A program made the translations under genes and the position numbers. From the NCBI RefSeq assembly GCF_014205635.1, contig NZ_JACIIV010000003.1, positions 124,001 to 188,000 on the forward strand: a DNA stretch of 64,000 nucleotides, read 5' to 3'. This DNA is from Polymorphobacter multimanifer. GTDB lineage: Bacteria; Pseudomonadota; Alphaproteobacteria; Sphingomonadales; Sphingomonadaceae. Below are positions 1-64,000 of the stretch, in pieces. The notes under the pieces were generated by a model. That model was not told the origin of the DNA. It saw nothing but the letters and a program-made list of their open reading frames with translations, and did not search any database. Each line of letters starts with the position of its first letter. The stretch's first letter is position 1.

Positions 1-1
1 A

Positions 2-478
2 ATCGAGGGTGGCCGGCGGCTTTTGCTGCCGTCGCAATCAAGGGCAAGGATCGACGCGCTGCACCGGGTGGTGCTGACCGGCCAGATCAACCAGCGGCTC
101 ACGCTGCTCGAGCAGCAGGACCGGGTCGATGACCCGGCGGGCTGGCGCGGGATGACCTTCGCAGGCTGGGATGACGCGAACTCGCCCGCTGTCGATGCGC
201 CGGTGGCGGTGGCCTCGTCGCTCGCCGGCGATACCGCCGAGATGGTTGCCAGCGTGACCGGGACGGTGCTTCGCACGATCAAGGCCAGCCACCAGCCGGT
301 CCGGCAACAGGCCGGCTTTCTGGCCACGCGATCGATCGCGACAGCCGCTGTGCCGGCAGACGCTGCGCTTGCGGCACCGGCGAACGAGCCGGCGGTGGAG
401 GCGTCTCCGGCACCGTCATCGGGTGACGGCATGCCGCTGATCGAGACCGAAACCCTGACAGCGACCTGGTCTGAATGA
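2..478 (+). CDS. C-terminal part of an unrecognised protein (5' end outside window)
   Basis: The reading frame is open from the first bases of the window to a TGA at 476-478, so about 158 residues are visible and the true start probably lies upstream. An internal TTG at 23 is possible but has no convincing ribosome site. The visible part begins with a short charged helix-like stretch (GQINQRLTLLEQQDRV) and continues into an Ala/Val/Pro-rich, low-complexity tail. I recognise no domain, signal or motif. It is followed after about 60 bases by the CHASE2 histidine kinase on the same strand, so the two may be cotranscribed. The protein may belong to the same signalling unit, but nothing in the sequence proves it. 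Confidence 0.5.
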   Translation: MEGGRRLLLPSQSRARIDALHRVVLTGQINQRLTLLEQQDRVDDPAGWRGMTFAGWDDANSPAVDAPVAVASSLAGDTAEMVASVTGTVLRTIKASHQPVRQQAGFLATRSIATAAVPADAALAAPANEPAVEASPAPSSGDGMPLIETETLTATWSE

Positions 479-539
479 ACTGCCTCGCCGTAGCCGAACA
501 GCGCCGTGGCTGGCAACGCGGCCACGCTCCGGGTCGCCG

Positions 540-2831
540 ATGATCACAAATCTGGGGCGTGGTGGACCGGGAGGCGATGGGCCAATGCATTTGCGAAGTC
601 CGCTTGCCCAGATCGGTCCACTGTTGCGCGAGTGGCTGCTTGTGCTGACGCTGATGAGCTTCGCGGTGCTGGCGTTCGACAACAGCCGCGCACTGACGAG
701 GCTCGACCAGGCCATCTACGATGCCACGCTGCAGATCATCTCGGTTCCATCGTCGCAGGATGTGCTGATCGTCGGCATCGATGATGCCAGCCTGGCCGAG
801 CTTGGGCCCTGGCCCTGGCCTGCATCGCGGCACGGCGCCGCGATCGATGCCCTGGCCAAGGCAGGGCCCCGCGCGATCGGCTATGAGGTGATGTTCGACG
901 GCAAGGTCGCCAGCGACGTGGTGTCGGCTGCCGTGCTGCGCGCACGGGCGGTGGGGGTTCCGGTTGCCATGCCGGTGCGTATTCGCGTGCCGGGCACCAA
1001 TGGCCGCGGCCATGATGCCGAGCTGCCGCCCGAAGGGGCGCTGGCCGGGCACAGCACGGTGCGCCAGGATATCGATGGAGTCGTGCGGCGGCTCGATCTG
1101 GCTCTGGATGGGGACCAGCGCTGGCCGCATATCTCCGCACTTGTCGCGGGCCCCATGGGCGATGCCGCGATTGCCGGGTTGCCGCCGCATGACGCCACCA
1201 ACGGCCGGCTCGAGCGGCGGGGCGAGCGGATGCTCGGCTTCCGCGGCCCGGCCGGCAGCTTCCAGGCGGTGCCGATCTCGGCCGTGCTTGCCGGCGAAGT
1301 GCCCGAGGAGTTCATCAAGGGCAGGGTCATCCTTGTCGGCGTGACGGCGGCAGGGCTCGGCGCGCAATTCTCGACGGCGGTGTCGGGACGCGGCGGGCCG
1401 ATGTCCGGCGTCGAGATCGACGCCACGCTGGCAGCGGACCTGATCGAGGGCCGGGTGATCCAGGCGACGGGCCCGGGCCGATCGCTGGCGCTGGCGCTGG
1501 TGCTGCTGTGGCTGGTGATGGTCGGCATGCTCATCCTGCGGCCGGGCGTGGCCGGGTTGTTCGGCTTCGGGCTGATGGTGCTGTTGCTGCTGCTCGCTGC
1601 CGCCGGGCTGGTGCTGACCGGGCGCTGGGCCGAGCCGGCCGCCGCGGCGGTGGCGCTGCTGGCGGCGCCACCGGTCTGGGCGTGGCGGCGGCTCGTGGTG
1701 GTGAACGACTGGATGACGCGCGAGCTCAACACGCTCGGCGATTTCGGGCTTCCGCATCGGCGGCGTTTCATTGCGTCCGACCCCGTGACGCGCACGACGG
1801 AAATGCTGGCGGCGACGATCGACCGGGTGGAAGAGCTGCGCCGGCTTGCCGATGCAGCCTTGCGCGGCCTGCCCGATGCCACCGTGCTGGTGAGCGAGGG
1901 CGGCGCCATCGTGGCTGCCAATGCAGCGGCCGAGGAGCTGTTCGGGCCGGAGCTGCACGGCGGCGCCGTTGATGCGGCCTTTGCCGACAATGACCTCCCG
2001 CCCTTCGGTGCCAGGGCGCTGGCCGATCCGGACAGCCCCTGGCGCGGCGAGTTCACGGCGAAGGACGGCACCGCGCGCGAGGTGCGCTTCACACCGTGGC
2101 GCGATGCGGACGGGGCGCCCCTGGGCTGGATCGTGCGCTTTGCCGACATTTCGGCCCTGCGGCGCGCCGAGGCAGCACGCGAGGAGGCGTTGCAGCTGCT
2201 GACCCATGACATGCGGGCGCCCCAGGCTTCGATCCTGGCGCTGGTGGACCGCACAACCGGGTTGCCGACCGAGACGGCCGAGCGGTTGCGGCAGCTGGCG
2301 CGGCGGACGATCAGCCTCGCCGATGGCTATCTGCAACTCGCGCGCGCCGACGCCGGTGGCTATGCCATGGGCGAGATCGACCTGGCGGCGATCGCGACCG
2401 AAGCCGTCGACGAGCTGTGGCCGCTGGCGACGGCGCGCGGCATCCGCATCGTCGGCGATGGGCTGGAGGCGGAATCCATGGCCTGGGGCAATCATGGCCT
2501 GCTGCTGCGCGCCGTGATCAACCTGCTCGGCAATGCGGTGAAGTTCGCGCCGGCCGACAGCGTGGTCGGCGTGCGGCTGCAGGCCGATGCGCAGGATTGG
2601 CGGCTCGATATCAGCGATGCAGGCCCCGGCGTTTCGGTGGAGATCCAGGCGCAGCTGTTCAATCGCTTCCGCACCGGTGGGGATGCTGGCGGGGTCGGGC
2701 TGGGGCTGGCGTTCGTGAAAGCGGTGGCCGATGGCCATGGCGGTTATGCGCTCTGTACCAGCGTGCCTGGCGAGGGCGCCACGTTCAGCCTCTATCTGCC
2801 GGGCACCGCCCGCTCGGCCGTGGCCGCCTGA
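540..2831 (+). CDS. CHASE2-domain sensor histidine kinase
   Basis: This is a membrane sensor kinase that would autophosphorylate and pass phosphate to a response regulator not seen nearby. The 763-residue protein has an N-terminal membrane anchor (about residues 33-50), then an extracytoplasmic CHASE2 sensor (about 60-290, with the typical VLIVGIDDASL start). Three closely spaced membrane helices follow (about 315-380), then a PAS domain (about 425-545). The kinase core shows the H-box THDMRAP with phospho-acceptor His556, the N-box around NLLGNAVKF (about 661-669), the G1 box DAGPG (about 693) and the G2 box GVGLGL (about 718). A second ATG at 585, preceded by GGAGG-like sequence, is a credible alternative start. 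It ends one base before the convergent galU. The ligand sensed by CHASE2 cannot be told. Confidence 0.9.
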   Translation: MITNLGRGGPGGDGPMHLRSPLAQIGPLLREWLLVLTLMSFAVLAFDNSRALTRLDQAIYDATLQIISVPSSQDVLIVGIDDASLAELGPWPWPASRHGAAIDALAKAGPRAIGYEVMFDGKVASDVVSAAVLRARAVGVPVAMPVRIRVPGTNGRGHDAELPPEGALAGHSTVRQDIDGVVRRLDLALDGDQRWPHISALVAGPMGDAAIAGLPPHDATNGRLERRGERMLGFRGPAGSFQAVPISAVLAGEVPEEFIKGRVILVGVTAAGLGAQFSTAVSGRGGPMSGVEIDATLAADLIEGRVIQATGPGRSLALALVLLWLVMVGMLILRPGVAGLFGFGLMVLLLLLAAAGLVLTGRWAEPAAAAVALLAAPPVWAWRRLVVVNDWMTRELNTLGDFGLPHRRRFIASDPVTRTTEMLAATIDRVEELRRLADAALRGLPDATVLVSEGGAIVAANAAAEELFGPELHGGAVDAAFADNDLPPFGARALADPDSPWRGEFTAKDGTAREVRFTPWRDADGAPLGWIVRFADISALRRAEAAREEALQLLTHDMRAPQASILALVDRTTGLPTETAERLRQLARRTISLADGYLQLARADAGGYAMGEIDLAAIATEAVDELWPLATARGIRIVGDGLEAESMAWGNHGLLLRAVINLLGNAVKFAPADSVVGVRLQADAQDWRLDISDAGPGVSVEIQAQLFNRFRTGGDAGGVGLGLAFVKAVADGHGGYALCTSVPGEGATFSLYLPGTARSAVAA

Positions 2832-2832
2832 G

Positions 2833-3705
2833 CTATAGCGACCGCGCGCGCAGCCAGTCTGCCACGACCGGGCCGATGTCGGGGCGGGCGAGTGCCAGAG
2901 CGATGTTGGCGGTGATGTGGCCGGCCTTGTCCCCGCAATCGAAACGCTCGCCGGTGAAGGTGAGCGCGTGGAAGGGCTGCTTGCCGATCAGCCGCGCCAT
3001 GGCATCGGTGAGCTGGATCTCGCCGCCGGCGCCCGACTGCGCGTCTGCCAGCAGTCCGATGACCTCGGGCTGCAGGATGTAGCGGCCGATGGCGGCAAGG
3101 CGCGACGGCGCGGTGCCCTGCGCCGGCTTCTCCACCAGCGCCCTGACTTCGGTTATCAGCCCGTCGGTGGTGCCAGGGCTGACGATGCCATAGCGGTGCG
3201 TATGCTCGGCGGGCACTTCGAGGACGGAAATCAGGTTGCCGCCGAGCCTTGCATGGGCATCGACCATTTCGGCCAGTGCTGGATTGGCAGGGTTCCAGAG
3301 CAGCTCGTCGGGCAGCAGCACCGCGAAGGGCTCGTTGCCAATGACATGGCGGGCGCACCACACGGCATGGCCCAGCCCCAGTGCCTGCGGCTGGCGCACC
3401 GAGAGGATACGGCCCGGATCGAGCACCATGTCGCTGGCCGCGGCCAGTTCGGCGGTCTTGCCCTTGGCGCGCAACGTCTCGACCAGCTCGTAGGCGATGT
3501 CGAAATGATCTTCCATGGCGCCCTTGCCCTGGGCGGTGACGAACACCAGCCGCTCGACTCCGGCGGCGAGCGCCTCTTCGACGGCATATTGCAGCAGCGG
3601 CTTGTCGACGACGGGCAGCATCTCCTTGGGCACGGCCTTGGTGGCGGGCAGGAAGCGGGTGCCCTTGCCGGCGATGGGGAAGACTGCAGTGCGCACGCTC
3701 GTCAT
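2833..3705 (-). CDS. galU: UTP--glucose-1-phosphate uridylyltransferase
   Basis: GalU makes UDP-glucose from UTP and glucose-1-phosphate in the cytoplasm. This is the precursor for the EPS, for UDP-galactose (through GalE at 26276) and for the cyclic beta-glucan synthase at 17337. The 290-residue protein starts at the ATG giving MTSVRTAVFPIAGKGTRFLP, which carries the nucleotide-binding glycine-rich loop. KAVPKEMLPVVDKP follows, and GGEIQLTDAM lies near residue 220. Length and motifs fit bacterial GalU. An in-frame ATG 48 bases upstream would overlap the end of lysA and is less likely. It is the last gene of the leftward argH-lptM-lysA-galU run, 25 bases after lysA, an uncommon link of amino-acid and UDP-sugar synthesis. 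Confidence 0.93.
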   Translation of the reverse strand: MTSVRTAVFPIAGKGTRFLPATKAVPKEMLPVVDKPLLQYAVEEALAAGVERLVFVTAQGKGAMEDHFDIAYELVETLRAKGKTAELAAASDMVLDPGRILSVRQPQALGLGHAVWCARHVIGNEPFAVLLPDELLWNPANPALAEMVDAHARLGGNLISVLEVPAEHTHRYGIVSPGTTDGLITEVRALVEKPAQGTAPSRLAAIGRYILQPEVIGLLADAQSGAGGEIQLTDAMARLIGKQPFHALTFTGERFDCGDKAGHITANIALALARPDIGPVVADWLRARSL

Positions 3706-3730
3706 CGAAAAACTCCTCATAGCCCCAGTT

Positions 3731-4996
3731 CTACAACCACGGTGCCCTTGCATCGAGCGCGAGCATCGCCTCGGGCTGGTTGCGCTGGCTCACGATTGCC
3801 CACTTGCCCCCCGAAACCATCACTTCGGGCACCAGCGGCCGCGAATTGTAGGTGCTTGCCATGGTGGCGCCATAGGCACCAGCGGTCATGAAGGCGATAC
3901 GTTCCCCTGCCCCGACCGTTTCGATGTCCCGGTCCTCGGCAAAGGTGTCCCCGGTCTCGCAGATCGGTCCGACCACTGTGGCGGTGCAACGGTCTTCGCG
4001 GGGGCGCAGCGCCCGGATATCGTGCCAGGCATTGTAGAGCGAAGGCCGCAGCAGGTCGTTCATTGCGGCATCGACGACGACGAAATGCCTCGATGCCCCT
4101 TCCTTGGTGAGGATGACGGTGGAGACGAGCACGCCGGCATTGCCGACGATCATGCGGCCAGGCTCGAACATCAGACGCCAGCGCCAGCCGGCGGTGGCGC
4201 GCGCCACCATCGCGGCATAGTGCGCCGGGCTCGGCGGGGCGGGCTGATCGGCACGGTAGGGAACGCCGAGGCCGCCGCCGCAATCGATCCGCCTGATGGC
4301 ATGGCCCGCCGCTTCGAGATCGGTGGCGAGCGCGCCCAGCTTGCGGATCGTGTCTTCCACCGGGCCGAGATCGGTCAACTGGCTGCCGATATGCGCGGCG
4401 AGACCGACCGGGCGAAGGTGGGACTGGCTGGCGGCAAGGGCAAAGGCTTGCGGTACCCGGTCCCAGGGGATGCCGAACTTGGCATCGGCACCGCCGGTGC
4501 TGATCTTGCCGTGCGTTCGGGGATCGACCGCCGGGTTGATGCGGATGGCGACCTCGACGGTCTTGCCCAGCGTCTCCGCGACGGCGCCGAGCATCAGGAT
4601 CTCGGCCTCGGACTCGATGTTGAACTGCAGGATGCCGGCTTCCACCCCGGCGCGCAGCTCAGGCAACTGCTTGCCGACGCCCGAGAAGACGATCCGCTCG
4701 GGCGGCACGCCGGCGGCAAGGGCGCGCGCCAGCTCGCCGCCCGACACGACATCGGCCCCTGCCCCCAGCCGCGCCAGCGTCGCGAGGACGGACAGGTTGG
4801 GATTGGCCTTGACGGCGAAGGCCACAAGCGGATTGCCATCGGTGAGCCCCGACACGGCGGCGGCAAACACATTGTAATGCCGTTCGATCGTCGCCGTGCT
4901 GTACACATAGACTGGCGTGCCGACTTCGTTGGCGAGCAGCTCGAGGCTGACATCCTCGGCGTGCATCACGCCGTCCCTGATGGTGAAATGGTCCAT
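3731..4996 (-). CDS. lysA: Diaminopimelate decarboxylase
   Basis: LysA decarboxylates meso-diaminopimelate to L-lysine, the last lysine step, using pyridoxal phosphate. The 421-residue protein begins MDHFTIRDGVMHAEDVSLE. It has the PLP-lysine motif AFAVKANPN near residue 60, the HIGSQL and GGGLGVPY motifs of the fold III barrel, EPGRMIVGNAG, and the C-terminal CETGDTFAEDR, which contributes the active-site cysteine of the partner subunit. The length is standard. The start at 4996 was chosen because the upstream 50 in-frame residues run into the lptM gene and look non-coding. It lies 19 bases after lptM, in the conserved argH-lptM-lysA order. Confidence 0.95.
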   Translation of the reverse strand: MDHFTIRDGVMHAEDVSLELLANEVGTPVYVYSTATIERHYNVFAAAVSGLTDGNPLVAFAVKANPNLSVLATLARLGAGADVVSGGELARALAAGVPPERIVFSGVGKQLPELRAGVEAGILQFNIESEAEILMLGAVAETLGKTVEVAIRINPAVDPRTHGKISTGGADAKFGIPWDRVPQAFALAASQSHLRPVGLAAHIGSQLTDLGPVEDTIRKLGALATDLEAAGHAIRRIDCGGGLGVPYRADQPAPPSPAHYAAMVARATAGWRWRLMFEPGRMIVGNAGVLVSTVILTKEGASRHFVVVDAAMNDLLRPSLYNAWHDIRALRPREDRCTATVVGPICETGDTFAEDRDIETVGAGERIAFMTAGAYGATMASTYNSRPLVPEVMVSGGKWAIVSQRNQPEAMLALDARAPWL

Positions 4997-5015
4997 GATC
5001 GTCTCGGCGGTCGTG

Positions 5016-5255
5016 TCAGCGGGGGGGCGGCAGGTTGAAGCGATCGTCGGGGCGGTCCTGCGACTGCAGCAGCGGATCATCGACGCGGCCGGGGATGGCC
5101 TGGGGCGGCAGCTTGAGCATTTCGTCGGGGGTGAGCGCGCGAATGGCATCGGCGGGTTTTTGCGGCGGCGTGGCGGGCGGCACGGGGCGCAGCGCCCCCT
5201 GCTTGCCGCAAGCGGCCAGCGCCAGCAGCGCCACCAGCAGCAGCGGCCGCATCAC
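5016..5255 (-). CDS. lptM: Small LptM-like outer-membrane lipoprotein
   Basis: This 79-residue protein has a lipoprotein signal ([16 protein letters not shown], lipobox LAAC) followed by [11 protein letters not shown]. This is the short Gly-Pro-rich motif of the LptM (formerly YifL) family, which assists maturation of the LptD LPS translocon at the outer membrane. The rest is Pro-rich and probably disordered. Its ATG overlaps the argH stop by four bases (ATGA), so the two are probably translationally coupled, and lysA follows 19 bases later. This neighbourhood is typical for the family. The symbol rests on motif and context, as the protein is too short for a firm call by eye. Confidence 0.75.
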
Positions 5256-6640
5256 AGCCGCACCCGCGCCGCAGCGATGGCGGCGCGCACATTGGCAGGA
5301 GCGGTGCCGCCGAAGCTGGTGCGACTGGCGACCGACGCCTCGACGCTGAGTACATTGCGCACCGCCGGGGTGATCCGGGGGTCGATCGCGGCGAGATCGG
5401 CATCCGAAAGCCCGTCGAGATCGGTGCCGGCAGCCTCGGCGGCGCGAACGGCGCGGCCGGTGATGTCATGCGCCTCGCGGAACGGCACGCCGGCCTCGCG
5501 CACTAGCCAGTCGGCGAGGTCGGTGGCGGTGCTGAAGCCGGCAGCCGCGGCGGCGCGCATCCGGGCGGTGTTGAAGCCGATCGTCGCCACCATGCCGGTC
5601 ATCGCCGTCAGGCACAGCCCGAGCGTGTCGTGCGCCTCGAAGACCGGCGGCTTGTCGTCCTGCATGTCCTTCGAATAGGCGAGCGGCAGGCCCTTCATGA
5701 TCACCGCCAGCCGCTGGAAATTGCCGAGCAGCAACCCGGACTTGGCGCGCACCAGCTCGGCGGCATCGGGGTTGCGTTTTTGCGGCATGATCGAGCTGCC
5801 CGTCGACCAGGCATCGGGCAGCGTGATGAAGCCATAGGGCTGGCTTGCCCAGATGATCAGCTCTTCGGCGAGCCGCGACAGGTGCAGCCCTGCCATTGCT
5901 GCGGCCGACAGGTAATCGAGTGCAAAATCGCGGTCCGACACCGAATCGAGGCTGTTGGCGGTGGGCCGCGCGAAGCCGAGTGCAGCCGCGGTGGCATCGC
6001 GATCGACCGGGAAGCCGGTGCCGGCAAGCGCTGCGCTGCCGAGCGGGCACTCGTTCATCCGGGCCGCGGCATCGGCGAAGCGCGAGCGATCGCGCAGCGC
6101 CATCTCGACATAGGCCATCAGGTGATGCCCGAGGGTGACGGGCTGGGCGATCTGCAGATGGGTGAAGCCGGGGAGGATGGTGTCGGCATGCTGCTCGGCG
6201 CGCGCCAGCAGCGCTTCGATGAAGGCCAGCAGCGCTGCATCGACCTCGGTGCAGGCGGATCGCACCCAGAGCCGGAAATCGGTCGCCACCTGGTCGTTGC
6301 GCGACCGCGCGGTGTGCAGGCGGCCGGCACCGGGGCCGATCAGCGCCCGCAACCGAGTCTCGACGGTCATGTGGATATCTTCGAGGGCGATATCCTCGGG
6401 CACGCCATCGGCGGCATATTCGGCCTCGATCTGCGCCAGGCCGCCGAGAATGGCGTCGACATCAGCGATGGGGATGATGCCCTGCGCGCCGAGCATCGTC
6501 GCATGCGCACGGCTGCCGGCAAGGTCCTGTTGCCACAGCCGCTTGTCGGTGCCGATCGAGGCGTTTATCTCCGCCATCACGGCTGCGGGTCCAGCGCCGA
6601 AACGGCCGCCCCACAGCGGATTGGAAGAGGGTTCCGACAT
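5252..6640 (-). CDS. argH: Argininosuccinate lyase
   Basis: ArgH splits argininosuccinate into arginine and fumarate, the last step of arginine synthesis. The 462-residue protein begins [14 protein letters not shown]. It carries the [10 protein letters not shown] substrate motif near residue 110, [16 protein letters not shown] near 150-165, and the fumarase-superfamily signature around [11 protein letters not shown] near residue 280. Length and motifs are those of a normal enzyme. The start codon overlaps the start of the divergent tlpA-like gene within the bases CATG at 6638-6641. A GGAG lies 13 bases upstream, which is a long spacing. Upstream in-frame sequence lies antisense to the thioredoxin gene and is not coding. 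It heads the operon with lptM, lysA and galU. Confidence 0.95.
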
Positions 6641-7229
6641 GACGGCGAAAAGGCTCCTGATGGTGGCGGCACTCGTGCTTTCGACAAGCGCCTGTGGTGA
6701 TGGCGGCGATAAGGGAAAGACCGGGGCACCGCAAGCGAACCCGGAAACGGCTGCGGCGCCAAAGGCCGCAGGCGACCTCATGCTCAACGCGATCGACCGG
6801 CGCGCCGCCGGCACCGCCGCACCCGATGTGCGGCTCGAGCTGCCGGGCGAGGGCGAGACGAGCCTCGCCAAGGTGATCGCCGGCGCCGGCGGCAAGCGGG
6901 TGCTGGTGAACCTCTGGGCCACCTGGTGCCCGCCCTGCCTTGCGGAAATGCCCGAGCTCGACGCGCTGGCCGGGGACAAGGCAGACACGCTGCTGGTGGT
7001 GCCGGTAAGCCAGGACATGGAAGGCTGGCAGGCGGTGAACGGCTTCTTTGCTCCCGGAAAGTTCAAGGTGCTGACGCCGGTGCTCGACCAGCCGGGGTCA
7101 CTCGGCGAGGCGCTCAAGGTGAAGGGGCTGCCGATGAGCGTGCTCTACGGCGCCGATGGCAAGGAGATCTGGCGGGTGGCCGGCACGCCCGATTGGGCGA
7201 GTGCCGCGATCCGGGCCGAGGTGGGCTGA
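6639..7229 (+). CDS. TlpA-like periplasmic thioredoxin (disulfide reductase family)
   Basis: The 196-residue protein starts at ATG 6639 with an AGAGGG ribosome site seven bases upstream. It has an N-terminal export signal ([19 protein letters not shown]), possibly a lipoprotein signal, although the lipobox (TSAC) is weak. After an Ala-rich linker comes a thioredoxin fold with the active site [15 protein letters not shown] near residues 90-105 and a late cis-Pro region ([10 protein letters not shown]). Such proteins reduce periplasmic disulfides, for example in cytochrome c maturation or for specific client proteins. The target here is unknown, and no ccm genes are present. Its start codon overlaps that of argH on the other strand, and it converges with the flippase gene at 7233. 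Confidence 0.85.
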
Positions 7230-7232
7230 GTT

Positions 7233-8522
7233 TCAGCCGGCCGGCGGCGGGCTGCGGGGAATGTAGCGCCGCGCGCCGATATAATTCGCGATGTTGCGCA
7301 CAGTGGCGGTGGTGGCATGGGCAATCGCCGCGCCGGTGAGCCCGAGGATCGGCACGAGGATCAGCGCCAGCGCAACCAGCAGGACCACGCCGAAAACGGT
7401 GGTAAGGAACAGCACGCGCTCATGCCCGGCCATGCTGAGCAGCCCGCCGACCGGGCCGGTGATCGCCTTGCTCGCCTGGCCGAGCGAAAGGATGGCGAGC
7501 GCCGGGGCGGCAACGACAAAGGCCGGGCCGAAGGCGACCGACAGCAGCTGCTCGGGGAATATGACGCAGATCAGCATCAACGGACCGAAGGCGAGCGCCA
7601 TGGCGAGCGAGGCGCGGCGGTGGCGCGACCAGACCAGATCGGGCCGGCCGGCGCGAATGTCTCCGGCCACCTTGGCGGCCAGATAGGTCTCGCCGGTCGT
7701 CAGCACCAGCGTGAGCGCCAGCACGATCTGCATGGCCACGCGCATGGCGCCCATGTCGGCAGCGCTCGCAGCACCGGCGATGAGCGCCAGCAACAACCAG
7801 TCCGAGAACATCTGCATCCCCTGGGTGGCCATCATCGGCAGCCCGGCCGCGGTCAGTGCCTTGCCATCGGCGGGCGACGCGGATTCCCATTTCCGGGCGA
7901 CGCTGCGGATCATCAGCCAGATCAAGGCCACCGCGACCAGCTGGCAGCCGAAGAAGAACAGCACGGCGGCGCGCGCATCGATCTCGACGCCGCGCCACGC
8001 CAGTGCGGCCACCAGCCCTGCGAACAACAGGCTGTTGAAGCCTTCGAAAAACTGGCCGGCGACGGGCTTGCCGATGCCGCGCAGCACGCCAAGGCCGAGC
8101 TTGTGGAGGGCCGCCGAACCGATGCCGAGCCCGGCCGCGATCAGCGCATTCGAATCGACCGCCAGTCGCATGGCGATGGGTGTTGTCGCGGCAAGCACGG
8201 TCCAGCCCACCGAAAGGCCGAGGCCCGCCACAAGCATCCGGCGTTGCACATAGGAGAGAATGCCGGCGGCCGATACGCTGTCCTTCTGGCGGAGAGCACC
8301 GGCGATTTCGCGCAGGGCGACAAAATCGAGCCCGCGCATCGCGACAAGGCCGATGAGCGTTGCGGTGACCACCGCGAAGCCATAGTCGCCCACCACCGCG
8401 GGGCCGGCGTGCCGCGCCAGAAGGGCCGTGGCCACAAAGGCCGCAACTGCGTTGATGCCCTTGAAGGCATAGGCCGGCACCGCCGGCGAAGCGAGGCGCT
8501 TGAGAATGTTGGAGGCGGACAT
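7233..8522 (-). CDS. Oligosaccharide flippase family protein (Wzx/MATE-like)
   Basis: The 429-residue integral membrane protein has about 12 hydrophobic segments spread along its length, a long basic N-terminus leading into the first helix (AYAFKGINAVAAFVATALLARHAG) and the family-typical LVAMRGLDFVALREIAGAL stretch. These proteins flip lipid-linked glycans across the inner membrane. It stands alone, 22 kb from the EPS flippase at 30572 and not closely similar to it by eye, so it may serve a different glycan. The start was placed at the ATG giving MSASNILKRLASP. The upstream in-frame extension has no coding character. It converges with the thioredoxin gene, with only three bases between the stops. 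Confidence 0.8.
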   Translation of the reverse strand: MSASNILKRLASPAVPAYAFKGINAVAAFVATALLARHAGPAVVGDYGFAVVTATLIGLVAMRGLDFVALREIAGALRQKDSVSAAGILSYVQRRMLVAGLGLSVGWTVLAATTPIAMRLAVDSNALIAAGLGIGSAALHKLGLGVLRGIGKPVAGQFFEGFNSLLFAGLVAALAWRGVEIDARAAVLFFFGCQLVAVALIWLMIRSVARKWESASPADGKALTAAGLPMMATQGMQMFSDWLLLALIAGAASAADMGAMRVAMQIVLALTLVLTTGETYLAAKVAGDIRAGRPDLVWSRHRRASLAMALAFGPLMLICVIFPEQLLSVAFGPAFVVAAPALAILSLGQASKAITGPVGGLLSMAGHERVLFLTTVFGVVLLVALALILVPILGLTGAAIAHATTATVRNIANYIGARRYIPRSPPPAG

Positions 8523-8625
8523 CGGCGCCTGCCTAGAGGCTTTGCCTGACCAAGGGAACCGCCCACACAGTGCCTGCGTTCGGCGGTCCTGACCGGCGCT
8601 GCGTGTCGACCGACCGGACCGGCGG

Positions 8626-9189
8626 CTAAAGTCCGCGGCGGCGGATCGCGTCCAGTGCCTCGAGCCGGGCGCGCAAGGCCGATGCGCGTGCCGCCAGGGC
8701 TTCGCCACCCTGCGCCTGGGCAAACACCGGCTCCAGCGAGGCAAGCGCTGAATCCTGCACCCCGAGCGGCTGAAAAAGGACTTCGAAGCGGCTTGCCTGC
8801 GCCTCGCTTTCGATCGCCTTCGCTTCGGCGCCAGCCGCGGCGATGGCGCGGCGGGCGTCGCGCTGGAGAACCGGCCATTCGGCCTCCACCCTGGCGATCT
8901 CGCTTTCGATTTCGGTGAGGCGCGCAGCGGCGTCGGCCGGAAGCGGCTGCTCGACAATCGCCGGCAGCCCGGCAAGTGCGGGCAGTTGTGGCGGCGCTGC
9001 CGGCGCATCGGGGCTGCATCCGACACAACGGCCGAGCGGCACCCGCGGCACCAGTGGCGACACTTCGTCGGCGCGGGGTGCAAGCGAGGGCCACCCCGGC
9101 CGCCTGTCGCGCGGTTCCGCCGCATCGTCGCTGGCGCAGGCAGCGAGCAGCAGGGCGGAAAGGGACAGGAAACGCATCGACATTGCCAT
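8626..9189 (-). CDS. Hypothetical coiled-coil lipoprotein
   Basis: No family was recognised. The 187-residue protein begins MAMSMRFLSLSALLLAAC, a clear lipoprotein signal with lipobox LAAC. The ATG at 9189 was preferred because AGGA lies eight bases upstream; ATGs at 9183 and 9177 are also possible. The mature part has a Pro-rich segment with a CVGC pair (about residues 55-58), then from about residue 90 an Ala/Glu/Arg-rich region with heptad-like spacing that predicts a long helical coiled coil. It is probably attached to a membrane in the periplasm. It faces away from the tRNA-Arg gene and lies upstream of the leftward flippase gene. Confidence 0.65.
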   Translation of the reverse strand: MAMSMRFLSLSALLLAACASDDAAEPRDRRPGWPSLAPRADEVSPLVPRVPLGRCVGCSPDAPAAPPQLPALAGLPAIVEQPLPADAAARLTEIESEIARVEAEWPVLQRDARRAIAAAGAEAKAIESEAQASRFEVLFQPLGVQDSALASLEPVFAQAQGGEALAARASALRARLEALDAIRRRGL

Positions 9190-9252
9190 CGCTGCTATCC
9201 TGCATGGCAGCGGTTGCCAAGCCCGCGCGGCTCGCCTATAGGCGCTCCCCAC

Positions 9253-9329
9253 GCACCCGTAGCTCAGCTGGATAGAGCATCAGACTACGAATCTGAGGGT
9301 CGGACGTTCGAATCGTTCCGGGTGCACCA
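9253..9329 (+). tRNA. tRNA-Arg (anticodon ACG)
   Basis: A 77-base cloverleaf can be drawn. The acceptor arms GCACCCG (9253-9259) and CGGGTGC (9319-9325) pair perfectly, and a D-arm with AGCTCAGCTGGATAGAG follows. The anticodon stem CAGAC/ATCTG holds the loop CTACGAA with anticodon ACG at 9287-9289, and a T-arm contains GTTCGAATC. The CCA end is encoded (9327-9329). The A at the first anticodon position would be converted to inosine to read CGN arginine codons. A short T-rich run directly after the gene may help termination. Confidence 0.97.
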
Positions 9330-9537
9330 TTTTCCAGAATTCAGCATTTCAGGCTGGCGTGCTCGGGGCGGAGTTCGCCTCGCAGCCCTTTGTGCGCGCC
9401 TGAGGGAAACACATGCATGCAGCCAGGGCGATGAGGCCGTGGGGGCCCATGGATTTGCCGCGCGTGTCGCTCGTTGTCACGAAGTACAGGCATCGCAGTG
9501 AACTGTGGCCTTCAGCTGATAACGTCTTTCACGGCGC

Positions 9538-10836
9538 CTAGAACGCGCGTCCGAGCCCGATCTCCACTGCTACGCGGGTGTATTGGAAGAGCTCGGTGTT
9601 GGAGGCATTGTGTTCGACCGACAGGCGCACCACCGGCGCCAGCCCGCGAACCGCTGCCTGGCGGAAGGTTCCACCGACCGCGGCGCGGACCAGCCATTCG
9701 CGGCGCGGCTCGGGGAACAGGAACAGCGGCGCGTCCGAAACGAAGCGCCTCGCGGCCAGCGAGCCGAAGACGGTGGTGCGGCCGACATCGCGGAACACCA
9801 ACCCGGACAGCCCCGCCGATGTCGAGGCGAAGGCCGGATCGAGTGCGGTCTGCCGCGCGGCACTGGCGGAGATGGCGGCACCCGAGCGGGGAGCAAGCGC
9901 AAACTCATAGGATGACGCAAGCTGGTAGAGCGTGCCGTCCTGCAGGCCGTTGCGCGGAAAGCGGAGCTGGCTCACGCCGGCATTGAGCGTCACTTGCGCG
10001 GTGCGGCTGACCGGGCGCAACCAATCGAGGCTGACGGACAGGGCATCGGTGAACACCCGGCCGCCGAACCAGCGCCGCTCGCCGCCCAATGATCCGGTGA
10101 GCCGGCCGCCGCTGACCGCCACCCGCTCGAGGCCGATGCGGGAATCGATGCTGATGTCGTTGAACTGGTTCTGGCCATAGAGCCGGGCAGCCCCCGACAC
10201 GCGCGGCAGCAGGTTGAGCCGCGTGCCGATCGGCAGCCGCGCAAAGGCCTGGCCGGTGGCGGCGAGCCCGACGCCCGAGGTGGCCACGGCATCGGGGCTG
10301 AGCTCGATGCTGTCGTTGATGATGCTCAAAGCGGTGGCGCGGTTGATGTTGGTGTCCGGCGCCAGCGCCAGCTCGAAGGTGCCGCCGAGCCGGGCCTGCG
10401 AGCGCAGCGCGGTCTGGAAGCGGTCCACCACCCGCGCCACATCGGGCGGCAGGCCGGCTGCTTGCGCCTGGCGAAGCTCGCGCGACGCGCCGCGATCATC
10501 GCCGAGCGCTGCGAGGATGCGCGCCAGCTCGAGCCGGGGGCGGGCGGCGTCGGGCTGCTCGTCCAGAAGGCGGCGCAGCCAGGCTGCGGCATCGCGGGGC
10601 TTGCCCTGCCGCTCGAGCAGCTGCGCGAGCCGGAACCGCGCTTCGTTGCGAATTGCCAGGTCGGGATCGCCGGCGAGCGCCCGCAGTGCGGCTTCGGCGT
10701 CGGCGATGCTCCCCTCGGCTTCGAGCTGTTGTGCCAGCTTGAACATCTGGGCCGGATTGAGCGTGGCGACGGTGGAGCCCGGCGCGGCGGCCTCCGCAGG
10801 CTGGACCAGAGCTGCCGCCAGCGCGGCTGCCAACAT
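9538..10836 (-). CDS. Slam-like outer-membrane protein (TPR domain plus DUF560-type beta-barrel)
   Basis: The 432-residue protein has a short signal-like start ending AEAAA (about residues 1-18). A helical N-terminal half with TPR-like repeats follows (about 25-150, with AEAALRALAGDP, RFRLAQLLERQGKPRDAAAWL and RLELARILAALGD). After FELALAPDTNINRAT (about 165) comes a C-terminal half of alternating beta strands ending in an aromatic residue (VEIGLGRAF). TPR plus 14-strand barrel, the APDTNIN motif and a terminal Phe are the hallmarks of surface lipoprotein assembly modifiers (Slam), which move lipoproteins to the cell surface. It lies nine bases after the lipoprotein gene at 10846 on the same strand, the classic Slam-client arrangement. 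The ribosome site is weak (AGG, eight bases). The call is by motif and context. Confidence 0.8.
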   Translation of the reverse strand: MLAAALAAALVQPAEAAAPGSTVATLNPAQMFKLAQQLEAEGSIADAEAALRALAGDPDLAIRNEARFRLAQLLERQGKPRDAAAWLRRLLDEQPDAARPRLELARILAALGDDRGASRELRQAQAAGLPPDVARVVDRFQTALRSQARLGGTFELALAPDTNINRATALSIINDSIELSPDAVATSGVGLAATGQAFARLPIGTRLNLLPRVSGAARLYGQNQFNDISIDSRIGLERVAVSGGRLTGSLGGERRWFGGRVFTDALSVSLDWLRPVSRTAQVTLNAGVSQLRFPRNGLQDGTLYQLASSYEFALAPRSGAAISASAARQTALDPAFASTSAGLSGLVFRDVGRTTVFGSLAARRFVSDAPLFLFPEPRREWLVRAAVGGTFRQAAVRGLAPVVRLSVEHNASNTELFQYTRVAVEIGLGRAF

Positions 10837-10845
10837 GCCGCGCGC

Positions 10846-12798
10846 CTACCGAAGCCGGCCGACGATGACGCCCTGTCCGACGACGGTGGTGGCAAAGGCG
10901 GGCGTCGTCACGGTGAAGGACGCGCCGATCTCCTCGCCGGTCGGGCCGAAGAACGTCCCCCGCAAGGCGCCACTGGTGTCTGCGCGGCCGCCGATGCCCG
11001 CGGTGAAATGATCGAGGAACGCGATGGCAGCGCCGATGCGCCCGTCGGTGAAAGAAAGTCCATCGAGGCGCGCGGTTTCGCCGGTCCGGGCGTTGGTGAT
11101 GTCGTGCGTCATGCCGCCCGTGAAGCGTTGCGCGGCCCAGTCGAAGGCCAGGTTGGCGGTGCCCTGCAGTGTAAAGCGGTCGGCGGCTTCGCCGGTGCCC
11201 ACTGCACTGCCATAGGACACGCCGGTGTAGGTGCCGGTGCCCTGGCGGGGCAAATTGTCGGCGAAGGTGCGCAGGCCCCAATAGCCGGAGCGGTCGACCC
11301 GGCCTGTCGTGGGCACGCGGGTCTCGATCAGGGCGAAGCTGGTGTAGCTGAGGAACAGCTCATCGTTCGTCTGCGCGGCGTTGTAGACGCGGTAGAGCCG
11401 ATCGGAGCTGCCGTCGGAGATCCTGTAGGTGGTGAAGCGGGCATTCGATTCGGCCGCCACGCGGTTGCTGGCCGAAAGCGTGCGGCCGTCGCCGAGCGCG
11501 ATGGTGCCGGCCGCTGGATCGATCCCGGCTTCGAACACGATGCCGGTCGGCTCGAATGTCGGCATCGTGAAGCGATCGGTGAAGCCGGGCTGGGCTGCGC
11601 CGAAATAGGTGATGCCCGCCTGGTTGCCGACAAGCTTGATGGCGCCGTCGTTCAACCCGGAGACGAGCGTTGCAAGGCTTTCGGGCGGCGGTGCTGTTTC
11701 GCGCGGCGAGCCGACGATCACGCCCAGGAAGCTCGTGCCGGCGCTGCTGTTGCTGCCACCCAGGGCGAGGCCGACTTCCGTTCCGTTGACCCCAAACATG
11801 CCGCCCTCCGCGGTGCCGGCGAGGCCTTGCACGATGCTCTCGCCGCGGAAGTCGAAGCTGCCCGCCAGTGCATTTCCGGTCGATGCCAGCGTGCCGCTCG
11901 CTGTCAACCGACCGGGCCGCTGCAAGGGGATCTCGTTCGCCGACAGCGCGAGCCGGCTGTTGGTAGCCAACTGGGCGGTCCATCGGTTCGTGGTGAAGTC
12001 GATCGACAGCAGGCCGCTGCCGACCGTTCGCGCCGTGCTGCCGATCGCCACCAGCTGCCCTTCGAGACCGACCCCGAAGTTGACCGTGCCCGACAGCAGC
12101 CGGTTTTCCGGCGCGATGCCAAGCACAAAGGCGTTCAATTCGACGGTTGCGCTCGTGCCCATGGTTTCGCTGCGTTCCCACAGGCCGCCGATCACCGAGC
12201 GGGTTCGCAGGCTGAAGCCGGCGCCGACGCGGGTGATGACCATCCGGTCGGTCGTGGTGCCATCGGTCGTGCGGTAGCCGATCGATTGAAAAGTCGAGGT
12301 CGCATTGTCGGTCTGTGAGGAGGTGAAGACCGCGGTGTCGGTGCCGGTCGACACCACATAGGCGTTGCGATCGGGATCCAGTGCGAATGTCAGCGCCGGC
12401 CGGACGATCGTGGGCGCCGCCGTGACGGCGCCGCGCGTGTAGGTAAGCCGTGCGCTTTTCGTCTGGAAGGTCTCGGCGAGGGGGACCAGCTGGTCGAAGG
12501 TGGTGTTGCGCGGTGCTGGTGTGGGGGTGGGTGTTGGCGTTGGCGTCGGAGCGGGCGTTGGGGTTGGGGTTGGGGTTGGGGTTGGTGCAGGCGGCGGCGT
12601 CGGAGTGGGTGCCGGCGTTGGGGTTGGAGTTGGTGCGGGCGTCGGAGTGGGTGCAGGCGCAGGCGTCGGCGCGGGGCTTGGCGGCGGGGCCGGCAGCATG
12701 CCGATGCCGCCGCCGCCTGTTCCGCCCGTGCCGCCGCCCCCACACGCCGCGAGCATGAGTGGCAGGACAGAAGCCCCCAAAAGCAGATAGCGCGACAT
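10846..12798 (-). CDS. TbpB-like bilobed surface lipoprotein, putative Slam client
   Basis: The 650-residue protein starts at ATG 12798 with GGGAG five bases upstream. It has a lipoprotein signal with lipobox LAAC (Cys19), a Gly-rich stretch (20-33) and an Ala/Thr-Pro repeat linker (36-96), which would span the cell surface. Two similar halves follow. Each ends in a barrel-type segment with a GxF-FG-xGxE(V/I)G signature: GGMFGVNGTEVGLAL near residue 333 and GTFFGPTGEEIGASF near residue 614. Each signature is preceded by strands such as LSIDFTTNRWTAQL or LAFDWAAQRFTGGM. This repeated handle-and-barrel design is that of transferrin-binding protein B and related Slam clients. The ligand is unknown, and no TonB-dependent receptor lies in the window. 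It is the first gene of the operon, with a candidate promoter just upstream. Confidence 0.75.
   Translation of the reverse strand: MSRYLLLGASVLPLMLAACGGGGTGGTGGGGIGMLPAPPPSPAPTPAPAPTPTPAPTPTPTPAPTPTPPPAPTPTPTPTPTPAPTPTPTPTPTPAPRNTTFDQLVPLAETFQTKSARLTYTRGAVTAAPTIVRPALTFALDPDRNAYVVSTGTDTAVFTSSQTDNATSTFQSIGYRTTDGTTTDRMVITRVGAGFSLRTRSVIGGLWERSETMGTSATVELNAFVLGIAPENRLLSGTVNFGVGLEGQLVAIGSTARTVGSGLLSIDFTTNRWTAQLATNSRLALSANEIPLQRPGRLTASGTLASTGNALAGSFDFRGESIVQGLAGTAEGGMFGVNGTEVGLALGGSNSSAGTSFLGVIVGSPRETAPPPESLATLVSGLNDGAIKLVGNQAGITYFGAAQPGFTDRFTMPTFEPTGIVFEAGIDPAAGTIALGDGRTLSASNRVAAESNARFTTYRISDGSSDRLYRVYNAAQTNDELFLSYTSFALIETRVPTTGRVDRSGYWGLRTFADNLPRQGTGTYTGVSYGSAVGTGEAADRFTLQGTANLAFDWAAQRFTGGMTHDITNARTGETARLDGLSFTDGRIGAAIAFLDHFTAGIGGRADTSGALRGTFFGPTGEEIGASFTVTTPAFATTVVGQGVIVGRLR
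12511..12693 (-). repeat. Low-complexity Ala-Pro/Thr-Pro coding repeat
   Basis: This stretch inside the TbpB-like lipoprotein encodes residues 36-96, nearly all alternating Pro with Thr or Ala. The DNA is built of repeated six-base units related to ACCCCA/ACGCCA (read on the minus strand). Such runs can change length by slippage, so the reach of the lipoprotein head may vary between strains. On the plus strand the same DNA reads as a Gly-Val run, which is an artefact. Confidence 0.85.
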
Positions 12799-12822
12799 CA
12801 ATGCTCCCGTGTTCCCCACATA

Positions 12823-12850
12823 TTGGTATCGCGTGCGGCTTGCGTGTCAA
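12823..12850 (-). promoter_or_regulatory. Candidate sigma-70-type promoter of the lipoprotein-Slam operon
   Basis: On the minus strand a perfect TTGACA (12850-12845) is followed after 16 bases by TACCAA (12828-12823), about 25 bases before the lipoprotein ATG. The -35 box is strong and the -10 weak. No Fur-type box was recognised near it. Confidence 0.4.
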
Positions 12851-12938
12851 TCTGGCCTTCAGCAGGCAATGGAATTGCGCCGGGACGTCCCTCCGTGGAA
12901 GACTTGCTCGGGGTTTTTGCCGCGTCTAACGCAGCGGC

Positions 12939-13604
12939 ATGAGGACGCGCATCAAGATCTGCTGCATAGCATCGCCCGAGGAAGCCGAACTCGCCATTGC
13001 CGCGGGTGCCGATGCACTCGGTCTGGTTGCGGCGATGCCCTCCGGCCCCGGCCCAATTTCTGACGACATGATCGCGCGCGTCGCAGCGCAAGTCCCGCCA
13101 CCCGTGGCGACATTCCTCCTGACCAACGAGACCAGCGCCGAGGCCATTGCCGATCATGTGCGCCGCACCGGTCCCACCGCCGTTCAGGTGGTGAACCATA
13201 TCGCACCCCTGGAAGCCGCCCGCCTGGCGAAGCTGGTTCCCGCCACACGGCGGGTTCAGGTCATCCATGTGGAGGATGCCGGCGCGCTCGATCTGATCGA
13301 CGCATATGCTCCGCACGTCCATGCCTTCCTGCTCGACTCCGGCCGCCCAGGCCTTGCGGTGCCGGAGCTGGGCGGCACCGGGCGGGTGCACGATTGGGAC
13401 GTCAGCGCCAGCTTTGTCGTCAGGAGCAAACGGCCCGTGTTCCTTGCCGGCGGCCTCAACGCCGGCAACGTCGGCGATGCGATTGCCAAGGTGCGACCCT
13501 ATGGCCTCGACCTGTGTTCAGCGCTGCGCACGAACGGGGCGCTCGATGCCGGCAAGCTGCAGGCTTTCATCGATGCGGTCGCGCGCGCCGACATGGCGCG
13601 TTGA
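12939..13604 (+). CDS. Divergent TrpF-like (phosphoribosylanthranilate isomerase family) protein
   Basis: The 221-residue TIM-barrel protein resembles TrpF, which isomerises phosphoribosylanthranilate in tryptophan synthesis. It starts MRTRIKICCIASPEEAELA, where TrpF has KICG; the catalytic cysteine is kept. AIAAGADALGLV, FLLDS (catalytic aspartate), GGTGRVHDW and FLAGGLNAGNV also match. The last phosphate loop, usually SSGxE-PGxKD, reads CSALRTNGALDAGK here and is clearly altered. There are no trp genes nearby. It may be a true but divergent TrpF or a paralogue acting on another phosphosugar compound. Its gene is divergent from the lipoprotein-Slam operon and ends 34 bases before the convergent CYTH-CHAD gene. 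Confidence 0.75.
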   Translation: MRTRIKICCIASPEEAELAIAAGADALGLVAAMPSGPGPISDDMIARVAAQVPPPVATFLLTNETSAEAIADHVRRTGPTAVQVVNHIAPLEAARLAKLVPATRRVQVIHVEDAGALDLIDAYAPHVHAFLLDSGRPGLAVPELGGTGRVHDWDVSASFVVRSKRPVFLAGGLNAGNVGDAIAKVRPYGLDLCSALRTNGALDAGKLQAFIDAVARADMAR

Positions 13605-13637
13605 CGCCACGAAAACGGCGGTGACCAGGATTGCGCG

Positions 13638-15077
13638 CTACCAGAAACGTTTGGCATCGATCAGGCTCTCGAAGGCCCGCGCGGCCTTGCGGATCGTTTT
13701 GCGGCGGGGCCCTGGAGGGGGGTCGGCAGAAACCGCAATCCCCAGGCCGGCCAGCACGAGAGGCGCAGTCGCCATATCGTTCAAGGTGCCGAGGTGGCTT
13801 TGCACATCCTCCAGGGCGTCACGGAAGCGCTTGTACAGCCGCGTCGACTTTTTGGCGGTGAACAGGCTGCCCAGGAACTCGGTTGCATAGCGCAATTTTT
13901 TGGCGGCAATCCGCGTTTCGTGCCGGTCTTCATCGCTGATCTCGGCAAGGTCGGCACCTTTGCGCTTGAGCGACCGGCGCAGCTTGCGCAGCTTTTCCGA
14001 AGCAAAAGCCTCGATGGCTTGCTCTCGCGCTGCCGAAGTGCTTGCGGCCGTGCGCCACGCGCCGACGGTCAGCCACTCGCAAATGTCGAGAATGATCCGG
14101 CGGCCTTCGACATCTTCGAGCCTGGCAAGCACCGCGGCATAGGCACCATCGCGCGCCTCCACCACGCGACATCGCTGCTCGGCGGTCAACGAGGTTTCGA
14201 GGAGAACATCCAGATCGCGTGCCTTGCCCAGCACTGCCGCAAGCGCTCGCACGTCGTCACGCAAGGCGGCAAAACGATCGTCGGTGGCAACGTCCTTGAA
14301 AAGCGTCAGTGCCGAGCGCAGCCGGCGCAGTGCTACCCGCGTCTGGTGGAGCGCTCCGGGGTCCGAGGTTTCGAGCAGAACGGCCTCGTTCATCCGGTAG
14401 TGCCGCATGCACGACGCCATGATCACCTCGAAGGCCGCTTCTACCGTCATCGCTCGGTCAAGGACGATTGGTTCTGCCTTTGAAGCAGCGGCATCGGTGT
14501 CGGCGTCGCACAGACGGTAACCGCGTTCGGATTTGGTCAATATGCCCAGGCGCAAAGGCACCACGACATCGAGTTCGCGCGCCAGTGCGAACAAGCGTGC
14601 TATCGAGCCACGACGCAACTCGAATTCGATTTCATTGAGCGGCTTCGTGAGCCCGCCCCGGCAGACATTTCCAACGTCGATGGCACATTCGACCTCGGTG
14701 GCTTCGTCCGCCAGGATTGCCGTGGTTCGATCCACCTCGGTGCGAAACTTCTCCTCGATCTTGCCGAAGCCTGCCACCGGGTCGTCCGGTGCGATCACCG
14801 GAATGTCGCCAGCAATTTCACACTCGCTTTCGGCTCGGTTGAACAGCCCGGCGCCGTTGGCATCAGACTTCAGTGTCTGCAGTCGGCGCTCGCCATCATG
14901 GCGTATGCGCAACGAAAACCCCGCTGCGCGCAAGTCATTGTCCGCAGTGTCGAAATACACGGATCGCAGCGATCTGGTCTGGGAGACCTTGCTCGCTGCA
15001 GCAACGGCCGCGCGGAGCCGCTCGGCATCGCGACTGCGAAATTCGAGTTTGAGTTCAATTTCTCGTGGGGTTTTCAT
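13638..15077 (-). CDS. CYTH and CHAD domain protein (triphosphatase family)
   Basis: The 479-residue protein starts at the ATG giving MKTPREIELKLEF, with GAGG five bases upstream. The N-terminal CYTH domain (about 1-200) has the diagnostic ExExK motif (EIELK), VYFDTADNDLRAAGFSLRIR and EVDRTTAIL, the charged tunnel that binds triphosphates with metal. Members such as YgiF hydrolyse inorganic triphosphate. The C-terminal CHAD domain (about 215-475) is all-helical with many conserved His and Arg/Lys (MRHYRMNEAVL, HQTRVALRRLRSAL, HETRIAAKKLRYATEFL), a known polyphosphate-binding surface. So it probably acts on, or binds, polyphosphate or triphosphate in the cytoplasm. It is divergent from the membrane protein gene at 15240. 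Confidence 0.9.
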   Translation of the reverse strand: MKTPREIELKLEFRSRDAERLRAAVAAASKVSQTRSLRSVYFDTADNDLRAAGFSLRIRHDGERRLQTLKSDANGAGLFNRAESECEIAGDIPVIAPDDPVAGFGKIEEKFRTEVDRTTAILADEATEVECAIDVGNVCRGGLTKPLNEIEFELRRGSIARLFALARELDVVVPLRLGILTKSERGYRLCDADTDAAASKAEPIVLDRAMTVEAAFEVIMASCMRHYRMNEAVLLETSDPGALHQTRVALRRLRSALTLFKDVATDDRFAALRDDVRALAAVLGKARDLDVLLETSLTAEQRCRVVEARDGAYAAVLARLEDVEGRRIILDICEWLTVGAWRTAASTSAAREQAIEAFASEKLRKLRRSLKRKGADLAEISDEDRHETRIAAKKLRYATEFLGSLFTAKKSTRLYKRFRDALEDVQSHLGTLNDMATAPLVLAGLGIAVSADPPPGPRRKTIRKAARAFESLIDAKRFW

Positions 15078-15239
15078 GCAAGCCTCGCGGAAGGAAACGC
15101 AAGCGGCTCGATCGGGTTCCGCAGGGCCGCCGCCAGGTGAAGGGCATGCGCCGTTCACTCGATACAATGTGCTCGCCTGCGCTACCAGTCGGAGCGCCCG
15201 TGCCGCGGTGACGCGACGGGGCCGGCCGCCTGCTCGACA

Positions 15240-16406
15240 ATGCCAGGCACTTCCCTCAATGTCTGGCCCATGAAATCCTTGTCGCACGCTCAGCCTCTGG
15301 CCTGGCCGTTTCTGGCCTGGCCGGCCGTGGTGCTGGCCGGGGTTGCAGCACCGAGCCTGGCGATGCTGATGCTTGTGGATGCGCCGGCGCCGGCACCTTT
15401 GGCCCTGGTTGGCGGCCCCATATTGGCCGTGGGCCTGATGGGCGTCGGCATGATCGCCGCGGCCATTGCAGGGCGCCTGTGGATCGGCATCCTTCTTGCC
15501 CTGATGACCGGGGCCGGCCTCTTGCTGTTGGCACGTGCGCTGGGCATGCCGGCACTGCCACACCCCTTCTCGACCGGGCTTGCCTTCATCATCGCCAGCT
15601 TCAGCTTTGCCGCGCGAGGCACCCTGTTTGCCCGCACGGCATCCGCCGCCGCTTGCAATCGGGGCTGGTGGATCGCCGTGTTCGTGGTTGCCGGCGAGGC
15701 GGCGATGCTGTTGACGGCCTCGGTACTGCCGGGCGCCTTGCCGGACTGGCTTCTGGTCCTGCTGCCGGCGCAATGGGCCAGCGTTGCGATCCAGACGGCG
15801 CTCACCGGGACCGGCACGCGCGCGGCAAGTTCGGCGTTGCTCGCCCTCGCCGGCACCGCGGTGGTGACGCTGTTGGTGGCCCGGTTATGGCCACGCCGCT
15901 GGCCTTATGCGCTGATGTTCACGGCGTGGCTCGGCCTGTCCGCACTCGTCTGGCACCGTCCCGGCCCGCCGATGCCGCGCGCCGATCTCGCCATGGCCGC
16001 GGCATCGGCCGGGCCGATCGCTCCCATCGCGCTTGCACCCCCCGATGCCGCAACCGCCAGCGCGCTCGCCCGCGTTCGGCGCCAGCTCGAAAAATGGCCT
16101 GCCGCAGCGGAACCGGACTTGACCCAGCGCGCGCGCAACCTGCTGCTGATCGCCGCCGTGCCCGATCTCTACGACACCGAACCGCTGCAATCCCACCTGC
16201 CACTGCTGGTGGCGGCCGAATTGACCGCGCGGCTGCCCGCCGACAGGCGCGCCGCGATCCTCGCTGCCATTGCCGCAGACCCCACGGGCGGCAGCGTCGC
16301 TGCTCGTGAAACCCTGCCGCTATTGGGGTTGCCGGCCAATGTGGGGGATGAAGCACCGGTGCGGAACCGGATGGGGTTGTATGCAACACGGTTGCACGAA
16401 GAATAG
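15240..16406 (+). CDS. Unrecognised multi-pass membrane protein with soluble C-terminal region
   Basis: I recognise no family. The 388-residue protein has about seven hydrophobic segments between residues 25 and 245 (for example FLAWPAVVLAGVAAPSLAML, GLAFIIASFSFAARGTLFA, LLALAGTAVVTLLVARLW). A soluble, Ala-rich helical tail follows (about 255-388) with LARVRRQLEKWPA and AELTARLPADRRAAILAAI. No catalytic motif is visible. The start at 15240 lacks a clear ribosome site, and an ATG at 15270 (MKSLSHAQPLAWPFLAW) is equally possible. It is divergent from the CYTH-CHAD gene across 162 bases and precedes the extensin-like gene on the same strand by 134 bases. Confidence 0.6.
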   Translation: MPGTSLNVWPMKSLSHAQPLAWPFLAWPAVVLAGVAAPSLAMLMLVDAPAPAPLALVGGPILAVGLMGVGMIAAAIAGRLWIGILLALMTGAGLLLLARALGMPALPHPFSTGLAFIIASFSFAARGTLFARTASAAACNRGWWIAVFVVAGEAAMLLTASVLPGALPDWLLVLLPAQWASVAIQTALTGTGTRAASSALLALAGTAVVTLLVARLWPRRWPYALMFTAWLGLSALVWHRPGPPMPRADLAMAAASAGPIAPIALAPPDAATASALARVRRQLEKWPAAAEPDLTQRARNLLLIAAVPDLYDTEPLQSHLPLLVAAELTARLPADRRAAILAAIAADPTGGSVAARETLPLLGLPANVGDEAPVRNRMGLYATRLHEE

Positions 16407-16540
16407 TCGCCAACGAAACTGCCGTGCGCCTCCTGATGCCTTGCACTTCTGAACCTGAGTTTCGGAATACTCGTGCTTGGCAAGAGTGTGGCACAACAGC
16501 GCGGTGGTAACGCATCAACACTCTACGTCGTTGGGACGAG

Positions 16541-17275
16541 ATGTTTCCTGACCATAATCTTCCCGCCGCCCGTTCGGGTGCCCGCACGCTCTGGATGGTC
16601 CTAGGAGCCGCATTGCTGCTTACCGGCTGCCAGGGCTCGCGGCTGGTCCGCGAATTTCCACCGACACCCCTGGCGCTCGATGCGCCGATCGGCTTGGCAA
16701 CGAGGAGCAAGCTCGTGGCGCTCGGCGGCGACACACCGCGCTGCCTTGCCCTGCTCGATGCCGGCGGCGTGCGCCACAAGGTGCTTCCGCCGGTGCGGCA
16801 GGACCAGTGCGGCTATGAGGATGGCGTGCGGCTTGAGCGCGGCGGCGCGTTGCCGGTGGCGTTCAATCCCGGCGGGCTGGCGGTTGCCTGCCCGGTCGCG
16901 GCAGCGCTGACCATCTGGCAGCGCGAAATCGTGCAGCCGGCGGCACAACGCCATTTCGGCAGGGCCGTGACCGGCATCGATCATTATGGCAGCTTTTCCT
17001 GCCGGCGCATCAACGCGCGCAGCACCGGCGATTTCAGCGAGCACGCTTCCGCCCGCGCCATCGACATCGCCGGCTTTCGGCTTGCCGGTGGCGGCAGCGT
17101 GACGGTGCGGCGGGACTGGAACGGCGAGCCTGCACGCGCGGCCTTCCTGCGCGACGTGCGCGACGGCGGCTGCCGGCTGTTCACGACCGTGCTGTCACCG
17201 GACTATAATGCCTCGCACGCGGACCATCTGCATTTCGATCACGCGAAGCGCGGCTTCGGGGGGTTCTGCCGTTAA
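16541..17275 (+). CDS. Extensin-like C-terminal domain lipoprotein
   Basis: The 244-residue protein has an N-terminal hydrophobic segment ending in a lipobox (LLLTGC, Cys near residue 28), so it is probably a lipoprotein. It then carries the Extensin-like_C (DUF) family core: CGYEDGVRLERGG, the ALTIWQREIVQPAAQRHFG helix, IDHYGSFSCRRIN with paired cysteines, FSEHASARAIDIAGF, and the C-terminal HADHLHFDHA. The EHA-x-x-AIDI and DHLHFD motifs look like metal-dependent D,D-carboxypeptidase-type sites, so a role in the cell wall is plausible. It sits 61 bases upstream of the cyclic glucan synthase gene on the same strand. Confidence 0.85.
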   Translation: MFPDHNLPAARSGARTLWMVLGAALLLTGCQGSRLVREFPPTPLALDAPIGLATRSKLVALGGDTPRCLALLDAGGVRHKVLPPVRQDQCGYEDGVRLERGGALPVAFNPGGLAVACPVAAALTIWQREIVQPAAQRHFGRAVTGIDHYGSFSCRRINARSTGDFSEHASARAIDIAGFRLAGGGSVTVRRDWNGEPARAAFLRDVRDGGCRLFTTVLSPDYNASHADHLHFDHAKRGFGGFCR

Positions 17276-17336
17276 GGACGCTTGCCCCGGCCGCCAGCAC
17301 TAGGCGCGAAGGGCAAATGCACGCTAGTGATGGCGG

Positions 17337-20300
17337 GTGATATCAGCCAAGCGACCAATCCTTGCCCGCCCGGTCCCCCATCGGGTGTTGACAGCCCCGG
17401 TGTGGCTTGATCCTGCGCCCGTCCGTTCCGACCTTTTCGGCCTGGAACGTCTGGAACTGCACGCACAGTCGCTGGCACGCGCGCACCGGCTCCAGCCGGG
17501 AACCCTGCGATCGAAGCAGTTGCTTGCCCGGCTCGATGAAAATGCCGTCGCCCTGCGCCAGACCTATCGGGAGACGGCGCTCGCGCTCGAGCTCGATCGA
17601 CCGATTGCACCGGCGGCCGAGTGGCTGATCGACAATTATCACATCGTCGAAAAGCAGATCCGCAAGATCCGCGACGACCTGCCCACCGATTTCTACCGCC
17701 AGCTTCCCAAGCTGGCCGACGGCCCGCTCGCGACGCTGCCGCGTGTTTTCGGCATTGCCTGGGCCTATGTGGCGCATAGCGACAGCCTGTTCGAAGAAGA
17801 CCGCTTCCGCCACTTCATCATCGCCTATCAGGAGGTGGAAGCCCTGACGATCGGCGAGCTTTGGGCGCTGGCCATTTCGCTGCAGCTGGTGCTGGTCGAG
17901 AATCTGCGCCGGCTGGCCGACCTTGCGATTGCCGACGAGAAAGACCGGTCGCGCGCCGAGGCCTTTGCCGACGCCCTGTTTGCGGCGCCCAGTGATGCCG
18001 TCGCACTTGCCACCCTGACGACCATCGACAATGTGCAGTCGCCGGCCTTCATCAGCCAGCTGGCATTGCGCCTGCGCGACGTCGACAACCGGAGCGAGAT
18101 GGCGCGCCGCTGGCTCGAATCCCAGGCGGTTGCTGCCGGCAACAGCATTACCGCCATCGATACCGTCGCGCAGAACGCGCTGATCGCCTCCACGGCCTCG
18201 ATCCGCAATGTGATCACGTCGATGCGATCGATCGCCGAAACCGACTGGGGTGACATGGTCGAATCGGTCAGTGTTGCCGACCGGGTGCTGCGCGCGGGCA
18301 GCAACTTTGCCGCGATGGATTTCGCATCGCGCAACCTCTACCGCAACGCGCTCGAGGAATTGTCGCGCGGGTCCGCCTATGCCGAAGATGGCGTTGCTGC
18401 TCGTGCCATCGTCCTCGCCAACACCCGGCTCAGCGACAACCATATCGACAAGGATCCGGGATTTTTCCTGATCGGCTCGGGTCGGCCGGAGCTTGAGGAC
18501 GATATCGGCTTTGTGCCACCCGTCGACATCCGCTTGGCGCGCAGCATCCGCGAGGGCGGCATCCTAGTCTACATCGCCCTCGTCATGCTGGCCTCCCTGC
18601 TGCTGCTGCAGGCGCCGCTGATCGGGCTGGAGACGGCCGAATTGCCTGCATGGTGGGCCGCGCCGATGCTCCTCGCCGTATTGATCATGGCGATCGAGAC
18701 GGCGACCGCGATCGTCAACCGCATGATGGCGACGGTACTGCCGCCGCGCATCATCCCGGCACTGGAATTGAAGGACGGTGTCCCCGCCGGTTTGCAGACG
18801 CTCGTCGCGGTGCCGATCCTGCTGGGGTCGGAGACCCGGATCCAGGCGGAAATCGCCAACCTCGAAATACACCATTTGCGCACGCGCGAGGATGCGGTGC
18901 GCTATGCGCTGCTGTCGGACTTTGCCGATGCGCCGACCGAGACGCTGCCGGGCGAAGCCGAACGGCTGGCGGAGGCGCATGCCGCCATCGCTGCGCTCAA
19001 CCTTCGCTATCCGGTGGACGGGGGCGCCCCGCGCTTCCTGTTCCTGCATCGCCGCCGGCAGTATAATCCGGCGGAGCAGTGCTGGATGGGCTGGGAGCGC
19101 AAGCGCGGCAAATTGCACGAGCTCAACCGGCTGCTGCACGGTGCCACCGACACATCCTATTATGGCCCTGATGGCGGCTCGCCATCGGTGCCCGTCGGCG
19201 TCCGCTACGTCATCACCCTCGATGCGGATACGCAGCTGCCGACGGGCACGGCGCGGCGGATGATCGGCAAGATGGCGCATCCGCTCAACCGGCCGCGGTT
19301 CGACGTCAACCTCCGCCGCGTCGTGTCCGGCTATGGCATCATGCAGCCCCGCGTCACCGTGGCACTGCCGATCGGGCGCGGTGCATCGCGGTTCGAGGCG
19401 CTTGCCGGCGGCCCGGCGGGCATCGATCCCTATGCCGCGGCGGCGTCGGACCTTTACCAGGACCTGATCGGAGAAGGGTCCTTCACCGGCAAGGGCATCT
19501 ATGAAATCAACACCTTCATGGCGTCGCTCGATGGCCGCGTGCCAGTCAACACGATGCTCAGCCACGACCTTTTCGAAGGGATCTACGCCCGCGCCGGGCT
19601 GATCACCGATGTCGAGGTCGTCGAGGACTTCCCCGTTCGCTACGATGCCGCGGTGCGCCGCCAGCATCGCTGGGTGCGCGGCGACTGGCAGCTGTTACCC
19701 TGGATATTCTCTTCGGACCGTTCGCCCGCCAGAGGATTGCCCGGCAATGGCCGTGCCAAGATGCTCGACAATCTGCGGCGTTCGCTAGTGGCCCCGTCGA
19801 TCATGGTGGCGGTGGTCGGCGGCTGGATGATGCCGGCGGTCGCCAGCGCGCAATGGCTGCTGGCGCTGCTTCTGCTGATCGCCATCCCGCCGCTGCTGCC
19901 GCTGCCATCGCTGCTGATGGCAAAACGGCCACGCGACGTGCCGCTGCGCGCGCATCTGAATGCCATCGGCAACGAAATCCGCATTGCCATCAGCCATATC
20001 GCGCTGCAGTTGACGACCGTTGCCGACCAGGCCGTGCGCATGACCGACGCCATCGTCCGCACACTGGTTCGGCTGGCGATCACCCGTCGCAACCTGCTCG
20101 AATGGACGACCGCGGCTTCCGCAAGCGCGTCGCCCAATCCCGGCCTCGCACAGACCTGCTGGTTCATGGCGCGGTCCCTGGTCGTCACGCTTGTCGCTGC
20201 GGCCGCGGCCATCTGGTTGCAGCCGGCGATCCTGCCACTGGTCGTGCCGCTCGCCCTGCTGTGGCTGGCTGCTCCGGCCATCGCCTGGGCGATCAGCCAG

Positions 20301-23300
20301 CCGCGCCCCATTGCGACCGCACACCGGCTCGATGCCGATCAGCGCCGCCGGCTCGAAGACATCGCGCTGCAGACCTGGCGGTTCTTCACCGCGCATGTCA
20401 CCGCCGAGCACCACCATTTGCCGCCGGACAATTTTCAGGAGACGCCGACGCCGATCGTCGCCGGGCGGACCTCGCCAACCAATATCGGCCTCTACCTGCT
20501 CGTCGTCGCGACGGCACGCAACCGTGGGTGGTGCGAACCGGCCGAGGCACTCGCCCGGCTGGAAGCGACCTTTGCGACTTTGCGCATGCTGCCGCGCTAC
20601 CGCGGGCATTTCTTCAACTGGTACGACACCCGCGACCTTCGCGTTCTCGAACCTGCCTATGTCTCCGCCGTGGACAGCGGCAATCTTGCCGGGCACCTGA
20701 TTGCATTCGCCAACCTGCTGGACGGATGGGACAATGACGCCGCGGCGCGGCTCGCGGCCGAGGCGCGGGCGATGGCGATGGCGATGGACTTCGCCTTCCT
20801 GCTCGATCCCGAACGCCTGCTTCTTTCGATCGGCTGGTCGGTCGCCGAAAATCGCCGCGATGAAAGCTGCTACGACCTGCTGGCGTCGGAGGCGCGGCTC
20901 GCCAGCCTGTTCGCCATCGCCAAGGGCGACATTCCGGCGAAACACTGGTTCCGGCTCGGCCGCAGTGCGACGACGGTCGGCAATGCATCGGTGCTGATCT
21001 CCTGGTCGGGATCGATGTTCGAGTATCTGATGCCTTCGCTTCTGATGCGTGCGCCCGATGGCAGCCTGCTCGAGACCTCGAACCGGCATGTGATCGAACG
21101 CCAGCGCGAATACGCCCGTGAAGCCGGCGTGCCCTGGGGCATTTCCGAATCCGCCTACAACGCCCGCGACCGGGAGATGACCTATCAGTACAGCAATTTC
21201 GGCGTGCCCGGGCTCGGCCTGAAGCGCGGTCTTTCAGAAAACCTGGTCATCGCCCCCTACGCCACCGGTCTTGCCGTCATGGTCGATGCCGAGGCGGCAC
21301 TTGCCAATCTTGCAGCGATCGAGGCCATCGGCGGGCGCGGCGAATACGGCTTCTACGAGGCCATCGACTTCACGCCGGCGCGGGTGCCGAGCGGTGCCCA
21401 TGGCGCCATCGTGCGCACCTACATGGCGCATCACCAGGGCATGGCGCTGCTGGCCATCACCAACGTCCTCGATGGCGGCCGGCTGCGCGACGCCTTCCAT
21501 GCCGAGCCGATGATCCAGGCGACGGCGCTGCTCCTCCACGAACGGCCGCCGCGCGGCGTCGGCACCTTCCAGCCGCGTGCCGAGGAAATCTCGATCGCCG
21601 CGACCGACCGGCCGGCCGAGCCCGGTGCCGTGCGCACCTACAGCCAGCACCCGGAAGCCGTGCTTCCCGTCCACCTGCTGTCCAACGGCCGCTATGCGGT
21701 GCTGCTGACGAACACCGGTGCCGGCTACAGTCGCTGGAAGGGACTGGCGATAAACCGCTGGCGCGAGGATCCGGTCGTGGAGAACCACGGCAGCTGGCTT
21801 TATGTCAGCGACCATGAGAGCGGCGACTGCTGGTCGGCGACGATGGCACCGCGCGGCGGCAAGCCGACGCAATTCACCGCGACCTTCACCGAAGGCCGCG
21901 CCGAGTTCCGCCGCCGCGATGGCGTGCTGGCGACGACCACCGAAGTGCTGATCTCGCCCGAGGACGATGCCGAGGTGCGTCGCGTCTCGATCGCCAATCG
22001 CGGCAACCGCGCCCGGCGGATCGACGTCACATCGCTCATCGAACTGTCGGTCGGCGCCCAGGATACCGACCTCGCCCACCCGGCCTTTGCCCGCATGTTC
22101 GTCGAAACCGAGCAGCGTGACGGCCCGGTCCTGATCGCTCACCGCCGACCACGCAGCAGTGGCGATCCGTCGATCTGGGTGGCCCATGTCGCCGTCGTCG
22201 AAGGGGACGCGGTCGGCCCGGTCGAATGGGACACCGATCGCAGCGCCTTCATCGGTCGCGGCCGCGCGGCCGGGGACCCGCTGGGCCTGGCGATGCCGCT
22301 CGGCGGGCATTGCGGCACGGTCATCGATCCGGCGTTCGTGCTGCGCTGCCCGATGTCGGTGGCAGCCGGCCAGACGGTGCGTGTCGCCTTCTGGACCATT
22401 GCCGCTGCGTCGCGCGCCGAGTTGCTCGATGCCATCGATCGGCACCGCGACGCCAGTGCCTTCGATCGCGCCGAGCTGGGCGCCTGGACCCAGGCACAGA
22501 TCGAACGCCGCTTCCTGCGGCTCGATCCCGGCGATGCAGCCGATTTCCAGCGCCTCGCCGGCCATATCGTCAACGCAGGTGCCGTCCACGCGCCGCCGCC
22601 GGCGCTGGTCGCCGCTGCGGCCGCGCCGCAATCGGCACTGTGGGTTCATTCCATTTCGGGTGACCTGCCGATCGTCATGGTTCGCATCGACGACCCGCGC
22701 GACATTGCCGTGGTCGTCGATATCCTGCGCGCCTTCGAATTCCTCCAGGCGCGCTTTCTGGCCTTCGACATCGTCATCCTCAACGAACGCCGCGCCTCCT
22801 ATATCCAGGACCTGCAGAACGCCATCGACGATGCCGTCCGCGCCGTCCGGGCCCGGCCGGCGCCCGCCGGGGTGCGTGGCGACGTGTTCACGCTGCGAAG
22901 CGACCTGATGCTCGAACAGCAGGTGACAACGCTGCGTGCGTTGAGCCGCGTCGAGATATCGGCGCGGCGTGGAAGCCTGCGCCGGCAATTGCAGCGGCCC
23001 GAGCCGGCACTGGCAAGCGTTCCTGCGCCCGCCCCGACGGGTGGCCCCGACCATGGCACCCGACCCGGACGTCCCGCCGATCCGGTGCTGCCGACCCCCG
23101 AAACGCTCGAGTTCTGGAACGGCAGCGGCGGATTCCATGCCGATGGGACCGAATATGCGATCATTCTCGATGGCCGCGAGGCAACGCCCGCACCGTGGAT
23201 CAATGTCCTCGCCAATCCCGAGTTCGGCTGCCAGGTGTCGGCCGACGGATTTGGGGCGATCTGGTCGGGCAATGCCCGCGAAAACCAGCTGACACCCTGG

Positions 23301-25502
23301 TCGAACGATACGGTTTCGGACCCGCCCGGCGACATGCTCTACCTGCGGGATCTCGATACCGGGCAGGTCTGGTCACCCACCCAGGCACCGGCGGGCACCG
23401 GCGGCCGACGCGCTACGCGGCACGGCTTCGGCTATAGTCGTTTCCATTCCGCCGGGCACGGCATCGAGAGCGACCTGCTCGTCCATGTTCCGCTCGATGC
23501 ACCGCTGCGGCTGGCGCGCCTCACGCTGCGCAACCTGTCGGACGTGCCGCGGGCGCTGTCGGTCACCGGCTATGCCGAGTGGGTGCTCGGCCAGGCCCGA
23601 TCGAAGACCGCAGCGCACATCGTGTCGGAACATGACGCCGAAACCGGCGCGCTCTTCGCCCGCAACCCGTTCGATCCCGACAATGGCAGCCGCATCGCCT
23701 TTGCCGATCTCGGTGGATGCCAGACGGGCTGGACCTGCGACCGTGCCGCATTCATCGGCCGCAGCGGCAGCCTGGCCTCACCGGCGGCACTGAACCACGA
23801 CACGCCGCTGGTCCCCACCGCCGGCGCCGGGCTCGACCCCTGCGCTGTCCTGACCACGGATGTGACCCTCGCCCCCGGCGCTTCCTGCGAGCTGGTCTGG
23901 ACGATCGGCCAGGCCACAGATCGCGACGCGGCGCGGGCCCTTGTCCGCCAGTGGCGCGAGACCGATCTCGATGCCGAGATGGATCGCACCACGGCGCATT
24001 GGCGCCGCACGCTCGGCACTGTCGAGCTTCGCAGCCCCGATCGCGCGATGGACATCATGCTCAACGGCTGGCTGCTCTACCAGGTGCTCGGCTGCCGGGT
24101 CTGGGGCCGTGCCGGCTTCTACCAGGCAAGCGGCGCCTATGGCTTTCGTGACCAGCTGCAGGATGGCGGCGCACTTCTGCTGGCCCGCCCCGACCTTGTT
24201 CGCCCGCATCTGCTGCGCGCTGCCGGCCGCCAGTTTCGCGAGGGCGATGTCCAGCATTGGTGGCTGCCGGAAAGCGGCCGCGGCGTCCGCACCCGCATCT
24301 CCGACGACCGCGGCTGGCTGGCGATCTCGGTCGCCGATTATGTCGAAACAATCGGGGATGCCGCCATCCTCGACACACCGATCGCCTTTCTCGAAGGCCG
24401 GGCGCTCGAAGCCCAGGAGCATGATGCCTTTTACCTTCCCGGGACCAGCGCCGACACCGCCTCGCTCTATACCCATTGCGCGCTGGCGCTCGACCAGTCG
24501 GTGGCGATGACCGGCGCGCTCGGCCTGCCGCTCATCGGCGGCGGCGACTGGAACGATGGCATGAACCGGGTCGGCGAAGGCGGCGAGGGCATGAGCGTCT
24601 GGCTCGGATGGCACCTGATTCACGCCATCAACCGCTTCGCGCCGTTCGCCGACGCGCGCGAGCCCGAGCGTGCTGCCCGCTGGCGTGCTCATGCCGAAAG
24701 CGTGCGCGCCGCGATCGAGGCGGTTGCGTGGGACGGCGAATGGTATCGCCGCGCCACCTATGACGACGGCACCTGGCTTGGCGCCGCCGACAGCGACGAG
24801 TGCCAGATCGATTCGATTGCCCAGACCTGGGCAGTGATCAGTGGCGCCGGCGACCCGGTGCGGGCGGCACAGGCGATGGGGTCGGTTCGCCGCCGCCTCG
24901 TCGACCGCGAGGCGCGGCTGGTCAAGCTGTTCACACCGCCATTCGACAAGACCGACCACGATCCCGGCTATATCCGCAGCTATCCACCGGGCCTGCGCGA
25001 GAACGGCGGCCAGTACAGCCATGCCGCGATGTGGACGATCATTGCCGCGGCACGGCTGGGGGACGGCCGCGGTGCTGTCGACCTGTTTGCCCTGCTAAAC
25101 CCCATAAACCACGCCCTGACGGCCGCCGACGCGGCGCATTACCGTGTCGAGCCCTATGTCGTCGCCGCCGACGTCTATTCGGTCGACCGCAACGCCGGGC
25201 GCGGCGGCTGGACCTGGTACACCGGCGCTGCCGGCTGGATGTATCGGGCCGGAATCGAACATGTTCTCGGACTGCGCCGCGCCGGCGATACCATGCACTT
25301 TGCGCCGTGCCTGCCCGATGACTGGCCCGGCCTCACCGTGACGCTGCGCCTCGGCGAGGCCGAATATCGTATCGAGGTCGAACGCGTCGAGGACGGCCGG
25401 CAACCATCTTGCACGCTGGATGGCGCGCCGCTGGTCCTTGCCGTCGGCGCGGTGGCATGGTCGCTGGCGCCTGGCATGCACATTCTCCATGTCTCCATCT
25501 AG
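17337..25502 (+). CDS. Cyclic beta-1,2-glucan synthase (GT84 plus GH94)
   Basis: The 2721-residue inner-membrane enzyme makes periplasmic cyclic beta-1,2-glucan from UDP-glucose, like NdvB, ChvB or Cgs (about 2830 residues). Membrane segments lie near residues 408-470, 818-860 and 946-985. The glycosyltransferase core between the first two groups has VITLDADTQLP (about 625-635) and the HRWVRGDWQL motif near 780. Downstream come HHQGMALLAI (about 1365) and, in the C-terminal GH94 phosphorylase-like part that sets ring length, YGFRDQLQD (about 2267) and GGGDWNDGMNRVGEGGEG (about 2400). GTG at 17337 was taken as the start with only a weak ribosome site. There is no ndvA/chvA-type exporter in the window. 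It is several times longer than any other gene here. Confidence 0.93.
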   Translation: MISAKRPILARPVPHRVLTAPVWLDPAPVRSDLFGLERLELHAQSLARAHRLQPGTLRSKQLLARLDENAVALRQTYRETALALELDRPIAPAAEWLIDNYHIVEKQIRKIRDDLPTDFYRQLPKLADGPLATLPRVFGIAWAYVAHSDSLFEEDRFRHFIIAYQEVEALTIGELWALAISLQLVLVENLRRLADLAIADEKDRSRAEAFADALFAAPSDAVALATLTTIDNVQSPAFISQLALRLRDVDNRSEMARRWLESQAVAAGNSITAIDTVAQNALIASTASIRNVITSMRSIAETDWGDMVESVSVADRVLRAGSNFAAMDFASRNLYRNALEELSRGSAYAEDGVAARAIVLANTRLSDNHIDKDPGFFLIGSGRPELEDDIGFVPPVDIRLARSIREGGILVYIALVMLASLLLLQAPLIGLETAELPAWWAAPMLLAVLIMAIETATAIVNRMMATVLPPRIIPALELKDGVPAGLQTLVAVPILLGSETRIQAEIANLEIHHLRTREDAVRYALLSDFADAPTETLPGEAERLAEAHAAIAALNLRYPVDGGAPRFLFLHRRRQYNPAEQCWMGWERKRGKLHELNRLLHGATDTSYYGPDGGSPSVPVGVRYVITLDADTQLPTGTARRMIGKMAHPLNRPRFDVNLRRVVSGYGIMQPRVTVALPIGRGASRFEALAGGPAGIDPYAAAASDLYQDLIGEGSFTGKGIYEINTFMASLDGRVPVNTMLSHDLFEGIYARAGLITDVEVVEDFPVRYDAAVRRQHRWVRGDWQLLPWIFSSDRSPARGLPGNGRAKMLDNLRRSLVAPSIMVAVVGGWMMPAVASAQWLLALLLLIAIPPLLPLPSLLMAKRPRDVPLRAHLNAIGNEIRIAISHIALQLTTVADQAVRMTDAIVRTLVRLAITRRNLLEWTTAASASASPNPGLAQTCWFMARSLVVTLVAAAAAIWLQPAILPLVVPLALLWLAAPAIAWAISQPRPIATAHRLDADQRRRLEDIALQTWRFFTAHVTAEHHHLPPDNFQETPTPIVAGRTSPTNIGLYLLVVATARNRGWCEPAEALARLEATFATLRMLPRYRGHFFNWYDTRDLRVLEPAYVSAVDSGNLAGHLIAFANLLDGWDNDAAARLAAEARAMAMAMDFAFLLDPERLLLSIGWSVAENRRDESCYDLLASEARLASLFAIAKGDIPAKHWFRLGRSATTVGNASVLISWSGSMFEYLMPSLLMRAPDGSLLETSNRHVIERQREYAREAGVPWGISESAYNARDREMTYQYSNFGVPGLGLKRGLSENLVIAPYATGLAVMVDAEAALANLAAIEAIGGRGEYGFYEAIDFTPARVPSGAHGAIVRTYMAHHQGMALLAITNVLDGGRLRDAFHAEPMIQATALLLHERPPRGVGTFQPRAEEISIAATDRPAEPGAVRTYSQHPEAVLPVHLLSNGRYAVLLTNTGAGYSRWKGLAINRWREDPVVENHGSWLYVSDHESGDCWSATMAPRGGKPTQFTATFTEGRAEFRRRDGVLATTTEVLISPEDDAEVRRVSIANRGNRARRIDVTSLIELSVGAQDTDLAHPAFARMFVETEQRDGPVLIAHRRPRSSGDPSIWVAHVAVVEGDAVGPVEWDTDRSAFIGRGRAAGDPLGLAMPLGGHCGTVIDPAFVLRCPMSVAAGQTVRVAFWTIAAASRAELLDAIDRHRDASAFDRAELGAWTQAQIERRFLRLDPGDAADFQRLAGHIVNAGAVHAPPPALVAAAAAPQSALWVHSISGDLPIVMVRIDDPRDIAVVVDILRAFEFLQARFLAFDIVILNERRASYIQDLQNAIDDAVRAVRARPAPAGVRGDVFTLRSDLMLEQQVTTLRALSRVEISARRGSLRRQLQRPEPALASVPAPAPTGGPDHGTRPGRPADPVLPTPETLEFWNGSGGFHADGTEYAIILDGREATPAPWINVLANPEFGCQVSADGFGAIWSGNARENQLTPWSNDTVSDPPGDMLYLRDLDTGQVWSPTQAPAGTGGRRATRHGFGYSRFHSAGHGIESDLLVHVPLDAPLRLARLTLRNLSDVPRALSVTGYAEWVLGQARSKTAAHIVSEHDAETGALFARNPFDPDNGSRIAFADLGGCQTGWTCDRAAFIGRSGSLASPAALNHDTPLVPTAGAGLDPCAVLTTDVTLAPGASCELVWTIGQATDRDAARALVRQWRETDLDAEMDRTTAHWRRTLGTVELRSPDRAMDIMLNGWLLYQVLGCRVWGRAGFYQASGAYGFRDQLQDGGALLLARPDLVRPHLLRAAGRQFREGDVQHWWLPESGRGVRTRISDDRGWLAISVADYVETIGDAAILDTPIAFLEGRALEAQEHDAFYLPGTSADTASLYTHCALALDQSVAMTGALGLPLIGGGDWNDGMNRVGEGGEGMSVWLGWHLIHAINRFAPFADAREPERAARWRAHAESVRAAIEAVAWDGEWYRRATYDDGTWLGAADSDECQIDSIAQTWAVISGAGDPVRAAQAMGSVRRRLVDREARLVKLFTPPFDKTDHDPGYIRSYPPGLRENGGQYSHAAMWTIIAAARLGDGRGAVDLFALLNPINHALTAADAAHYRVEPYVVAADVYSVDRNAGRGGWTWYTGAAGWMYRAGIEHVLGLRRAGDTMHFAPCLPDDWPGLTVTLRLGEAEYRIEVERVEDGRQPSCTLDGAPLVLAVGAVAWSLAPGMHILHVSI

Positions 25503-26275
25503 CTTTCCCGCGCCAGGCAATGGCTGGCTGAAGTGGATTGGCTGAAGACACCGCCGCCGACCGGCTGCAGGTGCGCTTCGCAAGAGGGCGCAAGCGTCAG
25601 TAGGGGCCGGCGCGTCCCTGGGTAAGCACGACCGGGAATGTGCCGCTGCCGCTTGTTCCAAACGCTGCCGGTAATTCGGGCAACATATTCGTCGACAGTG
25701 TTCGTTTGCAGCTCGCAAGACCGACCTTGATGCCAATTCAACTACACCATCACTACCCGCAGCGAGCCTTACACTGATCGATATCCAGTTTCCGGACGGC
25801 AACGCCGGCTCGTCGCACTGGTGAAAGGATGGGCTGGATTGCCATTGGCTTGATTACGGCTTCTCGACTCAAGTCGAAAGCAACGGGAGTCGGCCCCCGT
25901 ATCGATGCTCCAATCGTCGAGTGGTCTGCCAGTTTCAGCAGCACCGCGCTGTCCAACCGGTGTGGGAACCGAACGTGCGTTCGTTGAGCGACCGTCCGTC
26001 CGTTAAAAGGGTGCCCCACGGCCCCGCTTCTTAACGATATGACAAGTATGTGATTATGAATGCTTATCCGGACAGATGAGCAGCTCATGCGTTTGCGAAC
26101 AATTATCGGCAGGAGCAGGGAACCAAATCAACAAAGGTTAACAGCAGACGATTCAGGTTGCACAAGCACAACTATACTAAAGAGAGTTTGCACGAATCGT
26201 CAGTTCATGGTTTCTTGTCCAAATAGTAATGAAGATACGCCGGGGGGCCAACACACTATACAGGGGACTGGGGCG
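25503..26275. other. Long intergenic gap before the EPS locus
   Basis: These 773 bases separate the cyclic glucan synthase from galE. The first half has ordinary GC content and no frame with recognisable protein. A 111-codon minus-strand frame (25753-26088) has no ribosome site or family match. From about 26030 the base composition becomes clearly AT-richer and contains the TATACTA-type element at 26171. I see no tRNA, terminator of convincing strength or mobile element. It is probably a regulatory leader, perhaps with a gene relic. Confidence 0.5.
26171..26180 (+). promoter_or_regulatory. TATACTA-type element, site 1 (upstream of galE)
   Basis: ACTATACTAA lies about 95 bases before the galE ATG in an AT-rich stretch, preceded by GCACA. 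It is one of six similar elements in the EPS locus. The function is inferred only from recurrence and position. Confidence 0.35.
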
Positions 26276-27343
26276 ATGACGTATAGATGTTCCGGCATAT
26301 CCGCCTCCCAAGAACGGCAGCACATACTGGTGACCGGTGGGGCGGGGTATATTGGCAGCAATACAGTGATCGCCCTCCTTGAGAACGGTTATGCCGTGAC
26401 GGTCATCGACGACCTGTCGTCGAGCGACGGCAGCCTCATTCCGGAGGGTGCAAGGTTCGTATTCGGGTGCGTGGGTGATGCCGCGCTTGTGGCCACGATC
26501 CTGAGGCAGACCCGGGCGTGCGCGATCATGCATTTTGCAGCATCGATCAGCGTGGCACAGTCATTGAAATCGCCGGCGCCATACTACCGGAACAACTTGT
26601 CGGTCACGATCGACCTTGCCCGCGTCGCAGCCGATGCCGGCGTGCGGGCGATGGTGTTTTCGTCCACCGCCGCAGTCTATGGGGAGGGCGACGGCTCACC
26701 GCTTGCCGAGGATCGCGTGCTGGCGCCGATCAACACCTATGGCCGCAGCAAGGCCATGGCAGAATCGGCCCTGGCCGACATTGCCAGCGCCGGCGGCATG
26801 GCTCTGGGCATCCTTCGCTACTTCAACGCTGCCGGAGCCGATCCGGCGGGACGTGCCGGACAAGCGACTGCGGATCCGCATCATCTGATCGAGGTCGCGA
26901 CGCATGTTGCCACCGGTACGCGTGACGCAATCGCCATCTTCGGCAATGATTATCCGACACCGGACGGCACGGCGGTGCGCGACTATGTCCATGTCGCCGA
27001 TATCGCCGCCGCGCATGTGCTGGTGATGCGCGATATTCTCCAGGCCCCGGCACAGCGGACGTACAATGTGGGCACGGGCCGCGGTGCGAGTGTCCGCGAG
27101 GTCATCGATGCCGTGGCGCGCGTGGCGGGAGCCCCCATCCCGGTGCGAATGGCACCACGGCGCCACGGGGACCCGGCGATCCTGATCGCGGACAGCAGCA
27201 GGCTCGCAACCGAGCTCGGCTGGCGTCCGCGCTATGGGCTGGACGATATCGTTCGCCATGCGCTGATGTGGGAAAGGTCGCGTGCTGCATATTCGGCCAC
27301 GGCGTCGGACGCCCGCGCGCGACTGGTGGGGATTGCATCATGA
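26276..27343 (+). CDS. galE: UDP-glucose 4-epimerase
   Basis: GalE interconverts UDP-glucose and UDP-galactose and would feed the EPS glycosyltransferases. The 355-residue protein starts at ATG 26276 with a G-rich ribosome region. It has a short N-terminal extension of about 14 residues before the NAD-binding HILVTGGAGYIGSNTV. Further hallmarks are MHFAASISVAQS, the catalytic FSSTAAVYG serine/threonine region and Tyr-x-x-x-Lys (YGRSKAMAE), LRYFNAAGADP, DYPTPDGTAVRDYVHVADIA and YNVGTGRGASV. It is the first gene of the EPS locus. Its stop overlaps a possible 27-codon frame by ATGA. Confidence 0.93.
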   Translation: MTYRCSGISASQERQHILVTGGAGYIGSNTVIALLENGYAVTVIDDLSSSDGSLIPEGARFVFGCVGDAALVATILRQTRACAIMHFAASISVAQSLKSPAPYYRNNLSVTIDLARVAADAGVRAMVFSSTAAVYGEGDGSPLAEDRVLAPINTYGRSKAMAESALADIASAGGMALGILRYFNAAGADPAGRAGQATADPHHLIEVATHVATGTRDAIAIFGNDYPTPDGTAVRDYVHVADIAAAHVLVMRDILQAPAQRTYNVGTGRGASVREVIDAVARVAGAPIPVRMAPRRHGDPAILIADSSRLATELGWRPRYGLDDIVRHALMWERSRAAYSATASDARARLVGIAS

Positions 27344-27423
27344 CGCGGAGGATCCTCGTATCTGCCAGCGCTTCCGTGCGGCATCTCCGCGCGTCATCGA
27401 ACACAAGGGGGTTAACAGTATGA
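27340..27423 (+). CDS. Possible 27-residue micro-ORF coupled to galE
   Basis: An ATG overlaps the galE stop as ATGA, opening a frame that encodes MTRRILVSASASVRHLRASS and a few more residues. It ends in a second ATGA overlap with another short frame. There is no family match; the basic, Ser/Ala-rich sequence could be chance. It is listed because both junctions have the geometry of translational coupling. Low confidence. Confidence 0.2.
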   Translation: MTRRILVSASASVRHLRASSNTRGLTV

Positions 27424-27497
27424 CAATATCTTTTACAGATTTATTGAGTATAATCCGCTCGCTAGATGTTCCGAGTTTAACTGATTCGGGTGCGTGA
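27420..27497 (+). CDS. Possible 25-residue micro-ORF with strong ribosome site
   Basis: ATG 27420 is preceded by AAGGGGG with an eight-base gap, one of the best ribosome sites in this part. The peptide begins MTISFTDLLSIIRSLDVPSL and is amphipathic and AT-rich in coding, unlike its neighbours. It starts in an ATGA overlap with the preceding short frame. It may be a leader or a microprotein between galE and the regulator at 27611, or chance. A TATACT-type element lies inside it, on the opposite strand. Confidence 0.3.
   Translation: MTISFTDLLSIIRSLDVPSLTDSGA
27445..27454 (-). promoter_or_regulatory. TATACTA-type element, site 2 (between galE and the regulator)
   Basis: ATTATACTCA on the minus strand, in a local AT-rich patch. 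It is the least good match of the set (ACTC instead of ACTA). It lies about 155 bases before the LuxR-type regulator gene. Confidence 0.25.
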
Positions 27498-27545
27498 CAG
27501 CGCAGTTGGTTATGAGTGCAGCGTATTAGTCAGGCTGGACGCACC

Positions 27546-27588
27546 AGGAGGACTACCGCTCATGCGGTGGTGTTGCGACCTTAGCTGA
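27546..27588 (+). promoter_or_regulatory. Perfect Shine-Dalgarno followed by an 8-codon leader frame
   Basis: AGGAGGA (27546-27552) stands nine bases before ATG 27562, which opens MRWCCDLS and stops at 27588, 22 bases before the regulator gene at 27611. Such a strong ribosome site in front of a tiny frame suggests a leader peptide or a site of translational control. No attenuator hairpin was made out. Confidence 0.3.
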
Positions 27589-27610
27589 TAGTCAAGGGTG
27601 GGGTACGATT

Positions 27611-28291
27611 ATGGGTCAATTTGTAAGCATTGCCATTGTTGGCAAAAACACAATCGTTCGCGAGGGGCTGAAGGGAATTCTGGCGGAAAATGGCTTTCAG
27701 GTCGTTTCGACGAATGCCGATTGCCTGGGCCTGGCGAAGGCCGCAGCAGACCAGCCGGAGCTTGCGATCGACATCGTGATCATCGATTCCGCCTCGGCGC
27801 TGGACGGCAACCACAGTTGCCGGGATCTTCGGACCGCGTTTCCAAATGCGCGGATCGTGTTGATGGGTGACGATATCAGCGTCAAGACCACGTCGGAGGC
27901 ACTGTCGCTCGGAGCCGATGGCTATCTTCCCAAGCACATCTCCTCCGAGCCGCTGGTCTGGTCGCTGCAATTGATTGCTTCGGGCGAGAAAATCCTGCCT
28001 TCGCAGACCGTCCATGCGCTGATGGCCTCGTGCTGGCGGCATGAAGAGCGCGAACTCATGGAGTTTTCGAACGACATCGACCTGTCGGATCGCGAGATTG
28101 CCGTGCTGCGGTGCCTGACGCGCGGCGATGGCAACAAGCAGATCTCGCGCGAGCTCTCGATCACCGAAGCGACGGTGAAATTCCATGTCTCGGCGATCAT
28201 GCGCAAGATCGGCGCGCTCAACCGCACGCAGGCGGCAATCTGGGCGGTATCGCAGGGCGTGGCGGAATCGAAGTTCGCGGCGTCCGCTTGA
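27611..28291 (+). CDS. NarL/FixJ-type (LuxR HTH) regulator with degenerate receiver domain
   Basis: The 226-residue protein has a receiver-like domain (about 5-125) and a C-terminal LuxR-type helix-turn-helix (about 155-215: LSDREIAVLRCLTRGDGNKQ, LSITEATVKFHVSAIMRKIG). The phospho-acceptor Asp59 (IVIIDSAS) and Lys108 (LPKHIS) are kept. But the acidic pair that binds magnesium, normally VDDH near residue 12, is replaced by VGKN. Phosphorylation by the normal route is therefore doubtful, and the protein may work unphosphorylated or sense something else. The ATG at 27611 has a G-rich ribosome site. It is probably the local regulator of the EPS locus, by position; its targets are unknown. Confidence 0.88.
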   Translation: MGQFVSIAIVGKNTIVREGLKGILAENGFQVVSTNADCLGLAKAAADQPELAIDIVIIDSASALDGNHSCRDLRTAFPNARIVLMGDDISVKTTSEALSLGADGYLPKHISSEPLVWSLQLIASGEKILPSQTVHALMASCWRHEERELMEFSNDIDLSDREIAVLRCLTRGDGNKQISRELSITEATVKFHVSAIMRKIGALNRTQAAIWAVSQGVAESKFAASA

Positions 28292-28312
28292 AGCGGGCGC
28301 TGCGGGACGCCG

Positions 28313-29050
28313 CTATTTGACGGCAAGGAAAACGGTCTCGCCGCGAATGAGATTGTGGTGAGCGCTGTCCGGACCGTCCGCCGTGAACTCGCGGCATTCG
28401 AAGTGCTGCGCGATGATCCGCTGGCGGACATCGGCGCCGAACCAGCGCAGATGGTCCCATTGGCCGAAATGGCGTTCCCGCTCCTGCGGCGTGCTGATCG
28501 ACTGGTTCTCATATGTCTTCGGCCATGCTTCGATGACCGGCATCATGATGACGATCTGCCCGCCCGGGCGCAGCACGCGGCGCATCTCGGCCAGTGCACG
28601 CTGATCATCGACATGCTCGAGCACATGGGAGCACAGGATCCGATCGAGGGATTCGTCGGGAAGCGCCAGATTCTCGATATTCAGGATCTGGTCGGCGCGC
28701 CCGGGCTCGAGATCCGCAGTTGCATTGCTGGCCGGCGACTGGTCCGCAACCAGCTTCACCACGATCGCATCGGGAGCGAAGTGAAGCACATGCTTGCCGC
28801 GCATGTCGACAAAGCCGCGCTGCATCGCCAGCGACAACAATCGGTGCCGCTCCAGCGCGCCACAGGCGGGGCACCGCGCATCCAGCCGCAGGCGAAGGCC
28901 GGTTGATTCGAACTTCCCCACGAAGCCGCAGCAAGAGCAGGTGCCGACCGGCCGACCTTCATGCGCCGCCAGGGCTGCCTTGAGGAACATCCGGTCCTTC
29001 GGATCGAGCAGCGCCCGAACCATTTTCAGGTTTTCCTTGATCTTGACCAT
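28313..29050 (-). CDS. SAM-dependent methyltransferase with N-terminal zinc-finger-like cysteines
   Basis: The 245-residue protein has four cysteines in a CSCCG-x(n)-CPACGALERHR pattern (about residues 38-70), a small zinc-ribbon-like region. A class I methyltransferase fold follows: VLHFAPD, then TADLEPGRADQ, the LCSHVLEHVDD motif and MRRVLRPGGQIVIMMPV. Such proteins methylate sugars or lipid-linked glycans in polysaccharide loci. The start is the ATG giving MVKIKENLKMV, behind GGGGTGGGG. It lies 84 bases after the glycosyltransferase at 29135 on the same strand and converges with the LuxR-type regulator. The substrate is unknown. Confidence 0.82.
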   Translation of the reverse strand: MVKIKENLKMVRALLDPKDRMFLKAALAAHEGRPVGTCSCCGFVGKFESTGLRLRLDARCPACGALERHRLLSLAMQRGFVDMRGKHVLHFAPDAIVVKLVADQSPASNATADLEPGRADQILNIENLALPDESLDRILCSHVLEHVDDQRALAEMRRVLRPGGQIVIMMPVIEAWPKTYENQSISTPQERERHFGQWDHLRWFGADVRQRIIAQHFECREFTADGPDSAHHNLIRGETVFLAVK

Positions 29051-29130
29051 AACCCCACCCCATGCATGCAAATTGAATATCCGGTCGGCACCGCTGACGC
29101 CAGTCTACCAAAGACGAGTGTTTCCGCCGA

Positions 29131-29140
29131 TATACTATAC
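29131..29140. promoter_or_regulatory. TATACTA-type element, site 3 (upstream of the methyltransferase)
   Basis: TATACTATAC, partly overlapping the stop codon of the glycosyltransferase gene at 29135 and lying about 80 bases before the leftward methyltransferase start. It may allow separate control of that gene. Confidence 0.3.
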
Positions 29141-30379
29141 GAACGTCGGATGACTTTCGTTCAGCCCAGTCGACGCGACGGGTGCAGATTCCACGGAGCG
29201 TTCGCGCAGGGCATCGTCAATGGCCTCCGGGCTTCGCTTCACGGCGTGCTCGACCAGGATGCGCGCGGTTCCCACGGGCCCCGCCACAGCCGCGAGAAGT
29301 TTGCGCGCATCGCTCCGGACATTCGGCGAATCGCGGCGCAATCGCCACAGCACGCCGCGCAGGATTGCCCGCACAATGGCACCGCCGGCGTGGTTGTGGA
29401 GGCTGCGAAGCGCGCCGAGGATCGGGGGTGCGAGGGCCCCCGCGAACCCATGCTTGCCGCCCAGCACACGCGCGCAAATTGCCGTCTCGACGCTGTGAAG
29501 CGGCGTGTCCAGGCCGATGGCTGCCGCCGCGCGCAGGTCCTCGATCGCCCGGTCCCAAAGGTCGTGACGGGCATGGACACAGGCGCGCTGCAGCCGGGCC
29601 GCCCGCTGGCACAACACCTTGTCGGTGCCTTCGAACAGGGCTTCGAAGACCGGAACGGACAGGAGACCGGCGTTCGTTTCGAAGATGCGCCGGTCGAAGC
29701 GACGCCAGATATCTTCGGCACCCGCCACGGCGTGCCGGGCTGCCGAAGGACCTCGCGCGCCATCGTGCTTGCGCTGGTCGAAGACCGTGGAATCGACATG
29801 CAGGGCACGGTGTCGAAGGGCCAGACGCACAAACATTTCATAGTCTTGCGACCGCAGGAAGGTTTCATCGAACGGCCCGACATCGCGGTAGCAGCGGCGT
29901 CGCACCAGTGCTGCATTCTGCATCACGAAAGCGTCCTCGAGGAGGTGCCGCAGGACCGAGCCGGTTGAAAGGTCGGGCCAATAGCCGGTCCCCATGGCGA
30001 TCCGACCGGCGACGGGGTCCATCCGGAATCGCTCATGGCGGCCGAAGACGAACCCGGCACCGCTCGACTCCAGTGCGGCGAGAAGCGTGCCCACCGCACC
30101 GGGGCGCAGCAGATCATCATCGTCGCAGATCCAGACATGGGCGCCGTCGGTCAGCGCCAGCGCCCGATTGAGTGCTGCGGACTTTCCGGCATTGGCCTGG
30201 CGTACGTAGCGGACCCGCGGTGCCAACGCGGCGACAACCTGGGGCGTCGTGTCGGTGGAGCCATCGTCGACGACGAGAATCTCGTCATCTTCGCCGGCCG
30301 ACGCCATGACGGCGTGGAGCGACTCGGCGACAAGATCGGCCCTGTTGTAGGTCGGCATGATGAACGAGATGCGTGTCAT
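29135..30379 (-). CDS. Family 2 glycosyltransferase
   Basis: The 414-residue protein begins MTRISFIMPTYNRADLVAES, with GAGGG six bases upstream. The GT-A core (about 1-210) has VDDGSTDTT, the donor-binding GKSAALNRAL, the Asp-rich metal site WICDDDDLL (near residue 85) and FDETFLRSQDYEMFVRLAL. The C-terminal half is helical and basic with TPR-like character (RAARLQRACVHARHDLWDRA, DLRAAAAIG) and may help partner binding. It would add one sugar to the lipid-linked EPS repeat on the cytoplasmic face. It is divergent from the Wzx gene at 30572, sharing an intergenic region with a TATACTA element. Confidence 0.88.
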   Translation of the reverse strand: MTRISFIMPTYNRADLVAESLHAVMASAGEDDEILVVDDGSTDTTPQVVAALAPRVRYVRQANAGKSAALNRALALTDGAHVWICDDDDLLRPGAVGTLLAALESSGAGFVFGRHERFRMDPVAGRIAMGTGYWPDLSTGSVLRHLLEDAFVMQNAALVRRRCYRDVGPFDETFLRSQDYEMFVRLALRHRALHVDSTVFDQRKHDGARGPSAARHAVAGAEDIWRRFDRRIFETNAGLLSVPVFEALFEGTDKVLCQRAARLQRACVHARHDLWDRAIEDLRAAAAIGLDTPLHSVETAICARVLGGKHGFAGALAPPILGALRSLHNHAGGAIVRAILRGVLWRLRRDSPNVRSDARKLLAAVAGPVGTARILVEHAVKRSPEAIDDALRERSVESAPVASTGLNESHPTFV

Positions 30380-30523
30380 CGACGTCCCTCTGAATCCGTT
30401 TGCCACCGCTCGCCTGGCCGCAGCCAGCAGCGCTGGTGCTGCCATGCGCACCGCTGATGGCTTAGCGGCGCCGACGGCCTGTGAATACATAATTCATACT
30501 TTTATGCTGCGCGTCGCTGCAAT

Positions 30524-30533
30524 CTATACTATA
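30524..30533 (+). promoter_or_regulatory. TATACTA-type element, site 4 (glycosyltransferase/Wzx divergent gap)
   Basis: CTATACTATA preceded by TGCAAT, centred in the 192-base gap between the leftward glycosyltransferase and the rightward Wzx gene, 38 bases before the Wzx ATG. The preceding TGCAA is shared with site 5. Confidence 0.4.
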
Positions 30534-30571
30534 AGGCCAACGATCATTGGCGGGGCGAAGATGCTGTTTCG

Positions 30572-32065
30572 ATGAAGGACCTTTTGACCCGGGGAGCATT
30601 CTGGCTGGCTGCCACGCGGCTGCTGGTCACCGTGATCGGCTTTGCGAGCACGGTCCTGCTTGCCCGGTTGCTGATGCCCGAGGATTTCGGGCTTGTTGCC
30701 ATCGCCATCACCGTGGCGGCGCTTGCCGGATCGGTCAGCGAATTGTCGCTTTCTTCGGCGCTGGTCCAGCACGAGAATCCGCAGCGGCACCATTTCGACA
30801 GCGCCTGGACGTTGAACATTTTGCGCGCGGCGCTTCTGGCGGCGGTGCTGGCGGCGGCGGCCTGGCCGGTCGCAGCACTTTATGGGGACCAGCGGCTGGT
30901 CGGCATCATGCTGGTGATCGCGGGGACGAGCCTGCTCGGTGGCTTCGGCAACCCCAGGCTTGTCGTCTTCACCCGCAATCTCGTGTTCCGGCAGGAGTTT
31001 GCGATGGGCGTCTCGCAGAAGCTGCTGGGCTTCGTCGTCGCCCTTGCTGTGGCGGTGATTTACAAGAGCTATTGGGCACTGGTCGCCGGCGGCGCAGCGG
31101 CGCAGTTGCTCGGGGTGGCGCTGTCGTACGCGTTGCTGCCCTACCGGCCTCGCCTGCGGCTGCGCGGCGGGCGCGAGCTGTTCGCCTTTTCGATGTGGCT
31201 GACGCTTGGCCGGGTCGTGAACACGGTCAACTGGCGCTCCGACCAGCTGTTCATCGGCTATTTCCTCGGCAGCAATATGCTCGGTCAATACAGCTTCGGG
31301 GACAATCTTGCCGCCCTGCCGACGCGCGAAGCCACGTCGCCGGTCGCGCAGACACTGTTTCCGGCCTTTTCGAGGCTCACGCACGACAGGGAGCGGCTGC
31401 GCGCGGCCTATTTGCGCGGGCAGTCCCTGGTGTCTGCCGTGGGACTGCCGATCGGCTTCGGCCTGGCGTTGATCGCCGAGCCGCTGGTCGTGCTGGCGGT
31501 GGGGGACAAATGGTTGCCGGCGGTGGTTGTCATCCAGATACTTGCCGGCGTTTTCGCCCTGCAGACCTTGTCCTCCAGCCTGCAGCCGCTGGCGATGGCA
31601 TTGGCGGAAACGCGCAGCCTGTTTCACCGCGATCTCGTGAACCTCGGCATTCGGTTGCCGCTGATCGTCATCGGGCTGGTGACGGGTGGACTGATCGGCG
31701 TGCTGCTCGCGCGGGTGGTCAGCGGCCTCAGCGGCATGGCGATCAACATGGCGCTGGTTCGCCGGCTCATCGGCATTCCGATCGGCGAACAGATTGCCGC
31801 CAACAGTCGCTCGCTTGCTGCAACCGGGATCATGGCTGGCGTGCTTGCTGCGTTGGTGCACGCTGGCGTGGCAGCCGCCGCACTGCCAGCACTCGCGGCG
31901 GTGATAGCGGCGGGGGCGTTCACCTATGTCGCGTCCCTGGCCCTGTTGTGGCTGGTCACCGGCCGGCCTTCCGGCCCTGAAACCGACGTCGTGGCACTCG
32001 CTGGCACCTTGGTCGCACGTTTTGCCATGCGGCCGCGCGTGCAACCTGTGACATCACCGCAATGA
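30572..32065 (+). CDS. wzx: Polysaccharide flippase (Wzx/WzxC type)
   Basis: The 497-residue protein has about 12-14 hydrophobic helices and the PST-family start MKDLLTRGAFWLAATRLLVT, then LLARLLMPEDFGLVAIA, GGFGNPRLVVFTRNLVFRQE and WRSDQLFIGYFLGSNMLGQY, typical of WzxC/TuaB-like exporters. It flips undecaprenyl-linked repeat units to the periplasm for Wzy. The start ATG gives a good N-terminus. The stop overlaps the next gene by four bases (ATGA), so it leads a tightly coupled run through the outer-membrane protein at 36806. It is the best candidate flippase of this locus; the other at 7233 stands alone. Confidence 0.88.
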   Translation: MKDLLTRGAFWLAATRLLVTVIGFASTVLLARLLMPEDFGLVAIAITVAALAGSVSELSLSSALVQHENPQRHHFDSAWTLNILRAALLAAVLAAAAWPVAALYGDQRLVGIMLVIAGTSLLGGFGNPRLVVFTRNLVFRQEFAMGVSQKLLGFVVALAVAVIYKSYWALVAGGAAAQLLGVALSYALLPYRPRLRLRGGRELFAFSMWLTLGRVVNTVNWRSDQLFIGYFLGSNMLGQYSFGDNLAALPTREATSPVAQTLFPAFSRLTHDRERLRAAYLRGQSLVSAVGLPIGFGLALIAEPLVVLAVGDKWLPAVVVIQILAGVFALQTLSSSLQPLAMALAETRSLFHRDLVNLGIRLPLIVIGLVTGGLIGVLLARVVSGLSGMAINMALVRRLIGIPIGEQIAANSRSLAATGIMAGVLAALVHAGVAAAALPALAAVIAAGAFTYVASLALLWLVTGRPSGPETDVVALAGTLVARFAMRPRVQPVTSPQ

Positions 32066-33126
32066 CCGCCATTGCAAATGCCCGCGAGGAGCCTTTGCAA
32101 ACGGCGTTGCAAAGGCTGATCGACGATGCGCTCGTACCGCTGATCAACGGGCACGCAGAGCATATCTGCCTGATCGATCCGCCCGGTCATTCGAATGTGG
32201 GTGATCAGGCAATTCTGCTCGGTGAACTGAGCTTCCTTCGTCGCCACTTCCCGCAAGCGCGCATCTCGTTCTTCGATGTCGACAATTATTCCTCGCTTTG
32301 CGACCGCTTCATCGAGCGGAGCTCGATGATCCTGTTGCATGGCGGCGGCAATTTCGGCGACATCTGGCCACGACATCATGCGCTGCGCCTGCGCATTCTC
32401 GATCGCTTTGCCCACAAGCGGATCGTGCAGCTGCCGCAGAGCATCAGCTTTGTCGACCCCGAGACGCTTGCGGCAACAAGCGCGGCGATCGCTCGCCATC
32501 CCGACTTTCATCTTCTCGTGCGCGACCATGCCAGCGCCAGCCTGGCCAAGGCCAACTTCGATTGCCCGGTCATTCTCGCCCCCGACATGGCCTTCTGCCT
32601 CGATCCGCTGGCGCGCACCGCACCGAGCACCGATATCTTCTGCCTGCTGCGGACCGACAAGGAGGTCGCCACCGACCATCGCCAGCTGCTCGCGGCATTG
32701 GCGGCCTCGGGCAACAGCATCGAGAGCGGCGACTGGATCGGCGAGCCGATCGAGCGGGTGAAGCGGCTGGATCGGTATCTTTCGCGGCACTGCCAGGTTC
32801 GCCCGGGCGCGGCCTGGCTGGTCAACGCGCCGATGCTACGGGTGCGCGAGGAATATGCGCGCCGCCGCCTCGGGGCGGGCGTGGCCATGCTCAACCGTGG
32901 CGGTGTCGTTGTCACCGACCGGCTGCACGCGCATATCCTTTCGTGCCTGCTCGGCATTCCGAACTATGTCTTCAATTCCATCGACGGCAAGGTGGCCGCG
33001 TTCCATTCCGCCTGGACCCACCGCTTCCCCGATGCCCATCGCATGGAGTCGGTGGCACAGCTGCGCGACCATTTTGCGGCGCAGGGCACTCGCCCGGTCA
33101 CCCCTGCGCTCGAGGTCGTGAAGTGA
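32062..33126 (+). CDS. Polysaccharide pyruvyl transferase family protein
   Basis: The 354-residue protein would attach a pyruvate ketal to a sugar of the repeat, giving the polymer negative charge. Family motifs are the early CLIDPPGHSNVGDQAILLGE (near residue 35-55), ILLHGGGNFGDIWP, IVQLPQSISF, VRDHASASLAK, LAPDMAFCL, and the late VVTDRLHAHILSCLLGIPNYVF. Length and order match EpsO/ExoV-type enzymes. It overlaps the Wzx stop by four bases, and its own stop overlaps the next gene's GTG. Phosphoenolpyruvate is the donor in the family. Confidence 0.9.
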   Translation: MTAIANAREEPLQTALQRLIDDALVPLINGHAEHICLIDPPGHSNVGDQAILLGELSFLRRHFPQARISFFDVDNYSSLCDRFIERSSMILLHGGGNFGDIWPRHHALRLRILDRFAHKRIVQLPQSISFVDPETLAATSAAIARHPDFHLLVRDHASASLAKANFDCPVILAPDMAFCLDPLARTAPSTDIFCLLRTDKEVATDHRQLLAALAASGNSIESGDWIGEPIERVKRLDRYLSRHCQVRPGAAWLVNAPMLRVREEYARRRLGAGVAMLNRGGVVVTDRLHAHILSCLLGIPNYVFNSIDGKVAAFHSAWTHRFPDAHRMESVAQLRDHFAAQGTRPVTPALEVVK

Positions 33127-33830
33127 CGCTGTACCAGCGATTTCGGCGGCAGCTTGCCTTGCTTCGCCTTGCCCCGATCACCCGTGCAGTGCTGGCGGAA
33201 AGGCTGACCTATCTTTCACTTGCGAAGCTGGAGCGCATCGAGTACGCGCTGCGCGCCGTGAAGAATGTCCCTGGCGCCGTCGTGGAATTCGGCGTCGCAA
33301 TGGGTGGATCGGGCATCATTCTCGCAAGCCATTGCGTCGACCATGCTCGATTTGTCGGGTTCGACGTTTTTGCCATGATCCCGCCGCCGACCTCCGAAAA
33401 GGATGATGCCAAGTCGAAGGCGCGGTATGAGACGATCCGGTCGGGCCAGTCACGCGGCATCGGGGACGACGAATATTATGGCTATCGTTCCGATCTGCTT
33501 GCCGATGTGACATCGGCGTTCGCGCGCCATGGCGTTCCGGTGGACGGTCAGCGCGTCCAGCTCGTCAAGGGACTCTTTGAGCACAGCTGGGCCGGCGCCG
33601 CGCCCGACCGCATCGCGCTCGTCCATATCGATTGCGACTGGTACGATCCTGTCAAATTCTGCCTCGAGGCCGTTGCGGATCGGCTCAGTGCGGGCGGGAT
33701 CATCGTCATCGATGACTATAATGACTATGGCGGGTGCCGTGTTGCAGTCGACGAGTTCGTCGGCAAGCGGGTCGACTATAGGATGGAGCCTGGCGCCAAT
33801 CCCTTTCTCCGGCGGCAGGCCGTAGCATGA
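33123..33830 (+). CDS. TylF/MycF-like O-methyltransferase
   Basis: The 235-residue protein starts at a GTG that overlaps the TGA of the pyruvyl transferase gene (GTGA). The class I fold shows GAVVEFGVAMGGSGIILA (SAM-binding), FVGFDVFAMIPPP, and the metal-binding VHIDCDWYDPVKFCLEAV plus IIVIDDYNDYGGCRVAVDEF. These Asp clusters are characteristic of TylF/MycF-type sugar O-methyltransferases. It would methylate a hydroxyl of an EPS sugar or its nucleotide form. Its stop overlaps the next gene's ATG. The same frame runs open upstream inside the pyruvyl transferase gene, but that part is not coding. Confidence 0.85.
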   Translation: MTLYQRFRRQLALLRLAPITRAVLAERLTYLSLAKLERIEYALRAVKNVPGAVVEFGVAMGGSGIILASHCVDHARFVGFDVFAMIPPPTSEKDDAKSKARYETIRSGQSRGIGDDEYYGYRSDLLADVTSAFARHGVPVDGQRVQLVKGLFEHSWAGAAPDRIALVHIDCDWYDPVKFCLEAVADRLSAGGIIVIDDYNDYGGCRVAVDEFVGKRVDYRMEPGANPFLRRQAVA

Positions 33831-34816
33831 TGATGGGTGACGCGCCGGTCGATGTGACGGCCATCATCTGCACGCGCAACCGCGCCGCATCGCTCGAGCG
33901 CGTGCTCGCCTCGGCGGCAACGTTGCGCATTCCCGATGGGACGCAGTGGGAGCTGCTGGTTGTCGACAATGGCAGCACCGATTCCACCGCGTCGATTGTC
34001 GCCGGCTTCGCCGACCGTCTGCCAATACGCCGGGTCGCCGAGCCGGTTGCGGGGCTGTCCCATGCGCGCAACCGCGGTGTTGCCGAAGCCCGCGGTGCAC
34101 TGATCTGCTGGACCGATGACGATGTCGAGCTCGATGGCGAGTGGCTGGCGGCTTATGTTGCTGCCGCAGCGCGCCATCCTGAAGCGGCATTTTTCGCAGG
34201 CAATGTGACACCGGTGCTGGAAGGCCCGACTCCCGACTGGTTTGCGCGGCTGCAGGGCGAACCGGGGTTGCGGTCACTGATGGCGCGGCGAACGTTCGAC
34301 AGCGTGGTGCCGCTTTCGCTCGAGGGCGGGTTGATGCCCTATGGTGCGAACTTCGCGGTGCGCGCGGCCGAGCAGAAGCGCTACCGATACGATCCGGACC
34401 TCGGCGTGTCGCCACAGCACCGGCGCAGCGGGGAGGAAACGCAACTCGTCCTCGCCATCATCGCGGCGGGGGGCAAAGGCTTTTCAGTGCCGGCTTCGAA
34501 TGTGCGCCATCTCATCCCGGCCGGGCGGCAGAGCCGACGCTACATCTGGTCCTATTACCGGGCGCTTGGGGAGACCTGGGCGTTGCTGGCCGAGCGCAAG
34601 GCCCAGCCGAACTTCATGGGCCCGGCGGAGGCAGGCCAGCGGCGCCTGTTCGGGGTGCCGCTATGGGTGGGCCGGGCGGCAGCATCGTCGTGGCTTCAGG
34701 CAGCGATGCACCGCATGCTCGGCCGTGATGCAGCATGGCTGCGCAACATCAGGACCGCCGCCTATCATTGGGGTGCGGTCGCGTATCTCTTCAGCCGTCG
34801 TTCCGAACTGCGTTGA
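33827..34816 (+). CDS. Family 2 glycosyltransferase
   Basis: The 329-residue protein begins with three ATG codons in a row; the first overlaps the preceding TGA. The GT-A core shows VTAIICTRNRAASLERVL, VVDNGSTDST, GLSHARNRGVAEARG, the metal site CWTDDDVEL (near residue 100) and a late GEETQLVLAI acidic motif. The C-terminus has a helical basic segment (RQSRRYIWSYYRAL). It would add a sugar to the EPS repeat. The next gene starts on the last base of its stop codon (TGATG), so translation is coupled. Confidence 0.88.
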   Translation: MMMGDAPVDVTAIICTRNRAASLERVLASAATLRIPDGTQWELLVVDNGSTDSTASIVAGFADRLPIRRVAEPVAGLSHARNRGVAEARGALICWTDDDVELDGEWLAAYVAAAARHPEAAFFAGNVTPVLEGPTPDWFARLQGEPGLRSLMARRTFDSVVPLSLEGGLMPYGANFAVRAAEQKRYRYDPDLGVSPQHRRSGEETQLVLAIIAAGGKGFSVPASNVRHLIPAGRQSRRYIWSYYRALGETWALLAERKAQPNFMGPAEAGQRRLFGVPLWVGRAAASSWLQAAMHRMLGRDAAWLRNIRTAAYHWGAVAYLFSRRSELR

Positions 34817-35799
34817 TGAAGATTGCCGTCATCATCCCCTTTTTCCAACGCCGGCCTGGCCTGCTGGCGACGGCGGTGGCGTCGATCGCGGCGCAGCGTG
34901 TTGCCGATGACGTGACCATCGATGTGATCGTCGTCGACGATGGTTCGCCGATCAGTGCCGACTCGGAGGCGATCGCCGGGCTTCCCGACTGGTGCTGCTT
35001 GCGCATCATTTGCCGCGCCAATGGCGGGGTCGCTTCGGCGCGGAACACCGGGCTGGATGCCGTATCGCCGGATACCGCCTATGTCGCGTTTCTGGACTCG
35101 GACGATCGCTGGCTGCCGGAGCATCTGCAGAACGGCATCGACCTGCTCGGCCAGGGTGCCAGCTTCTATTTCGACAATGGCTATGACACGCGCGGACGCG
35201 ATCGCTTTGCGCGGACACCCTTCATCCGGGACCAGCAGGGCTATTCCGCCGAGCAGGCGCCACATGGCCGGCTTGTCGACGGCGACCGGTTTTTTGCGGC
35301 GCTGGTGACCGAGTGCGTGCCGCACACATCGCAAGTGATCTATGATTTCCAGGCGCTGGGCCGGCACCGGTTCGACGAGACCCTGCGGACCGCCGGCGAG
35401 GACCATCTGTTCTGGCTGACCCTCGCTCGATCGGCGACGCTCGTCGGCTATCACACCGGACTGATGGGGGTGCGTGGCAGCGGGGTTTCGATCAACAGCT
35501 GCGCCTTCGACTGGAACTCCCCCGACAGCCTGCGGCGGCTGGTCGACGAGGTCAGCCTCTACAACAAGATCGGGCGCAGCTTCGCCCTCACCAACGCGCA
35601 GCGGCGGGCGATCGACGGAAAGCTTGCCGGCTATTTCGATCATCTGATCTTTCTCGCCGTGCGCAATTGCCGCCGCTATCCTGCGACGGTGCTGCAGGCG
35701 CTTCGCCAGGTCGCGATGGTCGATGGCGGCATCTGGCGCCGGGCGCCGGCTTCGATCCTCAGGCTGCGCGCGCACAGCGCCAGCTTCCGGACCGGATGA
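34816..35799 (+). CDS. Family 2 glycosyltransferase, first of a tandem duplicate pair
   Basis: The 327-residue protein begins MKIAVIIPFFQRRPGLLATA. The core has IVVDDGSPISADSEA, ANGGVASARNTGLDAV, the metal site AFLDSDDRWLPEHL (near residue 95) and VPHTSQVIYDF. Then come RTAGEDHLFWLTLARSA and YHTGLMGVRGSGVS, which seem special to this pair. It aligns along its whole length, without large gaps, with the next gene, which encodes a protein of exactly the same size. Start and previous stop share one base (TGATG). It probably adds a sugar to the repeat. Confidence 0.88.
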   Translation: MKIAVIIPFFQRRPGLLATAVASIAAQRVADDVTIDVIVVDDGSPISADSEAIAGLPDWCCLRIICRANGGVASARNTGLDAVSPDTAYVAFLDSDDRWLPEHLQNGIDLLGQGASFYFDNGYDTRGRDRFARTPFIRDQQGYSAEQAPHGRLVDGDRFFAALVTECVPHTSQVIYDFQALGRHRFDETLRTAGEDHLFWLTLARSATLVGYHTGLMGVRGSGVSINSCAFDWNSPDSLRRLVDEVSLYNKIGRSFALTNAQRRAIDGKLAGYFDHLIFLAVRNCRRYPATVLQALRQVAMVDGGIWRRAPASILRLRAHSASFRTG

Positions 35800-35816
35800 C
35801 GGGTGGTGGGGGCGCC

Positions 35817-36800
35817 ATGAAAATCGCAGTGATCATCCCCTTCTTCCAGCGCTCGCGCGGGTTGCTGGCGGCCGCAGTCACCTCGATTGCTGCCCAGCAG
35901 GTCGCTGCAGGCACGGAGATCGAGATCATCATCGTCGACGATGGCTCGCCCGTTGCTGCAACTTCGGAAGCCATGCCGCGGCTGCCGTCGCACTGCAGCC
36001 TGCGGATCGTGGAGCAGGCCAATGGCGGGGTTGCCGCGGCGCGCAATGCCGGGCTCGATGCAGTGGCGGCGGGAAGCCGATATGTTGCCTTCCTCGATTC
36101 GGACGATGTCTGGCTCGATGGCCATCTGGCTGCGGGGCTCGATGCCCTGCGCGCCGGCGCCGACCTGTATTTCGACAACACCGACAATTGCGACGGGACC
36201 GACCAGCTGAGCTCGTCCAGCTTCCTGCGTGACCGGCATGGGCGGCTGGACCCCGACGCGCCGGTTGCAGGCACAATCGAGGGGCGCGCGGCGTTCGACG
36301 CGATCCTTTCGGAGCACATGCCGCAGACGTCGCAGGTGATCTATGATTTTCACCATCATGCGGCGGCGCGCTTCGAGGTGTCGCTCCGGCTCGCCAGCGA
36401 AGATTATCTGTTCTGGCTGTGCCTCGCAAACCGGTCGCGGCGTCTCGCCTATCACACCGGGATCATGGGCCGGCGCGGGCGCGGCGTATCGCTCTATCGG
36501 TCGACATTGTCGTGGGATTCGCCGTCCGGAATCGCACGGGTGGTCGATCAGATCAGCATGCGTCGCATGGTTGCCGAGCGCTTCAGCCTCGATCGGCAGC
36601 AGGTGAAGCGGGTCGATGACGAGATCGTCGAGCTTTGCGAGCATGTCATCTTCCTCGCCCTGCGCAACAGCTTCCGCCACCCCCGGACGATCCTGGCGGA
36701 GTTGCGGCGGCTGACGGGGCTATATCCTGCGTTCTGGCGGCGCGTGCCCTCGGCGATCATCGGCCTTCCGGTGGTGCGCGCGCGGCTGATGCAAGGCTAG
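35817..36800 (+). CDS. Family 2 glycosyltransferase, second of a tandem duplicate pair
   Basis: The 327-residue protein begins MKIAVIIPFFQRSRGLLAAA and shares most motifs with its upstream neighbour: IIVDDGSPVAATSEA, ANGGVAAARNAGLDAV, AFLDSDDVWLDGHL, QTSQVIYDF, LASEDYLFWLCLANRS and YHTGIMGRRGRGVS. The acceptor-side stretches differ more (for example residues 115-145), which suggests duplication followed by a change of acceptor or donor. The gene lies 17 bases after its twin. The outer-membrane protein gene follows six bases later. Confidence 0.88.
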   Translation: MKIAVIIPFFQRSRGLLAAAVTSIAAQQVAAGTEIEIIIVDDGSPVAATSEAMPRLPSHCSLRIVEQANGGVAAARNAGLDAVAAGSRYVAFLDSDDVWLDGHLAAGLDALRAGADLYFDNTDNCDGTDQLSSSSFLRDRHGRLDPDAPVAGTIEGRAAFDAILSEHMPQTSQVIYDFHHHAAARFEVSLRLASEDYLFWLCLANRSRRLAYHTGIMGRRGRGVSLYRSTLSWDSPSGIARVVDQISMRRMVAERFSLDRQQVKRVDDEIVELCEHVIFLALRNSFRHPRTILAELRRLTGLYPAFWRRVPSAIIGLPVVRARLMQG

Positions 36801-36805
36801 AGGCG

Positions 36806-38089
36806 GTGAACATCATATCAGGACACGCTGCGAGGCGCCTGTCGCGCGGCTCGGCATGTGCGCTGGCGATCCTGCTGGCGGTGCCACCATCGGCGGCCAA
36901 TGCCCAGATGGTTGTTCGCGGCCAGGGCGTCGCCGACCGCGCGCGCTCGGACTATGATCCTCTGGGCATCGATGTCGGCGGCTTTCGCCTGTTCCCGCAA
37001 CTCACGATCGATGCGCTCGCCACCGACAATCTCCGGGCATCGAACCGCAACCGCGAGGCGGATGCCTATCTTGTCATCGCCCCTGACCTGCGCTTCACCA
37101 GCAACTGGGCGCGACACGACCTGTCGGGGCGCGCCTGGTTTACCCGCAGCATTCATGCCGCCATTCCTGCGGAAGATGTCAGCCAGTTCGGCGCCACGAC
37201 CAGTGCTGCACTCGATATTTCGCGCAATAGCCGTATCCGCATCGAAGCCAGTGCCGATCGCCGCGTCGAGAGCCGGACCAGCCTCGCCAGCTTCCAGAAT
37301 ACCGTGACACCGGTGAGCTACAATATCCTCAGGGGCAGTGTCGCCGCGTCGCAGATCGTCGATCGCCTCGTCCTGAACGCCACGCTGGCAGCCGAGAAGC
37401 GGGACTTTTTCGCGGCCGTGGCGGCGGATGGCAGCGCAATCGACCAGGATTTCCGCGATATGCGCAGCATCACCGCCGGCGGCAGCGCCCAATACGAGAT
37501 CCGCAGCGGCGTCGGCATCGTCCTGAGCGGCCAATATGAAGACAGCCGCTTCACCGGCCAGCCGACTGCGCCAGGGCTCGGGCTTGTGCGCGATTCGAAC
37601 GGTTATGACCTGTTGCTCGGGCTGTCGCTCGAGCTGACCTCGCTGGTCTTCGGGCAGGTCCAGGTCGGCATGATCAGGCGCAGCTATGATGACCCGCGGC
37701 TGCAGGATGTGAGCGGCCCCTCCTATCGCGCCAACCTGCTCTGGAACGTCACGCCGCTTACATCGCTGCGATTGACCGGGGCGCGCAGCGTCGAGGATGC
37801 CAGTTCCACCATCTTTGCCGGCAACACGCGGAGCCAGGTGAAGCTCGCGGTCGATCACGAGCTTTTTCGCTACATCATCGTCTCGGCCGACACCGATTTC
37901 TCGCGATTCACGGCAAATGGCCCGGGGCCTCGCGGCAATGAATTCAGCATCGGGGCCGGCGCGCGCTATCTGCTGAACCGACGCTGGGTGGTGAGCGGTC
38001 GTGTCGACCATCGCCAGCGCACGTCCGATACCGCTTCACTTCGCTTCCATGCGACCACCGTATCGGTGTCCACGCGCTTTGCATTCTAG
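36806..38089 (+). CDS. Outer-membrane beta-barrel protein (BBP2-type) of the EPS locus
   Basis: The 427-residue protein starts at GTG 36806 and has a signal peptide (ACALAILLAVPPSAANAQ, cleavage near residue 33). The rest is alternating beta strands with aromatic ends, finishing TTVSVSTRFAF, a typical outer-membrane barrel C-terminus with a terminal Phe. FRLFPQLTIDALATDNLRAS near the N-terminus resembles the putative beta-barrel porin 2 family, common in EPS loci. It may form or assist the outer-membrane exit of the polymer, as the Wza-like protein here is small. The ribosome site is weak and very close. It ends the rightward run begun at Wzx. Confidence 0.8.
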   Translation: MNIISGHAARRLSRGSACALAILLAVPPSAANAQMVVRGQGVADRARSDYDPLGIDVGGFRLFPQLTIDALATDNLRASNRNREADAYLVIAPDLRFTSNWARHDLSGRAWFTRSIHAAIPAEDVSQFGATTSAALDISRNSRIRIEASADRRVESRTSLASFQNTVTPVSYNILRGSVAASQIVDRLVLNATLAAEKRDFFAAVAADGSAIDQDFRDMRSITAGGSAQYEIRSGVGIVLSGQYEDSRFTGQPTAPGLGLVRDSNGYDLLLGLSLELTSLVFGQVQVGMIRRSYDDPRLQDVSGPSYRANLLWNVTPLTSLRLTGARSVEDASSTIFAGNTRSQVKLAVDHELFRYIIVSADTDFSRFTANGPGPRGNEFSIGAGARYLLNRRWVVSGRVDHRQRTSDTASLRFHATTVSVSTRFAF

Positions 38090-38092
38090 TTC

Positions 38093-38143
38093 CTGCAGCT
38101 CAGGGATTTCTGCAGCTCAGGGATACCTGCAGCTCAGGGATTG
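38093..38143. repeat. Three tandem 17-bp repeats at the end of the GH16 gene
   Basis: The unit CTGCAGCTCAGGGATTT occurs three times head to tail (38093-38109, 38110-38126, 38127-38143), with changes only in the last two bases. It fills the gap between two convergent genes and supplies the last codons and stop of the GH16 gene (minus strand). The near-perfect identity points to a recent expansion by slippage. Confidence 0.9.
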
Positions 38144-38941
38144 GGGAAAGGCGCAGCGTTCGCCGGGGGCGGTGAAGGCAATCCAGTCGATATCGGCGCT
38201 GATCGCCGGGCGCGGATCGACGAATTTCCCGAGCCAGTCTTCGACGGGCTTGGCCCCCATCCAAAGCGACAGGAACAGCTGGCCCGGCACATTCGGCAAG
38301 GGCGCGCGGGTTTCGGTGCGGACGAGCGTGCCGTCGATGAACCAGCGGATCGCCGTCGGCGTCCACTCGACCGCATAGTCGTGGAATTCCGCCGACGCAT
38401 CGCCACCGACCGCTTCCAATGATTCGCGGCCGCCCTTGCCGTTGACGAAGACATTGAGCTGCACCTTGTCCGGTGATTTGCCGAGAAACTCGAAATCGAC
38501 CTCGTCATGGACCGGAGTCAGCGGCAGACCGGAATAGGTGAACATCGCCGTGTTGAGACCTGCACCGGCGGCGGCTCGCATCCGTGCTTCGTACAACCCA
38601 TGGCCATAGCGCCCCCACGTCCGGATCTCGGCGCATTTGTAAGGCCGCAGCCGATTTGGCGCCTGGGTGAGGCGAAGCTTCAGCACACCCGCCTGCACGC
38701 CAACATTGCTGCGCGCCCATGTGCAGCCGTGCCAGGCGCCATTCACCCATCCGTCCGAAATGTACCAGCGCCGCGTGTCGATCCTGTCGAAAGGCTCGAA
38801 AAAGGATTTTGGCGGCAGTGGCGCCGGCGCTGGAGCAGCACCAACGCCGAGCACCGCCGCCGCCAGCACCGCTGCCGCTCTTGCGGCATCAGTTCGTGTA
38901 ATAGCCCTTGAACTTCTTGTGATAGCCATAGACGTCCTCAT
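38117..38941 (-). CDS. Secreted family 16 glycoside hydrolase
   Basis: The 274-residue protein has a twin-basic-free signal peptide (AAAVLAAAVLGVGAAPAPA, cleavage near residue 36) and a GH16 jelly-roll. Key parts are DTRRWYISDGWVNGAWHG, AEIRTWGRYGHGLYEARMRA, and the catalytic HDEVDFEFLG near residue 145, with the EVDFE nucleophile and acid/base glutamates in the form without the beta-bulge residue, as in lichenase-type enzymes. DYAVEWTPTAIRWFIDG follows. It probably cuts or trims the EPS in the periplasm or outside. The start overlaps the end of the Wzc gene; ATG 38929 is also possible. The last five to six residues come from the tandem repeat. Confidence 0.88.
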   Translation of the reverse strand: MRTSMAITRSSRAITRTDAARAAAVLAAAVLGVGAAPAPAPLPPKSFFEPFDRIDTRRWYISDGWVNGAWHGCTWARSNVGVQAGVLKLRLTQAPNRLRPYKCAEIRTWGRYGHGLYEARMRAAAGAGLNTAMFTYSGLPLTPVHDEVDFEFLGKSPDKVQLNVFVNGKGGRESLEAVGGDASAEFHDYAVEWTPTAIRWFIDGTLVRTETRAPLPNVPGQLFLSLWMGAKPVEDWLGKFVDPRPAISADIDWIAFTAPGERCAFPQSLSCRYP

Positions 38942-41090
38942 GTCCGGTGCTCGCATATTTGCGGATGTCGACCAGCGACAGCGCGACACCCGCCACGCGC
39001 GCATCGGCGCCGATCAGCAGATCGAGCGCAGCATCGGCAGCGCGCATCGATGTGGCGCGCCACCGGGCGAGAAACAGTACCGCATCGGCCTTGCTCGCCA
39101 CGACCCGCGCATCGGCGAGCCCGAGCACCGGTGCGGTGTCGACGACCACGAACTCGAAGCGCTCGCGCAGTGCAGCCAGCAATGCCGCCAGGGCCTCGAC
39201 ACCCAGCAGATCGCGACCGTCGTTGGCCGATGCCATCGTGCCGAGAATGGAAAGGTCGGTCTGGGAATCACGGACCAGTGCCTCATCGAGTGAAGCGGTG
39301 CCGGCCAGCACTTCGAGAAGCAGGCCGGGCCGGCCTTCGAGCAGCATGTCGCTGGCCGAATGCCGGCGGATGTCGCAGTCCACGAGCACGGTGCTGGCGC
39401 CCGACAAGGCAAGGGTGCGCGCCAGGCAGACGGCTGTCGTTGTCTTGCCCTCTCGCGGCAGTGCCGAGGTCACCGCGATGACGCGCGGCCGATGCCGCCC
39501 GCGCAGCGTGACCGACGCCCGGACGCTGCGAAGCGATTCAGCGAACATCGATTGCGGGTGCGAGACGATATAATCCTGCGGCGCCTCGGTGACGCGCATG
39601 CCATCGAGGGTCGATCCGATCTCGGGCAGCGCCCCCAGATAGCGCACGCCGAGGCGGCGCTCGACATCCTGCTTGGTGCGGACGCCGCCATCGAGGAACT
39701 CTGCGAACGCGATTGCGATGCCGCCGAACGACAGCGCAAACACCAGCGACAGCGACGAGACGAGCCGGACATTCGGCGAGGTCGGCTCCAGCGGAATGAG
39801 CGCCGGAGACGCGATCGAAGCGCGTGGCTGCTCGATGCCTTCGCGCGCCGCCGTACCGATCGACCGGTTGAGAAAGGCGCCATAGATGGCGCGTGCCGCA
39901 AGCGCCTTGCGCTCCAGCTCCATGTAGCCGACCTGTGCGGCGGCGTTGCTTGCGAGCATCCGCCGCGATGCCTGCTGGCTTGCAAGCAGCGATTCGACGC
40001 CGGAGCGGGCAACACGCACCTCGGCCTGCAGGCTCGACAGGATCCGGTCGATCTCCAGCTGGATCTGGCGCTGCACGGCGACAAGGCGCTGCTCCTCCTG
40101 TCCGATCGCCGGATGGCGCTCGCCGTAGCGCGCCCGCAACTGTGCGAGTGTGCGACTGCTGTCGGCTTCCTGGGCGCGCAATGCACCGATCGTCCCCGAA
40201 TTGAGCGCCGATGCGACATCGCCGCCACCACCGCCGCGCTCGAACTGCGCCCGTGCCGCCGACAGTCTTCCCTCGCGTTCGGCAAGCAGCGCGCGGGCCG
40301 ACGCCAGCTGCTGGTTGAGCGTCGAGCTCTCCTGCTCGGCCATCGTCGCCCCCTGGGCGCTCATCAGGCCATTGGCAATCTTGTACTGCTGGAGCGCTGA
40401 ATCGGCGGCTTCGGCCTCTCTGCGCAGCTCGACGAGACGGCTGTCGACCTGCAGCCGGGCTCGCGCGTCGGTCTCGTCCTTGGCCTGCCTGAGCTGGTCG
40501 AGATAGGCCTGGGCAAAGGCATTGGCGATCCGTGCAGCCTGGGTGGCCGATCGCGAGCGGGCTTCGATCTCGATGATCGAGGTTCGCCCCGCGCGGCGCA
40601 CGGTGACAGCGCTGCGCAGGGCCGTGGCCGTGGCGACCAGCCGCGCCTGCGCCTGCTGCGCCGGAGTGGCGTCGATGGCGTTATCGCCACCCGATGCGAA
40701 TTCGGGATCATCGGCCAGGCCGAGATCTTCGACAACCGCTGCTGCAAGCCGCGGCGAGCCGACGACCACCAATTGGGTGTCGATGAAATCCGAACTGGGA
40801 AGCTGCTCGGTGTTCTGGATGCTCGCCGGTTGGACCGGATCTCCGCCGCGCGGCTCGATCAGCACGCTCGCGGTCGCCGAATACTGGCGCGTGGCGAGTG
40901 CAAGATAACTGCCGGCTGCGGCCAGAATGGCGATGACGACAAACAGGAAAATCCATATCCTGCGGCGCATGATCGCCCAGAAGACCCTCGGATCGGGAAG
41001 CAGGGCACGCCGCTCGGCGGTCGGCGCATCGCCGCTGTCGAGGATCAGCCTTCCCTGAGCCTGTTCAGCGATCTCGAATTCCTGCTGCAT
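38889..41090 (-). CDS. wzc: Wzc-type polysaccharide co-polymerase and tyrosine autokinase
   Basis: The 733-residue inner-membrane protein starts at the ATG giving MQQEFEIAEQAQGRL, behind GGGGG. It has a first membrane helix near residues 45-68, a large periplasmic Wzz-like region with coiled coil (LDQLRQAKDETDARARLQVD and following), and a second helix near 435-460. A cytoplasmic BY-kinase follows: Walker A SALPREGKTTT (about 540), Walker A' TVLVDCDIRR, Walker B FEFVVVDTAP. It ends in a tyrosine-rich tail (five Tyr in the last 22 residues) for autophosphorylation. It sets EPS chain length and couples polymerisation to export. The GH16 gene overlaps its 3' end. No low-molecular-weight tyrosine phosphatase gene lies near. 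Confidence 0.92.
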   Translation of the reverse strand: MQQEFEIAEQAQGRLILDSGDAPTAERRALLPDPRVFWAIMRRRIWIFLFVVIAILAAAGSYLALATRQYSATASVLIEPRGGDPVQPASIQNTEQLPSSDFIDTQLVVVGSPRLAAAVVEDLGLADDPEFASGGDNAIDATPAQQAQARLVATATALRSAVTVRRAGRTSIIEIEARSRSATQAARIANAFAQAYLDQLRQAKDETDARARLQVDSRLVELRREAEAADSALQQYKIANGLMSAQGATMAEQESSTLNQQLASARALLAEREGRLSAARAQFERGGGGGDVASALNSGTIGALRAQEADSSRTLAQLRARYGERHPAIGQEEQRLVAVQRQIQLEIDRILSSLQAEVRVARSGVESLLASQQASRRMLASNAAAQVGYMELERKALAARAIYGAFLNRSIGTAAREGIEQPRASIASPALIPLEPTSPNVRLVSSLSLVFALSFGGIAIAFAEFLDGGVRTKQDVERRLGVRYLGALPEIGSTLDGMRVTEAPQDYIVSHPQSMFAESLRSVRASVTLRGRHRPRVIAVTSALPREGKTTTAVCLARTLALSGASTVLVDCDIRRHSASDMLLEGRPGLLLEVLAGTASLDEALVRDSQTDLSILGTMASANDGRDLLGVEALAALLAALRERFEFVVVDTAPVLGLADARVVASKADAVLFLARWRATSMRAADAALDLLIGADARVAGVALSLVDIRKYASTGHEDVYGYHKKFKGYYTN

Positions 41091-41202
41091 AGACAAGCCC
41101 CCGCCGTAACACTTTCGAACACGTTCCGTTAAATCTTGATATAGCACCTCTTGCAGCAGGCTGGCACGTCCAGGCGACATTCTAGCGTTTGGTTTCGATG
41201 CA

Positions 41203-41212
41203 ACTATACTAT
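41203..41212 (+). promoter_or_regulatory. TATACTA-type element, site 5 (Wzc/acyltransferase divergent gap)
   Basis: ACTATACTAT preceded by TGCA, in the 235-base gap between leftward wzc and the rightward acyltransferase gene. It is followed by CGTCAAA, a short string also seen 24 bases after site 6. Apart from this element and AT-rich sequence I see nothing else in the gap. Confidence 0.4.
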
Positions 41213-41325
41213 CGTCAAATGGCAACTGTTCTGTCGGATAGTGACATGTGTATCGACTAGCTGTTCGATAGCCATTTCTCCGCTCCTGTCTTACGAGAGC
41301 GCGAACAGGGGCCAAATTCTTGGTG

Positions 41326-42546
41326 ATGAACGACCGAATCACAGAGCAGGAAAGGCCTTGGTCGGCCGGGGCGGCGTTGTTGCGGCTGACGCTGGTCGCG
41401 TGCCTTTTTCTCTACCAGAGCAGTGAAGTGAGCGGCAGCTTCGGCCGGCTGGCCGGTGTGGCGTGGCTGGTGCCGCATGTGCTGATCGCCGGGCTGTTCA
41501 CGCTTGCCGGGCTGCTCTCGATGCAGAGCCTGGAGGCGCATGGCGCTGGGCGCTTTCTGCGGCGGCGTGCCGCCCGGCTGGCGCCGTTGCTCCTCGTCGC
41601 TGTGATGCTGCCATCGCTTGTGATCGGCCCGCTCGTGTCGGTGCGGCCGATGCCGGCCTATCTTGCCGACCCGGAACTCTGGTCCTGGTTCCTGAACCTC
41701 GTTTTCTGGCCGCAATTCACGCTTCCCGGCGTGTTTCTGCTCAATGTCGTGCCGCGGGTCGTCAACGACATCATGTGGACGCTGCCGGTCGCGGTCGCCG
41801 CCGCCATGGCGCTCTGTGTGACGGCCATCCGCCCGCAGCGCGCGGCTGGCGTGCTGTCGGCAATGCTGGTGCTACTGGCCTCGGCCGCGCTGGCCGCCGG
41901 TGGATCGGGGCTGGACACGGCGATGGTGAACAAGACGCTCGGTGCTGCGGCGGCGTTCATGCTGGGCGCGCTCGCCCATGTGCTGGGCCGGCGGCTGCCG
42001 CGGACGCTCAAACGCAGCGCCATTGCTGCTATCGCCATCGCCGCGGCCGTCATTATGGGTGTCGCGGTCCTCGGGCAGCGCAACTGGCTACTGCTGCCGG
42101 CTTTCAACGTCCTGCTCGCCGTGCCGATAGCCTGTCTTGTGGTGGTGCCGGCGGGGATTTCGCTTCGCGCATCGCCGCTCGTCACCGCTCTTCAACGCTA
42201 TGCCGGCGGGGCCTTTTTGATGGCATATCCGGTCCAGCAGGCTGCGATCGCGCTCGGTTCGACCAACCAGGGCTTTGTCATCAACGTCCTTGCCAGCCTG
42301 CCGGTGACGCTGGTGATCGCCGCGCTGAGCTGGCACCTGTTCGAGGCACGGGTCGTTGCACGCGCGGCCCGTGGCGCGGATGCAGTGTTGCCCGACGCCG
42401 TGCCCGGCCTGTCGCTGGCGCAGGCGCGACGTCTGCTGGTCGAAAAATTGCCCGAGCTGGGCCTGTGGCTCGTGTTCCTGGCACTTGCCTGGGCGGTGAT
42501 GGCGATCACCGTCTTCGCGTTCCAGCCCGACCGTGGCGGGATCTGA
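41326..42546 (+). CDS. Acyltransferase-3-like membrane protein
   Basis: The 406-residue protein has ten or so hydrophobic helices. The order resembles acyltransferase 3 (OafA/ExoZ) proteins, which acetylate or succinylate polysaccharide: LLRLTLVACLFLYQSSEV at the start, FLRRRAARLAPLLLVAVM (the arginine-rich loop) and WTLPVAVAAAMALC. The catalytic His of the first helix usually seen in this family is not obvious here, so it may be inactive or divergent. TTG 41320, GTG 41323 and ATG 41326 follow each other; GGGG at 41308 favours one of the first two by spacing. It shares an intergenic region with wzc and is followed by the phosphatase gene. Confidence 0.7.
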   Translation: MNDRITEQERPWSAGAALLRLTLVACLFLYQSSEVSGSFGRLAGVAWLVPHVLIAGLFTLAGLLSMQSLEAHGAGRFLRRRAARLAPLLLVAVMLPSLVIGPLVSVRPMPAYLADPELWSWFLNLVFWPQFTLPGVFLLNVVPRVVNDIMWTLPVAVAAAMALCVTAIRPQRAAGVLSAMLVLLASAALAAGGSGLDTAMVNKTLGAAAAFMLGALAHVLGRRLPRTLKRSAIAAIAIAAAVIMGVAVLGQRNWLLLPAFNVLLAVPIACLVVVPAGISLRASPLVTALQRYAGGAFLMAYPVQQAAIALGSTNQGFVINVLASLPVTLVIAALSWHLFEARVVARAARGADAVLPDAVPGLSLAQARRLLVEKLPELGLWLVFLALAWAVMAITVFAFQPDRGGI

Positions 42547-42588
42547 GCCAAGGACGACAACGTCGTCGGAACATGCTAGAGGAAGCGG

Positions 42589-43407
42589 GTGCCGCTCAAG
42601 ACCTTACTTCGCCGCAAAGCCTCGACGCAGGGCCTTCCCGGCGAGCGCATCTATGCGATCGGCGACATCCATGGCCGGCTTGATCTGCTCGACGAGCTGA
42701 TGGCACGCATCGACCGCGACATGGCATCGCGGCCACCGATGCGGACGCGATGCGTCATTCTCGGGGATTTCATCGACCGGGGATTGCAGTCGTCCGCGGT
42801 GATGACGCGCCTGGCCGAACTCGATCCGGACAAATACATCGTGCTCAAGGGCAATCACGAGGCCGCGCTTCTCGATACGCTGCGCGGCGATCATGATGCC
42901 GCCGAGGTCTGGGCCCGCTTCGGCGGCGTGGCGACGCTCGCCAGCTTCGGCGTTTCCGCAGACTCGATCGATCCGGAGGACAGTGGACAATTGATCAGCC
43001 TCGCCCGGCGCGTCATCCCGGCGCCACTCGCCGACTGGCTGGCGCAGCGTCCGCTTTCATTTCGCGCCGGAGGCTATTACTTCGTCCACGCTGGCGTGCG
43101 CCCCGGCGTCGCGCTCGCGCGCCAGACCGAAGCGGACCTGCTATGGATCAGGGATATGTTCACCGAAAGCGACGCCGACCATGGCGCCATCATCGTTCAT
43201 GGGCACAGCATCCGCGAAGCCGGTGCCGAGATCATGCCGAACCGCATCGGCATCGACACCGGCGCCTATCGGACGGGGCGATTGTCGGCTGTCGGGCTGG
43301 AAGGTGACCAGGTCTGGACGCTGGCCACCGGCTCCGCTCCGTCTGCCGAGCTGCTGGTGCCGGCAGCGGCCCGCATCAGCGAGGCATGGGCACCATTCAG
43401 GCGCTGA
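42589..43407 (+). CDS. PPP-type metallophosphoesterase (Ser/Thr phosphatase family)
   Basis: The 272-residue protein starts at GTG 42589. It has the three metal-binding PPP motifs in order: YAIGDIHGRLDLLDEL (near residue 22), VILGDFIDRG (near 57) and VLKGNHEAALL (near 85), then HAGVRPG and IIVHGHSI with the later histidines. This is the bacterial PrpA/PrpE-like class, which dephosphorylates proteins, or can act as Ap4A hydrolase. Its place between an acyltransferase and the priming enzyme, near Wzc, suggests a role in controlling EPS phosphorylation, which is inference. It ends nine bases before the convergent priming-enzyme gene. Confidence 0.85.
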   Translation: MPLKTLLRRKASTQGLPGERIYAIGDIHGRLDLLDELMARIDRDMASRPPMRTRCVILGDFIDRGLQSSAVMTRLAELDPDKYIVLKGNHEAALLDTLRGDHDAAEVWARFGGVATLASFGVSADSIDPEDSGQLISLARRVIPAPLADWLAQRPLSFRAGGYYFVHAGVRPGVALARQTEADLLWIRDMFTESDADHGAIIVHGHSIREAGAEIMPNRIGIDTGAYRTGRLSAVGLEGDQVWTLATGSAPSAELLVPAAARISEAWAPFRR

Positions 43408-43416
43408 ACGATCGGC

Positions 43417-44151
43417 TCAGCAGGCACCCTGGCCGAGCAGCACCACGGGCACGGTGCAGGCCATGATCCTGATGTCCCCGAGGATCGATTTGCGGCGCGC
43501 ATAGAGCCGGTCGCATGCCACGCGGCAGCGATAGGAAGTCTCGCTCCGGCCGCTCACCTGCCAGAGCCCGGTGATTCCCGGCCGCACCGAACAATAGTCG
43601 CCGATATACCGACCATAGCGCGCGATCTCGCCAGTGACGATCGGACGTGGGCCTACGATGGCCATCTCGCCCGCGAGCACGTTGAAGATCTGCGGCAGTT
43701 CGTCGAGGCTGGTGCGGCGCAGGAAATTGCCGATGCCGATGATCCGCGGATCATTGCGGAGCTTGTGGTTCTCCGCCCATTCGGCGCGCGCCGCGGGGCA
43801 GTCGGCCAGCAACGCATCGAGCATCTCGGACGCGTTCACGTGCATCGTGCGAAATTTGAGGCAGGTGAACAATTCACCGTCGCGGCCGATGCGCTGCTGG
43901 CGGAACAAGATCGGCCCGGAACTTGTCAGTGCGATCGTTGCCGCGCTGAACAGCATGATCGGCGAAAAGACAAGAAGTGCAATCAGGGCCACGAGTACAT
44001 CGACTGTGCGGACGAGAAGACCATCGCGTGTCGGTGCTCCTGCACGTCGGGGCAGGGATTTTGCAGCCGTTTCGCCCTGATTTGTGTCCGAAGACAGCGC
44101 GGAAGCCAGGTAAACATTGAAGCCGCCGCCGTACTCCTCGAACGCCTTCAT
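43417..44151 (-). CDS. ExoY-type priming glycosyl-1-phosphate transferase
   Basis: The 244-residue protein moves a sugar-1-phosphate from UDP-sugar to undecaprenyl phosphate and so starts EPS synthesis. It lacks the N-terminal four-helix domain of larger family members. It has one hydrophobic hairpin (about 48-75: LVRTVDVLVALIALLVFSPI) followed by the catalytic region: LFRQQRIGRDG, KFRTMHVNAS, FLRRTSLDELPQIFNVLAGE, MAIVGPRPIV and SVRPGITGLWQVSGRS. All key family motifs are present. The start ATG was taken at 44151 behind a G-rich site. It is divergent from the PEP-CTERM gene across 330 bases carrying a TATACTA element with an inverted half. Confidence 0.92.
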   Translation of the reverse strand: MKAFEEYGGGFNVYLASALSSDTNQGETAAKSLPRRAGAPTRDGLLVRTVDVLVALIALLVFSPIMLFSAATIALTSSGPILFRQQRIGRDGELFTCLKFRTMHVNASEMLDALLADCPAARAEWAENHKLRNDPRIIGIGNFLRRTSLDELPQIFNVLAGEMAIVGPRPIVTGEIARYGRYIGDYCSVRPGITGLWQVSGRSETSYRCRVACDRLYARRKSILGDIRIMACTVPVVLLGQGAC

Positions 44152-44481
44152 TGCCCTGCCCCCAATATTCAGCCAATTAATAATCGCTGACTGGATCGCA
44201 TAATTGTCGCTGCGGGGCAATTTGGCCTGATGCAACTAGATTAAGGTTACAACTCACTTACCTTTCTGTCTTTTGGTTAGCGTCATTATACTAAAGTATA
44301 GTGTAGTTTGTCGTCAAAACTAGAAACTTTTGCCACCGTTGACCGGGTTTATCTCTGCACATATTAGCTTGAAACCGGCCCTGACACAGAATTCTGCTGT
44401 CGGTGGTCATAGCCGGCAGGTTTTCCGGCGCAGACGCTGAACAGGTTCGGATTGAACTTCTGTCAAACAGGGAGAACGGAG
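44152..44481. other. AT-rich divergent regulatory gap (priming enzyme / PEP-CTERM)
   Basis: This 330-base stretch holds no gene. It is AT-rich, carries the inverted-repeat form of the TATACTA element at 44285-44300, and has only a weak GCCGG hairpin near 44412. The ribosome site of the PEP-CTERM gene (GGGAG, about nine bases before its ATG) lies at its right end. Confidence 0.7.
44285..44300. promoter_or_regulatory. TATACTA-type element, site 6 (inverted repeat)
   Basis: ATTATACTAAAGTATA holds TATACT (44287-44292) and its reverse complement AGTATA (44295-44300) two bases apart, a small palindrome fit for a dimeric regulator. It is the most symmetrical of the six related elements. Confidence 0.45.
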
Positions 44482-45144
44482 ATGTTGAAGAAACTGCCGC
44501 TTGCGATTGCGGTCACCGGGATGGCGCTCGTCAGCGCAGCGCCGGCAAGCGCTCTGGGGGTCCTCTGGAAACCAGGCGTGCTTGCGACGGGCCTGATGAA
44601 CACTGCGATTATCGAGGATTTTGAGGGTCTGGATCCCGGCGACCCTTATGGTGGTGGGTTTGCGATTTACGGTGATAGCGCTCCGGGCTTCGCTGCGCGG
44701 CCTGCATTCGGCAGCACCGGCAATTTCCTTGCAGTTCAACGGGACAACACGTCGTCGATCACGATCGCCGTGCCGCAGACACAGGTGCTGTCGTTCGTGA
44801 TCGGATCGCTGGACAGCTACAACAAGGTGGTGCTGAACTTCCTTAATGGCACATCGCGGGAACTGAATGGTCTGGAAATCATCACCGGGCTTGCTGCGGA
44901 CTCCGGCGCATCCGGTAGTGGCGATCAGAGCTCGCCGGACACCAATGGTCGCGTGTTCTACGACACCCTGGGCCTTACTTCGATCGTCAGCTTCACGTTG
45001 ACGTCGATCGGGCAGAACGCTTTCGAGGTCGACAACATCTCGGTGGCGGCTCCCGAGCCGGGCACCTGGGGCATGATGATCCTCACCGCTGGAATTGCCG
45101 GCGCCAGCCTGCGGCGTCGTCGCAACCGGGCTGCCCTGGCCTGA
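44482..45144 (+). CDS. PEP-CTERM sorting-signal protein
   Basis: The 220-residue protein starts at ATG 44482 with GGGAG upstream. It has a signal peptide (LPLAIAVTGMALVSAAPASA, cleavage near residue 26), a beta-rich middle without catalytic motif, and a C-terminal PEP-CTERM tripartite signal: PEPGTWGMM, a hydrophobic helix (ILTAGIAGASL) and RRRRNR. Exosortase would cut at the signal and anchor or release the protein outside. It is directly upstream of the exosortase gene, separated by a UUCG hairpin. Its function may be surface- or EPS-linked; no further clue. Confidence 0.9.
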   Translation: MLKKLPLAIAVTGMALVSAAPASALGVLWKPGVLATGLMNTAIIEDFEGLDPGDPYGGGFAIYGDSAPGFAARPAFGSTGNFLAVQRDNTSSITIAVPQTQVLSFVIGSLDSYNKVVLNFLNGTSRELNGLEIITGLAADSGASGSGDQSSPDTNGRVFYDTLGLTSIVSFTLTSIGQNAFEVDNISVAAPEPGTWGMMILTAGIAGASLRRRRNRAALA

Positions 45145-45168
45145 CTTGTCGTTGCCCCCCGACCTTCT

Positions 45169-45190
45169 CCGCCGGCGTTCGCGCCGGCGG
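45169..45190 (+). terminator. Strong UUCG-loop hairpin, probable terminator
   Basis: CCGCCGGCG (45169-45177), loop TTCG, and CGCCGGCGG (45182-45190) form a perfect nine-pair stem 25 bases after the PEP-CTERM stop. No long T run follows, so termination may be partial, separating high expression of the PEP-CTERM gene from the exosortase gene. Confidence 0.6.
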
Positions 45191-45327
45191 CGTTGGCGTT
45201 TCCGGCATCCGGTGACACTCACCGGACACGCAGGAAGACGAATCTCTGGTGGGGCATTTTCAGGTCGAAACGATTGCATCGTGATCGCAGCCAGCGATCG
45301 AGCCGGGGACGATGTCTTGTGCACCAC

Positions 45328-46221
45328 ATGACCGTGATCGATCGTGTTGCCACGTCACCAGCCGCTGCCCCACGGGCTGCCGGGTGGCAGTCCCGCATCT
45401 GGATGGCGATCCTTGCGATCGGTCTCGCCACCATGGCGGTTCCCACCTTCCAGAGCATCGCCCGCGTCTCATGGGCAACCGAGCAAGGCGGCCATGGGCC
45501 GATCGTTCTCGCCATCGCTGTCTGGCTGCTCGTCCGCTCCTGGCCGGCCATGATGGCGCAGGCCAGGCCAGGCTCCGCCATCGTCGGTGCCGCCATCCTG
45601 CTTCCGGCGCTCGTGGTCTATGTGCTCGCGCGCGTCGTCGGGAGCATCGTCATCGAAGCTGCTGCGCTTTACCTGAGCTTCGTCGCGATCCTCTATCTGT
45701 TCATCGGCAAGCAAGCGATGCGCGTCGGCTGGTTTCCCATCGTTTACTTCCTGTTCGTGTTGCCGCCGCCCGGCAGCTTCGTGGCCGCTGCCACGCAGCC
45801 GCTCCGGCTCGGCATATCGGAATGGGCCGTCAACATCCTCGCGAACCTGGGCTATCCGGTGGCGCGCTCCGGCCTCAACATCGTGGCGGGCCAATATGAT
45901 CTGGAAGTGAAGGCCGCCTGTGGTGGCCTCAATTCGATGATCAGCCTCACGGCGATGGGGCTGTTCTATGCCTGGATCCGGCACAATGCGGGTGCTGCCT
46001 ATAATCTGTTCCTGTTCATGGCGATCATCGGCATGGCGATTGTTGCCAATCTTGTTCGGGTCATTCTGCTGATCCTCATCACCTATTATCTGGGAGACCG
46101 CGCTGCGCAGGGCTTCCTGCACGAATTTGCCGGTCTCACCATGCTTGCCGTCGCCATGGGCGGTGTCATCCTCGTCGACGAGCTGGCATCGCGCCGCTGG
46201 CGCAAGCCGGCGCGGGGCTGA
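45328..46221 (+). CDS. Exosortase (XrtV-like)
   Basis: The 297-residue membrane protein has about eight helices and the exosortase catalytic triad: Cys198 (KAACGGLNSM), Arg244 (NLVRVILL) and His265 (FLHEFAGL). It is a transpeptidase-like protease that processes PEP-CTERM proteins such as those at 44482 and 59774. The Sphingomonadales context, with EpsI directly after it, fits exosortase type V, but the type is an inference. The start ATG 45328 follows a weak ribosome region; longer in-frame extension upstream runs through the terminator and is rejected. The next gene starts two bases after its stop. Confidence 0.88.
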   Translation: MTVIDRVATSPAAAPRAAGWQSRIWMAILAIGLATMAVPTFQSIARVSWATEQGGHGPIVLAIAVWLLVRSWPAMMAQARPGSAIVGAAILLPALVVYVLARVVGSIVIEAAALYLSFVAILYLFIGKQAMRVGWFPIVYFLFVLPPPGSFVAAATQPLRLGISEWAVNILANLGYPVARSGLNIVAGQYDLEVKAACGGLNSMISLTAMGLFYAWIRHNAGAAYNLFLFMAIIGMAIVANLVRVILLILITYYLGDRAAQGFLHEFAGLTMLAVAMGGVILVDELASRRWRKPARG

Positions 46222-46223
46222 CA

Positions 46224-46940
46224 GTGGCCGGCGCTGCCACCCATACGAGGCGCGCGCTGCTGGTCGCCGCCGCCCAGATCGGCACCGCCGTTGCTGCCTA
46301 TGCTGCAACCCCGCGCGCGCTGCCGGCCGCGCTCACCCGGACCCGTATCGACGATCTGGTGCCGGAGACGATCGGCGACTGGCGATTCGTTTCCGCCGCC
46401 GGCGTGATCGCCACGACCGAAGCTGCCGATACCGAAGGCTATGATCAGCTTCTCAAGCGCTTTTACCGGGCGCCGGGACAGCCCGACATCATGCTGCTGA
46501 TGGCCTATGGCAACACGCAGGGCGGCAGCCTGCAGCTCCATCGCCCCGAAACCTGCTTTCCAGCCCAGGGTTTCGGCCTGTCGGAATTTCGTGCCGTGGC
46601 ACTCGATTTCGACACGCCGCACACGATCCAGGCCCGCGCCTTCACGGCACGCCGGGATGATCGCATCGAGCGACTGCTCTACTGGACGCGCATCGGCGGC
46701 GCCTTCCCCCGCACCAGCGCGGAGGAGTATCTCGCGATCCTGCAGGGGCTTGGCCAGGGCACGGTTCCCGACGGCATGCTCGTCCGCATCTCCTCGCTGG
46801 GCAGCGATATCGCCGCGTCGGACCGAGCCATCATGCGCTTCGTGTCGGCAATGATCGGTATGGCGCGACCCGATGGCCGCGAGCTGCTTGTCGGCCAGGC
46901 CATGGCAGATGCTCTGGACCATGATGCACGCGCCGGTTGA
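46224..46940 (+). CDS. epsI: EpsI-family exosortase-associated protein
   Basis: The 238-residue protein begins at GTG 46224. It has an N-terminal anchor-type hydrophobic segment (ALLVAAAQIGTAVAAYAA, about residues 10-28) and the family core: VPETIGDWRFV, the LLMAYGNTQGGSLQLH strand and the motif HRPETCFPAQGF (near residue 110) with its cysteine. Later come GTVPDGMLVRISS and a helix near the end. EpsI proteins occur almost only with exosortases in EPS loci and are thought to act in the periplasm; the exact role is not established. It is coupled to the exosortase (two-base gap) and overlaps the following gene by 20 bases. Confidence 0.88.
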   Translation: MAGAATHTRRALLVAAAQIGTAVAAYAATPRALPAALTRTRIDDLVPETIGDWRFVSAAGVIATTEAADTEGYDQLLKRFYRAPGQPDIMLLMAYGNTQGGSLQLHRPETCFPAQGFGLSEFRAVALDFDTPHTIQARAFTARRDDRIERLLYWTRIGGAFPRTSAEEYLAILQGLGQGTVPDGMLVRISSLGSDIAASDRAIMRFVSAMIGMARPDGRELLVGQAMADALDHDARAG

Positions 46941-47979
46941 ACGACCGCGCCATCCCGCCGACGCCTTGTATCACACGGCGCGCGGGCCGCTGGTGCTGCT
47001 GTTCTACGACGGCTTCGAATGGCGCGCGCGGCCAGGCCTTGTCGGCGGCACGCTGGCGCAGGGGCGCCGGCTTGCGCGCTATGTCTATCGCTCGGCGCGC
47101 CGCAAGCAGGTGCGGACCGGCTTTTATGCCGCGTTCGTCGCCCTTCGTACCGCACTGGAGCGCCGCGGCTGCGATGTCCGCGTCAATGATTTCGCCACCG
47201 CGGCGGAGATGCCGGGCTACCCCATCGGCCTTGCCGGCTATCCGCAGGTGATCGATGCCGTGGCCTTGCCCAATCCGGTGGTCTTCGGCCCCGGCGATTT
47301 CGGCGCGTCGGCTGCCGCAGCGATGGTTGCTGCGCAGCCGCGGATGCGCCTGCTGATCCAGCCATCGGACTGGTTCCGCGACTATTATCGCCCGGTCTGC
47401 GGAGACAAGGTCGTCACCTGGTTCGCCGGGATCGACACCAGGCGCTGGACGCCAGCGCGCCGCGACGCCAAGACCTTCGACGTGCTGATCTACGACAAGA
47501 TCCGCTGGAAACGCCCGCTGCTGGTGCCTGCGGTGCTCGATCGGCTCACCGCCCATTTCGATCGCTGTGGCATCAGTTACCGCGTTCTGCGCTACGGCCA
47601 TCATCACCAGGCCATGTTCGCGTCGGCGTTGCGCGAGGCCCGTTCGCTCGCCTTCCTGTGCGAGCACGAGACTCAAGGCCTGGCGTATCAGGAAGCGCTG
47701 GCCGCCGATGTGCCGGTGTTTGCATGGGATGAAGGCGTTCTGGTCGACCCGCAGCTCAGCCGCGACGCGCCCTCGGGCCTGTCGGTCAGCTCCGTCCCCT
47801 ATTTCGACGCGCGCTGCGGGCGCACCTTTCGGATGGCGACGATCGAAACCGCGTTCGACGTCTTCTGGGAGGGGCGCGCGGGCTATCGGCCGCGCGCCTA
47901 TGTCGAGCAATGCCTTTCGATGAAGCAATCCGCCGACGATTATCTGGCGCTGTATGCCTGGGCAGGAAACCTCGGCTGA
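46921..47979 (+). CDS. Glycosyltransferase-like protein (GT-B type)
   Basis: The 352-residue protein starts at ATG 46921 (a second ATG follows at once) inside the end of epsI. The first half shows LVLLFYDGFEWRARPG and VFGPGDFGASAAAAMV. The second half has features of a GT-B C-terminal domain: KTFDVLIYDKIRWKR, a Rossmann-like SYRVLRYGHHHQ, and LCEHETQGLAYQEALAADVPVFAWDEG, like the donor-binding EA-x-AxG-P-V region of GT4/GT1 enzymes. No N-terminal signal is seen, so it acts in the cytoplasm, probably adding a sugar to the EPS repeat. It overlaps the convergent Wzy gene by 40 bases at its end. The family call is tentative. Confidence 0.65.
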   Translation: MMHAPVERPRHPADALYHTARGPLVLLFYDGFEWRARPGLVGGTLAQGRRLARYVYRSARRKQVRTGFYAAFVALRTALERRGCDVRVNDFATAAEMPGYPIGLAGYPQVIDAVALPNPVVFGPGDFGASAAAAMVAAQPRMRLLIQPSDWFRDYYRPVCGDKVVTWFAGIDTRRWTPARRDAKTFDVLIYDKIRWKRPLLVPAVLDRLTAHFDRCGISYRVLRYGHHHQAMFASALREARSLAFLCEHETQGLAYQEALAADVPVFAWDEGVLVDPQLSRDAPSGLSVSSVPYFDARCGRTFRMATIETAFDVFWEGRAGYRPRAYVEQCLSMKQSADDYLALYAWAGNLG

Positions 47980-49265
47980 CGCACGCGGCGCCCCCGCCCA
48001 TTCGAGCGCCGGGACCGTGTCGGCCGGCTTGCCGGCGCTTTTTGTGCTGGCGCCAGGGCATGGACAGCGGTTGCCACCCAGAGCAGCGTGACAAGGCTGA
48101 ACGGTGCGATCAGCCCGCTTTCGGCAAAGCTGCGAACATAGGTGACGATGACGAAGGTGGCGAAAAAGGCCATCGGCACCGTCGGTCGGGTGATCTGCCG
48201 GTAGCAACCCAGAAGGCCGACGACCACGCAACTTGCCACGAACACCGCCAGCCCGACGCCGCCGAGATCGACCTGCATCTCGACAAAGGCATTGTGGAAA
48301 TTGAAGCCTGTGCGGCTGGCAATGCCGCCCCAGCGCCACAACCCCTCGGCATCGATATTGCCTTGCCGCCAGAATGCGTAATAGCCATGACCGAGCCATG
48401 GGCGATCCTGGATGAGTTGGTCCGCATAGGCCCAGAGATAGGTCCGCCCGGTCAATGTGGCATCCTTCTTCAGGACATTCTGCCGGAAATCGGCCACGGC
48501 GCCTTCGATTTCGGGGAGGAAGGCCAACGCCAGCCCGCAAAACAGCAGCAACAGGGCCACCACCGCCAGCCGCATTGCCATCGGCAGGCGGCCGAGCAGC
48601 AGGAACGCCCCGAACGCCAGGACGGTGACCGCCACCGACACCAGCGCGCCCGAGGACTGGCTGAGCACCAGCAACAGCACCGATACGGGCGCCGCGACCA
48701 GCGCCGCCCAGCGCGCGACACCCGGTTGATCGCGGTCGACGATGACCGCCAGAGCCAGTGCCAGCAGCAGTTGCGCCGCAATACCCATCTGGTTCTTGGA
48801 TTCGAAGGGCCCGAGCAACGGAAACCCGCTGCCGAGGCTCGACACCGCGCCCGGCACGGCAAGGATGGCCACGACCACGAAGCTGCCGAACAGCGTGAGG
48901 ATGCTGGCACGGGCACTCAGCCGATGGCAGACGATGATCGCGGCAAATACGGTCAAAAGCAGTTGCAGGGCTGCACGCAGGGTGCGCTCGGGCGCATCGG
49001 ACCAGAGGCTGGAAAGCGCTGCGAAAATCGGAAGGACCAGCAACGGCGAAAAGCGCAACAGCGCGCGTCCGGAGGCTATCGGGCGCATCGCGATCAGGAT
49101 CAGGGCGGCGAGGATGAAAGCGCCCGCAGACAGCGTGCCGAACAGCCCGGTGCCCACCAGCGCGACGAGCGCCACCGCCGCCAGCCAGCCCTCGAACGCC
49201 ATGGGCGCGTCCGCCGCCGCAGGCAGCAGCCGACCCCTTCCCAAACGCGCCCCGCGGTCGTTCAT
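47940..49265 (-). CDS. wzy: O-antigen ligase/polymerase family protein (Wzy)
   Basis: The 441-residue protein has about 12 hydrophobic helices. It carries the Wzy_C/O-antigen polymerase signature region with a large periplasmic loop: ALSSLWSDAPERTLRAALQ, LLGPFESKNQMGIAAQL, VLKKDATLTGRTYLWAYADQLIQDRPWLGHGYYAFW, and FNFHNAFVEMQVDLGGVG with conserved Gly-Arg-Thr and His. It would polymerise the repeat units on the periplasmic side after Wzx. The C-terminus is basic and disordered and overlaps the convergent gene by 40 bases. Its gene is divergent from the acyltransferase at 49394 across 128 bases. Confidence 0.88.
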   Translation of the reverse strand: MNDRGARLGRGRLLPAAADAPMAFEGWLAAVALVALVGTGLFGTLSAGAFILAALILIAMRPIASGRALLRFSPLLVLPIFAALSSLWSDAPERTLRAALQLLLTVFAAIIVCHRLSARASILTLFGSFVVVAILAVPGAVSSLGSGFPLLGPFESKNQMGIAAQLLLALALAVIVDRDQPGVARWAALVAAPVSVLLLVLSQSSGALVSVAVTVLAFGAFLLLGRLPMAMRLAVVALLLLFCGLALAFLPEIEGAVADFRQNVLKKDATLTGRTYLWAYADQLIQDRPWLGHGYYAFWRQGNIDAEGLWRWGGIASRTGFNFHNAFVEMQVDLGGVGLAVFVASCVVVGLLGCYRQITRPTVPMAFFATFVIVTYVRSFAESGLIAPFSLVTLLWVATAVHALAPAQKAPASRPTRSRRSNGRGRRVRQPRFPAQAYSAR

Positions 49266-49393
49266 GATCCTGCGTCCCCGCCCAGCCCTGTGATACGCTC
49301 ATACGAAAAATTTTCGGTCGAGACAATTTCTGCCTCGCGCGTCGACGCGTCTCGTGTTGCCATTCCTGGCCTGCGCCTTCGCGTCGGCATGAC

Positions 49394-50551
49394 ATGAAGG
49401 TGCTGACGACATTGCCTCTCGCAGCGGATGTTCTGCCTTCGGGCACGAGGGGCATTCCGGCGCTCACGGGCATCCGCGGCGTGGCCGCCTGCTGGGTCGT
49501 CCTCTACCATATCGGCACCAATCTGGATGCCATTGCGCCGGCATTGCCGGTGCGGGACATGGCATTGGTCCGCGCCGGCTATCTTGGTGTCGACCTGTTC
49601 TTCCTGCTGTCGGGCTATGTGCTGGCGCACAGCTATTTCCGGCGTGCCGACACCGGCATGGGATCGACGCTGCAGGTTTTCTGGATCGGCCGGGTGTTCC
49701 GCATCATGCCGCTCAACACCTTCATGCTGCTCCTGCTCTCGCTGCTGGCAACGGCATTTCCTGCGCCCTTCTGGTCCGATGCGCCGCTTGCTGCCTCGAC
49801 ATTTTGGGCGTGCCTCTTGCTGGTCCAGTCATGGGGCTTTTCCAATCCGACAAGCTGGAACTTTCCGGCCTGGTCGCTCAGCGCGGAATGGGCAGCCTAT
49901 GTGGTACTTCCGCTCATCCTCCTCGCGGGCCGGTATGCGCGCAGTGCCGCAATCGCATTGGCCGCAGCACTGGCATCGCTGCTGGTGCTGGTGCTGATCA
50001 TGTTGACCCTGGGGGAGCAGAATCTCCACCATGTGTGGCTGCTCGGCCTGCCACGCTGTCTGCTGCAGTTCGCAGCCGGAGCCTTTCTGTGGCGCTCGCT
50101 CGATCTCGGACTGCTCCGTCGCGGCAATCCGGACGCCGTTCTGGCAACGGGGCTGTGCGGGCTTGCGATCGCTGTCGCAGCACCCGGCCTCGATCTTGTG
50201 GCGCCATTCGCGTTCGCAGCGATCATCATCGGCTGCGCGATGGAAAGTCGGCTCGCCAACCGCCTGTTCGCCAACAGCACCGCCATGTTCCTTGGATCTA
50301 TCTCCTTCTCGATCTACCTGTCGCATGCCATCATCATCAACGGCTGCAAGCTTGTCTTGGCGCGAACGGGAGTTGAACTGGCGTCCCCGCCGGCCGCGGC
50401 GCTGCTGGTACTGACGTTGATCGGCGCCATCCTCGCCGTCTCGACACTCACATGGCGGCTTGTCGAACGCCCCGGCCAGGATGCCGGCCGGTGGTGCGTG
50501 CAGGCGCTGGGCCGGTCGAGGTTGCGCCGGCGCAAGGCGGTAGCGCCATGA
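49394..50551 (+). CDS. Acyltransferase 3 family protein (OafA/ExoZ-like)
   Basis: The 385-residue membrane protein has the clear family start: IPALTGIRGVAACWVVLYHIGTN, with the catalytic His in the first helix. AGYLGVDLFFLLSGYVLAHSYFRR follows, then the Arg-rich loop WIGRVFRIMPLNTFML, NPTSWNFPAWSLSAEWAAYVVLP, and IYLSHAIIINGCK near the end. About ten helices are visible. It would acylate (acetyl or similar) a sugar of the EPS. It starts MKVLTTLPLAADVLPSG; the ribosome site is not marked. It converges with the FkbM methyltransferase gene with a 34-base gap. Confidence 0.92.
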   Translation: MKVLTTLPLAADVLPSGTRGIPALTGIRGVAACWVVLYHIGTNLDAIAPALPVRDMALVRAGYLGVDLFFLLSGYVLAHSYFRRADTGMGSTLQVFWIGRVFRIMPLNTFMLLLLSLLATAFPAPFWSDAPLAASTFWACLLLVQSWGFSNPTSWNFPAWSLSAEWAAYVVLPLILLAGRYARSAAIALAAALASLLVLVLIMLTLGEQNLHHVWLLGLPRCLLQFAAGAFLWRSLDLGLLRRGNPDAVLATGLCGLAIAVAAPGLDLVAPFAFAAIIIGCAMESRLANRLFANSTAMFLGSISFSIYLSHAIIINGCKLVLARTGVELASPPAAALLVLTLIGAILAVSTLTWRLVERPGQDAGRWCVQALGRSRLRRRKAVAP

Positions 50552-50585
50552 ACGCGCGCGACGCAGATTGGGCGTGCGCCGCTCT

Positions 50586-51392
50586 TCAGTTGGAGAGCAG
50601 CTTCCGCAGTCTCGCGCCGCGCGCAGCGATCATGTTGCCCATGCGGAAATGCTCGTCCTGCCAGCTGTAGCGCTTGAAGGCGACATGGTCGGGATACAGC
50701 CGACCGACCGCATAGCCGAAGCCTTCGAGGCAGGCTTGTGCGGCATAAAGCGTGGCTGACGACGGGATCCAGGTCCCGCCATATTCGAACTGGATCATCG
50801 TCGGTGCATTGTCGCTGGCCAGCAGCTTGCCGGCCCCGTTGAGAACCGCGGCTTCATGGCCCTCGACGTCGATCTTCAGGACATCGGGGGGCGGGTGTCC
50901 CTCGGCGATCAACCGGTCGATCGTGGTGATCGGGCACTGCCGGCGCTGCACATCCGACAGATCGAGGTGCTCATAGGCGAAGGGAACGACAGCATTGGTT
51001 GTGTCCTGCTTCCTGTTCCATGAGACTTCGATGTTCCCCATCGCGTTCGACAGGCCGATCTCGTGCAGCTCGAACCAGTCTTCGGTGATGCGGGTCTTCA
51101 GTTGTGCGGCGATCTCGGGAATGATCTCGAAGCTGACGATGCGGGCCTCGGGCATCACATCATGCGCTTCGAGGGCGTATTCGCCGAGATGCGCGCCGAC
51201 ATCCCAGATGATTGCCTTCGACCCATGGGCCTGCGCAAACCGGCTCAACGCGAACTTTTCGCCATTGGTGGCGAACGCATATTCGCCGGTATAATGATAG
51301 GCGTTGAGGAAGCGCCGCGACAGGCCGGCGACATAGCGGACGATGGCGCTCCGGCGATTTTCGACAATCCGGCGCTTGAGAAATCCCTGCAT
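50586..51392 (-). CDS. FkbM-family methyltransferase
   Basis: The 268-residue protein starts MQGFLKRRIVENRRSAIVRY. It has IIWDVGAHLGEYALEAHD (SAM-binding), ARIVSFEIIPEIAAQLK, LHEIGLSNAMGNIEVSWN, and the FkbM hallmark CPITTIDRLIAEGHPPPDVLKIDVEGHEAAVLNGA. FkbM proteins methylate sugar hydroxyls in polysaccharides and natural products. It is last in a leftward run of three glycosyltransferases plus this gene. In-frame sequence upstream of the ATG lies inside the glycosyltransferase gene and is rejected. Confidence 0.9.
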   Translation of the reverse strand: MQGFLKRRIVENRRSAIVRYVAGLSRRFLNAYHYTGEYAFATNGEKFALSRFAQAHGSKAIIWDVGAHLGEYALEAHDVMPEARIVSFEIIPEIAAQLKTRITEDWFELHEIGLSNAMGNIEVSWNRKQDTTNAVVPFAYEHLDLSDVQRRQCPITTIDRLIAEGHPPPDVLKIDVEGHEAAVLNGAGKLLASDNAPTMIQFEYGGTWIPSSATLYAAQACLEGFGYAVGRLYPDHVAFKRYSWQDEHFRMGNMIAARGARLRKLLSN

Positions 51393-51411
51393 GTCTGCCT
51401 CATCCCCTTTT

Positions 51412-52311
51412 CTAACCGACCGATGGCTCGGCATATTCCCGGTACGGCGCATAGCCGGCCATCGAAGCCAGGACACCGACATGGAGCATGCCCCTGAGCG
51501 CCGCCGCGGCGGTGCGGCGGCGGGAGGGGAGCGCCACAAGGGCCTGCGCAAAACAGGCGATGGCCTTGGGGGCCGCCGCGATGCCCGCAAATCGTCCGGC
51601 ACCACCGCGGCGCAACAACAGGTAATGCACCTGCCCCGAGCGGAAGCGCCGCCGCGCAAGCCATTGCCAGCCTGCGCGCTCCACCGGCGTGTCCTCGGTG
51701 ACGATGGCATCGGGCGCATAGCCGAAGCGGGCGCCAGCGCGCTGCGCATCGAAGAAGAACATCGTGTCCTCGCCGCCGGTCTGGCCGAGTGCGGGCTGGA
51801 AGCGCAGCCCGGAAGCCGCGATCATCCGGCGGTCGAGCAGCACATTGGCGGTATAGCCGTTCCAGGGCGGATCGTTCCCGGCGATCCGATTGGAGTGGAA
51901 ATCACCCTCGGTCACCCACGCCGGTGTTCCCGGATGCGGATAGCGCGCCTGAGAAACGCCGAAGACGATGTCATGACCCTGCCGCCGACGCAGCAGCGCC
52001 ATGATCCATCCGGGTGCCGCAACCTCGTCATCGTCGATGAACACCAGCCAGTCGGCCCGCGCCGCATCGAGGCAGGCATTGCGCGCCACCGAAATGTTGC
52101 GCGCCGGCGCATGGACATAGACGAGCTGAAGGCCGAATGCGGCGCCGGCGGCTTCGATCCCGGGACGGCGGGCCGGCATGTCGTCATTGTCGGCAACGAT
52201 GACGCGAAGCTGCACCCCCTCTGCCAGCACCTGCTCCGCCAGCGACGCCAGCGTAGCCTGCAGAGAGTCGCGGCGGAAGGTGCAGATGCAGACGTCGATG
52301 ATCTCGGTCAT
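51412..52311 (-). CDS. Family 2 glycosyltransferase
   Basis: The 299-residue protein begins MTEIIDVCICTFRRDSLQATL. The GT-A core has VIVADNDDMPARRPG, PARNISVARNACLDAA, the metal site WLVFIDDDEVAAPGW (near residue 95) and QTGGEDTMFFFDAQRAG. A C-terminal segment with RRFRSGQVHYLLLRRGG is basic and may touch the membrane. The start overlaps the preceding gene's stop as ATGA. Length and motif order resemble small EPS glycosyltransferases. The sugar is unknown. Confidence 0.88.
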   Translation of the reverse strand: MTEIIDVCICTFRRDSLQATLASLAEQVLAEGVQLRVIVADNDDMPARRPGIEAAGAAFGLQLVYVHAPARNISVARNACLDAARADWLVFIDDDEVAAPGWIMALLRRRQGHDIVFGVSQARYPHPGTPAWVTEGDFHSNRIAGNDPPWNGYTANVLLDRRMIAASGLRFQPALGQTGGEDTMFFFDAQRAGARFGYAPDAIVTEDTPVERAGWQWLARRRFRSGQVHYLLLRRGGAGRFAGIAAAPKAIACFAQALVALPSRRRTAAAALRGMLHVGVLASMAGYAPYREYAEPSVG

Positions 52312-53354
52312 CGTTCCACCTCCGGTCGGGTTCTCGGCGACGGCGAACCGGGCGCCCCCGGCATTATCGTCGCCAGCGCAGCCACTGCAGCGGGCACCGC
52401 GCGCACCGGCCGGCGCGGCAACCAGCCTGGCCGCAGCCGGCCGAGTGCCGCGCCGACAGGCATATGGAGCAAGCTCAGAAGCGCCGGATCGGCGAGAACG
52501 AGCGCGGTGGCTCGCGCCGCATCGCGCAGCTTCAGGGCCTCGATGAAGCCGGCAAAGGCCCAGGCCTTGCGCATGGCCGCATGCCGCACCGCGAGGGCCC
52601 GCACCACTTCCGGTGGTTGGCCGGCCTCTGCCGCCAGCAGCTCGCCGCTCGATGCCAGCATCGCCAGCGCATGCCCGCCCGAAAGTCGGTGCGAAATCGA
52701 CGCGGCATGGCGGCGGTAGCCATAGCCGGGATCGGGCTGCAGCCAGTAGCGGAGCCCAGCCAGCAACGCACGAACGATGAAATCATCATCCTCGGCAATG
52801 CGTAGCCGCGCGTCATAGTAGATGCCCCCCGCCCGCAGTGCTGCCAGCCGCACGATCGGCTTGAGATAGCCGAAGTTGGGGCCGCCGCCGTACATCACCG
52901 TTGCTGCCAGATAGTCGAGGAGGGTGATCCAGTCCGGACGAAACTTGCCACCCAGAAACAGCGTGGCTGCCTCGGGCGCGCCGTCTTCAAAGACAATCAG
53001 GTCATCGGCGACGATGTCCGCCCCCTGCGCTTCACCAACTGCGACCAGCCCCTCCAACCGCCGGGGAACCATCATGTCGTCGCTGTCGAGCACTGCGACC
53101 CAGATGCCGCTCGCCAGCGCCAGCGCGCGGTTGCGCGCCCCCGCCGGGCCGAGGTTGCGCCGGCTGCGCTCGACCCGGATGCGCGCGTCGATGCTGGCCA
53201 GCCGGTCGGCAAGCGCCACGGTGGCATCGGTGGAGCCATCGTCGACGATGATGATCTCGATCGCCGCCAGCGTCTGCGCCATCGCCGACCTCACCGCCGC
53301 TTCGAGATGGCGCGCGGCGTTCCAGGTCGGGATGATGACCGACACGATCGGCAC
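52308..53354 (-). CDS. Family 2 glycosyltransferase
   Basis: The 348-residue protein is taken to start at GTG 53354, behind GGGA with a six-base gap, giving VPIVSVIIPTWNAARHLEAA. A long in-frame extension further upstream lies antisense-free but inside the preceding glycosyltransferase gene in another frame and is rejected. The core has IIIVDDGSTDATVAL, LGPAGARNRALALASG, the metal site AVLDSDDMMVPRRLEG and RIAEDDDFIVRALLAGLRYW. The C-terminus is Pro/Arg-rich and disordered. It lies 16 bases after the gene at 53371. It probably adds one sugar of the repeat. Confidence 0.85.
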   Translation of the reverse strand: MPIVSVIIPTWNAARHLEAAVRSAMAQTLAAIEIIIVDDGSTDATVALADRLASIDARIRVERSRRNLGPAGARNRALALASGIWVAVLDSDDMMVPRRLEGLVAVGEAQGADIVADDLIVFEDGAPEAATLFLGGKFRPDWITLLDYLAATVMYGGGPNFGYLKPIVRLAALRAGGIYYDARLRIAEDDDFIVRALLAGLRYWLQPDPGYGYRRHAASISHRLSGGHALAMLASSGELLAAEAGQPPEVVRALAVRHAAMRKAWAFAGFIEALKLRDAARATALVLADPALLSLLHMPVGAALGRLRPGWLPRRPVRAVPAAVAALATIMPGAPGSPSPRTRPEVER

Positions 53355-53370
53355 CGCCGATCCCGAGGCA

Positions 53371-54345
53371 TCAGGCGAAAAGATAACGCACCTCGGCCAC
53401 TGGGGCCGGCGCACGCGCCGGCAGCTTGTCCCGCGTGATGGCCTCGACGAGCGCCGGCACCTGCGCCGGCTGCCGCAGCGCCGCCTTGACGGCCGGGATG
53501 ATGCCGCGCGTGCGCCGCACATCGAGGAACGCGCGGTGCTGCGCCTTGGCGGTGACATGCGCCAGGTGACGTTCGATCGCAGACCGGCCGGCAGGGTCGA
53601 GTCCCGGCTCTGCAAGCAGCCTGCGATCCGATTCGGCCAGTGCTGCCAGATCCCCGGTGCGGTGTTGCCCGCTGAGCGAGGCGGCACGTTCGACCGCGAC
53701 ATAGCCGCACTGCCGTGACGTGAGGAACACGCCACCGCGCGCAAGAATGCGCGCATAAAGGGCATAATCCTCGCCAAGCCGCAGCGTCTCATCATAGCCC
53801 AGCGCATGCGCCTCGAGGAAGGCGCGCCGCAGCACCGGTTTTGCAAAGCCGAGTTCGGCGCGCGGCCGACCGCGGGCGCTGATATTTCCGAGCACGAACC
53901 CCGCCAGCGACAGCGGCGCGACGCCGCCCGCAAACGCCCGGACGGCGGCCGGATCGAACCCGGCAACACGACTTTCGTCGACGAAGACGAGATTGTCGGC
54001 AATCGCATCCCAGCCCGGTTGCGCCAGCAACGGGCCGAACCGGTGCGGCAGCAGGAAATCATCGGAATCGAGAATCGCCACGAATGGCGCGGTCGTGGCA
54101 GCGATTCCGGTGTTGCGTGCTGCTGCGGGGCCGCGGTTGCGGTCCGACCGGATGATCCGCAAACGACCGGTGCCATCGTCTGCCGTCCCGGCTGCAATCG
54201 CGGTCAGGTCGGTCGACGCATCATCGACGACCGCCACCTCGCCCACTTCAGGCTGATCCAGGGCCGAAGCGACGGCGCGCGCAATGGTTTGCGCAGCATT
54301 CCACGCCGGAATGATCACCGAAACAGGCGCAGCGCTAGTATTCAC
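53371..54345 (-). CDS. Family 2 glycosyltransferase
   Basis: The 324-residue protein starts at GTG 54345 (MNTSAAPVSVIIPAWNAAQT). The core shows VVDDASTDLTAIA, RGPAAARNTGIAATTAP, the metal site AILDSDDFLLPHRFGP and RLGEDYALYARILARGG. Overall it looks like a relative of the following gene (52308), with the same WNAA-x-x-DSDD order, perhaps an older duplicate. It heads a leftward run of three glycosyltransferases and FkbM, divergent from the Wza-like gene at 54482 across 136 AT-rich bases. Confidence 0.88.
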   Translation of the reverse strand: MNTSAAPVSVIIPAWNAAQTIARAVASALDQPEVGEVAVVDDASTDLTAIAAGTADDGTGRLRIIRSDRNRGPAAARNTGIAATTAPFVAILDSDDFLLPHRFGPLLAQPGWDAIADNLVFVDESRVAGFDPAAVRAFAGGVAPLSLAGFVLGNISARGRPRAELGFAKPVLRRAFLEAHALGYDETLRLGEDYALYARILARGGVFLTSRQCGYVAVERAASLSGQHRTGDLAALAESDRRLLAEPGLDPAGRSAIERHLAHVTAKAQHRAFLDVRRTRGIIPAVKAALRQPAQVPALVEAITRDKLPARAPAPVAEVRYLFA

Positions 54346-54481
54346 GCATTATCCAGCCATTTTCGTCGAAATGACCGACAACGCATGTTCAATAAATGCT
54401 GGCATTTTTTGCTCAATGGCATATTCTTTTCCTGCGGTACCATTCAGCGGTGTCGCAATTGACAACGGCTTGAGTGGAACG

Positions 54482-55045
54482 ATGATGCCCCGGTTGAACA
54501 TATTGATGCTGGCACTCGCCTTCAATTGCGGCCTGCCGCTGCGCGCACTTGCGCAGGATGCGCCCGTTGCCGCCGAAAGTCTCGAATACACCCTTGCCCC
54601 CGGGGACCGCATTCGCATCTCCGTATTCGGCGAGGATGGGCTGACCGGCGACTATGTCATCACCAGCGGCGGCAACCTGTCGTTCCCGCTCGTCGGGAAT
54701 CTCGCCGCCAGCAACAAGACCGTGGAGGAATTGCAGACGGCGCTGAAGACCGCGCTTGCCGACGGCTATCTCAAGGACCCGCGTGTGACGATCCAGGTCG
54801 TCGCCTTCCGGCCCTTCTACATTCTGGGCGAAGTCGCGCGTCCGGGCGATTATCCGGTCTCGACGGGATTGACGATCGCCCAGGCAGTTTCGCAGGCCGG
54901 CGGCTACAGCTACCGTGCAAACACCCGCAAGATCTTCATCAAGCGCGCCAATGAAGCCGCCGAACGACTGATCGACGTGCGCAAGGGCGGGCCGATCATC
55001 GTGCGCGCGGGCGACACCATCAGGATTGCGGAACGGCATTTCTGA
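54482..55045 (+). CDS. Wza/GumB-like polysaccharide export protein
   Basis: The 187-residue protein has a type I signal peptide (LMLALAFNCGLPLRALA, cleavage near residue 25), not a lipobox. Then comes the poly-export domain (YTLAPGDRIRISVFGEDGLT, GNLSFPLVGNLAASN) and an SLBB-type repeat (FYILGEVARPGDYPVSTGLT, AGGYSYRANTRKIFIKR). It is about half the size of E. coli Wza (379 residues) and lacks the C-terminal helix that crosses the outer membrane. So the exit pore may need the barrel protein at 36806. It starts at ATG 54482. Its last 26 bases overlap the convergent glycosyltransferase gene. Confidence 0.9.
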   Translation: MMPRLNILMLALAFNCGLPLRALAQDAPVAAESLEYTLAPGDRIRISVFGEDGLTGDYVITSGGNLSFPLVGNLAASNKTVEELQTALKTALADGYLKDPRVTIQVVAFRPFYILGEVARPGDYPVSTGLTIAQAVSQAGGYSYRANTRKIFIKRANEAAERLIDVRKGGPIIVRAGDTIRIAERHF

Positions 55046-56234
55046 CCCTCGCTGGCAATTCGGGGATGCGCGTTCCGGCAATGGCGTCCAGAAGCGCCCG
55101 GCACTCGCCGATGCCGGCGGTCACTGCCGAGCGTGGCAGCGCATCGACGGCGGCACGCGCCGAAGCAAGCCGGCCGGGCGTCATGGCCCGCAGCAGGTCC
55201 ACGACATCATCATCTTCAGCGATGGTGAGGCCCACGCCATGCCGCTCCAGCCACGCCCCGGTTTCCACGCTGTCGATGGCGATCGGCACGGCTCCGTGCG
55301 CAAGCGCCTCGTACAGCCGGTTGGGCAACAGCCAGGCGGAGTTGAGGCCCTCTTCGAAATGGTCGATGGCCCAGGCGAAGTGGACGCGCCCGTAAAGCCG
55401 CGGCAAGCCGGACGGCCTGTAGCGACCCAGGAATGTCATGCCCGGCACGCCGGCGACATGCGCCGCCAGATCGCCGACTTCCTGCTCGGACGGAACACCC
55501 GCGAGCACCACCCGCACCTGGCCTGCGGAATTGCGAACAAGGGCGGTCAGTGCCTTGAGGCTGCGGCGGCAGCGCAACATGCCGAACCAGCCGATGACCC
55601 AGGGCGGCCCCGCCCCGGCACGGTCCACGGCTGCGGGCACCGATCCGGCATCGATCGCCAGCACCTTGTTCTCGACCAGCCTGATCGGCGCCGCCAGCGA
55701 ACGGCGATCGCGGAAGTAATCGTCCGCAAAGCGTGGCGAGCTCGTGAGGACAAGATCGACCGCAGCCAGCAGCCGCCGCTCGATGGCCTGTATCCCCCGC
55801 GCCACGACGCCATTGCCGAGCAGGGAACGGTGGATATCGAGACACTCATACACCAGCCGGCGCGTGCCGCGCACCCGCACCGCCAGCAGCAACGTCTCCA
55901 GATTGCGCGCCATGAGGACATCGGCATCGGCAGTCGCAGCGCGAACCGCTGCAGGGCGCAGTGCCACGAGCAACACCGCCCAGGCGCGGTGCACCAGCCT
56001 GCCATCGCGCGTGCGGCCAAGGTCGATCGTGCGCGCCCCGCCAACCGTCGGCGGTGCCGCCGCATCGCGGCGAAAACCCAGCACGGTCACCACAGCACCG
56101 CCCGCATGCAGCATCATGACCCGCCGTGCCACCGCTGCGTCGCCCAGATCGTGAACGAAATAGGCGAGGCGGAGGGTCAGCGGCCGTCCCTGTCGGTCAC
56201 GAGGACGCGGTTTTCGGCTTGTACGCCGTATCAT
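55020..56234 (-). CDS. GT4-like glycosyltransferase
   Basis: The 404-residue protein has a GT-B fold. The N-terminal domain contains RLAYFVHDLGDAAVARRVMM, LMARNLETLLLAVRVRG and RLVYECLDIHRSLLG. The C-terminal domain contains GPPWVIGWFGMLRCRRSLKAL, VRVVLAGVP, GMTFLGRYRPSGLPRLYGRV and EEGLNSAWLLPNRLYEALAHGAVPIAI, with the E-x7-E-type donor region. The ATG at 56234 lacks a ribosome site and overlaps the EpsD gene by 38 bases. A later start before LTLRLAYF is possible, so the first 20 residues are uncertain. It ends overlapping the Wza-like gene. Confidence 0.8.
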   Translation of the reverse strand: MIRRTSRKPRPRDRQGRPLTLRLAYFVHDLGDAAVARRVMMLHAGGAVVTVLGFRRDAAAPPTVGGARTIDLGRTRDGRLVHRAWAVLLVALRPAAVRAATADADVLMARNLETLLLAVRVRGTRRLVYECLDIHRSLLGNGVVARGIQAIERRLLAAVDLVLTSSPRFADDYFRDRRSLAAPIRLVENKVLAIDAGSVPAAVDRAGAGPPWVIGWFGMLRCRRSLKALTALVRNSAGQVRVVLAGVPSEQEVGDLAAHVAGVPGMTFLGRYRPSGLPRLYGRVHFAWAIDHFEEGLNSAWLLPNRLYEALAHGAVPIAIDSVETGAWLERHGVGLTIAEDDDVVDLLRAMTPGRLASARAAVDALPRSAVTAGIGECRALLDAIAGTRIPELPARVRNAVPQS

Positions 56235-57033
56235 ATTGGATGCGCGCTGCCGTTCGCAGCCGCGCGACTTCGGCTTCGATCGCCGTGCCCGATCGCTGGC
56301 GCTGCAGCAACTGGCTCGCTGCCGCTTTCCAGGCCTCCCGGTCGGCAGCAGCAGGGCGGCGCCCGGTTATGATCGCGAAATAGGTCGAGCCCTCGCGGGT
56401 GATATCGAACACCTCCCCGTCCGGAAGCGACACGATCTGCTTGCCGATCTCCGCATCGACCGCTGCCGTATCGAGCACCGCCTTGCCGCGTTCGAACGCA
56501 ATACCCTGCGCCTGCAGGCGCGCCGCGATCGCGTCGAGACTTTGCAGCGCGGTCAGCTTGCTGACAACGCCCGCGTCGGACGGTCGCGGAATCCGGATCT
56601 CCTCGAGGTCCAGCTGCTGCCGGCCGCCGAAAAGCGTCGGATTGTCCGCTACAAATGCCTCCACTTCGGCATCGCTCGGCGTGGCCGGCGCGCCTGCCAG
56701 CTTCCGGATGGCGAGTGCCGCCAGCAGGGTCTGGTCGAACTGGCGGCGCCGCTCGACATAGTCCGGATCACGATCAAGCCCTTCCGAACGAGCGTAATCG
56801 GCAAGCACGTTGCGATCGATGAGCTTCTTGAGCGCCGCTGCATTGGCCGCCTCGACCTCCGGCCCCGAGGAGTCCGGCTGCGTCCGCGCTTCGGCACGCA
56901 ACTCCTTGAGGGTGACCTCCTCCTTGCCGACAACCGCGACGACCTGCCCCCCAGGCTGCTTGTCGCACCCGGAGAGCAGGAAGAACCCTGCCGCGGCAAC
57001 GGACGACATTGTGCGACGCCACGTCGGTTTCAT
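56197..57033 (-). CDS. epsD: EpsD-type peptidyl-prolyl isomerase lipoprotein (SurA-like)
   Basis: The 278-residue protein starts at the ATG giving MKPTWRRTMSSVAAAGFFLL, behind GGGGG. It has a lipobox (LLSGC, Cys near 23). A SurA-like N-domain follows (VVAVVGKEEVTLKELRAEAR, LKKLIDRNVLADYARSEGLD) with the AP-AT-P-SDAEVEAFVADNP linker that precedes the parvulin part. In the parvulin region LDLEEIRIPRPSDAG and VSLPDGEVFDITREGSTYFAIITGRRP are seen, but the typical catalytic residues are partly missing. EpsD-family proteins occur in EPS loci with exosortases and may help fold exported proteins. A candidate promoter lies upstream. Confidence 0.82.
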   Translation of the reverse strand: MKPTWRRTMSSVAAAGFFLLSGCDKQPGGQVVAVVGKEEVTLKELRAEARTQPDSSGPEVEAANAAALKKLIDRNVLADYARSEGLDRDPDYVERRRQFDQTLLAALAIRKLAGAPATPSDAEVEAFVADNPTLFGGRQQLDLEEIRIPRPSDAGVVSKLTALQSLDAIAARLQAQGIAFERGKAVLDTAAVDAEIGKQIVSLPDGEVFDITREGSTYFAIITGRRPAAADREAWKAAASQLLQRQRSGTAIEAEVARLRTAARIQYDTAYKPKTASS

Positions 57034-57068
57034 GGTCACCCCCAAGCAACACCCAAAAACTAACGTTT

Positions 57069-57097
57069 ATATAATTTGTTATTGGCAGATTTCGCAA
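57069..57097 (-). promoter_or_regulatory. Candidate sigma-70-type promoter of the epsD run
   Basis: On the minus strand TTGCGA (57097-57092) is followed after 17 bases by TTATAT (57074-57069), about 35 bases before the EpsD ATG, in a clearly AT-rich patch. Confidence 0.35.
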
Positions 57098-57114
57098 CCT
57101 AGCCGTAAGTCTAA

Positions 57115-58098
57115 TTAGCCAAACGACAGTAGCCGCCGCCAATAACCGGCAGACCAGCCGATGTGCATGATCATCGCCGCAAGCCCCGCCATCGCGATGC
57201 ATTTCGAGCGCGACCCGATGCCCAAAGCGATCCCGTAACCGATCGCGAGCAGGGCCCAGGCCAGCATGGGGACCGCCAGCAGCGCCATGGCCGGCAGTAT
57301 CGGCACCAGCGCCACGCCAAGCACGGCAAGCCCCACGAGCGGTGCGATGACGAGCGGCAGGCGCTGGCGCATTCGCAACCGCAGTCGGTGCTTGGCAACC
57401 GTCCGCGCCCGCCCCTGGCCATAGTTGAAGTACTGCCGCAGCAGGGCGCGCGGCGTGCGCCTCGGCGCGTAGACGAGCGCCGCGCCGGGCTCCAGCCACA
57501 ACCGGGCACCCGCAGCACCAAGGCGCACGTCGAGCTCGGCATCTTCGTTGTGCGAGAAGCCGGGGTCATAGCCTCCCACCGCCACGAACCTGTCCAGCTT
57601 CATGAGGGCATGATGGCCATGCTCGACGAACCGTCCGGCACCGAGATGCCGGTGCGCAGCACCACCGGTGCCCAGCACCGAATTCTGCGCCGCCGCCGCT
57701 GCCTGCTGGAAACACCCCTGCCCCGCGGTCGTCATCGGCACGACGACGCTGTCGGCGCCGTGCTGCCGTGCCGCGGCGAGCAAACGCGCGACATAGTACG
57801 GCGGATAATCGCAATGGGCATCGACTCGGACGAGCCATTCCCGGCCTGCGCCGAAGGTCTCGACAGCCAGGTTGATGCCGGCGCTCTGGATGCGCCGTGG
57901 ATTGTCGAGCAATCGCACCGAAGGCGACTTTGCAGCGATTTCGGCAACAATCGCCTGGCTGCCATCGCGACTGCCACCATCGGCGACGACGATGAGGGCG
58001 CCCGGAGTCTCCGCCACCAGCCGCGGGAGCAGGTCCGGCAGCGTTTCCGCCTCGTCAAGGCACGGCACAACCACAAGAATGCCTGAACCGTCCACCAT
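57115..58098 (-). CDS. ExoA-like family 2 glycosyltransferase
   Basis: The 327-residue protein starts at the ATG giving MVDGSGILVVVPCLDEAETL, behind GGGA at six bases. An upstream in-frame ATG would add 19 residues. The GT-A core has VVADGGSRDGSQAIV, NPRRIQSAGINLAVE, the metal motif VRVDAHCDYPPYYV (near residue 90), as in ExoA-type enzymes, and GGYDPGFSHNEDAELDVRL. The C-terminal part holds about three hydrophobic helices (for example LPLVIAPLVGLAVLGVAL), so it sits in the inner membrane. It would extend the EPS repeat. It is upstream of epsD on the same strand and ends the EPS locus. Confidence 0.88.
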   Translation of the reverse strand: MVDGSGILVVVPCLDEAETLPDLLPRLVAETPGALIVVADGGSRDGSQAIVAEIAAKSPSVRLLDNPRRIQSAGINLAVETFGAGREWLVRVDAHCDYPPYYVARLLAAARQHGADSVVVPMTTAGQGCFQQAAAAAQNSVLGTGGAAHRHLGAGRFVEHGHHALMKLDRFVAVGGYDPGFSHNEDAELDVRLGAAGARLWLEPGAALVYAPRRTPRALLRQYFNYGQGRARTVAKHRLRLRMRQRLPLVIAPLVGLAVLGVALVPILPAMALLAVPMLAWALLAIGYGIALGIGSRSKCIAMAGLAAMIMHIGWSAGYWRRLLSFG

Positions 58099-58224
58099 CG
58101 GCAATCCCGCAGCGAGCAAGGCCAAGCCCATACCGCTGTTGGGACCGAATGCCAATCGGACCTGCTGTGCCTCGCTTTGCCGGGTGCCGCGCGCCCGCAG
58201 GCCTCAGGCGAAAATCCGGTTCAA

Positions 58225-59556
58225 TCAGAAAGCGCCCCTGGCCTGGGCATTTGCCCAGGGCAGCATCAGCGCCCGCACATCGACCCTGGCCTTGAGGCGG
58301 CTGCCGAGCAGGAAAAGCCCGCCGAACTTGCGCTGCAGGAACAGCGTATCGGCCGGCGGCAGGTGCCAGAAGCTGCGGTCCTGCGCCAGCGCCAAGCCAT
58401 CCTCGCGCAGCCGGGCCGCCACGTCGGTGGTGCTGAAATCGAATACGTCCCCCGCAGCGATCGGCGCAAATGCCGTCTGGAACATGTCGATCACCCGCCC
58501 TTGCGACACGGCATCGGTGTCGGCGCCGAACAGGCCGATGGAGAGGGCCGCCGCCATCGCTTCGCAACGGTCCCCCGCCAGCCCGGCCTGCATGAGGCGG
58601 CGATAGGCATCGGCGACAGGCTGCGGCACGATGCGGGTGGCGCCGAAATCGAGCAGCACGATGCGGCCCGTCTCGGCATTCCAGCGATAGTTGGCGAAAT
58701 TCGGATCGGTCTGCATCAGCCGGAACTCGAACAGCTCGCGCAGCACCAGCGCCATCATAGCCGTCATCACCCTGTCCCGCAGCGCCTGGTCCGCGGTGGC
58801 AAGCGCCTCGATCGGCTGGCCGGGGAGGAACTCCATCGCCAGCACATCGACCGTGGTGAGCCCCGCCTCCAGCCCCGGCACCCGAAACTCCGGCGCATGC
58901 GCCAGCAACCGGCCGAACGCGGCCAGACTGTCTGCTTCACGCAGATAGTCCGCCTCCTCATGCAGCTGGCGCTTTGCCTCGCCGAGCAGCGACGCCACAT
59001 CGACATGCGCCGGCACGAGTCCGGAAAGGCGCATCAGCGACCCCACATTGTCGACATCGCTGTCGATGCTGGCGCGCACCCCGGGATATTGCACCTTGAT
59101 CGCCAGATCGCGGCCATCCTTCAATCGCGCCCGGTGCACCTGGCCGATCGAGGCCGCCGCAATGGGGCGCACATCGAAGCGCTCGAACTTCGCCAGCCAG
59201 CCCGGCCCCCAGTTGCGATCGAGCACCGATTTCAACTGCTTCGGCGGCATCGCCTGCGCATCCTCGCGCAGCCGCGCCATGATCTGCCCCAGCTCGGGCG
59301 GCAGAAACTCGCCCGAATCCATCGACACCAGCTGGCCCATCTTCATCGCCGCCCCGCGCAGCCGCGCCAGCTCATCGGTGATGCGGCCGATGTTGGCAGG
59401 GGTCAGCAACAGCGTGGCGGCATCGGGCTTCGTGCCCGTTGCCCATTGCCGCGCGCCCTGCACCGCGGCACGCCCGGCAATGCCGCCGGCCAGCGCGCTG
59501 AAACGCGCCAGCCGTGCCAGCCGCCCGCGCGGTACTGCCGATTCCCGATTGCTCAT
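58225..59556 (-). CDS. ABC1/UbiB-family atypical kinase
   Basis: The 443-residue protein has the UbiB/ADCK core: KMGQLVSMDSGEFLPPEL (the KxGQ motif, near residue 75), IAAASIGQVHRARLKDG (the Ala-rich loop that replaces the usual P-loop), LAIKVQYPGV with the ATP-binding lysine, EEADYLREA (near 205), FRLMQTDPNFANYRW and LLDFGATR, the DFG of the kinase. The family has ATPase activity and supports ubiquinone synthesis or lipid homeostasis. No hydrophobic C-terminal anchors are obvious. It stands alone between EPS and amino-acid genes. Confidence 0.88.
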   Translation of the reverse strand: MSNRESAVPRGRLARLARFSALAGGIAGRAAVQGARQWATGTKPDAATLLLTPANIGRITDELARLRGAAMKMGQLVSMDSGEFLPPELGQIMARLREDAQAMPPKQLKSVLDRNWGPGWLAKFERFDVRPIAAASIGQVHRARLKDGRDLAIKVQYPGVRASIDSDVDNVGSLMRLSGLVPAHVDVASLLGEAKRQLHEEADYLREADSLAAFGRLLAHAPEFRVPGLEAGLTTVDVLAMEFLPGQPIEALATADQALRDRVMTAMMALVLRELFEFRLMQTDPNFANYRWNAETGRIVLLDFGATRIVPQPVADAYRRLMQAGLAGDRCEAMAAALSIGLFGADTDAVSQGRVIDMFQTAFAPIAAGDVFDFSTTDVAARLREDGLALAQDRSFWHLPPADTLFLQRKFGGLFLLGSRLKARVDVRALMLPWANAQARGAF

Positions 59557-59773
59557 CCGCCAGCTCTAGCCGAGGGCAACGCCAGACACAGCCTGCGTCA
59601 CCGCCGCAGGGATGCTCGCGCCCGATGCACCGTTGGATGCGTGTGCAGGCAGCGGCCAACGCCGTCGCACTTTAACGAGGTCGAAAGTTTAATTTACACA
59701 ATATCGCAACTGGCTCGCGCGTCAGTCGTAGCTCCGATGCTGCTGTACTGCAGTGTTGTAAGGAGTTGTGTTC

Positions 59774-60289
59774 ATGTCTCTTCGGTCGCTCGCTGTCATG
59801 GCGCTTGTCGCCACCACTATCCCCCAAGGCGCACAGGCGGTGCCATTGCTCTTCACGCTTGAAGGCTCGCGCAATGCCAGCTTCACGCTCGATTCAATGC
59901 CCGCGCCGTCCAGTTTCACCAGTCTGCAAACAAACTTCACCAACGTCAGTGGAACCTTCAACGGAGTTGAAACCACGGCCAGCCTCATCAACTTCGGCCG
60001 CAGCGACGGCATATTTTCTGCCGCTGCTCTGAACATTCAAGCGCCGGGCCTCGGCTTCACCCAGTTCGTCGGGCCGGTCATTTTCGGTGGGACCACGCAG
60101 AACCCAACCTTCGCGCCCGGCACGTTCACCTTGAACAGCCTTGTCTCCGGGCGATCGGTGCTCACCATTTCGGCGATTGCCGCCGGCGCGGTGCCCGAGC
60201 CCGCGTCCTGGGCCATGCTCATTGCCGGCTTCGGTCTCGTCGGCGCCAGCATGCGCCGCCGCAACTCGCTGCGTCTCGTCAGCAACTGA
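59774..60289 (+). CDS. PEP-CTERM sorting-signal protein
   Basis: The 171-residue protein starts at ATG 59774 with AGGAG eight bases upstream; a GTG at 59768 would be too close. A signal peptide (LAVMALVATTIPQGAQA, cleavage near residue 22) is followed by a beta-rich region with Thr/Ser/Asn-rich strands and no catalytic motif. The tail is PEPASWAMLIAGFGLVGASM followed by RRR, the Sphingomonadales form of PEP-CTERM. It would be a substrate of the exosortase at 45328, 14 kb away. A strong terminator follows it, so it is probably a one-gene unit. Confidence 0.9.
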   Translation: MSLRSLAVMALVATTIPQGAQAVPLLFTLEGSRNASFTLDSMPAPSSFTSLQTNFTNVSGTFNGVETTASLINFGRSDGIFSAAALNIQAPGLGFTQFVGPVIFGGTTQNPTFAPGTFTLNSLVSGRSVLTISAIAAGAVPEPASWAMLIAGFGLVGASMRRRNSLRLVSN

Positions 60290-60300
60290 TACGCTGGGAA

Positions 60301-60343
60301 CCGGCGCGTGCCTTGGGTCGGCACGCGCCGGCTCCCTTTGTTT
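60301..60343 (+). terminator. Rho-independent terminator after the PEP-CTERM gene
   Basis: CCGGCGCGTGCC (60301-60312), a seven-base loop and GGCACGCGCCGG (60320-60331) form a perfect twelve-pair stem, followed by a short T-rich run (CTCCCTTTGTTT). It lies 12 bases after the stop and before the convergent aminotransferase end. Confidence 0.85.
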
Positions 60344-60346
60344 GCC

Positions 60347-61582
<1,236 letters not shown>

Positions 61583-63304
61583 TTAGCGAGCCAAATGCGC
61601 GCGCATCAACCCCCGGAGTGCATTGCCGATGAAAAACCCATCCGAAAGGTCGGATTTCGTCAGTTCGGCTTCCTCCGTCATGCCTTCGGCGAGCAACCTT
61701 GCGCGCAAAATGCCCGGCAGCAAGCCGAGTGCGAGTGGCGGAGTGAGCAACCGGCCACCGCGCTCGACGAACAGACTCGTAAAGCTGCCCTCGGTAATCA
61801 GCCCATCGGGGCGCACCAGCAGCACTTCGGGCGCACCACCGGCGCGGCGTGCGGCATCGTAGAACGCGCGGTCGCTGGTCTTGTGGCGCAGCCGCCAGTC
61901 GGCCGCATCGACCGGAAGCGAGGCGAGCCCCACCGGCACCGGCTCGGCAAGGGCCGGCGGCAGCGGGCCGCATTGCACCGCGATGGCGCCGGACGGCGCG
62001 AGCAGCAGTCGCACCCGGCCATCATGCCCCGTGGCAGCGGCGCGCACCGCGTCAGCCACCCGTCCCGCGTCGAAACGATGGCCCAGGAAGGCCGCACTTG
62101 CAGCCATGCGCGCCAGATGCCGGTCGAGGTCGGGCAAGTCGCCGCCCTCGCAGCGCATCGTCTCGATCAGGCCGGGAGGGCCCTGGCGCACAAGGAAGCC
62201 GGCCTTGTCGAGACACTCCTGCCACTCCGCCGCGGGGTCGCTGTCGGCGACGATGCCCGAGCCCAGCCCCAGCCTTGCGGTGCTGCTCCCGACCGGCAGC
62301 ACCAACGTGCGGATCGCGACGTTGAACTGGGCATCGCCATTGCCATGGATGGCCCCGATGCTGCCGGTGTAGACACCGCGCGGCGCCGGCTCGACATCCC
62401 CGATCACCTGAAGGCTGCGGATCTTCGGCGCCCCGGTGATCGAGCCGCAGGGGAAAAGCGCCCGCAGCACATCGACAGCCACCATCCCCGGCCGCGCCTC
62501 GGCGGTGATCGTCGAGGTCATCTGCAGAATCGTCGGATAGGTCTCCACTTCGAACAGCGCCGGCACCGCCACCTGTGTGGCCACGCGCGACAGGTCGTTG
62601 CGGAGCAGATCGACGATCATCAGATTCTCTGCGCGGTTCTTGGGGTCGCTGAGCAGGGCTTCCGCCCGCGCCGAATCCTCAACGGCATTGCCGCCACGAA
62701 GTGCGGTGCCCTTCATCGGCCGTGCCGTCAGTTGCCGTCCTTCCAGTCGGAAGAACAATTCGGGCGAGAAGCTCAGCAACCAGTGCGCGCCCGTGAACAC
62801 CAGCGCGCCATAGGGCGCCCGGCTGCCGGCGCGCAGCCGCCGGTAGAGCGCAGCCGGATGCCCATGCACTGCAACCTCGGCGGCAAAGGTCAGATTGGCC
62901 TGGTAGATATCGCCCGCCGCGATGAGCGCATGGATGCGCGCGACCGCCGCAGCATGATCGGCCGCCGCGATCGTCGGCACGGCCGGACCGAGCCGCGGCG
63001 CCGGATCGGGTGGCGCAGCGGCAAGCCAGTCGTCGGCGACCACTGGCGCGCAGCGGGCAAAGCGGGCAAACCACAGCAGCGGCTCGTCGCCGGGGGGCAG
63101 CCGCGCGGGCACCCCGGACTCGAGTGCAGCCCCGGACTCGAAGCCGATGAACCCGGCCCAGTTCTCGCCCCTGCCGAGCCGCGCCAGCACCTCCTGCACC
63201 CCATCCAGGGTGCGCGTCGACAGTGCTTCCACCGGCTCGGTGAACAGCGTCGCCTGCCCGGCGGCAGCGTCATCGAGCAGGACAAAGGGCGAAGCCGGGA
63301 TCAC
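61583..63304 (-). CDS. pabBC: Fused aminodeoxychorismate synthase component I and 4-amino-4-deoxychorismate lyase
   Basis: The 573-residue protein joins two enzymes of the p-aminobenzoate branch of folate synthesis. PabB part (about 1-355): AALYRRLRAGSRAPYGAL, LLSFSPELFFRLEGRQL, RPMKGTALRGGN (catalytic lysine), ENLMIVDLLRNDLSRVA and GSITGAPKIRSLQVIG. PabC part (about 365-573): GLIETMRCEGGDLPDLDRHL, RLRHKTSDRAFYDAARRAG (PLP lysine), LLVRPDGLITEGSFTSLFVE and LALGLLPGILRARLLAEG. Such fusions are known in several proteobacteria. The glutaminase PabA is not in the window. It is followed closely by the aminotransferase gene. Confidence 0.93.
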   Translation of the reverse strand: MIPASPFVLLDDAAAGQATLFTEPVEALSTRTLDGVQEVLARLGRGENWAGFIGFESGAALESGVPARLPPGDEPLLWFARFARCAPVVADDWLAAAPPDPAPRLGPAVPTIAAADHAAAVARIHALIAAGDIYQANLTFAAEVAVHGHPAALYRRLRAGSRAPYGALVFTGAHWLLSFSPELFFRLEGRQLTARPMKGTALRGGNAVEDSARAEALLSDPKNRAENLMIVDLLRNDLSRVATQVAVPALFEVETYPTILQMTSTITAEARPGMVAVDVLRALFPCGSITGAPKIRSLQVIGDVEPAPRGVYTGSIGAIHGNGDAQFNVAIRTLVLPVGSSTARLGLGSGIVADSDPAAEWQECLDKAGFLVRQGPPGLIETMRCEGGDLPDLDRHLARMAASAAFLGHRFDAGRVADAVRAAATGHDGRVRLLLAPSGAIAVQCGPLPPALAEPVPVGLASLPVDAADWRLRHKTSDRAFYDAARRAGGAPEVLLVRPDGLITEGSFTSLFVERGGRLLTPPLALGLLPGILRARLLAEGMTEEAELTKSDLSDGFFIGNALRGLMRAHLAR

Positions 63305-63387
63305 CCCCCTGCCCTAGCCCGCCACCACTCGCGCGACAAAGGGCTGCGACGCTTTTCTCTCGGGGCGCGCGCGGCTAAGGAGGGGGC

Positions 63388-64000
63388 ATGTCCGACAAAC
63401 CTCCCCTGCAAGCCGTCATCGTCCCCGTCACCGCCCTGCAGCAGAATTGCTGCCTGATCTGGTGCACCAAAACCATGCGCGGCGCCTTCACCGATCCCGG
63501 CGGCGATCTCGACCGGCTGATGGCGGTGGCGAAACAGCATGGCGTTACGGTCGAGAAGCTGCTCGTCACCCATGGCCACATCGATCATTGCGGCATGACC
63601 GGCGTGCTCGCCGAGCGGCTCGGGGTGCCGATCGAAGGGCCGCATCCCGATGACAAGTTCTGGATCGACATGGCGCCCGAGGTCGGCGCGCAATATGGCG
63701 TCGATGGCGCCACCGCCTTCACGCCCGATCGATGGCTTCACCACGGCGACCAGGTGAGGGTGGGCGAGCTGGTGCTCGATGTGCTTCATTGCCCGGGCCA
63801 TACGCCGGGCCATATCGTCTTCCACCATGCGCCCTCGAAGCTGGCGATCGTCGGCGATGTGCTGTTCCAGGGGTCGATCGGCCGCACCGATTTTCCGCGC
63901 GGCAATCATGGTGATCTGATCCGCTCGATCACCACGCACCTCTGGCCGCTGGGCGGCGACACGGCGTTCGTCCCCGGCCATGGCCCGATGAGCAATTTTG
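63388..64000 (+). CDS. MBL-fold hydrolase, glyoxalase II-like (3' end outside window)
   Basis: The visible 204 residues begin MSDKPPLQAVIVPVTALQQN behind GGAGGGGG. They carry the metal-binding motifs of the metallo-beta-lactamase fold: VTHGHIDHCGMTG (near residue 60), CPGHTPGHIVFHH (near 133), GDVLFQGSIGRTDFPRG (near 155) and the final PGHGPM. The pattern resembles YcbL-type or general hydroxyacylglutathione hydrolase-like enzymes, which split thioesters such as S-lactoylglutathione. The gene runs past the right edge; only the last residues should be missing. It is divergent from the pabBC gene. Confidence 0.9.
   Translation, partial: MSDKPPLQAVIVPVTALQQNCCLIWCTKTMRGAFTDPGGDLDRLMAVAKQHGVTVEKLLVTHGHIDHCGMTGVLAERLGVPIEGPHPDDKFWIDMAPEVGAQYGVDGATAFTPDRWLHHGDQVRVGELVLDVLHCPGHTPGHIVFHHAPSKLAIVGDVLFQGSIGRTDFPRGNHGDLIRSITTHLWPLGGDTAFVPGHGPMSNF

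Follow-up and report, generated by a model that had tools for sequence, protein, structure and literature searches.

The locus raises the question of whether two adjacent genes of Polymorphobacter multimanifer, located in a window of 64,000 nucleotides (the whole stretch of DNA analysed here), form a system for displaying a protein at the cell surface, and whether such a system would be new to this lineage. Very probably the two genes encode a cargo protein and its translocator, in a pairing of the Slam / type 11 secretion (T11SS) kind. Direct support for the pair comes from its gene anatomy, its predicted folds and its conserved linkage (Table 1). The lipoprotein gene lies upstream, and 9 bases (10837-10845) separate its stop codon from the ATG of the Slam-like gene; this gap and both open reading frames are found where the original prediction had placed them. 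For the lipoprotein, the ATG at 12798 (650 aa) was taken as the start; the list of open reading frames has a GTG at 12819 (657 aa).

Table 1. Predicted features of the locus (positions in the window) and the basis of each assignment
Feature	Residues	Position	Strand	Basis
Slam / T11SS outer-membrane protein gene (probable)	432 aa	9538..10836	(-)	ORF; SlipAM; alignment to relatives
Periplasmic TPR domain	28-146	10399..10755	(-)	Pfam TPR_19; seven helices in model
14-strand outer-membrane barrel	150-431	9544..10389	(-)	AlphaFold2 model
APDTNIN motif	159-165	10342..10362	(-)	conservation in 32 sequences
Slam-type cargo lipoprotein gene (probable)	650 aa	10846..12798	(-)	ORF; Pfam TbpB_B_D; model; Foldseek to TbpB
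Lipoprotein signal peptide and lipobox LAAC, Cys19		12742..12798	(-)	read from sequence
Pro/Thr/Ala linker, 61 aa	36-96	12511..12693	(-)	sequence
N-lobe (handle + barrel)	98-367	11698..12507	(-)	AlphaFold2 model; own barrel profile
N-lobe end signature GGMFGVNGTEVG	332-343	11770..11805	(-)	sequence; alignment A2
C-lobe (handle + eight-strand barrel)	443-650	10849..11472	(-)	Pfam TbpB_B_D; model
C-lobe end signature GTFFGPTGEEIG	614-625	10924..10959	(-)	sequence

The lipobox of the upstream product is predicted to be L16-A17-A18-C19. The Pro/Thr/Ala linker has the length first claimed for it, and DNA tandem repeats occupy positions 12517-12683 within it. In the AlphaFold2 model, two handle-barrel lobes are separated by a stretch of low confidence. 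Pfam recognises the C-lobe only, through a TbpB_B_D match (PF01298) of 27.4 bits against a cut-off of 26 at residues 516-629, and hmmscan of the lipoprotein returned no Pfam match for the N-lobe. Our own barrel profile, built from the C-terminal lobes of family cargo including that of the window, matches the protein twice, giving 36.7 bits for the N-lobe and 126.3 bits for the C-lobe, which was also in the training set. The NCBIfam model slam_lipo (NF041636) reaches 27.7 bits at residues 508-638, well short of its cut-off of 80. The best 27 PDB matches found by Foldseek are all TbpB (E 7.3e-14 to 3.4e-10), in alignments spanning 505-651 columns, and are followed by the TbpB C-lobe, hemophilin and fHbp. 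By query length, the whole cargo reaches low TM-scores (0.24-0.30) to these 27 chains of TbpB, and the arrangement of the lobes therefore differs from that of TbpB or is poorly modelled. The bilobed TbpB-like lipoprotein of the original prediction is thus borne out by the Pfam match on the C-lobe, the modelled lobes and the Foldseek ranking. Both of the GxFFGxxGxE(V/I)G end signatures that had been read in it are present, although the first has an M for the pattern's F. Assignment as TbpB proper was rejected, no Pfam handle-domain family appearing among the matches up to E = 1.

The downstream product had been described as a TPR and beta-barrel protein carrying an APDTNIN motif, and all three elements were recovered. 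TPR_19 matches with 32.5 bits (Pfam cut-off 25), while TPR_Slam scores just 20.0 bits versus 35.2. SlipAM is borderline relative to its cut-off of 22, with 20.6 bits in hmmscan and 22.2 with the neighbours in frame in the genome search; the relatives G095 and G162, at 46-48% identity, reach 63 and 50 bits. The protein shares 37-58% identity with 27 of 31 aligned relatives and 24-32% with the other four. Within the motif, all 32 aligned sequences have N163 and N165, and conservation is 90% or more at A159 and P160. The AlphaFold2 model (mean pLDDT 89.2, pTM 0.72) has 14 strands preceded by the TPR helices.

Among the 50 matches that Foldseek listed for this model there is no Slam; the top matches are BcsC, and PelBC comes fifth. 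Such a ranking would also suit an exopolysaccharide secretin of the PgaA, BcsC or PelB type with the lipoprotein as its accessory, as would the fact that some PgaA proteins match PF04575 (PMC8406197) and the apparent presence, judged by eye, of a large polysaccharide cluster in the window from about 26 kb onward. Such an identity is nevertheless highly improbable: the modelled barrel has 14 strands versus 16 for the PgaA cluster (PMC8406197), 104 of the 113 Slam frames examined have a TbpB-like partner, and no glycan synthase was noticed, by eye in the gene list, directly adjoining the pair.

The pairing of Slam with its cargo is real and general in the family, beyond chance. The genome itself contains a single SlipAM match and a single TbpB_B_D match, which are these two neighbours. 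Across 298 Sphingomonadaceae genomes, 74 of 105 SlipAM matches have a TbpB_B_D match within 3 kb, always on the same strand, and the other 31 are without Pfam-detectable cargo at that distance. The joint conservation for which the original prediction had proposed a check is thus present, and its pairing of a Slam with a TbpB-like client agrees with Pfam, the models, Foldseek and the linkage across the family.

Finer counts depend on how relatives were sampled. A single-protein search of the genome contigs gave zero relatives, and an alignment-based search of them gave 181, of which 80 were kept as named loci. Our own gene caller lost or truncated many cargo genes rich in Pro/Thr, calling both genes in 47 of the 80, and cargo was counted by six-frame profile searches instead. 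By these, the 104 of 113 distinct Slam frames mentioned above have a cargo-like frame on their own strand at a distance of up to 6 kb. Such counts lean toward finding these proteins because the barrel profile was trained on same-family cargo, a bias from which the Pfam counts (74/105) are free. Moreover, loci L072-L108 were taken from Pfam matches, nearly all for nearby cargo, so that only the named set is choice-free. It comprises 71 distinct Slam frames from 70 loci, ten of the 80 having been left out because they repeat the Slam of an earlier locus (none of the ten cargo-less), and 63 of the 71 have a cargo-like frame; four of the remaining eight start within about 320 bases of the end of both locus and contig. 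By a loose pattern, accepted at any position in the frame ahead of the first lobe, 111 of 123 cargo frames contain a lipobox there.

In 64 cases the first start codon of the Slam frame lies between -60 and +150 nt from a cargo stop. In the window, cargo and Slam share one reading frame. Read-through or fusion of the two was considered for the close pairs and rejected: 20 are in frame, against 17 and 27 for the remaining frame classes, and there is thus no excess of the in-frame class. The distances of Slam and cargo correlate with r = 0.63 for either lobe over 59 pairs, shared species history being left in. The mirror-tree comparison of C-lobe and N-lobe favours neither (difference 0.000, 95% -0.086 to 0.107), and this equal correlation gives no support either way to the C-lobe as the recognised part. 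The count of lobe conservation covers 19 of 20 rows and omits L088, in which the segment had aligned as linker.

How the pair might work can be drawn from other systems, since surface translocation by Slam-cargo pairs has been demonstrated experimentally in other bacteria (PMC5449769, PMC9090332). From the published Slam work we infer that the lipoprotein is moved to the surface under the direction of its C-lobe. After Sec-dependent export and lipidation at Cys19, it would travel to the outer membrane. The barrel protein, whose TPR domain would lie in the periplasm, would there recognise the C-terminal barrel lobe. The 14-strand barrel would then pass the lipoprotein through or along itself to the cell surface. 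There the lipid would serve as anchor and the linker as a stalk holding the two lobes off the membrane, while the N-lobe probably binds some external ligand. The identity of that ligand, and the function of the lipoprotein, are a guess.

One possibility, on the doubtful side, is that the lipoprotein acts as a nutrient co-receptor linked to TonB, for haem, a metal or another ligand, comparable to TbpB with TbpA, which uses an unlinked receptor. As first observed, no TonB-dependent receptor adjoins the pair, and none of the 61 Plug matches of the genome lies on the 193-kb contig of the window. Those 61 matches do show that the genome has potential partners elsewhere, the nearest folds of the lipoprotein in Foldseek are TbpB and hemophilin, and some relatives, e.g., L094 and L081, have a receptor-like gene adjoining the pair. 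Cluster 1 T11SS are also reported in the literature to co-occur with TonB and haem genes. However, PMC12282271 excluded receptors from its statistic because they co-occur with other outer-membrane proteins too. In our screen, 175 large neighbours yielded 29 candidates of 550-1300 aa with an aromatic C-terminus. Twenty-three of these and L101 were scanned for Plug; three at locus ends (two receptor-like by eye), two duplicates and one further gene from a locus already represented were left out. Eighteen of the 24 scanned, from 113 neighbourhoods in which a Slam was called, duplicates included, are Plug-positive. Receptor neighbours are thereby no commoner than the expected ~0.25 per 16 kb (61 in 3.92 Mb), a comparison made against a single background genome, with some truncated neighbourhoods and with a screen that covers neither receptors at locus ends nor those with a different C-terminus. 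Since no receptor is linked to the pair, direct ligand capture or adhesion is at least as likely as a dedicated TonB co-receptor.

The position of the pair also invites the idea of a recently acquired island, as the Slam frame ends 212 bases from a tRNA-Arg gene (acg) at 9253-9329. A tRNA occurs within 1 kb outside the pair at 6 of 113 Slam loci, the window included; the count is 6 and not 8, since the predictions at L125 and L126 fall inside a cargo frame and are therefore probably false. Presence is patchy (2 of 12 congeners, one of these with a remnant), and one named locus comes from Brevundimonas, of the order Caulobacterales. Recent acquisition is nonetheless rather unlikely: a second copy of the tRNA 3' end is absent from the window, the composition of the pair is that of its surroundings, and no integrase-like gene was noticed adjoining it in the gene list. 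Nor was an empty site found, the tested flanking genes standing in another context in the congeners G005, G006, G007 and G010, and the fused remnant in G009 speaks for loss.

The suggestion that such a system may be undescribed in this lineage fails, because both transporters and cargo have already been reported: PMC8406197 defines a T11SS subcluster 1C that is largely made up of environmental Sphingomonadaceae, and PMC12282271 describes the cargo architecture as “Sphingomonas surface proteins”, a class of cluster 1 T11SS cargo in which proline-threonine repeats are combined with two to three copies of the handle-barrel unit; lipoproteins make up 18 of the 30 members in print. The window pair is one more member of a pair type already known in sphingomonads. 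The cargo class was published as a prediction (PMC12282271), and our search of the literature found no experiment on a sphingomonad member of it. Being compact, with two genes and one cargo, the window pair is a clean candidate for testing these transporters in free-living alphaproteobacteria and could show what a non-pathogen displays with them. The cargo lobe counts, from one to four, suggest modular growth. It is conceivable, and we propose it tentatively, that the sphingomonad Slam/T11SS is a modular stalked display without a dedicated TonB receptor, in which one translocator serves one to several lipoproteins of one to four handle-barrel lobes. Such lipoproteins would have grown as single lobes and whole bilobed units were duplicated, and their N-terminal lobes could diverge freely towards adhesion or ligand capture.

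Among known systems, Neisseria Slam1-TbpB shares with the pair the TPR domain and 14-strand barrel, the bilobed lipoprotein and lobes made of handle and barrel. The window pair departs from it in having a Pro/Thr/Ala stalk of 61 residues and, between the lobes, a stretch of low confidence, and in lacking an adjoining TonB receptor and a Pfam handle-domain match. The hemophilins (HphA, HrpC) have the same handle-barrel unit and the same kind of transporter, with a Foldseek E of 2.8e-6 to Vibrio HphA; hemophilin-like group 1 has been described as mostly soluble and has one lobe, whereas the window protein has two and is predicted to be lipidated. Subcluster 1C (PMC8406197) shares lineage and transporter family with the window Slam. 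Closest are the “Sphingomonas surface proteins” (PMC12282271), which likewise combine N-terminal Pro-Thr repeats, several TbpB-type barrels and an adjoining T11SS gene. The window lipoprotein has this pattern in its linker at residues 36-96, its two lobes, of which Pfam sees the C-lobe only, and its adjacent Slam, and shows no difference from the class. Possibly new are the lack of an excess of TonB-receptor neighbours, as seen in an incomplete screen, and the fused remnant of the pair in the congener G009. The relatives L081 and L151 have four barrel matches, one above the printed maximum of the class, and a four-lobed cargo derived from a duplicated bilobed unit is possibly new as well.

The Slam-like gene and the adjoining cargo gene lie where the original prediction had placed them. 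The cargo begins with a signal peptide ending in a lipobox (LAAC, Cys19), followed by a stretch rich in glycine, a 61-residue Pro/Thr/Ala linker (36–96) and then two lobes. Since the DNA of this linker consists in part of overlapping tandem repeats, its length could differ among strains. Pfam detects TPR repeats in the Slam-like protein, which scored 20.6 bits in one search and 22.2 bits in the genome search against SlipAM, the Slam barrel family (PF04575; cut-off 22). The C-lobe of the cargo matches TbpB_B_D (PF01298) with 27.4 bits (Pfam cut-off 26), the N-lobe is without any Pfam match, and the NCBIfam model slam_lipo gives 27.7 bits against a cut-off of 80. In the genome itself SlipAM and TbpB_B_D have one match each, namely these two neighbouring genes.

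Features of the window at and around the gene pair
Feature	Position	Strand	Remarks
tRNA-Arg (acg)	9253-9329	+	212 bases from the Slam frame
Slam-like gene	9538-10836	-	ORF, 432 aa; starts nine bases past the cargo stop
Cargo lipoprotein gene	10846-12798	-	ORF, 650 aa from ATG
Tandem repeats in linker DNA	12517-12683		overlapping, periods 6 to 54
TrpF-like protein	12939-13604	+	second genome copy (contig C2) only 33% identical
2721-aa ORF	17337-25502	+	presumably cyclic glucan synthase-like
Likely-looking large polysaccharide gene cluster	about 26-58 kb		judged by eye; our assumption

The predicted structure of the Slam-like protein (alignment of 32 sequences, mean pLDDT 89.2, pTM 0.72) comprises seven helices (28–146) and a barrel of 14 strands (150–431), in line with the TPR-plus-barrel layout proposed for the 432-residue protein. 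Foldseek ranks BcsC first, with porins and PelBC behind, and no Slam structure occurs among the best 50 matches, so that the fold search alone cannot name the barrel protein. Sequence does argue for a Slam, by way of the SlipAM scores of relatives: two that are 46–48% identical to the window's protein (L092 and L093) reach 63 and 50 bits. The model of cargo residues 98–650 (20 cargo sequences, mean pLDDT 76.3, pTM 0.70) has two lobes, each with a handle sheet and a barrel, and a connecting stretch of low confidence. This model, together with TbpB structures at Foldseek ranks 1–27 (E 7.3e-14 to 3.4e-10), supports the bilobed TbpB-like lipoprotein read from the sequence; TbpB C-lobe, hemophilin and factor H binding protein come after rank 27. 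Whole-chain TM-scores by query length against those 27 structures are only 0.24–0.30, which fits two separate lobes whose arrangement differs or is uncertain.

That Slam and cargo are conserved together holds across the family. Among 298 genomes, SlipAM is found in 89, TbpB_B_D in 74 and both in 70; TbpB_B_D lies within 3 kb of 74 of the 105 SlipAM matches, always on the same strand. The named-genome loci cover 80 of 181 Slam-alignment matches; ten repeat an earlier Slam, and 71 distinct Slam frames remain, 63 of which are accompanied by a cargo-like frame that lies no more than 6 kb away and on their strand. Family members named are Sphingobium sp. SYK-6 (G162) and Sphingomonas jejuensis (G074), and one named-genome locus comes from Brevundimonas guildfordensis (order Caulobacterales). 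Over all distinct Slam frames, window included, 104/113 have a cargo-like frame by the same criterion, giving 123 cargo frames. By our own barrel profile, trained on cargo of the same family including the window's, 54 of these have one lobe, 49 two (the class of the window cargo), 18 three and 2 four; a loose lipobox pattern precedes the first lobe in 111. Several relatives (L072, L073, L074, L076, L077, L079) carry near the pair a gene that we take to be UvrA-like, and M13 peptidases account for 5 of 24 large neighbours scanned.

Few congeners carry the pair. One congener (G005) has a Slam 49% identical, ended by the contig edge, next to a three-lobed cargo frame. A second (L007, G009:C11) retains only a remnant, in which a Pro-Thr cargo lipoprotein gene continues in frame from its beginning into the last 52 Slam residues, and the other ten of 12 congeners gave no match at E 0.001. 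This distribution fits vertical presence and loss, and is compatible with transfer too. A tRNA occurs within 1 kb outside the pair at 6 of the 113 Slam loci; 16 tRNAs were predicted there, two of which (L125, L126) fall within a cargo frame, are probably false and were left out. Close copies of the TrpF-like protein (65–68%) exist in only 2/12 congeners, in a different gene context.

The original prediction was right that no TonB-dependent receptor adjoins the pair: none of the 61 Plug matches of the genome lies on its contig (C3, 193 kb). In a partial screen of 113 called-Slam neighbourhoods, duplicates included and some shortened by contig ends, 18 of 24 receptor candidates scanned within about 6.5 kb were Plug-positive. 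Because chance alone, with this one genome as background (61 in 3.92 Mb), gives about 0.25 Plug per such stretch, receptors are not enriched near Slam loci in this screen. A receptor-like gene adjoins the pair in a few relatives (L094, L081). At L094 (G280:C17, 5691–11627) one Slam has near it a cargo gene and a second, cargo-like one, together with a divergent gene resembling a TonB receptor and, judged by eye, a regulator-like gene; this is possibly a receptor-linked variant. With no enrichment and few adjoining receptors, dedicated TonB partners are not generally linked to the pair here; an unlinked partner is possible.

In other bacteria, Slam-type proteins put TbpB-like lipoproteins onto the surface (PMC5449769), and the anatomy of the window pair makes the same kind of display most likely. 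The lipoprotein would be exported and lipidated, recognised by the TPR-barrel protein, passed to the cell surface and displayed there on its Pro/Thr/Ala stalk. PMC12282271 makes a case for the C-terminal barrel as the targeting element. Distance correlations are neutral as to the recognised lobe, Slam distances giving r = 0.63 with the N-lobe and the C-lobe alike (59 pairs, shared species history included). The two lobes are similarly conserved as well: both barrels average a pairwise identity of 0.30, the N-lobe handle 0.23 and the C-lobe handle 0.28 (19/20 rows).

The relative L081 (G292:C1), whose Slam is 58% identical to the window's, has a cargo frame of 1209 aa with four lobes (5724–9353). 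Lobes 1 and 3 are closer to the window N-lobe (30 and 26%) and lobes 2 and 4 to the C-lobe (37 and 41%); this alternation, and the 42% likeness of lobes 2 and 4 (lobes 1 and 3 only 28%), suggest that a bilobed unit was duplicated. Four lobe matches also occur at L151, in a 1037-aa frame that is without a lipobox pattern. One Slam can have several cargo frames beside it: five at L073, four at L077 and three each at L086, L139 and L164. At L073, L077 and L164 these differ in lobe number. The four-lobed cargo and the loci with three to five cargo frames per Slam lend support to a modular display system, a reading we put forward tentatively.

The suggestion that the pair might be undescribed in this lineage was not borne out. 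T11SS subcluster 1C is largely made up of environmental Sphingomonadaceae (PMC8406197), and the "Sphingomonas surface proteins" (18 lipoproteins, 12 soluble) combine N-terminal proline-threonine repeats with several TbpB barrel domains, in two to three handle-barrel copies (PMC12282271). An experimental paper on a sphingomonad member was not found in searches of open-licence papers. Since the window pair agrees with the published description in the features tested, Pfam alone detecting the C-lobe only, it is a further member of a kind already described. Four-lobed cargo and several cargo per Slam go slightly past what is in print, the L081 cargo exceeding by one lobe the range of two to three given there for the "Sphingomonas surface proteins".
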